The notes beneath the pieces are model-generated. The model saw only the letters and a program-made list of their open reading frames with translations, did not search any database and was not told the DNA's origin. The translations under genes were made by a program, and so were the position numbers. A DNA stretch of 39,539 nt from contig JAUQWS010000047.1 in assembly GCA_030835025.1 (NCBI GenBank), positions 1 through 39,539 of the forward strand, read 5' to 3'. Positions 1 through 39,539 of this stretch are shown here, one piece after another. Origin of the DNA: Ignavibacteria bacterium (lineage in GTDB: Bacteria; Bacteroidota; Ignavibacteria; Tepidaquicellales; OLB5). Numbering within the stretch: the stretch's first letter is position 1; each line of letters starts with the position of its first letter.

Positions 1-48
1 TTTATTATGTTGAAAAATTTGCTTATTTTTGTAATTCTTGTCAAAAAC

Positions 49-120
49 GCTCCCATCGACTAGGGGTTAGGTCATCACTCTTTCACAGTGGAAACACGGG
101 TTCGAATCCCGTTGGGAGCG
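49..120 (+). tRNA. tRNA-Glu (anticodon UUC)
   Basis: A full cloverleaf can be folded. The 7-bp acceptor stem pairs 49-55 with 113-119. The D arm is 58-73, with a GAC/GTC stem. The anticodon stem pairs 75-79 with 87-91 around the loop CTTTCAC, placing TTC at 82-84. The T arm is 96-112 with the loop TTCGAAT. The discriminator base is G120, as usual for bacterial tRNA-Glu. The 3' CCA is not encoded, because CAA follows, so it must be added after transcription. The next gene starts 100 bp away and appears unrelated. Confidence 0.96.
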
Positions 121-125
121 CAAAA

Positions 126-155
126 AAAGCCGATTAATTACTGATAATCGGCTTT
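126..155 (+). terminator. Hairpin terminator after tRNA-Glu
   Basis: An 11-bp perfect stem (126-136 with 145-155, AAAGCCGATTA and its complement) encloses an 8-nt loop and ends in TTT. It lies five bases after the tRNA. The A-run before the stem means it could also work on the opposite strand. The T tract is short, so termination strength is uncertain. Confidence 0.7.
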
Positions 156-219
156 CCCATTATCTGCGGATAATGCCGTGAATACGCTTAAACCGGATAT
201 TTAGGAAACTATTGTCAAC

Positions 220-975
220 TTGGAAATAAGTAGGTATCTCAATAGAATAAACCACAACACTCCCGCATTTGCGAGTTTGGAAGTGCTCACATCACTGAAT
301 TTGCAGCATCTAAATTCGATACCTTTTGAGAATCTGGATATTCATATCGGCAGAAAAATAATCCTGGATTTCGAAAGCATTTATGAAAAGATAGTGCTGA
401 ACAACAGGGGCGGATTCTGCTATGAAATGAACGGACTGTTCTACAATGTATTGACATCTTTGGGATTCACAGCTAAGATGGTTTCAGCACGAGTCTATGA
501 CAGCACAGAACCCGGACCTGAATTTGACCATATGGCTTTGATTGTTGGTCTGGGCGGAACAGAATATCTGGCTGATGTCGGTTTCGGAGACAGCTTTCGC
601 AAGCCGCTTAAATTTGAAACCGGGCTTATCCAAAATCAGGGAAGTAAATACTACAAGATAGAAAACACAGGCGAGAACAATTATATATTAAAGCAATCTG
701 ATGACGGGACTGTTTACGGCAATATGTATCAATTTTCAACAACAGCAAAGGAACTCAGTGACTTTGAACAAATGTGCAATTATCATCAAACTTCACCTTT
801 ATCTCATTTTACTCAAAAGCGAATCATAACAATTGCAAAGCCAAACGGGAGGATCACAATAAGCGGTAACAGACTGATCGAAACAATTAACGGAACAAAG
901 GCAGAATCTGAAATAGAAAGCGAAGAAGATCTTAATAAACTTCTTATAGAACATTTCGGAGTAGTATTAGAATAG
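220..975 (+). CDS. Arylamine N-acetyltransferase
   Basis: Acetyl-CoA-dependent N-acetyltransferase of the NAT family, a cytoplasmic enzyme that moves acetyl groups to arylamines or related amines through a cysteine thioester. The 251-residue length is normal. The catalytic triad is visible: Cys67 in RGGFCYEMN, His104 in FDHMALIV, and Asp119 in LADVGFGD. The N-terminal signature IPFENLD is at about residues 34-40. The start is a TTG codon: an in-frame stop at 202-204 leaves no room for an upstream ATG, and the protein begins with the usual NAT N-terminus. AGGAAA lies about 13 bases upstream, a loose ribosome-binding site. The gene runs convergently into the methyltransferase, with 4 bp between the stops. 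The physiological substrate cannot be told from sequence. Confidence 0.93.
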   Translation: MEISRYLNRINHNTPAFASLEVLTSLNLQHLNSIPFENLDIHIGRKIILDFESIYEKIVLNNRGGFCYEMNGLFYNVLTSLGFTAKMVSARVYDSTEPGPEFDHMALIVGLGGTEYLADVGFGDSFRKPLKFETGLIQNQGSKYYKIENTGENNYILKQSDDGTVYGNMYQFSTTAKELSDFEQMCNYHQTSPLSHFTQKRIITIAKPNGRITISGNRLIETINGTKAESEIESEEDLNKLLIEHFGVVLE

Positions 976-979
976 TTAC

Positions 980-1780
980 TTATTTCTCAACGAAGTATGC
1001 GATCCTTGATAACCTTTTCTCTGAGCTCAGGCGATGGACAGATTCAAAAAATTTCTGGAGTTCTTCGTATCGCTCCTCGCCTTCTATCCTGACCAATTCT
1101 TCCACATGTTTCTTTCGCGCCGAGAACCATCTTCCCGAAACCAAAGCTGCGTTTTCTGTGACGTCTTCTTTTTTGATCAGCTTTAATCCGGCCGCTTCGA
1201 TGAAATGTTCATTAACTCCGGGCGGTACATAAAGGAAAAGACCTATCGAACTGCGCAGTGCAAGCTCCTCGTTTGTAACCGGACCCGTGATCACCACCGG
1301 ATCTGTAAAAACAGCCTTACCGCACGGTCGAAGCACGCGATGCCATTCCTTAAAAACACTCAGGCGATCGGGAAAGTGGTTCATCGAATCCATACAAATA
1401 AGGGCATCGAAAGAACTTTCTTTGAATGGCAATGTTTCGTTCGCATCAGCCGCAATGAACTTCAGTTGATGGGTTTGTTTTGTGTTTACGGAATTTTGTA
1501 CGGCTTCGGCGATACCGCTTTGGTTGGCATCAATTCCGGTAACATGGCAATTGGTACTTGCAGCAAGGTAAGCGGCCGGACCTCCCGACCCGCTTGCAGC
1601 TTCAAGGACACGTAGCCCGGGCTTAAGCTCAAGCCATGAAATAAAGCGGTCAAACTCATCGGCTGTGATCCAGCTGTTCTGGCCAATATCTGCCCCAAAT
1701 GTTTCTTTTCTGACAGCAGCCAGAACCTCTTCCCTAAAACTGCTGTAAGTACTGTTATACAAGTCAACTTTTTTGTTCAT
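980..1780 (-). CDS. Class I SAM-dependent methyltransferase
   Basis: A 266-residue Rossmann-fold methyltransferase. Motif I is VLEAASGSGG (residues 58-67). The acidic residue ending strand 2 is Asp84 in TGIDAN. Motif II/III is ADAN at 111-114. The post-motif segment SFDALICMDSMNHF is at about 123-136, followed by VLRPCGKAVFTD, typical of methyltransferases acting on small molecules. Residues 1-45 resemble the lead-in helices of the sarcosine/glycine-type and ubiquinone-type methyltransferases. The substrate is not identifiable. It is a stand-alone gene, convergent with the N-acetyltransferase and followed upstream by an unrelated helical-protein gene on the same strand 29 bp away. Confidence 0.85.
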   Translation of the reverse strand: MNKKVDLYNSTYSSFREEVLAAVRKETFGADIGQNSWITADEFDRFISWLELKPGLRVLEAASGSGGPAAYLAASTNCHVTGIDANQSGIAEAVQNSVNTKQTHQLKFIAADANETLPFKESSFDALICMDSMNHFPDRLSVFKEWHRVLRPCGKAVFTDPVVITGPVTNEELALRSSIGLFLYVPPGVNEHFIEAAGLKLIKKEDVTENAALVSGRWFSARKKHVEELVRIEGEERYEELQKFFESVHRLSSEKRLSRIAYFVEK

Positions 1781-1809
1781 GAAATAAGTTATCCGGTTTT
1801 TGGTGAAAT

Positions 1810-3306
1810 TCAGTTCAATTTATTTCCTGATAGATGTTCTTTTAATTTTTCCAGCAGCCAGTCCTTTTCCCATAATACTTTAGCTGCTTCTATCTCGTTT
1901 TTGAGTATTTCATTATCTATTGAACCCATTTTTTCACCGGTTTTCAGTTTCAGTATCTTAAGGTAATAAGTGATAAAATTAATGAACCTTTCTTTCATAC
2001 GCACAGGTGAAGTATTGTCATTTTTCAGCAAATGCTTATATGAATCGATGGAGTAAAGCGCCTGTTCAAAATACCCAAGCTCAAACTCTGTGCAAAGTTT
2101 TACAAGCCAAACGTCGTATTTCATCGAATATACTTCAAATTTAACTTTCGAGATATTTTCGAGGGCCCTTTCGAAATCTCCGGACTTAAACTGCAGCATT
2201 GCCTTAGAATAGCAATACATTTCCCGCCTGTAATTTACAGGCAGCTTTTCAAGATAATTCTCCATGAATTTTTCTGTCCATGAAAATTCATTTATCGAAA
2301 GCGCATTCCTAATCACCTTTCTGAAGCGTATCAGCGGAAAATAATCCTTGTCCTCTGAAGTGTAAAGACCTTTTGAAAGCATTTCTTTGTGTATATGATG
2401 CAATTCTTTTCGAAAATCTTTCCCGGTGAGAATTTTTTCATCACAGCTGTTTTCAAGAAACAGCATTAGATTGTACTTTTCGAAACGCGAAAAATGCTCT
2501 ATATTACTCAATATAAGTTTCTTAAGCTCGCGATAGTATTCTCCGGACTCATCTTTGCCAGATGCTATCATGAACCTGTTGTAATAAATTGCGATCACGG
2601 GATAGAATTCAGGTGCATATTCTCTGACTTTTGAGAGGAAACCCTCCGGCTGAAGGCTTTCTATGAATTCATAAGCAATAGTCTTTTTGTGGTCAAAATC
2701 ATAGCTTACACCTGTAACCAGAATGTCCTGATTCAATTTGAAGGTTGTTATCAGGCAATAACAAATTATATAGGTTGAGCATCTCGTCAGGTTTTTCAGA
2801 ACATTCTCAGGTTCAAAACCGCCTTTTCCTCTGCCAAGTGCAAAGTTAAGTCTGGCAACCTCTAATTCGAAATTGCATTTGAAATAGTCGTCTTCAATGT
2901 TCCTTATCATCTTGTATACACCGTCAAGCGAAGTCAAGTGTTTCCCGAAATGATTATCAAGATTCTTTTCGTCAAATCCCCAAAGGAGGATTAGGTTTTT
3001 CTGGAAAGTATTTTTCCTGTCCAGTCCGGAATGAATCATATATTCCGAAGCAAGTTTCGAGAGCCCGGAAAGAATTTTCCTCATGGTGCTGTCATTATAT
3101 TTCTTTCCATTAAACAGTTTTGAGTAAAGATTTTCTTTTGTCAGGCTCTTTTGTGCAAACCCGGGGCGGTATTTCCTTAGTATAGCATATGTCTCTTTGA
3201 GCTTACTGTTTTCATTAAAATAGGGAGAGTTTACGAATTTGCCGAACTCTCGGAATTCAACGTCATCAAATGTCCTAAGGATTTCAATGGCTTTGCTTTT
3301 GATCAT
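1810..3306 (-). CDS. Large helical protein with SPYFN motif, function unknown
   Basis: I do not recognise a function. The protein is about 498 residues, strongly alpha-helical and rich in Lys, Glu, Leu and aromatics, with no signal peptide or membrane segment. The N-terminal 100 residues carry the pattern FVNSPYFNENSKLKET, followed by KYNDSTMRKILSGLSKL. As far as I recall this pattern recurs in uncharacterised Bacteroidota/Ignavibacteria proteins, possibly TPR-like in their C-terminal half (the repeated FERALENISK and FEQALYSIDS stretches look like helical repeats). The ATG at 3306 is preferred over an in-frame GTG at 3333, because the family-like sequence begins with MIKSKAIEILRTF. Neither start has a clear ribosome-binding site. 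Confidence 0.75.
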   Translation of the reverse strand: MIKSKAIEILRTFDDVEFREFGKFVNSPYFNENSKLKETYAILRKYRPGFAQKSLTKENLYSKLFNGKKYNDSTMRKILSGLSKLASEYMIHSGLDRKNTFQKNLILLWGFDEKNLDNHFGKHLTSLDGVYKMIRNIEDDYFKCNFELEVARLNFALGRGKGGFEPENVLKNLTRCSTYIICYCLITTFKLNQDILVTGVSYDFDHKKTIAYEFIESLQPEGFLSKVREYAPEFYPVIAIYYNRFMIASGKDESGEYYRELKKLILSNIEHFSRFEKYNLMLFLENSCDEKILTGKDFRKELHHIHKEMLSKGLYTSEDKDYFPLIRFRKVIRNALSINEFSWTEKFMENYLEKLPVNYRREMYCYSKAMLQFKSGDFERALENISKVKFEVYSMKYDVWLVKLCTEFELGYFEQALYSIDSYKHLLKNDNTSPVRMKERFINFITYYLKILKLKTGEKMGSIDNEILKNEIEAAKVLWEKDWLLEKLKEHLSGNKLN

Positions 3307-3504
3307 CAATAAATTATATACAGAAATTGCCACAGTTTAAAGGTACAAAATCAAAAAAGCAATTCGCCCTAAATATTGTAATGTCATTAGTTTAAAGTTA
3401 CGGATTGTCGTTTTAGCAATATGCTTGATACCGCAAATTGGGAAAAAATTCTTTTGAACATATAACTGATTAGTATAAATTGTATCAACTAAATTCAAAT
3501 AATT

Positions 3505-4008
3505 ATGCTCAATTCAATGAAGATTTTCTTAGCTTTCGGAATTGCCTTAACACTTTCGGTTACTGCCTCACTTTACTCACAAATGAAAATGGGAACCGGG
3601 ACAATGAACTGTATCATTGATGGTGACACAATCACCTTCGGACTTAATTCTGATCTGAATGATCTTTATTTCATGGCAATGGGGGGCACTGCTGATAAAG
3701 GGATAATGAAGATTCAATGGGATAATGTAAAAACACCTGCTGATGTTAAAGTGCTTACGCTGAAACTTGAAGAAGGGTTTATAGAAAACAGAACAGAAAA
3801 AATAAGCTTGATTTGGGCAGATTATTATTCGAATATTCCTTACATCATAAAAAGTGGAACACTTTCTGTAACCGAAAATAACGGGAGCATCCTCAGGGGA
3901 ACGATTGAAATCACGGCTGAGCTTGGAGGCAATCCCTTAATTGGTGAATTCATAAAAGGGAAAAAGCAAACAATCCTTAAAGCCGGTTATTTTGAGATCA
4001 ATTACTGA
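3505..4008 (+). CDS. Small secreted protein, function unknown
   Basis: A 167-residue protein with an N-terminal signal peptide (hydrophobic stretch from residue 7 to about 24, probably cleaved near ASLYSQ). The mature part is about 140 residues, beta-rich, with no recognisable motif, resembling small periplasmic or surface proteins that are common in Bacteroidota. ATG codons occur at residues 1 and 5 (3505 and 3517), and the second would also leave a good signal peptide. The gene is divergent from the helical-protein gene and is followed by a strong terminator, so it is probably monocistronic. Confidence 0.75.
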   Translation: MLNSMKIFLAFGIALTLSVTASLYSQMKMGTGTMNCIIDGDTITFGLNSDLNDLYFMAMGGTADKGIMKIQWDNVKTPADVKVLTLKLEEGFIENRTEKISLIWADYYSNIPYIIKSGTLSVTENNGSILRGTIEITAELGGNPLIGEFIKGKKQTILKAGYFEINY

Positions 4009-4042
4009 TATGAGCTTTTAATAAACCCCAATGTAGTACTGC

Positions 4043-4073
4043 CCGGCAGTGTAAGAAACTGCCGGCTTTTTTT
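4043..4073 (+). terminator. Rho-independent terminator
   Basis: An 8-bp GC-rich stem (CCGGCAGT at 4043-4050 with 4058-4065), a 7-nt loop and a run of seven T. It lies 35 bp after the stop of the secreted-protein gene. Confidence 0.9.
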
Positions 4074-4127
4074 CACCATGTTACATCAATTTACAGAATG
4101 TTTACAACATAACTGCAACAATTCCTT

Positions 4128-4135
4128 TATATTTG
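4128..4135 (+). promoter_or_regulatory. Bacteroidota-type -7 box (TATATTTG)
   Basis: TATATTTG is an exact match to the Bacteroidota -7 consensus TAnnTTTG and lies 37 bp upstream of the ATG at 4172. A TTTAC at 4101-4105 could serve as a weak -33 element. The expected transcription start is near 4141. The position argues against an alternative TTG start at 4133, which falls inside the box. Confidence 0.6.
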
Positions 4136-4171
4136 AGTAATAATTATATAGTTAAACTAAACCTAAAACTG

Positions 4172-4633
4172 ATGAAAACTATTAAATTACTCACTGTTTT
4201 TGCTTTTTCTTTGATGCTTTTATCAGCTGTTACCAATTCCGGAACCCGGTACTATGATGAATGCCAATGCACATGTGATGCATGCCTTAACTGCTGTAAT
4301 GAAAAAGGCAACTACGAAACATGGCAAAATGAGAATTACTACAGGACAATGAGCAACAGGGATTTTGCTGAATTCAAAAGACTGATCGGTGACAGAACAT
4401 TTGAATCTACCAAGCTTGACATGACAAAAAGCGTAATAGATAATAATTTCTTCACAACAGATCAGGTTAAGGAAATCTTAAGTTGGTTTACGTTTGAATC
4501 AAACAAGCTTGATCTTGCCAAATACGCTTTCAATAGCACAGTTGACAGGAATAATTACTACAAACTATATGACAACTTCGTATTTGAATCAAACGTAGTT
4601 GATCTGGATAACTTTGTTAAGAATTACAGGTAA
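4172..4633 (+). CDS. Secreted DUF4476-type protein with cysteine cluster
   Basis: A 153-residue exported protein. Residues 1-22 form a signal peptide (MKTIKLLTVFAFSLMLLSA). Residues 31-42 hold six cysteines spaced C-x-C-x-C-x2-C-x2-CC. Residues 60-152 are a DUF4476-like domain with repeated helical units: FESTKLDMTKS, FTFESNKLDLAKYAF and FVFESNVVDLDNFV, the middle one following TTDQVKEIL. DUF4476 is a Bacteroidota family of unknown function. The cysteine cluster before the domain is unusual and could be a metal site or disulfide-rich linker (inference). The start is ATG 4172, not the in-frame TTG at 4133, because the latter overlaps the promoter box and would put charged residues before the signal peptide. 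Confidence 0.82.
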   Translation: MKTIKLLTVFAFSLMLLSAVTNSGTRYYDECQCTCDACLNCCNEKGNYETWQNENYYRTMSNRDFAEFKRLIGDRTFESTKLDMTKSVIDNNFFTTDQVKEILSWFTFESNKLDLAKYAFNSTVDRNNYYKLYDNFVFESNVVDLDNFVKNYR

Positions 4634-4651
4634 AGGGATATGAAGATGATG

Positions 4652-4677
4652 CGGTTACCAAGAATAACCGGATTTTA
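4652..4677 (+). terminator. Weak hairpin terminator
   Basis: CGGTTA at 4652-4657 pairs with TAACCG at 4665-4670, followed by GATTTTATTT. It sits between two convergent genes, 18 bp after the DUF4476 gene. The 6-bp stem is short, so this is tentative. Confidence 0.5.
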
Positions 4678-4688
4678 TTTAATTTGAA

Positions 4689-5093
4689 TTATTTATTCTT
4701 CTTGTGCATCATCTGCCAGTTCCATGCAAATGCAACTCCTTCCGCAAGCGGATAGATCGTTTCTTTATCCTCAATATCAACTTTCACATTCACTTCCATT
4801 CCCTCCTGGACTTTGGGAGCACCCATTGGATAAACCTCCCAAACACATTTCGCCCGGTACGGTTCTTTATACCCGTTAGAAATCTCAAGTGTGAACTCGT
4901 ATCCCTGGTACCTCCCTCCGGTTCCCGTGCCGCTGATACCTACCGGGTGCGAACCGATTATCTTTGCTTTGGCTTTTTCTGATCTCGCTATCTTAGCTTC
5001 TCTTTCCGCCAGCATTTTCGCTCCGCTTTTTGAGGCATACATAAAAAACAACACAATTGCTGCCACAACAGCTAATATGATGATAATTTCCAT
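4689..5093 (-). CDS. Small membrane-anchored protein downstream of the AAA+ gene
   Basis: A 134-residue protein with one N-terminal membrane segment (residues 2-19, MEIIIILAVVAAIVLFFMY), then a charged helix rich in Lys, Ala and Glu (about 20-46), then a beta-rich cytoplasmic domain of about 85 residues (GRYQGYEFTLEI and PYRAKCVWEVYPMG). No enzymatic motif is seen and I do not recognise a named family. It starts 18 bp after the stop of the tandem AAA+ gene on the same strand, so the two are probably co-transcribed. It may be a membrane partner or anchor for that ATPase, which is an inference from position only. Confidence 0.72.
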   Translation of the reverse strand: MEIIIILAVVAAIVLFFMYASKSGAKMLAEREAKIARSEKAKAKIIGSHPVGISGTGTGGRYQGYEFTLEISNGYKEPYRAKCVWEVYPMGAPKVQEGMEVNVKVDIEDKETIYPLAEGVAFAWNWQMMHKKNK

Positions 5094-5111
5094 TATAGTC
5101 TTTTGGTTTTT

Positions 5112-7721
5112 CTAAAATCCCATTCTTTTTTCTTCTTTTACTAAAGTTGTAAGCTCTTCCACATCCTTCAGTGTAATGGTCTTTATCATTTCGGGAGTCC
5201 TTGAGGCTTTTGGTACTTCAGCAAGCCGCAGGTTCTGATTTTTGATACATTCAGCAAGTGATTTACGAATCTCTCTTGCATTCCCAAAGAATTTATCGCG
5301 CTGGCTGCAGAGTGCTGTAACATGCTTCTTAAAATGATCTGCGGCTTCGGTGTCAAATTCCGCTTCCTGTTCATTAAGCATTACTTTCGCTATTGCGTAG
5401 AGATCAGATTCGGAATAATCTTTGAAATTGAATTTCCTGTCGAACCTTGATTTTAGCCCAGGGTTCATTAGCAGGAATTGCTCCATTTCCTCAGTATAGC
5501 CTGCGCAAATAACCACAAACTCACCTCGGTTGTCTTCCATTCGTTTTAAGATTATCTCAATGGCTTCCTTCCCGAAGTCATTTTCAGTTGATCCCATTAA
5601 TGAATAAGCCTCATCTATGAACAGCACTCCTCCCATTGCTGCATCAATTTTTTCGGCTGTTTTGATAGCAGTCTGGCCAATATAGCCTGCAACAAGCTCT
5701 TCCCTGTCAACTTCAACCAGGTGACCGCGTTCAAGAACTCCAAGGGCTCTGAAAATACGGGCCATAATTCGTGCAACGGTGGTTTTGCCTGTTCCGGGAT
5801 TACCCGTAAAAATCGTGTGAAGTGAGAATGACCGCGTGACATCTTTGCCGATCTCGCGGAAATATCTGACCAGCTTAACCATTTCATGGATATCGCTCTT
5901 AATCTCCTCAATGCCAATCATCTTGTTAAGCTCTGCCAGTGAATCACGCATAAGCTCTTCATCGGGGGGAATGTCAACACCCTTATGCTCTTTCTTCCTG
6001 AAAATCTCCCTGACATCTTCAACAGTTATCGTAGATAGAGCTGCCTCATCAAGCGATTCTGCGCTCACTTTCCCGTCCATAACGCGGAGTCCCATATTCA
6101 TCTTAGCTTCATCAACAATGGTATTTACATATCTAGCATTGCCGAAAGATTTATCTCTATCTCTGTATGCTTCGACAAGTTTTGTATAAAGGTATTCTTC
6201 CGTTTCAGGGTTCAGGTCAACATTTATCTGTCCGGCATGGTAATTCCCGATTTGCAGCAGTTCTGTTGGTGTGTAATCAGGAAAATGGAAATGATGGTTG
6301 AATCTTGATTTTATTCCGGGGTTTGATTCAAGGAAATACTCCATTTCATCGGGATAGCCTGCCGCAATGATCGCAATATCACCAGGTCCGTCTGACATCT
6401 CTTTGATTATCACTTCAATTGCTTCTTTGCCGAAATCCTTTGCAGTATCACCTTTTCTCGCAAGCGAGTAAGCTTCGTCTATGAGCAGAATTCCGCCTCT
6501 TGCTTTCTTGATCGCTTCCTTAACTTTTGGCGCAGTCTGTCCGATAAATTCGCCGATAATATCTGCCCTGTCAACTTCGTGAACGTGGCCTTTGGTAAGC
6601 AGTCCAAGATTATAATAAATTTTGCCAAGAAGCTGGGCAACTTTCGTTTTTCCGGTGCCCGGATTGCCGGTAAAAACAGAGTGCAGATTTATCTTATCAG
6701 TTTCGCCGAAACCCTTTTCTATTCTCAGTTTAACAAATTTAAGATAGTCATACATGTCATTGATATTTTCCTTGATCGTCGCAAGCCCTATCATTTCGTT
6801 TATCTCTTTCATTATCTCTGCTTCAGTAAGCTGCTTGCGTTCCTGTTTCCCCGCAGCCCCGAGTACAGGAATTGACTGCCCCGGATGGAAGAACTTCCCT
6901 GCATCGGGATCAGCTTCTTCAGCTGAAGCGAACTTCACGTACAATGTTCCCAGTAGCTGTTCAAGAAAGACTATGTCAATAATGTAATCTCCTGCGTACC
7001 AGCTTCCGGGCTCGCGACCTCCCCAGCCGCGGGTGAAGCGTACAAGATCAAGTGTATTGGCATAAGTGTAGAAATCGACTATATTAGCAACTGTATCGCC
7101 TGCAGTATTCCTTATCCTGATCAAGAATTCACCCGGCCATGCAGCTTTCCCGTTTTGCAGGTTGTTGCCTTCAATTTCGATCCACATATATTTCGTTTTT
7201 GCAGCATCAAACACCTTCAGGTAATTCCTCTGCCCGAAAGGTATGTCTTCATACGGACCCTCATAAAGTTTTACTGAGGTAAGGCCGAAGTACGGGTTAG
7301 ATTCAGAAGTTACCTCTCCTTCATTCACAGTGTGGAAAGCTGCAGAGCCAAGCATCACTCCATCAACCCATGCTTCCCATCTGTACGCCCCTTTGTACCA
7401 GTAATCACCTGGCACATCCTTTCCCCAGGAATATCTTACATAGGCGGTTTCTTCTGCTTTTGTAACGGTTTGAGTTATCACTTTGTCACATAAGACCGCA
7501 TTAGCTGAATCATAAGCTTTAAAGTTGACATTTACGGACCAGTCCTCTTTATCAAATGCAAGGTTATGTAACGCAAGTTCAACATAAACATAGCGAATCA
7601 CATTTGCATCAAATACCTGACGGTATTTCTTAACTGAACCGTAAAGCCATTCATTGGATCCGTGTGTCTTGAGGCTTTTGAACCTGTATTTTGACGCTAA
7701 ATTAGCAGTAGTATTAGTCAT
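5112..7721 (-). CDS. Tandem AAA+ ATPase (CbbX/SpoVK type) with duplicated N-terminal beta module
   Basis: An 869-residue cytoplasmic protein with four parts. Residues about 28-132 and 162-266 are two copies of a beta-rich module. Each has a VFDA-x3-[IT][RK]Y-x2-[VI]E[LI] segment and, about 70 residues later, a PG-x-[YW]Y-x-G-x-Y segment. A linker follows (267-295). The first AAA+ domain (about 300-545) has Walker A GNPGTGKT (352-359) and Walker B ILLIDEA (411-417). The second (about 590-830) has Walker A GNPGTGKT (640-647) and Walker B VLFIDEAYS (699-707). Each keeps the CbbX-family patterns [VI]DR-x2-[IL]-x-[GA]-x-[FY]IGQTA and NPG[IL]KSRF. CbbX/SpoVK AAA+ rings remodel partner proteins (for example Rubisco activation). 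No Rubisco genes are present here, so the client is unknown. Both ATP sites look intact. Confidence 0.85.
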   Translation of the reverse strand: MTNTTANLASKYRFKSLKTHGSNEWLYGSVKKYRQVFDANVIRYVYVELALHNLAFDKEDWSVNVNFKAYDSANAVLCDKVITQTVTKAEETAYVRYSWGKDVPGDYWYKGAYRWEAWVDGVMLGSAAFHTVNEGEVTSESNPYFGLTSVKLYEGPYEDIPFGQRNYLKVFDAAKTKYMWIEIEGNNLQNGKAAWPGEFLIRIRNTAGDTVANIVDFYTYANTLDLVRFTRGWGGREPGSWYAGDYIIDIVFLEQLLGTLYVKFASAEEADPDAGKFFHPGQSIPVLGAAGKQERKQLTEAEIMKEINEMIGLATIKENINDMYDYLKFVKLRIEKGFGETDKINLHSVFTGNPGTGKTKVAQLLGKIYYNLGLLTKGHVHEVDRADIIGEFIGQTAPKVKEAIKKARGGILLIDEAYSLARKGDTAKDFGKEAIEVIIKEMSDGPGDIAIIAAGYPDEMEYFLESNPGIKSRFNHHFHFPDYTPTELLQIGNYHAGQINVDLNPETEEYLYTKLVEAYRDRDKSFGNARYVNTIVDEAKMNMGLRVMDGKVSAESLDEAALSTITVEDVREIFRKKEHKGVDIPPDEELMRDSLAELNKMIGIEEIKSDIHEMVKLVRYFREIGKDVTRSFSLHTIFTGNPGTGKTTVARIMARIFRALGVLERGHLVEVDREELVAGYIGQTAIKTAEKIDAAMGGVLFIDEAYSLMGSTENDFGKEAIEIILKRMEDNRGEFVVICAGYTEEMEQFLLMNPGLKSRFDRKFNFKDYSESDLYAIAKVMLNEQEAEFDTEAADHFKKHVTALCSQRDKFFGNAREIRKSLAECIKNQNLRLAEVPKASRTPEMIKTITLKDVEELTTLVKEEKRMGF

Positions 7722-7769
7722 ATTCTACAATCATAAAGGTATGAATTTTGATTTTCAATGTAAAACAAT

Positions 7770-7791
7770 AAAGGGCGCAATTGCGCCCTTT
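7770..7791 (-). terminator. Perfect palindromic terminator
   Basis: A perfect palindrome (AAAGGGCGCAA followed by its complement), with T residues on both flanks depending on strand. It lies 23 bp downstream of the M61 peptidase gene read on the minus strand. It also precedes the AAA+ gene, insulating the two. Confidence 0.85.
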
Positions 7792-7813
7792 TAAAAATTC
7801 TAACCATTGCAAA

Positions 7814-9667
7814 TTATTGACCGATCCAGGCTTTTCTGATCGCTAACTGTTCTTCAGAAGGTTCTTTCGAAGGTATGATCACGTACTGTCGTTTCAGTTT
7901 AACAAGGAAAGTATTTGCTTTAAGTGTCTTAGTTATGATTTCTCCTTTGTTGTTTTTTCTTTGAACAACAACTGTAACTTCGTCACCGGGCTTAACTTTG
8001 CTTTCGAACTCTGAAGCTGCCTCATTTAGACTTGAAGCTGTAATATCCACTCCGTTAACAGATACAATAACATCGCCTACTTTCAGCTTAAGAGCCTTTC
8101 CGAATTCCCTCAGCTCAGTAACTTCGAACCTGCCTCCCGTGCTGCTCATTGTTGCCCCTATCATTGCAGGAACTTCTTTATCAATACTTTCGTAAAACTC
8201 ATAACCGGCATATTCAAGATATTGTTTATACGGAATTCTTTTAGGTCCTTCAACATAATCCCTGAAGAAACTCCTTATCTCGGGGTAAGTCAAAGAAGTG
8301 ATAACATCAAATAATTCATCATCTTCAAACGGTTTATCTTTGCCAAATTTCATCAGAAGCTCATCTTTCAAATTCCGGATCCCGTACTTGCCGCCGGAAA
8401 GCCTGAGCAACTCCAGGTCCAGGCACATGCTTATAAGGGCGCCCTTTTCGTAAACATTCACATATTGATGTTTACCTTGATCCAGCGCGCTTTTGCTTAG
8501 TTCTGTAAAAGGCAAAGTATCATTAAAGTACAAGGAAGATATCAGGATCTTCCGCGATATTCTTTCAAAGAACTTTTCGGGAGTGATAAGCCCCTGCTTA
8601 ACCTGGCAATGATGTGCATAGTACTCAGTACTTCCTTCATAAAGCCAGAGATGTTTGCTCATTTTTGGATTTATGAAATCGAAATCATGCACCTCCTTAG
8701 AGTGAATTCCAAGCGGTGTTATGATATGGAAGAATTCATGTGAGATCACATTAACAAACGGTTCAACCATGTCCTCTTTCGGGATATCGGGATAACTCAT
8801 GGTTGTAGACTGAAAATGTTCAAGTGCACCTGCACTGCCTGATTTAGAAGTACCTTCAAACATATACATCAGTATAGAGTATCTATCAGCAGGGAGTTTT
8901 CCGCCAAGGTATTTTCCCTGAGCTTCGAAAAGCTCTCTTGTGTGTGATATAAGATAGGAAGAAATATTCTTGTTTTTTGCAGAGTAACCTGAGAGCAATA
9001 CCCGGGTATTATTCACCATTACAGTAGCAGTATCCGGAACCGAATACATAATGGGATTATCGTGCAGTTCAAAGTAATTCTCAGCACTGTAACGATCACT
9101 ATATTCATCGGTGCTTATCAAATTCAGTGAAGTAGCTCCATAGAAACCCAAAGGTTTGGTCACATTAAGCTCAAATGGCCGTTCTTTAAAGCCATCAAAG
9201 TAGCCCACATAACAGAAATTATTCAATACAAAAACCTTTGCTGAATCGATACACAATCCTACCGGTTCAAAAACAGCAGGTGTTTTATCAGAATGATATG
9301 TATCTTCAACCCAATAAGTAACCTTCTTTATTCTCCCGGCATTCAGCAGCAGCCATCTGTTCGTATCAAGTCTTTCAACAGCCAGCAAACTGCCGTTCTC
9401 ATCAAAAGACCTCACATCAGATATGAACCTTCCGAAATTGTTTACCACGTATGTTCCGGGAACTATCTTCGGAAAATGCAGCTCAACAGTTTCAGAGTTC
9501 ATTTCAGGAGGGATAAGTTCAACCTTTATCCTGTGGTCTCCGGTGGCTTTTGTCAAGTCTATCTTTGCAATAGTCTGGGCTTCTGCCTGAAGGGTAATTG
9601 CTGCTAAAATGATATTGAAAATGAGAAAAATTAGTGCTTTGGGGCATTTTGAGGCTTTGGATATCAT
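7814..9667 (-). CDS. M61 family metallopeptidase with PDZ domain
   Basis: A 617-residue exported peptidase of the M61 (glycyl aminopeptidase-like) family. A signal peptide spans roughly residues 1-30, with cleavage probably after LQAEA. An N-terminal beta domain follows. The catalytic part has the zinc motif HEFFH (residues 310-314) and the downstream WLYEGSTEYY segment (glutamates 344 and 348). The GALEHFQSTT pattern seen in this family precedes it (about 280-289). A PDZ domain occupies about 505-590. The chosen ATG at 9667 has AGGA 9 bases upstream. The longer reading frame to 9745 would begin inside the terminator of the preceding pit gene and is rejected. M61 enzymes cleave peptides in the periplasm; the preferred residue is not established here. 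Confidence 0.9.
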   Translation of the reverse strand: MISKASKCPKALIFLIFNIILAAITLQAEAQTIAKIDLTKATGDHRIKVELIPPEMNSETVELHFPKIVPGTYVVNNFGRFISDVRSFDENGSLLAVERLDTNRWLLLNAGRIKKVTYWVEDTYHSDKTPAVFEPVGLCIDSAKVFVLNNFCYVGYFDGFKERPFELNVTKPLGFYGATSLNLISTDEYSDRYSAENYFELHDNPIMYSVPDTATVMVNNTRVLLSGYSAKNKNISSYLISHTRELFEAQGKYLGGKLPADRYSILMYMFEGTSKSGSAGALEHFQSTTMSYPDIPKEDMVEPFVNVISHEFFHIITPLGIHSKEVHDFDFINPKMSKHLWLYEGSTEYYAHHCQVKQGLITPEKFFERISRKILISSLYFNDTLPFTELSKSALDQGKHQYVNVYEKGALISMCLDLELLRLSGGKYGIRNLKDELLMKFGKDKPFEDDELFDVITSLTYPEIRSFFRDYVEGPKRIPYKQYLEYAGYEFYESIDKEVPAMIGATMSSTGGRFEVTELREFGKALKLKVGDVIVSVNGVDITASSLNEAASEFESKVKPGDEVTVVVQRKNNKGEIITKTLKANTFLVKLKRQYVIIPSKEPSEEQLAIRKAWIGQ

Positions 9668-9710
9668 GAAGTTCCTATTCTGAATAATTAGCAATATATT
9701 AATTAGATGC

Positions 9711-9739
9711 AAAAAACCCTCTTGAGGTTTCAAGAGGGT
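9711..9739 (-). terminator. Terminator of the DUF47-pit transcript
   Basis: A 10-bp perfect stem (9716-9725 with 9730-9739) and a 4-nt loop. Read on the minus strand it ends in six T (9716-9711). It lies 36 bp after the pit stop codon. Confidence 0.92.
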
Positions 9740-9774
9740 CAGCATAAAAATTTTGTCTAAAATGAATTTTAAAC

Positions 9775-10761
9775 TTAAAGGAAAAGGCTAATAAGGTAAT
9801 AAAACAATGCTCCGCATGCAGCTGAAAGCGGTATCGTGAGGATCCAGGCCCAGAGTATTTTTCCGGCAACTCCCCACTTAACTGCTGAAAGTCTGTTTAT
9901 ACTGCCAACCCCAACGATTGAACCGGTAATAGTCTGCGTAGTGCTGACCGGTATACCGGCGAAAGCCGTCACCAACAGGGTTGTAGCCCCGGCGAATTCA
10001 GCGCAGAAGCCGCCAATCGGTCTGAGTTTCGTGATCTTCATACCCATTGTCTTAACAATTCTCCATCCCCCGAACATCGTCCCAAGTGCAATAGCTGCGT
10101 GGCACGAAAGTATAACCCAAACAGGGACGTGAAAAGAATCCATATAGTTGGAAGCTACAAGGACCGAAACAATTATGCCCATTGTCTTCTGTGCATCGTT
10201 TGAGCCGTGTCCGAAGCTGTAGAATCCCGCGGAAATCAGCTGAAGCCGTCTGAATACTTTATCAACTTGCCTCGGTTTTTTATTTCTAACAATCCAAGTT
10301 GTGATTAACATATTGAGAAATCCCAATACAAGTCCGATTATAGGCGCAAGAAAGATAAACAGAATTACTTTTGAATATCCTGCCCAGATAATGACACTCC
10401 AGCCAAGCTTCGCTATTGCTGCACCTCCATAACCTCCAACAAGTGCATGTGAAGAGCTTACTGGTATCCCAAAGTACCACGTAAAAAGATTCCACCAAAT
10501 TGCACCAAGCAGCCCCGCCATTATTACATAAACATCAACAGCATTCAGTTCAACCAGACCCTTACCGACGGTTTTTGCAACCTCATCACCAAATGCAAAT
10601 GCAGCTATAAAATTGAAAAAAGCTGCAAACATCACAGCTTTCTGGGGAGAGAGCACACCTGTAGAAACTATTGTGGCAATTGAATTGGCAGAATCGTGGA
10701 AACCGTTAAGAAAATCAAAAAATAAAGCAATAATTATGATGATCAGTACAAGTTCGAACAT
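9775..10761 (-). CDS. pit: Inorganic phosphate transporter, PiT family
   Basis: A 328-residue inner-membrane phosphate:cation symporter. The PiT family signature appears near both ends, as expected from its internal duplication: NGFHDSANSIATIVSTGVLS at residues 19-38, and the C-terminal GIPVSTTQTITGSIVGVG. About ten hydrophobic segments are visible. The central GFYSFGHGSNDAQKTMG segment is also typical. The gene starts 1 bp after the DUF47 gene stop, a usual pairing, and is closed by a strong terminator. The upstream pair promoter carries Pho-type boxes, implying induction on phosphate limitation, although Pit proteins are often constitutive. Confidence 0.95.
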   Translation of the reverse strand: MFELVLIIIIIALFFDFLNGFHDSANSIATIVSTGVLSPQKAVMFAAFFNFIAAFAFGDEVAKTVGKGLVELNAVDVYVIMAGLLGAIWWNLFTWYFGIPVSSSHALVGGYGGAAIAKLGWSVIIWAGYSKVILFIFLAPIIGLVLGFLNMLITTWIVRNKKPRQVDKVFRRLQLISAGFYSFGHGSNDAQKTMGIIVSVLVASNYMDSFHVPVWVILSCHAAIALGTMFGGWRIVKTMGMKITKLRPIGGFCAEFAGATTLLVTAFAGIPVSTTQTITGSIVGVGSINRLSAVKWGVAGKILWAWILTIPLSAACGALFYYLISLFL

Positions 10762-10762
10762 A

Positions 10763-11380
10763 TCACATATTCTTTATCAATATTCCTTCTACTACTGTTG
10801 CCGAGTGGTGGCACTTATCTATTGCTCTTTCGATGATCTCAAGAATTTCCTTCTTCTTTATCAACTGGATAGTATCTGTTTCATCATCAAAAAGATTCAA
10901 CAATGCATCTTTAAAGACAATATCACCTTCGGTTTCCAGAGATTTTACCTGGACGATCTTTTCCGTTGTTTGTTTCGGATCCTGGATATGCTTTATTACA
11001 TCATTCAGCACCCCCATTTGAACAAGGAGTATATCCGAAAGCTGGGGTCCGAACTGAAGCTGAGATTTGAGCTTATACATATAAAGCCTTGAGCCGACAG
11101 TATCAATAGTATCAATGATATCATCAAGAGAATTCACAAGTGCATATATATCTTCACGGTCAATAGGTGTAATAAAAGTATCGTTCAGGTCACTTATTAC
11201 ATTGTGAGTAAGGTCATCACACCTGTTTTCAAGTACATGAATACGGCTTGAATAATCAGCAAAATTTTCGTGCTTGCTGAACATTTCATTCAGGAGCCTT
11301 GCTGACTCGAGTACATTTGTTGCAAGCTCATTTAATATCTCGTAGAAGTTGTTCTGCTTAGGAAGGAATCTTTTAAACAT
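10763..11380 (-). CDS. DUF47 (PhoU-like) partner of the Pit transporter
   Basis: A 205-residue all-helical protein of the DUF47/PhoU-like family. In many bacteria this gene sits directly before pit and is thought to regulate or support Pit-mediated phosphate uptake. Recognisable segments are LPKQNNFYEIL at the N-terminus and LENRCDDLTHNVISDLND, with the acidic metal-binding-like pattern IDREDIYALVNSLDDIIDTI (residues about 73-92). The ATG at 11380 is 44 bp from the last Pho-like half-site. The gene has its own promoter region behind the phoU terminator, so it need not be read through from the pst operon. Confidence 0.92.
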   Translation of the reverse strand: MFKRFLPKQNNFYEILNELATNVLESARLLNEMFSKHENFADYSSRIHVLENRCDDLTHNVISDLNDTFITPIDREDIYALVNSLDDIIDTIDTVGSRLYMYKLKSQLQFGPQLSDILLVQMGVLNDVIKHIQDPKQTTEKIVQVKSLETEGDIVFKDALLNLFDDETDTIQLIKKKEILEIIERAIDKCHHSATVVEGILIKNM

Positions 11381-11423
11381 AAATGTTAAGACCTTTATAG
11401 TTTAACTAAGATTTACGAAAAAA

Positions 11424-11472
11424 TGTTAAATTTTGATTGTTTCTGTTCTTTTTCGGTTAGGATAGCATTAAA
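11424..11472 (-). promoter_or_regulatory. Pho-box-like repeat upstream of DUF47-pit
   Basis: Read on the plus strand, four half-sites occur: TGTTAAA at 11424, TGTTCTT at 11444, GGTTAGG at 11455 and CATTAAA at 11466. The start-to-start distances are 20, 11 and 11 bp, identical to the arrays before pstS and phoB. The inner two are degenerate, so this is the weakest of the three arrays. The identical spacing is the main support. Confidence 0.65.
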
Positions 11473-11563
11473 ATGAGATAAAGATATAATAAAACAAAAC
11501 CAAAAAAATTGGAGTTTTTTAATTTGTTTAGATTATCTATTAAATAGGGTGTTTTAGCGATAT

Positions 11564-11589
11564 AAAAAAGGCGGCACTGAGCGCCGCCT
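11564..11589 (-). terminator. Terminator of the pst-phoU operon
   Basis: The stem AGGCGGC at 11569-11575 pairs with 11583-11589 around a 7-nt loop. On the minus strand it is followed by a run of T (11569-11564). It is 19 bp after the phoU stop and separates the pst operon from DUF47-pit. Confidence 0.9.
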
Positions 11590-11607
11590 GTATATTAAGA
11601 AACAGCG

Positions 11608-12294
11608 TTATTTTTCGGACGGTTCTTCTGGGCTGAAATCTTCGGATTTATGCCTGATTATTTCACCGCTGCAAAGATACACTACATCTTCAGCTATGTT
11701 AGTGGCTGAGTCTGCAATTCGCTCGAGGTTCTTTGAAACTGACCTCACGCTGAAATATTCTTTCGCCTTCTCGGGGTGTTTCTCAATTGTGTTTACTGTC
11801 TTCTTGAGTATCTGTTTTGTAAGCCTATCCACTTCATCATCAGCAGCTATGACTTCCCTTGCAAGAGTAACATCAGTATTCACAAGAGAATCAAGGCTCT
11901 TCTTAACCATTGCCTGAACTTTGTCTGAAATTCCCCCGAAGTCGGATATGATATCAACCCTTTCCCTTTTGGAAAGATATTTAGCTCTTTTTGCAATGTT
12001 CGATGCAAGGTCTCCCATTCTTTCAAGGTCACTGTTCATCTTCAGAACTGCGATCACGAACCTCAATTCTATAGCAACCGGCTGATACAGGGCCAGTATC
12101 TTCAGGCACTCTTCTTCGATCATTATTTCAAGAGTATCAACTTCCCTGTCCCTTGAAATGACTTCTTCTGCAAGTGCAGAGTCACGCCGCTCAAGGGAAA
12201 GCATAGAGCGCTGTATCTGCTCTTCGACAATTGCGCCGAGGCTGAGTATCAGCTTTTTCAGGTTTACAATTTCTCTTTGCCAGTAGTGGAGCAT
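11608..12294 (-). CDS. phoU: Phosphate signalling protein PhoU
   Basis: A 228-residue all-helical cytoplasmic regulator that links Pst transport to the PhoR sensor and represses the Pho response when phosphate is sufficient. The two repeated helical halves carry the paired metal-site segments DLERMGDLASNIAKRA (residues about 89-104) and NLERIADSATNIAEDVVYL (about 189-207), diagnostic for PhoU. It is the last gene of pstSCAB-phoU, 16 bp after pstB, and is followed by a terminator. Confidence 0.96.
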   Translation of the reverse strand: MLHYWQREIVNLKKLILSLGAIVEEQIQRSMLSLERRDSALAEEVISRDREVDTLEIMIEEECLKILALYQPVAIELRFVIAVLKMNSDLERMGDLASNIAKRAKYLSKRERVDIISDFGGISDKVQAMVKKSLDSLVNTDVTLAREVIAADDEVDRLTKQILKKTVNTIEKHPEKAKEYFSVRSVSKNLERIADSATNIAEDVVYLCSGEIIRHKSEDFSPEEPSEK

Positions 12295-12310
12295 GTTTAT
12301 ATCTCTCTTT

Positions 12311-13084
12311 CTATCCGAATCGTCCGGTAATGTAATCTTCTGTTTGCTTTTCGTTCGGTTTGGTGAATATTTGTTCAGTAGCGCCGTATTCTATCAGCCG
12401 TCCTTCATAGAAAAACGCAGTATTATCTGAAACCCGTCCTGCCTGCTGCATATTATGCGTAACAATAATTATTGTATAATCCTTCCTTAATTCACCTATC
12501 AGGTCTTCGATCTTAAGTGTTGATTTGGGATCCAGCGCACTTGCAGGTTCATCCATGAGTACTATATCCGGATTAATTGCAAGAGCCCTGGCAATACAGA
12601 GTCTTTGCTGTTGACCGCCGGAAAGGCTCATTGCGCTCTTATCAAGCCTGTCTTTAACTTCATCCCATAATGCAGACTTAACAAGACAGCTCTCCACAAT
12701 TTCCATAAGCTTTCCTTTATCTTTAACGCCGTGCAGACGCGGACCATATGCAATATTATCAAATATTGATTTTGGAAAAGGATTCGACTTCTGAAATATC
12801 ATGCCGACTTTCCTTCGGAGCTCGACAACATCAGTTATCGGACCGTAAATATCACCTCCATCAATTAGAACTTTTCCTTCAAGGCGTGTACCATCAATAA
12901 TATCATTCATCCGGTTAAGTGTTCGCAGGAAAGTCGACTTCCCGCAGCCCGAAGGACCAATGAAGGCTGTTACCTTCTTTTCGGGAAGCTCAATATTGAT
13001 ATCGAACAGTGCCTGCACGGAACCATAAAAGAAGTTCATATTCTCAACGTGTATCTTACTCCGTATTTCTTGGTTCTCTGCCAT
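12311..13084 (-). CDS. pstB: Phosphate ABC transporter ATP-binding protein PstB
   Basis: A 257-residue ABC ATPase that powers phosphate import through PstC and PstA. Walker A is GPSGCGKST (43-51), the Q-loop is Gln98, the ABC signature is LSGGQQQ (154-160), Walker B is IVLMDEP (174-180), and the switch histidine lies in [10 protein letters not shown]. The PstB-specific NRMND after the Walker A helix and the [18 protein letters not shown] segment are present. All motifs are intact and the length is typical. Confidence 0.97.
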
Positions 13085-13109
13085 TTACTGTATTAATTAC
13101 TCTGAATTT

Positions 13110-13964
13110 TTACCATTTATATTTTCTTCTAACCCGTATCCTGATTATGACTGCAAAAAGATTGAGTCCAACAACTAACAAAAGGAGCACCAATGCAGTG
13201 CCGTATTGCATCGGCAATATCTTCTGCGCTTCGGGATGCTGAGTTGCGAGTATGTAGAGATGGTAAGGCAGTGCCATGACCTGGTCAAAAACAGATGAAG
13301 GCAGCTCCGGCAAAAAGAATGCTGCTGCAGTAAGAAGAATAGGTGCAGTTTCACCGGCAGCTCGGCCAATCCCCAAAATTGAACCTGTCATCATTCCCGG
13401 AAGCGCATATGGCAGAACATTCTTATAAATGGTTTCCCATTTGGTTGCACCAAGAGCCAGGCTCCCTTCCCGCATATATTTTGGAACAGCTTTCAGCGAT
13501 TCTTCGCTTGCGACAATAATTGTCGGAAGTATCATGCACGCAAGAGTCAGGCTTCCTGCAATTATTGATGCGCCGAAATCAAGCGTAATAACAAACAGTC
13601 CCAGCCCGAACAAACCAAAGACTATTGACGGAACTCCTGCCAGAGTAACAATTGCCATCCTTATGGTTTGAGTGAATTTCGATTGCTTCGCATACTCAGT
13701 CAGATATATTGCGCTGAACATTCCAAGCGGCAGAGCAACCAGAATAGTCCCAATCACCAAATACAATGTCCCAAGAATAGCAGGAAGTATTCCGCCTTCC
13801 GCCCCGCTTTTTTCCGGTTCAGAAAACAGAAAATTCCATGAAATTACCGGGAGTCCGTTAATCAGTATCTTAAAAATTATGTATGCAATAAAGATAACGA
13901 CAACATAAGTAATACTTCTCATCAGCCAGAATGCAAACTTTTCACTTCTTCTTTTGCCGGTCAT
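13110..13964 (-). CDS. pstA: Phosphate ABC transporter permease PstA
   Basis: A 284-residue inner-membrane permease with six predicted membrane segments and the cytoplasmic coupling (EAA-like) loop MREGSLALGATKWETIYKNV (about residues 163-182). It carries the PstA-type N-terminal segment EPEKSGAEGGILPAILGTL. Its ATG directly follows the TAA of pstC (TAAATG), indicating translational coupling. It pairs with PstC to form the phosphate channel. Confidence 0.95.
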   Translation of the reverse strand: MTGKRRSEKFAFWLMRSITYVVVIFIAYIIFKILINGLPVISWNFLFSEPEKSGAEGGILPAILGTLYLVIGTILVALPLGMFSAIYLTEYAKQSKFTQTIRMAIVTLAGVPSIVFGLFGLGLFVITLDFGASIIAGSLTLACMILPTIIVASEESLKAVPKYMREGSLALGATKWETIYKNVLPYALPGMMTGSILGIGRAAGETAPILLTAAAFFLPELPSSVFDQVMALPYHLYILATQHPEAQKILPMQYGTALVLLLLVVGLNLFAVIIRIRVRRKYKW

Positions 13965-14846
13965 TTATGCACGCTCCGATCCGTATTTCTTCAGTACTCT
14001 GTACGAAACCAGATTTAGAATAAAGGTCATAAGCATCAACACAATTCCAACCCAAAACAGAGCCATGTAATGATCACTTCCAATGGTCACCTCACCCATT
14101 TCTGCAGCAACTGTTGCAGTCATTGTTCTAACCGATGTGAACGGATTAAAGCTCACAACCGGAGCATTTCCCGTAACCATCATGACCGTCATAGTCTCAC
14201 CAACTACTCTGCCCATCCCCAGCATCACAGAAGCAATAATTCCCGATAGTGCTGCTGGTACAACTACTTTCCAGATTGTTTCAAGCCTGCTTGCGCCCAA
14301 TGCCAATGAAGCTTCCTTATAGGCAGCGGGTACACTCTTTATCGCATCTTCGGAAATCGACATTATAGTTGGAATTGCCATTAAGGCAAGCAGAACTGCC
14401 CCGGTCAATGCTGTTAAACCGGTGTTAAGCCCGAAAACATCCTTAACCAATGGCGCAATAACAACCAGCCCGAAAAACCCAAGAACAACAGACGGTATTC
14501 CTGCAAGGATCTCGATAAACGGCTTAAGGAACTCTCTTTCTTTTGCGCTTGCCACTTCGCTTATATATACCGCTCCGATAATTCCGAACGGTATTGCTAT
14601 AACTGTAGCAAGCAGAGTCACAAGCACAGAACCGGTAACCAGCGGTAAGAGTCCGAACTCCTCTTTTTGAAATGATACTGGATTCCAAACAGAATGGAAC
14701 AGTTCCGTAAGCCCGGGTTGGCCAATAAAAGGCAAAGCCTCTTTAAAGAGGAATAAAAAGATCAGCAGAACTATGACTATTGAAAGTGAGCCACAGCTCT
14801 GCAGAAAATATTTTATTAGTTTTGCTTTAAGCCTTTGTTTGTTCAA
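13965..14846 (-). CDS. pstC: Phosphate ABC transporter permease PstC
   Basis: A 293-residue inner-membrane permease with about six hydrophobic segments, the EAA-like loop YKEASLALGASRLETIWKVV, and the PstC-type segment EEFGLLPLVTGSVLVTLLAT. It starts 46 bp after pstS and abuts pstA. Together with PstA and PstB it transports phosphate delivered by PstS. Confidence 0.95.
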   Translation of the reverse strand: MNKQRLKAKLIKYFLQSCGSLSIVIVLLIFLFLFKEALPFIGQPGLTELFHSVWNPVSFQKEEFGLLPLVTGSVLVTLLATVIAIPFGIIGAVYISEVASAKEREFLKPFIEILAGIPSVVLGFFGLVVIAPLVKDVFGLNTGLTALTGAVLLALMAIPTIMSISEDAIKSVPAAYKEASLALGASRLETIWKVVVPAALSGIIASVMLGMGRVVGETMTVMMVTGNAPVVSFNPFTSVRTMTATVAAEMGEVTIGSDHYMALFWVGIVLMLMTFILNLVSYRVLKKYGSERA

Positions 14847-14892
14847 GATAATATCAGCAATTTTACAAAGCGGCTACCAAGAAACCGCAAGC

Positions 14893-15759
14893 CTATTTCA
14901 GTGTAATGTACCCGGTTTCCTCAACAATTTTTTGCCCTTCACCGGTCATAGAAAAATCAAGGAACATCTTCAGGTTACCTGCGGGCTCACCGTTAAAATA
15001 CAAATACAGCGGTCTTGCAATTGAATAAGTTTTATCCAGAACAGTCCCATGGCTTGGTACAACTGCCGGAGACGAATCATCTTTCTTAACAGGAACTATT
15101 TTGATATTACCTTCTTTTGTATATCCAAGCCCGACATATCCAATTGACCACTTATCAGCAGAAACTGATTGAACAATTGATGACGAAGCCGGCATAAGTT
15201 TTACAGTAGGAGCGTAGTTCTCTTTATTCAGTACATGCTCCTGAAAGAAAACATAGGTCCCTGAATTGCTTTCCCTTGAAAGTACGGTGAGCGGCTGATC
15301 GGGTCCTCCTAGTTCCTTCCAGTTCTTATAAGCGCCGGTATAGATCTTCTTAAGCTGTTCAAGAGTAATATCTTTGATAGGATTATCAGGATGGACAACA
15401 ATTGCAATACCGTCATAAGCAATTATCTTTTCAACCGGATTAATGTTCTTTTCCTTCGCCTGGTCTTTCTCTTTCTGCTGCATATCGCGCGATGAAGCGC
15501 AAACGTCTGTTGTCCCGTTCAGGAGTGCTGCAATTCCAGTACCTGAACCGCCGCCGGTAACTGAAACCTTCGCTTCAGGATTTTTCTTCATATATGCCTC
15601 TGCAAGGGTACTCATTAGATGTACCATTGTATCAGAGCCCTTAACCGTAATTGATTTCTTGTTCTGTGAATCCTGCTTATCCTTTTTGGCGCATCCAACA
15701 GCTGCAAAAGAGATAAGCAAAAATGATAGTAGTATCAGTTTAAATGTTGTGTTTTTCAT
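14893..15759 (-). CDS. pstS: Phosphate-binding lipoprotein PstS
   Basis: A 288-residue periplasmic phosphate-binding protein anchored by lipidation. The signal peptide ends in a lipobox (FAAVGC, Cys23). Phosphate-binding loops are visible: VKGSDTMVHLMSTLAE, TGGGSGTGIAALLNGTTDVC, and the SRESNSGTYVFFQEHV segment. The ATG at 15759 is chosen over an in-frame start at 15804, because it gives a compact lipoprotein signal peptide and leaves 50 bp to the Pho-like promoter half-site. It is the first gene of the pstSCAB-phoU operon and has its own promoter region directly behind phoR. Confidence 0.95.
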   Translation of the reverse strand: MKNTTFKLILLSFLLISFAAVGCAKKDKQDSQNKKSITVKGSDTMVHLMSTLAEAYMKKNPEAKVSVTGGGSGTGIAALLNGTTDVCASSRDMQQKEKDQAKEKNINPVEKIIAYDGIAIVVHPDNPIKDITLEQLKKIYTGAYKNWKELGGPDQPLTVLSRESNSGTYVFFQEHVLNKENYAPTVKLMPASSSIVQSVSADKWSIGYVGLGYTKEGNIKIVPVKKDDSSPAVVPSHGTVLDKTYSIARPLYLYFNGEPAGNLKMFLDFSMTGEGQKIVEETGYITLK

Positions 15760-15808
15760 TGATATTTTGTTGTTTAATAATTTGCCTGTTTGATTTATAT
15801 GCAAATTA

Positions 15809-15857
15809 TGTTAAAAAATTAAGCAAACTGTTAAGGGAATGTTAAGATTTCATTAAG
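15809..15857 (-). promoter_or_regulatory. Pho box upstream of pstS
   Basis: Read on the plus strand, TGTTAAA begins at 15809, TGTTAAG at 15829, TGTTAAG at 15840 and CATTAAG at 15851. The last three are 7-bp direct repeats with 4-bp spacers, the geometry of known Pho boxes. The half-site resembles TTAACA of Bacillus PhoP boxes and CTTAAC of cyanobacterial SphR boxes. The array sits between the phoR stop (15872) and the pstS ATG. The regulator is most likely the PhoB encoded upstream (inference). Confidence 0.82.
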
Positions 15858-15871
15858 TTAAAGTCTTTGCT

Positions 15872-17638
15872 CTAACTGCTTTGTGGAATTCTGATAGTAA
15901 AAATACTTCCTTTCCCGGGGGTGGAATCCACTTCAATTGTCCCGTTCATAGCGTTTACAATATGCTTTACTATTGCAAGACCCAGTCCGGTTCCCCCTTC
16001 TTCGCGGCTTCTGCCTTTATCTATCCTGTAGAACCTTTCAAACAATCTCGGCATATGCTCTTCTGCAATTCCATATCCTGAATCCTTTACAGAGATCACA
16101 AGCTCATCCTTTTGAAAAGCTGCAGAGATCTCAATATCAGTTTTTTTATCACTGTATTTAATAGCATTATCAAGAAGATTTCCAATTGCCTGCTCCATAA
16201 GGTTTTTATTAATATTTCCCTTCAGATCCTCATCGCAATGAATTCGAATATTCAACTTCTTTTCACTTGCTTTGAACTCAAAATCCTCAACTACGGATCT
16301 TAACACTGTTGGGATTCTTTCATCTTTAGTCCTTGCCCCATCCGGGTTATCTTCAAGTCTTGAAAGTATAAGCAGATCATCAATTATCAGGTTGAGCCTA
16401 TCGATGTGCTTGGCAATTATATCCAGGAACCGCTCAGCATTTTTTGGATCATCAATTGCTCCTTCCCGCAAGGTTTCAATAAATCCTTTTATGGTTGTAA
16501 TCGGAGTTTTCAACTCATGAGAAACATTTGCAACAAGGTCCTTTTTTATAGTATCCAGATGCTTCAGGTTAGAAATATCATTAAGAACCACCAGTGCTCC
16601 CAGAGCTTTATTGTTGACATCATACAAGAGGGTCCCGCTAAGCTGCAGGAATTTATCCCGTTCATGCTGCAGAATTATTTCGGCTTCCACAGGATTTCCT
16701 TCGCTGATTACTCTGTTAAAAAACTTCTGGATCTCTGAGTTTCTAATTGCTTCCTGCAGAGTTTTTCCCTTAATTGACTCGCTGCTTATTCCAAGAATAT
16801 CCTCAGCAGTTTTGTTCAGCAAAAGTATTCGTTCATCATAATCGACGGCTACAACTCCTTCTTTCATACTGGCAAGTACTGCCTGCTGCAGATTGCTTTG
16901 TTCACCTATTATGTCAAGTTTTTCATCAAGCTGTTTAGCCATTTCGTTAAGAGATTCTGCAATGCTGTGTAATTCCGAATTACCTTCGACAAATATTCTG
17001 CCGGAATAATCACCTGAAGCAAATCTTCGCGCTCCGGACTGAATTTCCAATACAGGATTCATAAGTCCGCGTATGCTTATGTATCCCACTACTGCAATTA
17101 TAAGTGCAAAAAAGATAACAGATATCAATAGAGCGGTATTTGCTCCCGCTTCTTCTTTTTCGATACCGGTCAGAGGATATCCTGTTCTTAATACAAATAT
17201 TATCTCAGCTGACTTACCGTATACCGGCATTGCTGCATAAAGGTAGTTTTCCTTTAATGTAAAGCTGTATCTCTCTGAAACACCGAATCCGTTTTTCAAA
17301 GCTTCTATTACTTCGGGCCTGTCTGAGTGATTATCCATTTCTGCCGGATTTTCCCGTGAATCTGCAAGCACCTTGCCGTTGAGCCCGATAATAGTGATCC
17401 TTGAATTACTGAGCTTGTCAAATCTTACAGCAAAATTCCCATAATCTGCCGAATCGAGCCCAAGGGACTCAATTCTTTCCTTTATTAAACCTGTTCTGTT
17501 CTTTAATACCTCGGTATCATTCAGAATAAGGGTATCTTTGAACATCGATGACGCGTAGAATCCGATTATTATCAGGGGAATCACCGAAAAACACATCAGT
17601 ACAATGTATAGCTTCCAAAGGAATTTCCTTTGTTTCAA
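15872..17638 (-). CDS. phoR: Phosphate-sensing histidine kinase PhoR
   Basis: A 588-residue membrane sensor kinase. TM1 spans about residues 9-30, a periplasmic region 31-165, and TM2 about 167-190. A HAMP-type linker (191-243) and a PAS domain (about 250-360) follow. The HisKA domain has the phospho-accepting His374 in NVSHELKTP, and the ATPase domain has the N-box NLLDNAIKYS (487-496), DSGYGIAEEHMPRLF (519 onward) and GGTGLGLAIVKHI (548 onward). It begins with TTG immediately after the phoB TAA, so it is probably translationally coupled. A large periplasmic domain is typical of Bacteroidota and Bacillus-type PhoR, unlike the short E. coli form. Assignment as PhoR rests on the pst context. 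Confidence 0.9.
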   Translation of the reverse strand: MKQRKFLWKLYIVLMCFSVIPLIIIGFYASSMFKDTLILNDTEVLKNRTGLIKERIESLGLDSADYGNFAVRFDKLSNSRITIIGLNGKVLADSRENPAEMDNHSDRPEVIEALKNGFGVSERYSFTLKENYLYAAMPVYGKSAEIIFVLRTGYPLTGIEKEEAGANTALLISVIFFALIIAVVGYISIRGLMNPVLEIQSGARRFASGDYSGRIFVEGNSELHSIAESLNEMAKQLDEKLDIIGEQSNLQQAVLASMKEGVVAVDYDERILLLNKTAEDILGISSESIKGKTLQEAIRNSEIQKFFNRVISEGNPVEAEIILQHERDKFLQLSGTLLYDVNNKALGALVVLNDISNLKHLDTIKKDLVANVSHELKTPITTIKGFIETLREGAIDDPKNAERFLDIIAKHIDRLNLIIDDLLILSRLEDNPDGARTKDERIPTVLRSVVEDFEFKASEKKLNIRIHCDEDLKGNINKNLMEQAIGNLLDNAIKYSDKKTDIEISAAFQKDELVISVKDSGYGIAEEHMPRLFERFYRIDKGRSREEGGTGLGLAIVKHIVNAMNGTIEVDSTPGKGSIFTIRIPQSS

Positions 17639-18328
17639 TTAATAGATCTCCCTGAATTTGTATCCGACTCCCCGGACAGTCTCAATATATTCGTTTTCTT
17701 CTCCAAGCTTTTTTCTGAGCGAAACAATATGAACATCAATTGATCTATCGGTTACTGAAACACCCTCACCCCGTGTTGCATCTACTATCTGGTATCTTGT
17801 CATAACCCATCCCGGTTTTTTGGCAAGTGTAAGGAGTATTCTGAACTCCAGATGAGTAAGATCGATCAGTTTGCCCTTAATTGTTACTTCATGTCTTCCT
17901 GCGTGGATCTTTAGGTCACCGCGCTCAATAACAGGCTTCTCTTCTTCTTCCTTTTGAGGGCGCCTTCTTAATGTGGCCTTTACTATAGCCAGAAGCTCTC
18001 TTGGACTAAATGGTTTTGTAACATAATGGTCGGCACCAATTTCAAGCCCTGCAACCTTATCCGCTTCTTCTGCCTTAGCTGTTACCATTACTATCGGGAT
18101 ATTTGCCTTTTGTTTATCAGCCTTAATGATCTTTGTAATATCAAAACCGTCTATTCCCGGTAGCATGAGGTCAAGAATTATCAGGTCATAATCATTCTCC
18201 TTCAGAAGCTCAAGCGCCTCTTCACCGCTTACTGAAGTCCTTACCCTATATCCATTTTTCGATAGATTGTAGTCAATAAGTTCAAGAATATCCTTTTCAT
18301 CGTCAACTACAAGTATTTTCTCTTTCAT
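17639..18328 (-). CDS. phoB: Phosphate response regulator PhoB (OmpR family)
   Basis: A 229-residue two-domain response regulator. The receiver domain (1-120) has the acidic pocket DDE (9-11), the phosphorylation site Asp53 in LIILDLMLPG, and Lys105 in VTKPFSPREL. The C-terminal winged helix (about 131-229) has the OmpR-type ending SIDVHIVSLRKKLGE and VRGVGYKF. It is predicted to bind the CTTAACA-type repeats found before phoB itself, pstS and DUF47-pit. The name PhoB or PhoP would be equally acceptable. Confidence 0.92.
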   Translation of the reverse strand: MKEKILVVDDEKDILELIDYNLSKNGYRVRTSVSGEEALELLKENDYDLIILDLMLPGIDGFDITKIIKADKQKANIPIVMVTAKAEEADKVAGLEIGADHYVTKPFSPRELLAIVKATLRRRPQKEEEEKPVIERGDLKIHAGRHEVTIKGKLIDLTHLEFRILLTLAKKPGWVMTRYQIVDATRGEGVSVTDRSIDVHIVSLRKKLGEENEYIETVRGVGYKFREIY

Positions 18329-18364
18329 TCTAATGATTTTTTAATTTTCTAATAACATTCTTAT

Positions 18365-18413
18365 TGTTAAAATTAGCACTTGTTTGTTAGAACGGTGTTA
18401 AGAACATATTAGA
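18365..18413 (-). promoter_or_regulatory. Pho box upstream of phoB
   Basis: Read on the plus strand, TGTTAAA begins at 18365, TGTTAGA at 18385, TGTTAAG at 18396 and TATTAGA at 18407, giving distances of 20, 11 and 11 bp. This is the same array as upstream of pstS. It predicts autoregulation of phoBR. The closest half-site is 37 bp from the phoB ATG. The opposite gene begins at 18547, so the array could also influence it. Confidence 0.78.
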
Positions 18414-18546
18414 AATAAAAATCACTCAAAAATAGCATTTAAATTGTGATTAATAAACTCAAAACCCTGATTTGGAGGAAAATATTGACCTAAATCATAT
18501 TTAAACTTAATGCAAACAGGCATATTTGTATGTAACATTACTGAAT

Positions 18547-19251
18547 ATGTCAGGCGATATATACTTACTTACGATTACAGCAGCTTCAATTGGATTCATA
18601 CACACTCTGATAGGACCCGATCATTACCTGCCTTTTATCATGATGGCCAAAGCCGGAAAGTGGTCAAAGTTTAAAACGATTTGGTTAACTATCCTTTGCG
18701 GAATAGGTCACGTTATGAGTTCCGTTGTGCTTGGAATCGTTGGAATAGCTGCAGGAATTGCTTTGAATCATCTTGAGATCATTGAGAGTACAAGAGGAGA
18801 AATAGCAGGCTGGGCTCTTATTACTTTCGGATTCCTTTACATGATATGGGGTATCAAGAAAGCTTATGTGAACAAGCCTCATTCACACGTGCATGTTCAG
18901 AATGACGGAACGTATGTTAACCATGCACATACCCACGAGGGCAAACATGAGCACTCAACAGAAAAGAGATCACTCACACCATGGATACTTTTTGTGGTGT
19001 TTGTACTAGGACCGTGCGAACCGCTGATACCTCTTGTAATGTTTCCTGCTGCTCAGCACAGTACTGCAGGAATCGCACTTGTTTCCGGCGTTTTTGGACT
19101 TGTTACTGTTGGAACTATGGTTCTGGTTGTGACGGCATCATTATGGGGATTGAACTTTCTGCCACTGGGCAAAGTTGAGAAATTCTCTCATGCATTTGCC
19201 GGATTTGCTATTTTCGCTTCGGGACTGGCGATCAATCTCCTCGGTCTGTAA
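18547..19251 (+). CDS. NicO/UreH-like membrane protein with His-rich loop
   Basis: A 234-residue inner-membrane protein with about six hydrophobic segments. The first two carry the NicO/UreH-family pattern HTLIGPDHYLPF and CGIGHVMSSVVLG. The central loop is histidine-rich: HSHVHVQ, then NHAHTHEGKHEHS. Members of this superfamily move nickel or cobalt (RcnA, NicO) or sit next to urease genes (UreH). No urease, hydrogenase or cobalamin genes are adjacent, so the metal is unknown. The ATG at 18547 is preferred to a TTG at 18526, which lies inside a CATATTTG sequence that may be a promoter box. The stop abuts the stop of the convergent DUF192 gene. Confidence 0.75.
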   Translation: MSGDIYLLTITAASIGFIHTLIGPDHYLPFIMMAKAGKWSKFKTIWLTILCGIGHVMSSVVLGIVGIAAGIALNHLEIIESTRGEIAGWALITFGFLYMIWGIKKAYVNKPHSHVHVQNDGTYVNHAHTHEGKHEHSTEKRSLTPWILFVVFVLGPCEPLIPLVMFPAAQHSTAGIALVSGVFGLVTVGTMVLVVTASLWGLNFLPLGKVEKFSHAFAGFAIFASGLAINLLGL

Positions 19252-19794
19252 TTATTTTGTATCGAGCTTGTATTCAATGAGATCACCTTCTTTTATCCCA
19301 TGCCGGTTACAATAACCACCATTAACTTCAACCACAAATTGAGATTTTTGTTTTGAGGGCAGGGATTTTTCAGAATACGGTACAGTGTTCTTATGTATTG
19401 TGTTTATTAACCCTTTATTATCAATAAAAATAATATCCAGCGGTATTTTTGTATTCTTCATCCAGAAAGATTTCATTTCCATCTCCTCAAACAGGAATAA
19501 CATTCCTTTGTCTTCATCCATTTCTGACCGGTACATTAAGCCCTGAGTTCGTTCAGTTGGGTTGACCGCAGCCTCAACTTCGATCTTTGAAAGTACCTGC
19601 CTTGTATCCTTGCTCAAAAATGTTACTTCGCCTTCTCTGACCCATTCAGGTTCACCCGACTTTTTAAAGAAAAGAAAATAAGATGAAACAATAACAGCCG
19701 AAATCACCACGGCAATAATGATGTTCCTTTTGCTTAATAATCCTGATTGCTTTGACTTATGCCTTTTAAGATCTGTATTTTTCTTTTTACCCAT
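19252..19794 (-). CDS. DUF192 protein, membrane-anchored
   Basis: A 180-residue protein with a basic N-terminus, one membrane segment (about residues 24-43) and a periplasmic DUF192 domain (about 57-177). Family features are visible: ERTQGLMYRSEMDEDKGMLF, MKSFWMKNTKIPLDIIFID, and the C-terminal VEVNGGYCNRHGIKEGD. The function of DUF192 is not established. The stop codon is immediately next to the stop of the convergent membrane-protein gene, so their 3' ends must share sequence. Confidence 0.85.
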   Translation of the reverse strand: MGKKKNTDLKRHKSKQSGLLSKRNIIIAVVISAVIVSSYFLFFKKSGEPEWVREGEVTFLSKDTRQVLSKIEVEAAVNPTERTQGLMYRSEMDEDKGMLFLFEEMEMKSFWMKNTKIPLDIIFIDNKGLINTIHKNTVPYSEKSLPSKQKSQFVVEVNGGYCNRHGIKEGDLIEYKLDTK

Positions 19795-19903
19795 TTTTCA
19801 CTGCAAATTTCAACATGAACGCAGCAAAGGATTTTCTCTTAAACTGTTTCACACAAATAATTGTTACAGAAAAATTCCTCGGCGCTTCACTCCTCAAAAT
19901 GGA

Positions 19904-20743
19904 CTATTTCCTAAGCTTCATATCAAGAAGCAGCCTTGATCTTTCTGTGCTTACTTCGGGCAAATGTTCATCGATCAGGTCAAGGACTTCATTTATTAAT
20001 ACATAAAGCTGTTTTACTGCTTTATATTTCTCCATGCCTAGCAGCCCGGTATATCTTTGGAAGAATCCAAAAGGCTTTATCTTCATTTGTTCAATTGTCC
20101 ACTCAACACCTTTAAGCTTGCCCGGATGGTACATCCTGTTCAGCCCGCACAATAATCCTATCATATTGCCGATGACTTCCAGCAGGCTCTCATAGTAGAA
20201 GAGCTCATCACCCCTTTCAATTGCCATCTTCTCGAGCACCCACTCAGGATGGAATTTCTTGAAATGGTTCACCATCAATATCCGCAGTTCTTCTGGGAAT
20301 TCCAGGGCTTTCATCCGCCACTTGTCAACCCATTCACTTCCCTGCAAAGTGTATCCGTCTATGAATCCCGAGATCATCAAGTGCTTGGTCAGATCAATTT
20401 CCGGTTTGGCAAGCATGTTTGTAATGAGCTCTTCGGTTTCACGGTAATCACAGATTCCGAAATCACATTTAATCCCTTTTATGTAATAGTAAACAGCAAA
20501 TCCCTCTTCCGGAGTGCCGTGATAAAGATCGCCGCCGCTTACCTTAGCTCCTTCAACAATCTTATTGAATTCTTCTTCACTTACCAGTTCACTGTAATTT
20601 ATCAGTGTATCAATATCCGAATTATCATCACCATATCCCTTGGCAACGGAACCTGTCACCATTGCACAAACCATTCCGTCACTGCGGAACATTTTCAGAT
20701 TTTCTTTTGCAAGTGCGAGTCTTTGTTTACTTATTTCATTCAT
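19904..20743 (-). CDS. Nucleotidyltransferase-fold protein
   Basis: A 279-residue protein with the polymerase-beta-type nucleotidyltransferase motif GSVAKGYGDDNSDIDTLI (residues 31-48), including the two catalytic aspartates of SDID. A helical C-terminal half follows (about 130-279), with a substrate-binding look similar to DUF4037 or aminoglycoside nucleotidyltransferase-like proteins. A third catalytic acid may be Asp in IKCDFGICDY. The substrate cannot be assigned. No antitoxin partner is adjacent, so a MNT-type toxin-antitoxin role is not supported. Confidence 0.78.
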   Translation of the reverse strand: MNEISKQRLALAKENLKMFRSDGMVCAMVTGSVAKGYGDDNSDIDTLINYSELVSEEEFNKIVEGAKVSGGDLYHGTPEEGFAVYYYIKGIKCDFGICDYRETEELITNMLAKPEIDLTKHLMISGFIDGYTLQGSEWVDKWRMKALEFPEELRILMVNHFKKFHPEWVLEKMAIERGDELFYYESLLEVIGNMIGLLCGLNRMYHPGKLKGVEWTIEQMKIKPFGFFQRYTGLLGMEKYKAVKQLYVLINEVLDLIDEHLPEVSTERSRLLLDMKLRK

Positions 20744-20744
20744 A

Positions 20745-20780
20745 AAAATGCCCTCTTAACTTTATTAGTTTCAAGAGGGC
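20745..20780 (-). terminator. Terminator of the HerA-like ATPase gene
   Basis: GCCCTCTT at 20750-20757 pairs with 20773-20780. On the minus strand the stem is followed by ATTTTT. It lies 44 bp after the stop of the ATPase gene. The stem resembles that at 9716-9739 (CCCTCTT and its complement), perhaps by convergence. Confidence 0.82.
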
Positions 20781-20823
20781 CGGTAAAGAATCCATGCAAA
20801 CTTTCTATTATTTCAATCGGCAG

Positions 20824-22371
20824 TTAAAACCAGCCTGTTTTTTTCTTCCTTCTTGTGCCGCCGATACCGAGTACACCAAGTATACCCCTGGTAACTTCAC
20901 GCGCGACTGTTCTGCCTACCTGCCTTGCAGTTGTGCTTGTGAGGATTTTTTCTGTCGTGCTCTTTTCTGTTTTCTGCGGTTTAGTTTCCTGCTCTTCTTT
21001 TTCCTGCACTTCGCGGTGTTCTTCAAGTTTCTTGTTCAGCATCTCAAGCGCGCTCTCTCTGTTGATCTCCTCATTGTATTTAACCGCGAGCTTTGAAGCA
21101 CTCACGATCTCATCTATTTCGCCCGCTGCCAGTACATCCATTCTGGATCTTGGCGCAACAAGCAATGTTGCCGCAAGCGGAGTTGGGTTACCTTTCTCAC
21201 TCAGAACCGTAACTGCAGCTTCACCTGTTCCGAGTGATGTTAACAGTTCATCAATATCGTAAAAATCACTCAGCGGGTAATTTTCTGAAATAAGCTTTAT
21301 ATCTTTTCTGTCTTTAGCAGTAAACGCCCTCAGAGCATGCTGCACCTTCATACCAAGCTGGCTGAGCACGATATTCGGTATGTCAGTTGGATTCTGCGTG
21401 CAGAAAAATATCCCGACACCTTTGGAGCGAATAAGCTTTATAATAGTCTCAATCTGGTCAAGAAGTGAATCAGATGCTTCATTAAAGAGCAAGTGAGCTT
21501 CATCAATGAACATCACCAGCTTTGGCTGGTCAAGGTCACCCTCTTCAGGGAAAGTGCTGTAAATCTCTGCAAGCAGGCTCAAAAGAAATGTTGAAAATAA
21601 TTTCGGTTTAGTCTGCATATCAATAAGCCTTATCACCGATATGATGCCCTTGCCGTTAGAATCACATCTTGCAAGGTCTTCTACTTCAAATGAACGCTCT
21701 CCGAAGAAGCGGTTTGCGCCCTGCTGTTCAAGCTCAACAATCTTTCGCAGAATTATACCCAGCGAACTGCCCGAGACTTTTCCGTAAGATGTTTCAAACT
21801 CTGTTTTGCCTTCTTCCTGAATATGCTGTAATACCCGCTTCATATCCTCAAGGTCTAACAGCGGAAGCTTCAAATCATCGCAGTATTTGAAAATTACCGA
21901 GACAAGGCTCGATTGTGTTTCATTCAGTTCCAGCATCCTGCTGAAAAGGACCGGTCCGAATTCAGAAGTTGTTGCGCGGAGCCTTGTTCCTTTTTCATCT
22001 GATATTGTCAGGAATTCAACTGTATTTCCTTCGGGTTTCCATTCAAGGCCTATCTTACCCATTCTGTCAGTGATCTTCTCATTGGATTCGCCGGGTCTGG
22101 CCAGTCCGCTGAGATCACCCTTGATATCCATTACAACTACAGGGACACTTTTTGATGCCAGTGCTTCAGTAATAAGCTGGAGTGTTTTGGTTTTACCTGT
22201 TCCGGTTGCGCCCGCAATAAGTCCGTGCCGGTTCATTGTCTTAAGCGGAAGCTTAATATGTGTTCCTGTCAGAACCTCTTTATTAAGCATGGCAGCGCCA
22301 AGCGTGATACTCTCACCTTTGAAGGTATAACCTTCGTTTATCTGCTGTGTGAATTTCACTTTATCTGCCAT
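20824..22371 (-). CDS. HerA-like / DUF853 (YjgR-type) ATPase
   Basis: A 515-residue P-loop ATPase of the HerA-FtsK-like DUF853 family. Walker A is GATGTGKT (54-61), with the family segment VVVMDIKGDLSGLA (79-92), and Walker B is LVMFIDEAHLLF (285-296). The RSKGVGIFFCTQNPTDIPN segment follows. The tail from about residue 440 is charged and coiled-coil-like, ending in a basic segment (RRKKKTGWF). The E. coli homologue is YjgR. The role is unknown, although the fold suggests DNA or protein translocation. No nuclease partner (NurA) is nearby, so it is not a classical HerA-NurA end-resection pair. Confidence 0.87.
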   Translation of the reverse strand: MADKVKFTQQINEGYTFKGESITLGAAMLNKEVLTGTHIKLPLKTMNRHGLIAGATGTGKTKTLQLITEALASKSVPVVVMDIKGDLSGLARPGESNEKITDRMGKIGLEWKPEGNTVEFLTISDEKGTRLRATTSEFGPVLFSRMLELNETQSSLVSVIFKYCDDLKLPLLDLEDMKRVLQHIQEEGKTEFETSYGKVSGSSLGIILRKIVELEQQGANRFFGERSFEVEDLARCDSNGKGIISVIRLIDMQTKPKLFSTFLLSLLAEIYSTFPEEGDLDQPKLVMFIDEAHLLFNEASDSLLDQIETIIKLIRSKGVGIFFCTQNPTDIPNIVLSQLGMKVQHALRAFTAKDRKDIKLISENYPLSDFYDIDELLTSLGTGEAAVTVLSEKGNPTPLAATLLVAPRSRMDVLAAGEIDEIVSASKLAVKYNEEINRESALEMLNKKLEEHREVQEKEEQETKPQKTEKSTTEKILTSTTARQVGRTVAREVTRGILGVLGIGGTRRKKKTGWF

Positions 22372-22401
22372 TTTACTTTCTCCTTTTTATGGAACCTGAA
22401 T

Positions 22402-22854
22402 TCAAAGTGAATTCAGTATTTCATCCACGTGGCCCTCGACTTTAACCTTCTCAAAAACTTTTTCTATCTTTCCCTTTTCATCAATAACAAATGTGGTTCT
22501 TACAACTCCCATATACTTCCTGCCGTACATGCTCTTCTCCTGCCAAACGCCGTAATCTTCCAGCATCTTCTTTGTTGTATCGCTGAGCAGGGTAAAAGGA
22601 AGCTCATACTTGTCTTTGAACTTCACGTGGCTTTTGGTATCGTCAGGTGATACTCCGATAACAACTGCATTTTTCTTTTCTATCTTTTTGATATTATCCC
22701 TGAAGTCACAAGCTTCAACGGTACATCCGCTGGTCATATCCTTTGGATAAAAATAGAGTATTACCTTTTTGCCTCTGAAGTCTTTGAGTGAGATCTCTTC
22801 GCCGTTATCTGCGCTAAGTTTGAACTCAGGTGCTTTATCTCCGCGTTTCAGCAT
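22402..22854 (-). CDS. bcp: Thioredoxin-dependent peroxiredoxin, Bcp/PrxQ type
   Basis: A 150-residue atypical 2-Cys peroxiredoxin that reduces hydroperoxides with thioredoxin. The peroxidatic Cys44 lies in DMTSGCTVEACDF and Cys49 is five residues later, the usual resolving position in the alpha-2 helix of PrxQ proteins. The fold segments GKKVILYFYPKD and VVIGVSPDD are present. It lies 13 bp downstream of the second peroxiredoxin, on the same strand, so the two are likely co-transcribed. Confidence 0.93.
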   Translation of the reverse strand: MLKRGDKAPEFKLSADNGEEISLKDFRGKKVILYFYPKDMTSGCTVEACDFRDNIKKIEKKNAVVIGVSPDDTKSHVKFKDKYELPFTLLSDTTKKMLEDYGVWQEKSMYGRKYMGVVRTTFVIDEKGKIEKVFEKVKVEGHVDEILNSL

Positions 22855-22867
22855 TTATACGTGTCCT

Positions 22868-23350
22868 TTATTTTAATCCTTCAACAGCCTTTTTGATAGC
22901 TTCAAAGTTCACCTGGTCACCCGGTGTTGGAGTAACTTCAACATACCGGATAATTCCGGTCTTATCAATTACGTAAACTGCCCGTTTTGCAGTCTCTTTC
23001 TGACCGTGTGCAAATTCAGGATGAACCACGTCGTATGCGCGGACCATTACTCTGTTATAATCGCTTAACAGCGGAACCTGTATATTGTTCGCAGCAGCAA
23101 AAGCTTTCTGCACAAATGTTCCGTCAACACTCACACCGATGACCTCTGCGTTCATACTTTTGTAAGCATTGAAGTTATCGCTCATTGTGCACATTTCTGT
23201 TGTGCAAACGCCTGTAAATGCCTGGGGGAAAAATGTTATCACCAAATTCTTACCTTTAAGGCTATCCAATGTGATATGAGTAAGATCTGCTGAAGGTGTA
23301 AATGATGGTAAATTGAAATCGGGAGCTTTGTCTCCAACTTTTAAAGCCAT
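22868..23350 (-). CDS. Peroxiredoxin (AhpE/AhpC-TSA family)
   Basis: A 160-residue peroxiredoxin with peroxidatic Cys49 in FPQAFTGVCTTEMC and a second Cys54. The C-terminal GIIRYVEVTPTPGDQVNFEAI segment is conserved in this subfamily. It is of the redoxin/AhpE type rather than the long 2-Cys AhpC. It pairs with the downstream bcp gene to give two peroxide-reducing enzymes of different specificity in one operon, with the reductant presumably thioredoxin. Confidence 0.9.
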   Translation of the reverse strand: MALKVGDKAPDFNLPSFTPSADLTHITLDSLKGKNLVITFFPQAFTGVCTTEMCTMSDNFNAYKSMNAEVIGVSVDGTFVQKAFAAANNIQVPLLSDYNRVMVRAYDVVHPEFAHGQKETAKRAVYVIDKTGIIRYVEVTPTPGDQVNFEAIKKAVEGLK

Positions 23351-23471
23351 TACGTTAAATCCTTTCTTTTAAAATCCTGTGTGAAACGAAGGGTCCAATA
23401 TTCTGTCTCCGCGTGCACCGGGATTATGTTTTCACTAAAATTTCAAACCTGTAAATTGTAACCTGCAACTG

Positions 23472-24896
23472 TTATATATTTATTGCTTCACCGTACGCTT
23501 CTGCTGCAGCTTCCATAGTCGCCTCCGTCAGCGTGGGGTGAGCGTGAACTGTTCTGATCAGTTGTTCATGAGTCGTTTCGAGCGCCTTGCCAAGCGTAAC
23601 TTCCGCAATCATCTCGCTTGCTTCACTTCCGCAAATATGCGCACCAAGCAGCTCATCATATTTTGCATCGAAGATCAGCTTCACAAGTCCGGCGGTTTCT
23701 CCTATTGCCCTTGCTTTTCCGCTGGCCGAAAAAGGAAATCTGCCGACTTTTACTTCGTATCCAAGCTCTTTGGCTTTCTTTTCAGTCAAGCCTACTGATG
23801 CAACCTGCGGCTGGCAGAAAGTAACCGCCGGAATGCAGAGGTAATCAATATCTGCAACTTCGAGTCCTTTTATTTTCTCAACGCAATTAATGCCTTCAGC
23901 GGCTGCAACATGGGCAAGCCACGGGGGACCGTTAACATCACCAATGGCGTAAATTCCATTTACATTTGTCTTATAATCCTTATCAACCTTAATGAATCCC
24001 TTTTCTAAATTCACACCAAGCTCCTCAAGTCCGAAACCTTCAACATTTCCTGCAAACCCAACTGCAACAAGAGCAATTTCGCTTTCTATCTCAGCATTGG
24101 TCTTCCCGCTGACTTTTGTTATCACTTTTTCAGTCTTGCTGTTAGGGGCAGTCTTTTCAACGGTAATGCTTTCAACTTTTGTGCCAGTCATAATATTTAT
24201 GCCAAGCTTTCTGTACTCTCTTGCAACAACATCACTAAGCTCTTTATCTTCCACCGGTAACGGCTGGTCCAGCATTTCAACAACAGTGACCTTTGCTCCA
24301 AACGAATTCCAGAAATACGCGAACTCAATCCCTATTGCGCCGGCACCGATTATTGTTACAGATTCAGGCAGTTTATCAAGCACGATCGCTTCCATGAATG
24401 AAAGGACTTTCCTTCCGTCGATGTTCATTCCGGGAAACGACTTTGCCTTAGAACCTGTTGCAACTATAGTATGCTTTGCAAGGATCTCCTCAATCACCTT
24501 ACCGTCTTTTTGAACTTCAATAAGTGTACCGCCTGAAGCCTTCTTCAAATGCCCGTATCCTGCAATATACTGGATCTTGTTTTTTTTCATTAGGTACTGA
24601 ACACCCTTTTCGGATTTATCTGCAACATCGCGTGAGCGTTTTATCACAGCCGCGAAATCAAACTCAACACCGCTTGCAGTTATACCGAACTCTTTAGACT
24701 TCTTCATCATATGCATAACTTCCGCGGCTTTAAGCAGCGATTTAGAGGGTATACAACCCCAGTTAAGGCAAATGCCTCCAAGTCTTGCAGATTCAACCAG
24801 CGCTGTTTTTAGACCAAGCTGTGATGCGCGGATAGCAGCTGAATAACCGCCGACTCCCCCACCTACTACTACAACATCAAATTCACTTTTTGCCAT
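23472..24896 (-). CDS. lpdA: Dihydrolipoyl dehydrogenase
   Basis: A 474-residue flavoprotein disulfide reductase (E3 of 2-oxoacid dehydrogenases or glycine cleavage). The FAD motif is VVVVGGGVGGYSAA (8-21). The redox-active pair is Cys43/Cys48 in GGICLNWGCIPSK. The NAD motif is VTIIGAGAIGIEFAYFW. The second FAD contact is GIYAIGDVNG. The C-terminal active-site segment is HAHPTLTEA. No E1 or E2 genes are in the window, so which complex it serves is unknown. It reads in the same direction as the two peroxiredoxins, 121 bp upstream of the first. Confidence 0.96.
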   Translation of the reverse strand: MAKSEFDVVVVGGGVGGYSAAIRASQLGLKTALVESARLGGICLNWGCIPSKSLLKAAEVMHMMKKSKEFGITASGVEFDFAAVIKRSRDVADKSEKGVQYLMKKNKIQYIAGYGHLKKASGGTLIEVQKDGKVIEEILAKHTIVATGSKAKSFPGMNIDGRKVLSFMEAIVLDKLPESVTIIGAGAIGIEFAYFWNSFGAKVTVVEMLDQPLPVEDKELSDVVAREYRKLGINIMTGTKVESITVEKTAPNSKTEKVITKVSGKTNAEIESEIALVAVGFAGNVEGFGLEELGVNLEKGFIKVDKDYKTNVNGIYAIGDVNGPPWLAHVAAAEGINCVEKIKGLEVADIDYLCIPAVTFCQPQVASVGLTEKKAKELGYEVKVGRFPFSASGKARAIGETAGLVKLIFDAKYDELLGAHICGSEASEMIAEVTLGKALETTHEQLIRTVHAHPTLTEATMEAAAEAYGEAINI

Positions 24897-25030
24897 AAAT
24901 TATTTAGTTTTCCCCTGTTAAAGGAACGCTTTTATTCTTAAAAAATTCCGTTTCTGATGGTCTGTAAAACAAAAATACGCATAAATAGGGACTTACTCAA
25001 TTCCACTAAAAATAACCGCTTTTGTTCAAA

Positions 25031-25058
25031 TAAAATCCCCTGCAATATTACAGGGGAT
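25031..25058 (-). terminator. Terminator of the lipoprotein gene
   Basis: ATCCCCTG at 25035-25042 pairs with CAGGGGAT at 25051-25058 around an 8-nt loop. Read on the minus strand it ends in TTTTA (25034-25030). It lies 32 bp after the stop of the lipoprotein gene. Confidence 0.85.
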
Positions 25059-25090
25059 ATTACAATGGAATGGATTGTGTTGCTTTTGAA

Positions 25091-26365
25091 CTACTTCATC
25101 ACACCTGTTGTGAAAAGCCTTATTGGAGTTCCAATAACAATATTGTGGCTCGTTGGATAGCTCATATCACGCTTCTTCACAAATTCGTCCATGTTATCTG
25201 CGTTATGCTGCTTTACCTGCCAAAAAAGCAAGCTGTTGGAAGGTAAGCTGATTCCGTATTCCTCAGTATGAGGAAGCAGGATAACACTACCGTTTGTAAT
25301 GATATTATAAGGTCCAATTGTGAACTCGTAAATTTTGCCTGTGTTATTGTGACTGAAATATGTACTGTAATTCACACCGGTAGTATCAGCCGCAGGATAC
25401 ATCAGGTTAAACGAAGGCGGTAATGTAATATTGTAGTTTTCACCGGGCTCCATAAATCCTTTTGCACTCAGGTCAAATCCGTTTAGAGTATCAATCGGAT
25501 CAAGTTCATAAGAGATCTTCACCGGGTAAGGAAGACCGGAAGGAACGACAAAACTAAGAGATGCCGGAAATTCTTCATCAATTATCTCAAAGCCTGAGCT
25601 GAAAGGAAATGATTTGAAGAGCATTTTCACTTTGAGGTTTCGGAAGACTATGCCCGCAGGCGCTGTGATCTGCATGCTGCTTTCTCCAGGGTTGAACTGC
25701 AGCTCTGATGCTGTGAAAAAAACTTCATACTGCAGTGCATTCTGAACCCAGATCATTTTCGCCGCAAACTTTTCATATGATACTATTCTTTGCTCCGCAT
25801 CCTTTACTGCCTGAAGCATTGCAAGGTCTCCGTTAATATAACTCTGCCCTTCCCATTTTATGCGAAGCCGGGCAGTTGAATCAGTCTGGCTTTCAACTGT
25901 GATCCTGCTATGCAATCCAGTTATGAATCTGAACATAACAAACTGGCCGGACGCAACTTTGGGGTATGCCACATCAACAATTGCATAATTCTCCAGCACA
26001 TCAAGTGCAGAAACATCGAGCTCAATATCCGGTTCCAGTGTAGTTACTCCATGGAATTGATAGAAGAACGGACGCGGCGCGTGGAAAACATTAAGGTCAT
26101 ATGGCGGCTCAACTCCAGCGATGCTGAATGATCCGTATGATGAAGTCATGACTGCCTCACCGCCGTTGACGCTAACCATAACACCACCCAGGGGGGCACC
26201 TTCGCGGCCGGAAATCTTACCCGCAACGGTCTTTTCGGTCAGATTTGTGATCAACTCTTCATCGGAACAGCCCGGCGAATAGATCAAAGCTAACAAAACA
26301 AAAAACAAAACAATTAAATAAGCAATAAGAGTAACGGATGAACTTAAAGCCCTGTTAGAAGACAT
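25091..26365 (-). CDS. Lipoprotein with carboxypeptidase-regulatory-like domain
   Basis: A 424-residue predicted lipoprotein. A hydrophobic segment (about residues 8-31) ends in the lipobox-like IYSPGC (Cys33). Residues 45-82 (TVAGKISGREGAPLGGVMV through SSYGSFSIAG) match the carboxypeptidase regulatory-like beta-sandwich common in Bacteroidota surface proteins. The remaining about 330 residues are beta-rich with no motif I recognise. It ends with IPIRLFTTGVMK-like unstructured sequence. It probably sits on the cell envelope, but function is unknown. The opposite-strand neighbour starts about 280 bp upstream. Confidence 0.75.
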   Translation of the reverse strand: MSSNRALSSSVTLIAYLIVLFFVLLALIYSPGCSDEELITNLTEKTVAGKISGREGAPLGGVMVSVNGGEAVMTSSYGSFSIAGVEPPYDLNVFHAPRPFFYQFHGVTTLEPDIELDVSALDVLENYAIVDVAYPKVASGQFVMFRFITGLHSRITVESQTDSTARLRIKWEGQSYINGDLAMLQAVKDAEQRIVSYEKFAAKMIWVQNALQYEVFFTASELQFNPGESSMQITAPAGIVFRNLKVKMLFKSFPFSSGFEIIDEEFPASLSFVVPSGLPYPVKISYELDPIDTLNGFDLSAKGFMEPGENYNITLPPSFNLMYPAADTTGVNYSTYFSHNNTGKIYEFTIGPYNIITNGSVILLPHTEEYGISLPSNSLLFWQVKQHNADNMDEFVKKRDMSYPTSHNIVIGTPIRLFTTGVMK

Positions 26366-26646
26366 GGATTTTCAGTTTAGTTTAAGGAAAAAAACTGTAG
26401 TCTTTTACTTGCTTAAATTCTCCTTTTTAGTTATTCTAAATTAACTCAACAGAACTAATTATGCAAGGGTACTATTCAAAATTCTGGAAAAATGCCTGAT
26501 CCCCAACATAATGTTTTTAGCTAACTTATTTTGGAGCCAAGCCTTGTCAATTCGCAATTGAAACCCTATTGAAATCAGTTTGTTATAACTTATATACCGC
26601 AACTTCGTATTTCATAAAATCTAACCTTCTTAAGAAAGGAGATAAG

Positions 26647-27069
26647 ATGAAGAACAAACCAGCTTTGTTTATTTTCATTTTGGCTGCCTTCTTTGCAGGC
26701 AGCAGCTTACTTTCTCAGAGTTCAAAAACATTTAAGGTAACAAACAACGCAGGGTTTCCTGTAAAATCAGTGCAGGTTGCACTTGCAGGAACATTTGAAT
26801 GGGGGTTCCAGGTAAACGCAATTGACAGAATAAACAACAACACATCGTTTGAGTTTGCACGCAAGATCGACCCTGCAATGTGCAGTTACGATATAAGATA
26901 TACTGATGAAACCGGAACAGAGTACATAATGGAAAAAGTGGATCTGTGCAAAACGGCAACAATTCTTCTTGTCCTGCCGGAAGTAAAAACGGAAGCACCA
27001 AAGGACGACACTCAGCCGAAGGATGAAACAAAGCCCAAGGATGAATCAAAACCGGAAGAAAAGAAGTAA
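26647..27069 (+). CDS. Small secreted protein with lysine/proline/glutamate tail
   Basis: A 140-residue exported protein of unknown function. Residues 1-24 form a signal peptide (MKNKPALFIFILAAFFAGSS, then LLSQ). Residues 25-110 form a beta-rich domain with two Cys (MCSYDI and VDLCKT) that could form a disulfide. The last about 25 residues are repeats of the pattern QPKDE/KPKDE/KPEE, low complexity and probably disordered. The start at 26647 is well supported by AAAGGAG 6 bases upstream. The longer reading frame from 26569 adds 26 residues that would disrupt the signal peptide. A strong terminator follows. Confidence 0.75.
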   Translation: MKNKPALFIFILAAFFAGSSLLSQSSKTFKVTNNAGFPVKSVQVALAGTFEWGFQVNAIDRINNNTSFEFARKIDPAMCSYDIRYTDETGTEYIMEKVDLCKTATILLVLPEVKTEAPKDDTQPKDETKPKDESKPEEKK

Positions 27070-27102
27070 TTTTTGTGTTCCTGGAGTTTGTAAGTTTGTC
27101 AA

Positions 27103-27134
27103 AAACCTCTTCGCCGATACGAAGGGGTTTTTTT
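27103..27134 (+). terminator. Rho-independent terminator
   Basis: An 11-bp stem (27103-27113 with 27120-27130, one U-G wobble), a 6-nt loop, then seven T. It lies 33 bp after the stop of the secreted-protein gene. Confidence 0.92.
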
Positions 27135-27147
27135 GTGCCTAAAAACT

Positions 27148-27215
27148 GAGTACCCTCCCCTTTTTTCGCCTCTATCTAACCGGGCTAAAACCACTGCTTA
27201 ACAGGGGAGGGACTC
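27148..27215. repeat. Interrupted inverted repeat in intergenic region
   Basis: GAGTACCCTCCCCT at 27148-27161 is the complement of AGGGGAGGGACTC at 27203-27215 apart from one extra A, enclosing a 41-nt spacer. This could be a remnant of a small mobile repeat or a hairpin RNA. The rest of the intergenic region to 27433 is AT-rich with no gene I can support. There are two GTCGAA words around 27310-27380, which may be chance. Confidence 0.5.
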
Positions 27216-27433
27216 ACGGGGGTACGAAATGAAGCAGGTAAAACGTTAAATCACTCATAACAAAAATAGCGTATTGAAAAACGGAATGTAAAAGAAACTT
27301 TTTCCGCATTGTCGAACGGACTTTTTGACAAATATGCTGTTTTTGAACGGCTTTAACGGTTTTTGGACTTGCTTTGTCGAATGAGGTTAGGTGTGTATCT
27401 GAAAAAAATAATTTTTAGAGTTTTAAGCTTTTT

Positions 27434-28042
27434 TCAGAACTTCAGGTCAAACTTCAACCTGTAAGTTCTTGCGGGATCGCCAAACCTGGTGAGCTTCTCT
27501 TCCTTTACATCAAAATCAAAGAGGTGGGCATCAACATATGCATCTATCAGATTCACAACATATGTGATCAGGAAATACCATACAAAATCATCACGCTGAT
27601 CGCGGTAAAACTCGCGCAGGGTTTTCAGGCTAAGATCGCCATTCGGATTTTCGGGATCTTGTGATTCAGCATACTGGTCACGGTAATCCCTGTAAAGATT
27701 ATTATTGCGGAAATATTCGTAACCGAAGTACCCCACAAGTCCCCCGATTATAGGGATCTTCCAGTACGACTGATTGTAGAACTGCCCCGCACCGGGAACG
27801 ACTGCCGATAGCAGCACTGCAAGAGTGGGAGATTTTTTCATACGGAAACGTTTTTCGGTTTTAGGTTTTGAGACGGTTATTGATGAATCTGATGTGAGTG
27901 AATCATACGCGTTTGATGTGATGAAAGAAGCTTTTGTCTTCAAACGCAAATCATTAATGTAAGTGTGCTGACTAAACAAAAAAGGTACAGTCAACAAGAA
28001 TATAACTGCACCTCTTAAAAATACTTTTGCGTCTATGTTCAT
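27434..28042 (-). CDS. DUF5683 family protein
   Basis: A 202-residue protein with a signal-like hydrophobic start (residues 9-22, GAVIFLLTVPFLF), a Ser/Thr-rich linker, and a membrane-associated segment with the DUF5683 hallmark KKSPTLAVLLSAVVPGAGQFYNQSYWK (about 67-93; only its key parts are diagnostic), followed by GGLVGYFGYEYF and a charged helix. The family is Bacteroidota-typical and of unknown function. The ATG at 28042 is used rather than an adjacent TTG at 28045. The gene lies 24 bp downstream of secG, likely one transcript. Confidence 0.82.
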   Translation of the reverse strand: MNIDAKVFLRGAVIFLLTVPFLFSQHTYINDLRLKTKASFITSNAYDSLTSDSSITVSKPKTEKRFRMKKSPTLAVLLSAVVPGAGQFYNQSYWKIPIIGGLVGYFGYEYFRNNNLYRDYRDQYAESQDPENPNGDLSLKTLREFYRDQRDDFVWYFLITYVVNLIDAYVDAHLFDFDVKEEKLTRFGDPARTYRLKFDLKF

Positions 28043-28066
28043 CAAACCATTACGCTTTAATCAAAA

Positions 28067-28471
28067 TTATTTAGGCGGCTGCTGCTGATCTGCAGGAGGC
28101 TGCTGTTGCTGCTGCTGGTTCGGATCAGTCTGCTGCTGATTGGGATCATTCTGCTGCATCTGGCTGGGAACATTAGGCTGCGGGAAATTCTGCTGACCCG
28201 AGTTCTGCTGAATTATGCTCTCGTTCGTATCGCCGCCTTTGTTAATGATAACATTGGTAACCAGCGAGAAGAGCAACAGTATTGTTGCCAGGATACTTGT
28301 AAGCTTTATCAGAAAGTCTGCAGTCCTCCTCACACCAAAAACCATCGAAGCATCTCCGCCACCGCCGCCAAAAGTACCGGCCAAACCGCCGCCTTTGGAT
28401 GACTGGATTAGGATGACTCCCATCAGCATTATTGCAACCAAAACAAGCAAAATTATGAAAATACTAACCAT
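28067..28471 (-). CDS. secG: Preprotein translocase subunit SecG with Gln/Pro-rich tail
   Basis: A 134-residue SecG, the auxiliary subunit of the SecYEG protein-export channel. Two membrane segments (about residues 2-22 and 54-77) flank the conserved loop IQSSKGGGLAGTFGGGG and the MVFGVRRTADFL segment. The tail beyond about residue 80 is unusual: some 50 residues rich in Gln, Pro, Asn and Asp, with runs such as PNQQQTDPNQQQQQQPP. SecG tails are variable, but this one is strongly low-complexity. It is translated from CTG/TGC-type triplet repeats on the plus strand, so its length may vary between strains. Confidence 0.9.
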   Translation of the reverse strand: MVSIFIILLVLVAIMLMGVILIQSSKGGGLAGTFGGGGGDASMVFGVRRTADFLIKLTSILATILLLFSLVTNVIINKGGDTNESIIQQNSGQQNFPQPNVPSQMQQNDPNQQQTDPNQQQQQQPPADQQQPPK

Positions 28472-28643
28472 TTTAAGCCTTTTTATCTATTGTTATTATA
28501 TAGAACGCCAAATTTAACGAAAAAATTGCAGAATGAAAAGCGAAAAAACGGGTGTACTGCTCAAAATATATGATTTGCAGCTGGTGATAACTCAACATTG
28601 GGAGAATCTACCCGGTATAGAAATCCGTAATTCCCAATTGCAT

Positions 28644-29426
28644 TTACTCCCAGCCCTGATTTTCCAGCCACTGGTCCTTTGGCACGGCGCGGAATTCCTT
28701 TGCAGGCATGCCAATATATATCATCTTTGCGGGAACGTCTTTGGTAACAACGGCACCTGCGGCAACAACTGCATCTTCGCCAATTTCAAGTCCGGGTAAA
28801 ATTACAGCTCCCCCGCCGATGCGCCCGCCTTTGCGGATAGTGACTCCTTTAAAATGTTTAAAGCGCTCTTCGGTCCTGCCTAAGTAATTATCGTTTGTTG
28901 TTACAACTCCGGGCGCGATGAAGCAGTAATCTTCTATCAAAGAGTATGCCGTAATGTATGAGTTGGTTTCCAGCTTGCACTTTTTGCCAATTGTAGTGAA
29001 GTTCTCAACCGTACAGCTTCTTCCCAGTATTGTGAACTCACCCACTTTAACATCTTCACGCACAGCTGCGCCGTCAGCTATAAGCACATTATTAGCTATT
29101 TCGCAGCCTACATATATAGTAACCTGCGCGCCGATGAGGCACTCCGTGCCAATTTTTGCCGGCTCATAAGTTTTATCAGATTTAAATATGCTGCGCTTCG
29201 AGCGCAGCGGCTCCTTGCCAATGACAGTGTTATCATCAATCCGCGTGCCCGCTCCAATAACAGTGCCCTTGCGTATGACAACGTTATGGCCGATAGTGCA
29301 TTCATCGCCGATCACTGCGTCTTTTTCAATGACGACGAACTGGCCGATGGTGCAGTTCTTCCCTAATTTGGCAGAGCCGTCTATGAACATATTGCCCATT
29401 GTTGCTAAAAATTTTCCGGTATCCAT
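28644..29426 (-). CDS. Left-handed beta-helix acyltransferase
   Basis: A 260-residue protein made of hexapeptide repeats ([LIV]-G-x4), for example IGQFVVIEKDAVIGDECTIG and IGAGTRIDDNTVIG. The repeats fold as a left-handed beta-helix and normally act as trimers. The final GGGAVILPGLEIGEDAVVAAG and the IYIGMPAKEFRAV ending resemble sugar N- or O-acetyltransferases (WbbJ/PglD-like) and the LpxA superfamily. The acceptor is unknown. No surface-polysaccharide operon is next to it. A palindrome lies 31 bp upstream of the start. Confidence 0.87.
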   Translation of the reverse strand: MDTGKFLATMGNMFIDGSAKLGKNCTIGQFVVIEKDAVIGDECTIGHNVVIRKGTVIGAGTRIDDNTVIGKEPLRSKRSIFKSDKTYEPAKIGTECLIGAQVTIYVGCEIANNVLIADGAAVREDVKVGEFTILGRSCTVENFTTIGKKCKLETNSYITAYSLIEDYCFIAPGVVTTNDNYLGRTEERFKHFKGVTIRKGGRIGGGAVILPGLEIGEDAVVAAGAVVTKDVPAKMIYIGMPAKEFRAVPKDQWLENQGWE

Positions 29427-29457
29427 TGTGATGTGTTTTTACTTTATTTTCGGGTAG

Positions 29458-29477
29458 GACAGGCATTTTTGCCTGTC
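29458..29477. repeat. Short perfect palindrome between acyltransferase and hpf
   Basis: GACAGGCA at 29458-29465 and TGCCTGTC at 29470-29477 enclose TTTT. It looks like a small dispersed intergenic palindrome of the kind found in many Bacteroidota-type genomes, rather than a terminator, since on neither strand does it follow a gene stop. It sits in a 404-bp gap that also holds an inverted repeat and a promoter. Confidence 0.6.
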
Positions 29478-29573
29478 TCAACATTGTCATTTCTATAATA
29501 TCAGACATGTTACGAAGTGTTCTTCTAACTGACTGATCTACTGTCTATATCCCGGGTTCAGAATCAAAAGATA

Positions 29574-29667
29574 CCCATTCCACGAAAACAATTCTTAAAA
29601 TATCCTATCGAAATTCGGATTCTGTGTTCTAGAGCATGTTAAACGAATCCCCTATTCGTGGCATGGG
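29574..29667. repeat. Imperfect inverted repeat upstream of hpf
   Basis: CCCATTCCACGAA at 29574-29586 and TTCGTGGCATGGG at 29655-29667 are complementary at 12 of 13 positions with a 68-nt spacer. A second short hairpin (GGGTTT and AAACCC) follows at 29666-29679. It could be a degenerate mobile repeat or a structured non-coding region. There is no open frame here and no gene. Confidence 0.45.
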
Positions 29668-29750
29668 GTTTAAAAACCCAAATATACCCACCGCTTAAGG
29701 GCATTTCAAATCAATAATTTAGGGTTAAGTGAGTAAGAAGCATTCCATTG

Positions 29751-29781
29751 TTGAAATTGTTCATTACCTTTAGCATATTTG
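29751..29781 (+). promoter_or_regulatory. Candidate promoter of hpf-hprK
   Basis: TTG at 29751, a 20-base spacer and CATATTTG at 29774-29781 closely match the Bacteroidota promoter layout TTG-N19-21-TAnnTTTG, with one base off in the -7 box. The expected start near 29788 gives a leader of about 43 nt ending in a strong ribosome-binding site. Confidence 0.5.
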
Positions 29782-29830
29782 CACGTAAAGCTGTTCTAAC
29801 ACAAAAAACTCATTAACAGGGAGGTTTACT

Positions 29831-30160
29831 ATGACATTCTTATTCACAGCACGGCACTTTAAGGCACATGATTCACTGAAAGAATTTGCAGAAGCCGAGA
29901 CACAGAAATTCACCCGTTACTACGACGGAATCATCAAAACAGAAGTCATCCTTGACTACGATAAGCCCGAAAACAGCGTAAAGAATGCAGAAGTTATAGT
30001 CCACGTTAAAAATAACCATACATTCATTGCAAAAGAAGCTTCAGATGATTTTAAAAAATCTATAGAAGGCGCAATGAACAAGATAGAATCCCAGATAAAG
30101 AAATTCAAAGAAAAGCTGACAAACCATAACGCAGATAAAGTTGTAAAGCAGCCGGAGTAA
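29831..30160 (+). CDS. hpf: Ribosome hibernation promoting factor, short form
   Basis: A 109-residue HPF/RaiA (YfiA) protein. It binds the 30S decoding region during slow growth or starvation and inactivates ribosomes. It has the family pattern FTARHFKAHDSLKEFAEAETQKF at the N-terminus, then the DYDKPENSVKNAEVIVHV and SDDFKKSIEGAMNKIESQIKKFKEK helices. It is the short type without the dimerising C-terminal domain. A strong ribosome-binding site (AGGGAGGT) lies 6 bases before the ATG. It is followed by hprK 78 bp away in the same direction, a pairing that also occurs in Chlorobi-type genomes. Confidence 0.93.
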   Translation: MTFLFTARHFKAHDSLKEFAEAETQKFTRYYDGIIKTEVILDYDKPENSVKNAEVIVHVKNNHTFIAKEASDDFKKSIEGAMNKIESQIKKFKEKLTNHNADKVVKQPE

Positions 30161-30238
30161 TAAGATCACAACTGCCGGCACGGCCCTCAATAAAGAAGAA
30201 GGCTGCAAAAAATCACTTAATAGATCTGAAGGCGTACA

Positions 30239-31285
30239 ATGAAGCAACTTAACAAAGTACTCAAAAATATTGAGGAAGTTAAAAAAGAAAAGATCTCTGT
30301 CGAATTCTTTTATAACGAAGCCAAAGGCCGGTTCAAGCTTCAGAAGATCTCTGATGGTGATAAAGGGCTGGATAGAATTATTAAAGACCAGCACATCCAC
30401 CGCCCCGGACTTGCTCTTGCAGGATATACGGCACTTTTTACTTTCGATAGGGTGCAGATACTCGGCAACACAGAAATGCGCTATTTAAAACAGCTCTCGC
30501 CTGAGCAGCGCACAAAAGTGCTTAAGAAATTCTTCTCGTTTGAAATCCCCTGCATCTGTGTAACATTTAACAATAAGCCAAGCGATGAATTTATGGAGCT
30601 TGCCAATAAAAAGGGCATAGCAGTATTTATGACTCCGCTTGAAACAACAAAGTTCGCATATTTCATCAACGATTTCCTTGATGACCAGTTCTCTCCCCAA
30701 ATAGCGCTGCACGGTTCGTTTGTTGATGTTTACGGAGTGGGGCTGCTCTTCTACGGAAGAAGCGGAATAGGCAAGAGCGAAATAGCGCTCGATCTTGTTG
30801 AGCGCGGGCACAGGCTTGTTGCCGATGATATTGTAATGATATCACGCAAAGGCGATGGCATCCTTATGGGTACGGGCACGGAGCTTGTAAAGCATTTCAT
30901 GGAAATACGCGGTCTTGGTATTATAGACGTTCGCAGTGTGTTCGGCATCAGAGCAATAAGGTTCCAGAAGCGCGTTGAGCTGCTGGTGAACCTTGAGGAA
31001 TGGGATCCCGGAAAGGAATACACAAGAACAGGGCTTGATAATGAAACAATAGAACTGCTGGGTGTTGATCTCCAGTTCGTCAGGCTCCCGATATTCCCGG
31101 GTAAGAACATAACGGTTATCAGCGAAATTATTGCGCTCAACTATCTGTGCAAGCACTACGGATTCGATGCGGCAAGATCCTTGAGCGAGAAGCTCGAGCA
31201 GACGATCCACGGCAAAACAAAGCATAGAGATCCAAGGGCAGGTTACGAACGCTCTGTGGAATACCTTGAGCACGATTTTGAGTAA
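30239..31285 (+). CDS. hprK: HPr kinase/phosphorylase
   Basis: A 348-residue enzyme that in Firmicutes phosphorylates and dephosphorylates Ser46 of the phosphocarrier HPr. The N-terminal domain (1-140) is followed by the catalytic domain, with His158 in IALHGSFVDVYGVG, Walker A GRSGIGKS (173-180), the acidic pair in VADDIVMI (196-197), and the signature MEIRGLGIIDV (221-231). All catalytic elements appear intact. No HPr or PTS gene is in the window, so its target is unknown. In non-Firmicutes it is often linked to carbon-source or cell-envelope control rather than PTS repression. There is no terminator with a T tract after it. Confidence 0.94.
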   Translation: MKQLNKVLKNIEEVKKEKISVEFFYNEAKGRFKLQKISDGDKGLDRIIKDQHIHRPGLALAGYTALFTFDRVQILGNTEMRYLKQLSPEQRTKVLKKFFSFEIPCICVTFNNKPSDEFMELANKKGIAVFMTPLETTKFAYFINDFLDDQFSPQIALHGSFVDVYGVGLLFYGRSGIGKSEIALDLVERGHRLVADDIVMISRKGDGILMGTGTELVKHFMEIRGLGIIDVRSVFGIRAIRFQKRVELLVNLEEWDPGKEYTRTGLDNETIELLGVDLQFVRLPIFPGKNITVISEIIALNYLCKHYGFDAARSLSEKLEQTIHGKTKHRDPRAGYERSVEYLEHDFE

Positions 31286-31380
31286 GGACTGCTTGTCTTT
31301 ACTGAACAAGCAAATCGGACTTTCCTGCAGCAGGCAGGTGTTTCAGGGTTTGCAATGTGCTGCAAAGCAGAAAAATTATT

Positions 31381-31501
31381 GCCACGACCTTTAGGTCGTG
31401 GAGAGAAACCGGAAACGGCAGGCTTTAGCCGTTAACAAGAAGGTCATTATGGGCTAAAGCCTGAACAATTTACAAATTAACCACGACCTAAAGGTCGTGG
31501 C
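31381..31501. mobile_element. MITE-like element with perfect 21-bp terminal inverted repeats
   Basis: A 121-bp non-coding element. The first 21 bases (31381-31401) and the last 21 (31481-31501) are exact reverse complements, and each half is itself nearly palindromic (CCACGACCT against AGGTCGTGG). Inside, CAGGCTTTAGCC at 31419-31430 pairs with 31452-31463, giving a nested cruciform. The flanks are TATT at 31377-31380 and at 31502-31505, consistent with a 4-bp target duplication. No transposase frame is present. The rest of the 326-bp gap contains a weak hairpin without T tract at 31290-31312, and nothing else recognised. Confidence 0.78.
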
Positions 31502-31611
31502 TATTAACAGCAGGAAAGTTCGGCCAGCCCCTCCTTGCTGAGTAGGAGCTTGAAGATTGATCATAAAAAAAGTATTAGCCTCAACAGAATGAATAAATAA
31601 CGAATCCTAAT

Positions 31612-33417
31612 ATGAAACATAAACTTTCTGCACTACTGCTCTCAGCCCTTTGCGCCCTCGTATCAATGAATTGCGGCAAAAAAGATACAACAAAACTTGA
31701 TGATACCGGAGATTACAGCAAGATTGCTGCCGTTGATACAACAGGCGCTGTTACCGGTGACTGGATAATCCAGCGCGAGCTTGCCGATCCCCAAAGCCTG
31801 AACCCGATAACTCTGCAGGATGCTACAGGCAGGGAGTTTTCGCTCCACGTTTTTGAAAGGCTTATGTGGGCAGCAGGCAGAGAGAGCTATGATCTGGAGC
31901 CGTGGATAGCATTGGGTCCCCCGGAAGAATCACCCGACCATTTAACCTATATATACAAGCTCCGCAAAGATGTGACATTTTCCAACGGCAAGCCGCTAAC
32001 GGGCAAGGATGTTATATTCAGCTATAAAGCGCTGATGAATCCGCTTGTTGATGCTGCACAACAGCGACAGGCTTATGACATGTTAAAGAATGTTGAGTTG
32101 GTTAATGGTGATGAGTTCACGGTCAAATTCACTCTGGCGCGCCCGTACTTTAAGGCTGTGTACGTACTCCCCGATCTTCAGATAATGTCGAAGGAAGTTG
32201 CTGACCCGGAAGGATTGACGGATAAATACACTTTTGAAGAATGCAAAGATATGATAACTGCGCAGAAGAATCCGGCGATGAAGAAATTCGGTGACTACTT
32301 CAATTCACAGGAAGCAAACCGCGACCCGTCAAGACTGATTGGCTCGGGTCCCTACATATTCGAAAAATGGGATACCGGGCAGTGGGTGCACTTCAGGAGA
32401 AATCCGAACTACTGGAACAAGAACCTGAACCACGCAATGGTCTATCCCGAGAAACTGATTATAAGAGTAATACAGGATCAGAGCGCAGCAACCGTTGCAG
32501 CAAAGAATAAAGAAATTGACCTGATGTATGTTGTTAAGCCGATGGATTTCGTGAAAGAGCTCAACAATCCCGAGCAGTACAATATGAAGAAAGCAGATCC
32601 CTATGAACCGGTGTTTACATACCTTGCATACAACATGAAAAATGTTCTGTTTAGCGATGTAAAAGTCAGATGGGCATTGGCATACCTTGTGGATAGGAAC
32701 CAGATAATAGATAAAGTGCAGTACGGCCTTGCAACTCCGGTAGAAAGCCCGATATACTTTGGCGATAAGAAGCATTTCAATTCGGACCTGCCGCCGATAG
32801 TGTACAATCCTGATAAAGGAAAGCAGCTATTAAGCGAAGCCGGGTGGACAGACAGCAACGGCGATGGTATACTTGATAAGATGATAGACGGAAGGAAAGT
32901 TGATTTCAAGTTCACATATCTTTTGAATACAAACGAATCACGCAAACAAACCGTTTTGGTTATTGCCGATGCACTTAAAAGAGTCGGTATTATAGTAGAG
33001 ATACAGACACTCGAATGGTCAGTATTCCTTGAAAAACTGAAAGCGCATGAATTTGATGCTTATATGGGTGCGTGGGTTCTAACTGACTATCCGCCGGACC
33101 AGTACCAGATATTCCATTCATCGCAGGCAAAGAACGAAGGCAGCAATTACCCCAGTTACAGCAATCCTGTTGCAGATTCACTTATGGTTGAATACCGCAG
33201 GCAGTTTGATGAAAGCAAAAGGATAGAAATAATGAAGCAGCTTCAGAAGGTCCTTTATGATGACCAGGCATATACGTTCCTGTGGACTCCGAAGGCGAAA
33301 TATGTTTATGCTGACCGCTTTAAAAATGTAAGATGGTATCCTACACCACCGACGGCGTATCATACTCCCGAATGGTGGGTACCCGCTGGGCAGAGGAAAT
33401 ACCAAACTGCAAACTAG
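31612..33417 (+). CDS. Peptide ABC transporter substrate-binding lipoprotein (copy 1)
   Basis: A 601-residue family-5 (DppA/OppA-like) solute-binding protein. The signal peptide ends in a lipobox-like VSMNC with Cys21. The body has the usual LRKDVTFSNGKPLTGKDVIFSYKAL segment, the GSGPYIFEKWDTGQW motif, and a calcium-loop-like DSNGDGILD, which is common in this family. It ends with WWVPAGQRKY. It is a paralogue of the next gene, sharing near-identical blocks (WWVPAGQ, GSGPY, WDTG). It binds oligopeptides or similar solutes in the periplasm and delivers them to the downstream permeases (inference from context). Confidence 0.93.
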   Translation: MKHKLSALLLSALCALVSMNCGKKDTTKLDDTGDYSKIAAVDTTGAVTGDWIIQRELADPQSLNPITLQDATGREFSLHVFERLMWAAGRESYDLEPWIALGPPEESPDHLTYIYKLRKDVTFSNGKPLTGKDVIFSYKALMNPLVDAAQQRQAYDMLKNVELVNGDEFTVKFTLARPYFKAVYVLPDLQIMSKEVADPEGLTDKYTFEECKDMITAQKNPAMKKFGDYFNSQEANRDPSRLIGSGPYIFEKWDTGQWVHFRRNPNYWNKNLNHAMVYPEKLIIRVIQDQSAATVAAKNKEIDLMYVVKPMDFVKELNNPEQYNMKKADPYEPVFTYLAYNMKNVLFSDVKVRWALAYLVDRNQIIDKVQYGLATPVESPIYFGDKKHFNSDLPPIVYNPDKGKQLLSEAGWTDSNGDGILDKMIDGRKVDFKFTYLLNTNESRKQTVLVIADALKRVGIIVEIQTLEWSVFLEKLKAHEFDAYMGAWVLTDYPPDQYQIFHSSQAKNEGSNYPSYSNPVADSLMVEYRRQFDESKRIEIMKQLQKVLYDDQAYTFLWTPKAKYVYADRFKNVRWYPTPPTAYHTPEWWVPAGQRKYQTAN

Positions 33418-33565
33418 GCAAATTAAAGGCTTTAAGCTTTGATAATGCTAATACTGCATTTAGACTGATTTTGCAGTTGAAATTTACATTTTTATAGATA
33501 AATTGCGGTTTATATATGTAAAAAATTACATCTTTCTTTAAAAATCTAACCGGAAATCTTTGAAG

Positions 33566-35368
33566 ATGAAAACACTAAAGCTTACTGCCCTCTCAGCAGT
33601 AATGATCCTTACAGTAATTATTACGGCGTGCGGCGGAAAACAGAATCAAACAAATACAAATACACAGACTTCAAATGAACTTGCACCGCGTGATACAGCA
33701 GGCGCAGTTTCAGGCGATTGGCTGATAATCCGTGAAATGTCGGACCCTGAAAAACTTAACCCGATCGTATCAAATGATGCAAGTGCCAGCGAAATAAATT
33801 ATTATATGTATGAATACCTGCTTGACCAGGATAAAGAAACTTACGAGCTTGTTCCCAGGCTTGCAGCAATGCCCGAAGTATCACCCGACAACCTGACTTA
33901 CACATTCACATTAAATAAAGATGCAAAATTCTCTGACGGCAAGCCCGTTACTGCTGCTGATGTTATCTTCACTCTCAAAGTGATAAAAATACCGTTTGTT
34001 GATGACGCAGCTTTGAGGAATTATTTTGAAATGGTTGACAGGGCTGAAATGGTAGATAACGATCCCCTGAAAGTGAAGTTTGCTTTGACCAAACCGAACT
34101 GGAGAGGTATTTATACACTTGGATTGTTCCCGATCGTTCCAAAACATGTACTCGATCCGAATAATGTGACTGATAATTTCCGCTGGGAAGAATTCAAGGA
34201 TATGAAAATTGCATTGAAGAATCCTGAAATGCAGAAGTTTGCCGATTTTATCAACTCGCAGGAAGTTTCGAGGGAAGGCAAATACCTTATCGGTTCAGGT
34301 CCCTATATGTTTGAAAGATGGGATACCGGTGCCGGTGTAACACTTGTAAAGAACCCGAACTACTGGGGAACAAAGACAATAACACCTACATATCCGCAGA
34401 AGATAATATTCAAAACAATTCAGGATAATTCTGCAGCAATAGTAGCAGCCAAGAACAAAGAAGTTGACGCAATGTATGTAATAAAGCCCTCAGATTTCTA
34501 TAAGGACCTTGAAAACACAGAGCAATTCAACCTGCTGAAGGCAAAACCGTTTGAACCGGCATATTCTTATCTTGCGTGGAACGAGCTGAGCCCGTTGTTT
34601 AATGATAAAAAAGTAAGGCTTGCATTGTCGCATCTTGTTGACAGAAAAACTATTATAGAAAGAGTGCTTTACGGTGACGCAGTCCCCATACAATCGCATA
34701 TTTTCTACAAGAATACCAAGCTTCTCAATACTGATCTGCCGGAAATTCCGTTTGATCTGGAAAAAGGCAAGAAACTGCTTGAAGAAGCCGGCTGGAAGGA
34801 TACAGACGGTGATGGTGTTCTTGATAAAGTCGTCAACGGAAAGAAGTTGGATTTCAAGTTCACATTCCTGAGCAATACAAATCCCGTGCGCAAACAGATA
34901 TTGCTTGTAGTGGTAGATGCACTCAAGAAAGTTGGCATACAGGCTGAAGTACAGGAGCTTGAATGGTCTGTTTATCTGGATAAGACCAAAAAGCACGAGT
35001 TTGACGCAACTTATTCTGCGTGGACCTCACCAACTACACCTCCGGATCCTTTCCAGATATGGCATTCATCGCAGTCTGAAGGCGAAGGAAGTAACTATAT
35101 CAGCTTCAAGAACCAGAAAAATGATGAGCTTATTGAAGCATACAGAAATGAAATGGATGAAGCAAAGAGACTTGCCATAATTAAAGAATGGCAGAAACTG
35201 ATCTATGATGAACAGCCGTATACATTTTTATGGAGCGGAAGAGCACGATATATTTATGACAAGCGTTTTAAGAATGCAAGATGGTATAATATTCAGCCAA
35301 GTCCGACCTATAATGAGTGGTGGGTACCGGCAGGACAGCAAAAATATTCTCCGAATAAAAACAACTAA
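33566..35368 (+). CDS. Peptide ABC transporter substrate-binding lipoprotein (copy 2)
   Basis: A 600-residue family-5 solute-binding lipoprotein, paralogous to the preceding gene. The lipobox is VIITAC (Cys22 from this ATG). An Asn/Thr/Gln-rich stretch follows the cysteine. The same conserved blocks occur as in copy 1: LNKDAKFSDGKPVTAADVIF, GSGPYMFERWDTGAG, DTDGDGVLD, WWVPAGQQKY. The ATG at 33566 is used rather than the TTG at 33560, which would only add two residues. It lies 12 bp upstream of the permease gene, so copy 2 is the tightly coupled binding protein, and copy 1 has its own upstream region. Confidence 0.93.
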   Translation: MKTLKLTALSAVMILTVIITACGGKQNQTNTNTQTSNELAPRDTAGAVSGDWLIIREMSDPEKLNPIVSNDASASEINYYMYEYLLDQDKETYELVPRLAAMPEVSPDNLTYTFTLNKDAKFSDGKPVTAADVIFTLKVIKIPFVDDAALRNYFEMVDRAEMVDNDPLKVKFALTKPNWRGIYTLGLFPIVPKHVLDPNNVTDNFRWEEFKDMKIALKNPEMQKFADFINSQEVSREGKYLIGSGPYMFERWDTGAGVTLVKNPNYWGTKTITPTYPQKIIFKTIQDNSAAIVAAKNKEVDAMYVIKPSDFYKDLENTEQFNLLKAKPFEPAYSYLAWNELSPLFNDKKVRLALSHLVDRKTIIERVLYGDAVPIQSHIFYKNTKLLNTDLPEIPFDLEKGKKLLEEAGWKDTDGDGVLDKVVNGKKLDFKFTFLSNTNPVRKQILLVVVDALKKVGIQAEVQELEWSVYLDKTKKHEFDATYSAWTSPTTPPDPFQIWHSSQSEGEGSNYISFKNQKNDELIEAYRNEMDEAKRLAIIKEWQKLIYDEQPYTFLWSGRARYIYDKRFKNARWYNIQPSPTYNEWWVPAGQQKYSPNKNN

Positions 35369-35380
35369 ACAGCACGGCTG

Positions 35381-36397
35381 ATGTCAACGTATATTGTTAA
35401 AAGGATCCTGCTGTTTATTCCGACACTGATAGCTATCACTATCATTACTTTCACTATTTCCAGGCTTGCGCCGGGTGACCCGACCGAACTGAAGGTAGGC
35501 GTGAGCAATGAGAATATGAAAGCTGATGAAAAAAGCCAGCTGAACCAGCAGGCTAAGGATTATTATAAAGCTAAATGGGGATTGGATAAACCGATCCCCA
35601 TTCAGTACCTGATATGGCTCAGCAACATGGCAACCGGCGAATTCGGTAATTCATTTGTGGATAACCGCCCTGTTATGAGCAAGATCATGGAAAGAATACC
35701 GACAACAGCTTCAATATCACTCTTGATAATAGGATTAAGCTATCTTATTGCAATACCCATCGGAATATATTCTGCGGCAAGGCAGTACAGTGTTATGGAT
35801 AGGTTTGCCACTTTTATGCTGTTTGTTTTTTATTCGCTGCCCGTATTTTGGGTAGCAACCATGGCAATAGTGTTTCTTGCAAATGTAGAATATATAAAAA
35901 TATTCCCTACATCAGGCTTGTACACACTTGGCTCAGAGAACTGGACATTTTTTGAAAGAGCCTGGGACAGGATATATCATTTAATACTTCCTGTGGGCTG
36001 CGGTTCACTTGCAAGCTTTGCTTTTCTTTCACGCCAGATGCGCGGCAGCATGCTTGAAGTTATAAGACAGGATTATATCAGGACAGCAAGAGCAAAAGGA
36101 CTAACAGAAAAGACCGTTGTTTTAAAACATGCGCTCAGGAACTCGCTCATACCTATTATTACTCTGCTTGGCAGTATACTGCCAAGTTTAGTCGGCGGCT
36201 CGGTTATCCTCGAAACGATATTCAGTATTCCTGGAATAGGACAGCTTGCTTTTAATGCGCTTATTGCAAGAGATTATCCGCTCATTATGGCTGAGCTTGT
36301 ACTTGCCGGTGTGTTAACAATGCTGGGCCTGCTGGTTGTGGATATTTTATATGCCATAGTCGATCCGAGGATCGCTTTCACCAAAAAAACATCTTAG
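35381..36397 (+). CDS. Peptide ABC transporter permease, DppB/OppB type
   Basis: A 338-residue inner-membrane permease with about six hydrophobic segments. The N-terminus YIVKRILLFIPTLIAITIITF and the RLAPGDP motif are typical of DppB/OppB. The cytoplasmic EAA loop is TARAKGLTEKTVVLKHALRN. The long loop around residues 37-80 is common in this family. It is paired with the following DppC-type gene. Confidence 0.95.
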   Translation: MSTYIVKRILLFIPTLIAITIITFTISRLAPGDPTELKVGVSNENMKADEKSQLNQQAKDYYKAKWGLDKPIPIQYLIWLSNMATGEFGNSFVDNRPVMSKIMERIPTTASISLLIIGLSYLIAIPIGIYSAARQYSVMDRFATFMLFVFYSLPVFWVATMAIVFLANVEYIKIFPTSGLYTLGSENWTFFERAWDRIYHLILPVGCGSLASFAFLSRQMRGSMLEVIRQDYIRTARAKGLTEKTVVLKHALRNSLIPIITLLGSILPSLVGGSVILETIFSIPGIGQLAFNALIARDYPLIMAELVLAGVLTMLGLLVVDILYAIVDPRIAFTKKTS

Positions 36398-36412
36398 GCA
36401 CGGAAATTTATA

Positions 36413-37552
36413 ATGTCAGAAAAAGATAGAAGAGTATCGGAACAGGAATTCTTAGGCGATAACACAATGTCCTCAATGCCCGTACCTCAGGTGAACATCA
36501 CAGAGGGGGGAGAGATCCCGACTAACGGCCTACCGCAAAAAAGAAGAGTTGACCAGACGTACTGGTCGCTTGTAAAGCACCAGTACAAAAAGAACAAGCT
36601 TGCCGTTGTGGCGTTATATGTTGTGGCATTTCTTGTTCTAATGGCTTTGACTGCAGATTTTGTGGCAAACGACAAGCCGATATACTGTAAGTATAAGGGA
36701 AGTTCGTATTTTCCGGTTTTCCATGAATACGCAGTAGGTCTTGGTTTAGCTAAATGGGAAACCGATTTTCTGAACGTTGACTGGAAAACACTAGAGTATG
36801 AATCAGTCATCTGGCCGCCTATCTCGTTTTCACCAACAGGTGTTGACCTTTTCAATAACTCAGCATCGCCATCAACGCAAACCGGCCACTATTTGGGAAC
36901 AGACGCAATTGGCAGAGATGTACTTGCGGGATTGATACACGGCTCCAGAGTTTCACTTTCCGTGGGATTTATAGCTGCAGGAATTGCCATAATGATAGGG
37001 GTTATTATGGGCTCCTTTGCCGGATATTACGGCGGAAAAGTGGATTTGGCTGTAATGAGGTTTGTTGAAATTATGCAGCTGTTCCCTTCGTTCTTCCTGA
37101 TCATAACAATAGTTGCACTCTACGGCTCAAGCATCTGGTATATCATGCTTGCCATCGGTTTGACAAGCTGGACCGGCGATACAAAGCTGGTGAGAGGAGA
37201 AATCCTGAAAGTCCGCAACATGGATTACGTGCAGGCGGCAGTTTCTCTTGGACTCTCGAACGTCAGGATAATTTTCAGGCATGTTTTGCCGAATGCAATT
37301 GCACCTGTGCTTATTTCGGCTTCATTCCAGATAGCCGGAGCAATCCTTACAGAAGCGGGTTTGAGCTTCCTTGGCTTTGGCGTTGCTGCAACAAAGGTTA
37401 CTTGGGGCTCAGTGCTTTCCGAAGCAAGAGGCGCAACCAGTTCATGGTGGCTTGCTGTATTCCCCGGGTTCATGATCTTCCTCACAGTTGTTGCATATAA
37501 CCTTGTGGGCGAAGGCCTGCGTGATGCGCTTGACCCGAGACTGAGAGATTAG
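36413..37552 (+). CDS. Peptide ABC transporter permease, DppC/OppC type
   Basis: A 379-residue inner-membrane permease. It has an unusually long cytoplasmic N-terminus (about 50 residues before the first membrane segment at about 62-80), a large periplasmic loop, then the membrane domain starting at YLGTDAIGRDVLAGLIHGSR. The EAA loop is YVQAAVSLGLSNVRIIFRHV and the C-terminus is LVGEGLRDALDPR, as expected. It begins 15 bp after the DppB-type gene. The two ATPase subunits (DppD/DppF) are not in the window. Confidence 0.95.
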   Translation: MSEKDRRVSEQEFLGDNTMSSMPVPQVNITEGGEIPTNGLPQKRRVDQTYWSLVKHQYKKNKLAVVALYVVAFLVLMALTADFVANDKPIYCKYKGSSYFPVFHEYAVGLGLAKWETDFLNVDWKTLEYESVIWPPISFSPTGVDLFNNSASPSTQTGHYLGTDAIGRDVLAGLIHGSRVSLSVGFIAAGIAIMIGVIMGSFAGYYGGKVDLAVMRFVEIMQLFPSFFLIITIVALYGSSIWYIMLAIGLTSWTGDTKLVRGEILKVRNMDYVQAAVSLGLSNVRIIFRHVLPNAIAPVLISASFQIAGAILTEAGLSFLGFGVAATKVTWGSVLSEARGATSSWWLAVFPGFMIFLTVVAYNLVGEGLRDALDPRLRD

Positions 37553-37620
37553 TAATTTTGCAGAAGTATAATTCAAATGAAAAAATATTCAACAACTTAT
37601 ATTCAAAAGGAGAAGTAAAA

Positions 37621-37848
37621 ATGGTATGGACTCTGGAACTGGCTTCGTATCTTGATGATGCACCATGGCCGGCAAATAAAGCAGAGCTCATCGATTATGC
37701 TACGAGGACGGGAGCACCGCAGGAAGTTATTGAGAACTTAAGAGACCTTGAGGATACTGACGAACCCTATGAAAGCATAGAAGAGATCTGGCTTGATTAC
37801 CCTACAAAGGAAGATTTCTTTTATGATGATGAAGAAAAGGATTTCTAA
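37621..37848 (+). CDS. DUF2795-type small protein
   Basis: A 75-residue acidic protein. It matches the DUF2795 pattern: LASYLDDAPWPANKAELIDY, then TGAPQEVIENLRDL, then an acidic tail (DFFYDDEEKDF). The function of this family is unknown, although some members occur near stress genes. The ATG at 37621 has AAAGGAG 9 bases upstream. A longer frame starting at 37558 without such a site is rejected. It lies 68 bp after the permease gene and is closed by a terminator, so it may be the last gene of the peptide-transport transcript. Confidence 0.82.
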   Translation: MVWTLELASYLDDAPWPANKAELIDYATRTGAPQEVIENLRDLEDTDEPYESIEEIWLDYPTKEDFFYDDEEKDF

Positions 37849-37876
37849 TTCATTGCAGCTTGTGTATTAAATCTAT

Positions 37877-37899
37877 ACCCCGAGCCATCGGGGTTTTTT
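37877..37899 (+). terminator. Rho-independent terminator
   Basis: A 7-bp stem (ACCCCGA at 37877-37883 with 37888-37894), a 4-nt loop, then six T. It follows the DUF2795 gene by 28 bp and precedes the Omp85-like start codon by 2 bp, so that gene must have a promoter within or before this region, or depend on read-through. Confidence 0.9.
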
Positions 37900-37901
37900 A
37901 T

Positions 37902-39539
37902 ATGTACGGTCCAGATAATTCTGTAAAAACTGCTTTGTTTATTTTCGCCCTGCTCATATATGTGCTGACAGGCAGCATAAGTATTGCCCAGAAGAAATAT
38001 GAAACAGGCGATATTGAATATGAATTCAAAAAGACCGAAAACTTCACAACAACTGCACTATCGGATATACTGCTACTGCCGAAAGAGAAATATTTCAACC
38101 GCATAAACCTTGAAGAGGATATTCAAAGGCTTAATAAGTTTTACTTTGATAACGGCTTCTTTGATGTTATAATAGATACTGTAACAAATGTTATTGAAGA
38201 GGACATGGAAATAAATGTCAAATTCATAATAATAGAAAACACAAGGTATACTATTAAAGAAGTCCGGCTCCAGGGGCTTGACAGCATTGGACAAAACGTA
38301 ATGAATCAGATTGCATCAAACAAATTGATAAACGCAGGTGAACCTTACAGTAAAACACAGATAAATCTTGAAAAGGACAGGATCATAAACATCCTGCAAA
38401 ATAACGGGTATTTCTACGCTCAGATCGATACCGTGATCAGCAGGCTTGATTCATCCAGGCGGGGAATTATCATAGGCAAATATTCGGAAGAAGTACAGAA
38501 AAACCCTGAGTTCAAGGATAAGGTGCTGTTAAGGATGCGATTCATAGGTACAAGAGAAGTTTACCGCATAGGCAAAGTTGCAATTGAGATCACAAATAAC
38601 CGCTATGGAATAGAAAACGGAGTAATTGAGAGGGAACTTCTCTTTAAAGAAGGAGACATTTTCAATAGAAGCAAGCTCCTTGAAAGCGAGAGGAACTTCG
38701 GCAAGCTTGCGATCATTCAGCTCGGCAGAGTGCTCCCTGATACAGTATACCAGGAGTCACGCACAATTCCGATGAATGTAAACATCACACTTAACAAAAA
38801 GTACGAGCTTACTCCAAGGATCTCTGTGGTGTATCAATCCAACAGATTGTTTGGAGGCGCAGGCATAGAATACAAAGACAAGGATTTCTTTGGGGGAGGC
38901 AGAGTTTTTACGGCGGGAGTGGAAGGCCTATACAATTCAGTTGATATTAACAATATCGAATTGTCACTTTCGATCTACCAGCCATTTCTTTTTAGGAACA
39001 ATATTACTGCAACATTAACTACAACTTTCGGACTCTATAATTTCAGCGAACAGATAGAATTTCTCTATTCGCAAAACCTGCTGAGAACTACATACTATAT
39101 AGCCGACTATACATTTTATAACAATGCATTCCTCGATTTCACTTTTGATTATATCAGGAAAAGAGCAAAAGAGAATTATCTGGATGTGCTGGAAGATGAC
39201 ACAACATTTGTAGTAAAAGGAACGCGGCTTTATTCCCAGAACTCGATACTTGGACTGACCCTTATACATAATAACGCAAATAATCTGTTCAATCCTTCAA
39301 AAGGTTTCTATCACTCTATAACTGCCGAATCTGCGGGACTTCTGCCCAGACTGCTTTCACTTTTTAACAAAAGCATTAACTACTCGCAATATGTAAAGCT
39401 GTACACGAATAATAATTTCTATTTTGATATATCCGGCGATAGGGCAACTACAATTTTTGCTTCAAACTTTGAACTGGGCGATATAATCGAGTACGGCTCA
39501 GGAGATAACATCGTACCTGTACAGCTTCTGTACAAATTC
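37902..39539 (+). CDS. Omp85/TamA-like outer-membrane protein, cut by window end
   Basis: A frame of 546 codons open to the last base. A signal peptide covers about residues 8-29 (TALFIFALLIYVLTGSISIA). Three POTRA-like units follow at about 35-110, 117-190 and 220-285, each with a pattern like INLEEDIQRLNKFYFDNGFF or KLLESERNFGKL. The beta-barrel begins near residue 320 with EYKDKDFFGGGRVF. The visible end (VPVQLLYKF) comes just before the usual Omp85 GG..SLRG motif, which lies outside. Three POTRAs suggest a TamA-like rather than full BamA protein, but the truncation prevents a firm choice. It would insert or assemble outer-membrane proteins. Confidence 0.85.
   Translation, partial: MYGPDNSVKTALFIFALLIYVLTGSISIAQKKYETGDIEYEFKKTENFTTTALSDILLLPKEKYFNRINLEEDIQRLNKFYFDNGFFDVIIDTVTNVIEEDMEINVKFIIIENTRYTIKEVRLQGLDSIGQNVMNQIASNKLINAGEPYSKTQINLEKDRIINILQNNGYFYAQIDTVISRLDSSRRGIIIGKYSEEVQKNPEFKDKVLLRMRFIGTREVYRIGKVAIEITNNRYGIENGVIERELLFKEGDIFNRSKLLESERNFGKLAIIQLGRVLPDTVYQESRTIPMNVNITLNKKYELTPRISVVYQSNRLFGGAGIEYKDKDFFGGGRVFTAGVEGLYNSVDINNIELSLSIYQPFLFRNNITATLTTTFGLYNFSEQIEFLYSQNLLRTTYYIADYTFYNNAFLDFTFDYIRKRAKENYLDVLEDDTTFVVKGTRLYSQNSILGLTLIHNNANNLFNPSKGFYHSITAESAGLLPRLLSLFNKSINYSQYVKLYTNNNFYFDISGDRATTIFASNFELGDIIEYGSGDNIVPVQLLYKF

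Follow-up and report, generated by a model that had tools for sequence, protein, structure and literature searches.

Do the phosphate genes of this Ignavibacteria bacterium share an operator, and which part of the conserved upstream sequence would be contacted by a regulator and which by RNA polymerase? In the window, that is, the whole stretch of 39,539 nucleotides that was analysed, an array of four heptamers with starts 20, 11 and 11 bp apart is located upstream of DUF47-pit, pstS and phoB (Table 1). A sequence-only reading of the window had proposed this array, and all 12 heptamers are found where it placed them, at the distances it gave for all three promoters. Its count of three half-sites with TTAG is right, whereas TTAA is present in eight of 12 half-sites and not in seven; the heptamer at 11444 (TGTTCTT) is the only one that contains neither. 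The response regulator encoded at the locus is named PhoB-like based on its best match and the gene order, and it scores below the cut-offs of the PhoB equivalogs TIGR02154 (232.3 of 296.2 bits) and NF053854 (226.4 of 270 bits). The listed reading frame of pstS begins at an upstream TTG, and the methionine common to relatives lies around 15 codons further in. The pair of DUF47 and pit is also found in relatives. The sole match of an Rfam scan was a tRNA.

Table 1. Features of the phosphate locus. Positions are those of the window; half-sites are written on the minus strand, and offsets are counted from the start of the last half-site.
Feature	Position	Strand	Basis or remark
DUF47 (PhoU-like) and pit	9775..11380	-	TIGR00153 and PitA/CysP-type matches, both below cut-off
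DUF47-pit promoter array	11424..11472	-	coordinate check, alignment, window scan, relatives-only matrix
DUF47 half-sites	11466-11472 TTTAATG, 11455-11461 CCTAACC, 11444-11450 AAGAACA (degenerate); TTTAACA 11424-11430	-	forward strand: TGTTAAA/TGTTCTT/GGTTAGG/CATTAAA at 11424/11444/11455/11466
pstC, pstA, pstB, phoU	11608..14846	-	NCBIfam equivalogs above cut-off
pstS	14893..15804	-	TIGR02136, 279.4 bits, above cut-off of 206.6
Second conserved promoter-like element TAATTTGC, TAnnTTGY type	15801..15808	-	+27, abuts TTTAACA
pstS promoter array	15809..15857	-	coordinate check, window scan, relatives-only matrix
pstS half-sites	15851-15857 CTTAATG, 15840-15846 and 15829-15835 CTTAACA; TTTAACA 15809-15815	-	forward strand: TGTTAAA/TGTTAAG/TGTTAAG/CATTAAG at 15809/15829/15840/15851
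phoR/pnpS-like sensor kinase	15872..17638	-	NF046044 PnpS, 392.8 bits, cut-off 400
phoB-like response regulator	17639..18328	-	best NCBIfam match TIGR02154 PhoB; presumed binder of the array
phoB promoter array	18365..18413	-	coordinate check, window scan, relatives-only matrix
Predicted phoB -7 box TAATTTTA	18368..18375	-	+16 to +23
phoB half-sites	18407-18413 TCTAATA, 18396-18402 CTTAACA, 18385-18391 TCTAACA; TTTAACA 18365-18371	-	forward strand: TGTTAAA/TGTTAGA/TGTTAAG/TATTAGA at 18365/18385/18396/18407

A degenerate array pattern with up to three mismatches occurs at exactly three places in the window, the DUF47, pstS and phoB promoters, where 0.02 places were expected, and none of 100 shuffled windows contained three or more matches. 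This pattern was composed from knowledge of the three promoters, and more weight is therefore carried by an independent matrix, which was built from relatives only, with the window excluded, and scored on both strands. The three arrays rank at the top with scores of 39.4, 38.1 and 18.4, followed by 0.3 for the next place; the best score of the same matrix among 40 resampled windows (one strand each) was 8.1. The DUF47 array is the weakest of the three, with two mismatches and a degenerate third site. The signal resides in the whole array and not in the single heptamer. In the window, pairs of the type TTAACA-N5-TTAACA with up to two mismatches are not enriched (10 found, 6.8 expected), and the half-site pair was rejected as a genome-wide marker, as it is unspecific (27 versus 28 in the reversed control, up to one mismatch). 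A perfect pair inside pstC (14412-14429), which encodes LNTGLTA, was dismissed as a coding coincidence, since its variation in relatives is mostly synonymous.

Far from being absent in close relatives, the array is widely kept: of 13 genomes of the genus, 12 have it without mismatch upstream of phoB and pstS, and 11 have it upstream of DUF47 with at most two mismatches. It is exact in all 13 aligned phoB promoters (12 from the genus, one from a sister genus) and in all 12 aligned pstS promoters (11 and one; G003 was left out because its pstS gene is broken up), and the 10 aligned DUF47 promoters have no mismatch in six cases, one in one, two in two and three in one. Two loci of another family, which were kept apart from the alignment, carry the array in their pstS regions and lack it in their phoB regions. 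Coincidence, or common descent of AT-rich upstream sequence, has next to no probability as an explanation: the sequence is AT-rich and half-site pairs alone are unenriched, but the exact spacing is common to three different promoters, the bases between the sites vary among genomes while the sites stay fixed, and a genus-wide array scan yielded 48 matches, of which 42 fall at four orthologous promoters, compared with five in the reversed control.

The genome G004 lacks the phoB-phoR-pst-phoU cluster, yet it retains a mildly decayed DUF47 array (four mismatches) and a 5'-nucleotidase site. The gap is flanked by genes that are 65 and 73 percent identical to the flank genes of the window, and counterparts of the window genes at 7814-9745 and 18526-19251 are also missing. 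G004 was considered as a natural test of PhoB loss; however, the decay of its array speaks only faintly for PhoB, since G008, which has PhoB, carries three mismatches in its DUF47 array compared with four. The sites kept by G004 without a PhoB orthologue would also suit a model in which another OmpR-family regulator binds the array, and further response regulators are encoded in the genus genomes (15 matches in G004). We regard this as improbable, as 12 genus genomes have the array upstream of the pst operon and of phoB itself, and most sites found at other genes precede phosphate-related ones.

PhoP of Bacillus subtilis is associated with TTAACA-like direct repeats before phosphate genes, which resemble the array described here. 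Tandem direct heptamers with an 11-bp period, conserved upstream of phosphate-regulon genes, have the geometry of a Pho box, as had been proposed, and would form a direct-repeat operator common to three phosphate operons. The three upstream heptamers are best read as a putative PhoB operator of this known kind, closest to the SphR box of cyanobacteria. The likeness to the latter had been suggested before and is supported by the comparison: in Synechocystis and other cyanobacteria, the SphR Pho box has an 11-bp period and lies before pst operons (PMC1906773, in part), as does the array, and the three repeats at 11 bp found here agree with the SphR type of at least three repeats of 8 + 3 bp. The SphR consensus CTTAACCT itself is not matched. 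The matrix of 96 half-sites reads CTTAACA with a frequency of A of 0.77 at position 7, and position 8 lies outside the matrix; the seventh base is thus mostly A and the eighth belongs to the free linker. The promoter appears to be of the TAnnTTTG type, unlike that of the SphR system, and phoB carries the array, whereas self-regulation of sphR is no general rule (PMC1906773, in part). The E. coli PhoB box also consists of direct 11-nt units with seven conserved and four less conserved bases (PMC4415409, in part); however, its half-site is CTGTCAT, compared with CTTAACA in the matrix, and the array is not of the E. coli type. In Bacteroides fragilis, a PhoRB system is present and PhoB binds the pst promoter in gel shifts, which parallels the arrangement proposed here; the consulted part of that source gives no box sequence (PMC3547664).

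Listings of the open-licence literature showed no paper that describes a Pho box for this lineage. In its suggestion that the array may define such a box, the sequence-only reading overstated how special the half-site and the 11-bp period are: half-sites with this period occur in 26 of 72 foreign pstS upstream regions, compared with one to five of 72 at periods of 8, 9, 10, 12, 13 and 14 bp and nine of 72 for the reversed half-site at 11 bp; these counts leave out one locus with short upstream DNA and seven loci of the family. The p-values of the tandem repeats, which derive from base shuffles (100, 50 and 100 each) and a consensus drawn from this genus, rank the regions rather than prove them. 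Among 11 class-level pstS regions inspected by eye, two have 11-bp repeats without TAnnTTTG at +16, one has a pair on the opposite strand, one has a single CTTAACA, and nothing was seen in the remaining seven. The array is of a kind already known from other bacteria, and it is kept across an uncultured genus.

In E. coli, the Pho box and the -10 box downstream of it are separated by a fixed distance. Sigma-A promoters of Bacteroidetes contain a -7 box TAnnTTTG with the variant TAnnTTGY (PMC9723704, in part), and TAnnTTTG is matched in the genus by general promoters (ssrA in 10 of 12, rnpB in seven of 13) and by seven of seven metallophosphoesterase promoters, in which it starts at +16. These results favour TAnnTTTG over the sigma-70 type TATAAT, which was rejected with 23 occurrences in the region versus 21 in shuffles. 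TAnnTTTG also starts at +16 in two pstS promoters from within the same order. Furthermore, a TAnnnT box starts at +16 in 12 of the 26 foreign pstS arrays, at +27 and +38 in four each and at any other offset from +7 to +39 in at most three. From the box start in the foreign arrays and the phosphoesterase promoters it follows that positions +20 to +23, where TTTAACA begins, would be the TTTG/TTTA of this box. All 13 aligned phoB promoters have TA at +16 and TTTA at +20 within TAATTTTA, which overlaps TTTAACA; in place of a terminal TTTG it has TTTA, with ACA as the next bases. The core-promoter position that the sequence-only reading had noted for the fourth site fits phoB and is less plain at pstS and DUF47: TA is present at +27 in 12 of 12 pstS promoters and at +16 in none, and at neither offset in any of the 10 DUF47 promoters, so that TTTAACA can be read directly as part of a -7 box at phoB only. 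The +27 element of pstS is TAATTTGC in nine, TAATTTAC in two and TATTTTGC in one of the 12 promoters, and TAATTTGC is a better -7 candidate for pstS than TTTAACA. A -10-like CATAAT at pstS overlaps TTTAACA. As a general promoter element TTTAACA was ruled out, since TAATTTTAACA is not enriched genome-wide (eight versus six in the control).

TTTAACA might instead be a fourth half-site, as the sequence-only reading counted it, to which PhoB binds two helical turns closer to the gene, be it for feedback or to block the promoter; we consider this possible, though unlikely. Its matrix (TTTAACA, 32 sites) nearly equals that of sites 1 to 3 (CTTAACA, 96 sites), it stays at +20 in pstS despite the likely -7 box at +27 and in DUF47 without a preceding TA, and its AACA, which a -7 box does not require, is conserved in 33 of 35 promoters and missing from the phosphoesterase promoters, which have the standard TTTG. 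However, the +16 rule independently places TTTG/TTTA at +20 to +23, 20 bp is no multiple of the 11-bp period, Inositol_P promoters have TAnnTTTA with variable nn in seven of eight cases, and TTTG without AACA occupies this position in two pstS promoters from outside the family. It is more likely, judging from these sequences, that the fourth site is core promoter rather than a further regulator site.

A scan for two half-sites followed by TAnnTTTR at +16 gave 49 matches versus 18 for the reversed pattern in ten genus genomes and two versus 14 in five genomes of another family. Gene contexts cover 30 of the 51 matches; the promoters that had served to derive the pattern (phoB, phosphoesterase and Inositol_P) account for 13 of these 30 loci. 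Among the 17 independent loci, 11 lie upstream of genes for ArsC-like proteins (five), 5'-nucleotidase (three), Porin_O_P (two) and PhoX (one), and six lie upstream of other genes or within an open frame. The Porin_O_P promoter of the source genome has four half-sites at 11 bp and TAATTTTA at +16. Ten other places from the pair and array scans, read for their gene context, include an ArsC-like and a porin gene, both of which recur in this later scan.

Taken together, the array would unite an activator operator of the PhoB type with its core promoter, a reading to which we give a probability of roughly three in four. The phosphorylated PhoB-like regulator, whose gene is adjacent, would bind the three tandem CTTAACA half-sites in head-to-tail orientation, and one half-site per 11 bp would place them roughly on one face of the DNA. 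The half-sites appear to overlap the place of the -33 element, and by analogy to PhoB biology the regulator would substitute for this element and recruit RNA polymerase. The polymerase would then read a Bacteroidetes-type -7 box TAnnTTT(G/A), whose first base lies 16 bp from that of the last half-site. In the phoB promoter, TTTAACA would consist of the TTTA half of this box and the next three bases. In the DUF47 promoter it probably represents the box in degenerate form, and in the pstS promoter it would abut the second box at +27. Phosphate shortage would induce phoBR, pstSCAB-phoU and DUF47-pit, to which the genus presumably adds phosphoesterase, arsenate reductase-like, 5'-nucleotidase and phosphate porin genes. 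A rather doubtful variant is that in this family the -7 region of the three core operons has merged with a regulator half-site, so that TTTAACA serves both as core promoter (TTTA at phoB) and as fourth PhoB contact. If so, the operator would reach into the polymerase site, and the promoters could stay off in the absence of PhoB and limit their own activity at high PhoB levels.

With the activator operator as the preferred reading, a Pho box that can be put to use and a predicted regulon become available for an uncultured genus of Ignavibacteria, and a PhoB-type operator would be linked to a promoter of the TAnnTTTG type. The 16-bp register between the last half-site and the -10 box, present in 12 of the 26 foreign pstS arrays, may be of use for predicting regulons of this sort in other organisms.

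All 12 heptamers of the sequence-only reading were found at their proposed positions in the window, with the spacings of 20, 11 and 11 bp. Read on the minus (coding) strand from far to near, each of the three promoters carries YTAAY-N6-YTAAC-N6-YTAAC-N15-YTAACA, the DUF47 promoter with two mismatches. A scan of the window with this pattern at up to three mismatches returned exactly these three promoters, against 0.02 expected matches, and a matrix built from relatives alone ranked them at the top by a wide margin; genome counts of half-site pairs alone were not above chance. The downstream genes are phoB-like and phoR/pnpS-like regulators, pstS, pstC, pstA, pstB, phoU, DUF47 and pit; the phoB-like, phoR/pnpS-like, DUF47 and pit genes score below curated cut-offs and are named from best match and gene order.

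The closest relatives that carry a name are MAGs labelled Ignavibacteria or Chlorobiota bacterium. In the genus members retrieved, the phosphate cluster is syntenic over the stretch that their contigs cover, and in upstream alignments the bases between the sites vary, whereas the sites stay constant. Zero mismatches and exact spacing were found in 13 of 13 phoB and 12 of 12 pstS promoters, each set including one promoter from a sister genus. Six of ten DUF47 promoters have no mismatch, one has one, two have two and one has three (locus L068, final spacing 19); the phoB array of a second sister genus (G014) has one mismatch. Across 13 genus genomes, the array pattern at up to two mismatches gave 48 matches versus five for the reversed pattern, located before pstS (12), phoB (12), DUF47 (11) and Inositol_P (7); the six matches outside these four promoters are close to the reversed-control number. 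In one genus member (L072, G003:C277), the pstS match is in three pieces with stops, reflecting an assembly error or a broken gene.

Features in the window and in compared loci
Feature	Location	Observation
PhoB-like protein and PhoR-like kinase	window 15872-18328	91-93 percent identity to the window's PhoB-like protein across the genus, only 65-71 percent for the kinase
T-rich block with GGTT (coding strand)	window 11491-11514	precedes the DUF47 array by about 20-40 bp; kept in the DUF47 promoter alignment
Terminator-like hairpin	window 11569-11589	3' of phoU
Locus L303 (G004:C53)	compared with window 4689-19794	phoB-phoR-pst-phoU block and the genes at 7814-9745 and 18526-19251 missing; DUF47-pit and genes resembling both flanks retained
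Two adjoining similar ORFs (601 and 602 aa), then two permease-like ORFs	window 31612-37552	judged by sequence, a putative oligopeptide ABC transporter whose binding protein is duplicated
Divergent region between metallophosphoesterase and Inositol_P genes	L114:4491-4662 (G000:C69); orthologues L108-L113	half-sites point to both genes; kept in the genomes compared

The half-site consensus is CTTAACA (n = 96 half-sites). To gauge lineage specificity, 80 PstS loci from named genomes were used, and 72 pstS upstream regions outside the family were counted. Tandem CTTAACA arrays at 11 bp occur in 26 of these 72. With six other spacings the count is 1 to 5, and the reversed half-site at 11 bp gives 9; Omnitrophota, WOR-1, Heliobacteria and Zixibacteria are among the array-bearing groups. 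Synechocystis SphR is described as binding three or more tandem CTTAACCT repeats separated by 3-bp linkers (PMC1906773), the same period as here. Together, the arrays outside the family and the SphR period indicate that the first three sites make up a predicted operator of a known kind, and the proposed Pho-box-like geometry and likeness to SphR hold in this shared 11-bp period. A literature search of open-licence papers found no described Pho box for this lineage.

Counted from the start of the last half-site, a TAnnnT box begins at +16 in 12 of the 26 foreign arrays and at +27 and +38 in four each; every other offset between 7 and 39 accounts for at most three. The Bacteroidetes -7 box TAnnTTTG, described for Flavobacterium in PMC9723704, is present in general promoters of the genus (ssrA 10/12, rnpB 7/13). 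It lies exactly at +16 in 7/7 genus metallophosphoesterase promoters with at least two half-sites and in two pstS promoters from within the same order. Box plus fourth site read TAATTTTAACA in 13/13 phoB promoters; Inositol_P promoters have TAnnTTTA (nn = AT, TT or TC) in seven of eight genomes, G006 deviating, and the window genome's own Porin_O_P promoter has four half-sites followed by TAATTTTA at +16. Since a +16 box puts its TTTG (+20 to +23) or TTTA where TTTAACA begins, the fourth site is read as probable core promoter, plainly so at phoB only. TA at +16 is absent from all ten DUF47 and all 12 pstS promoters; in pstS a TA box is conserved at +27 (12/12), one 11-bp step further. In several genomes the Inositol_P start codon comes within a few bases after TTTAACA, and this promoter could then work only with a leaderless message or a later start. 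The AACA of TTTAACA is retained in 33 of 35 promoters, for which the core-promoter reading gives no reason; the fourth site is possibly a fused site or a fourth regulator site.

Genus member G004 speaks against a PhoB operator: no PhoB orthologue was found there (best match 40 percent), and its DUF47 array (four mismatches, site 3 shifted by one base) and 5'-nucleotidase site are nevertheless retained.

Fifteen genomes were scanned with a pattern of two half-sites and TAnnTTTR at +16, one mismatch being allowed. Ten genus genomes gave 49 matches versus 18 for the reversed pattern, and five genomes of another family 2 versus 14. Loci were returned for 30 of the 51 matches. Thirteen were expected, because the pattern was built from their promoters: phoB (7) and Inositol_P (1), six phoB loci and the Inositol_P locus being assigned by place and L273 by open frame, and phosphoesterase (5), assigned by open frames and, for the window genome's own copy, by Pfam. 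The remaining 17 lie before LMWPc/ArsC-like (5), 5'-nucleotidase (3), Porin_O_P (2), PhoX (1, in a genome of the other family) and other genes (4), or inside an open frame (2). Family searches covered 2/5, 2/3 and 2/2 of the first three groups, and the two LMWPc/ArsC-like genes so searched fell under the arsC equivalog cut-off. Thus, 11 of the 17 independent loci were judged to precede phosphate-related genes, arsenate reductase-like ones included, from a query that carried no gene information.

Taken together, the observation of a shared four-site array stands, and its interpretation is partly supported. At pstS and DUF47, TTTAACA may serve as core promoter or as a regulator site. The array is best described as a predicted PhoB-type operator of known kind, which at phoB and several other genes would be coupled to a TAnnTTT(G/A) core promoter in a constant register.
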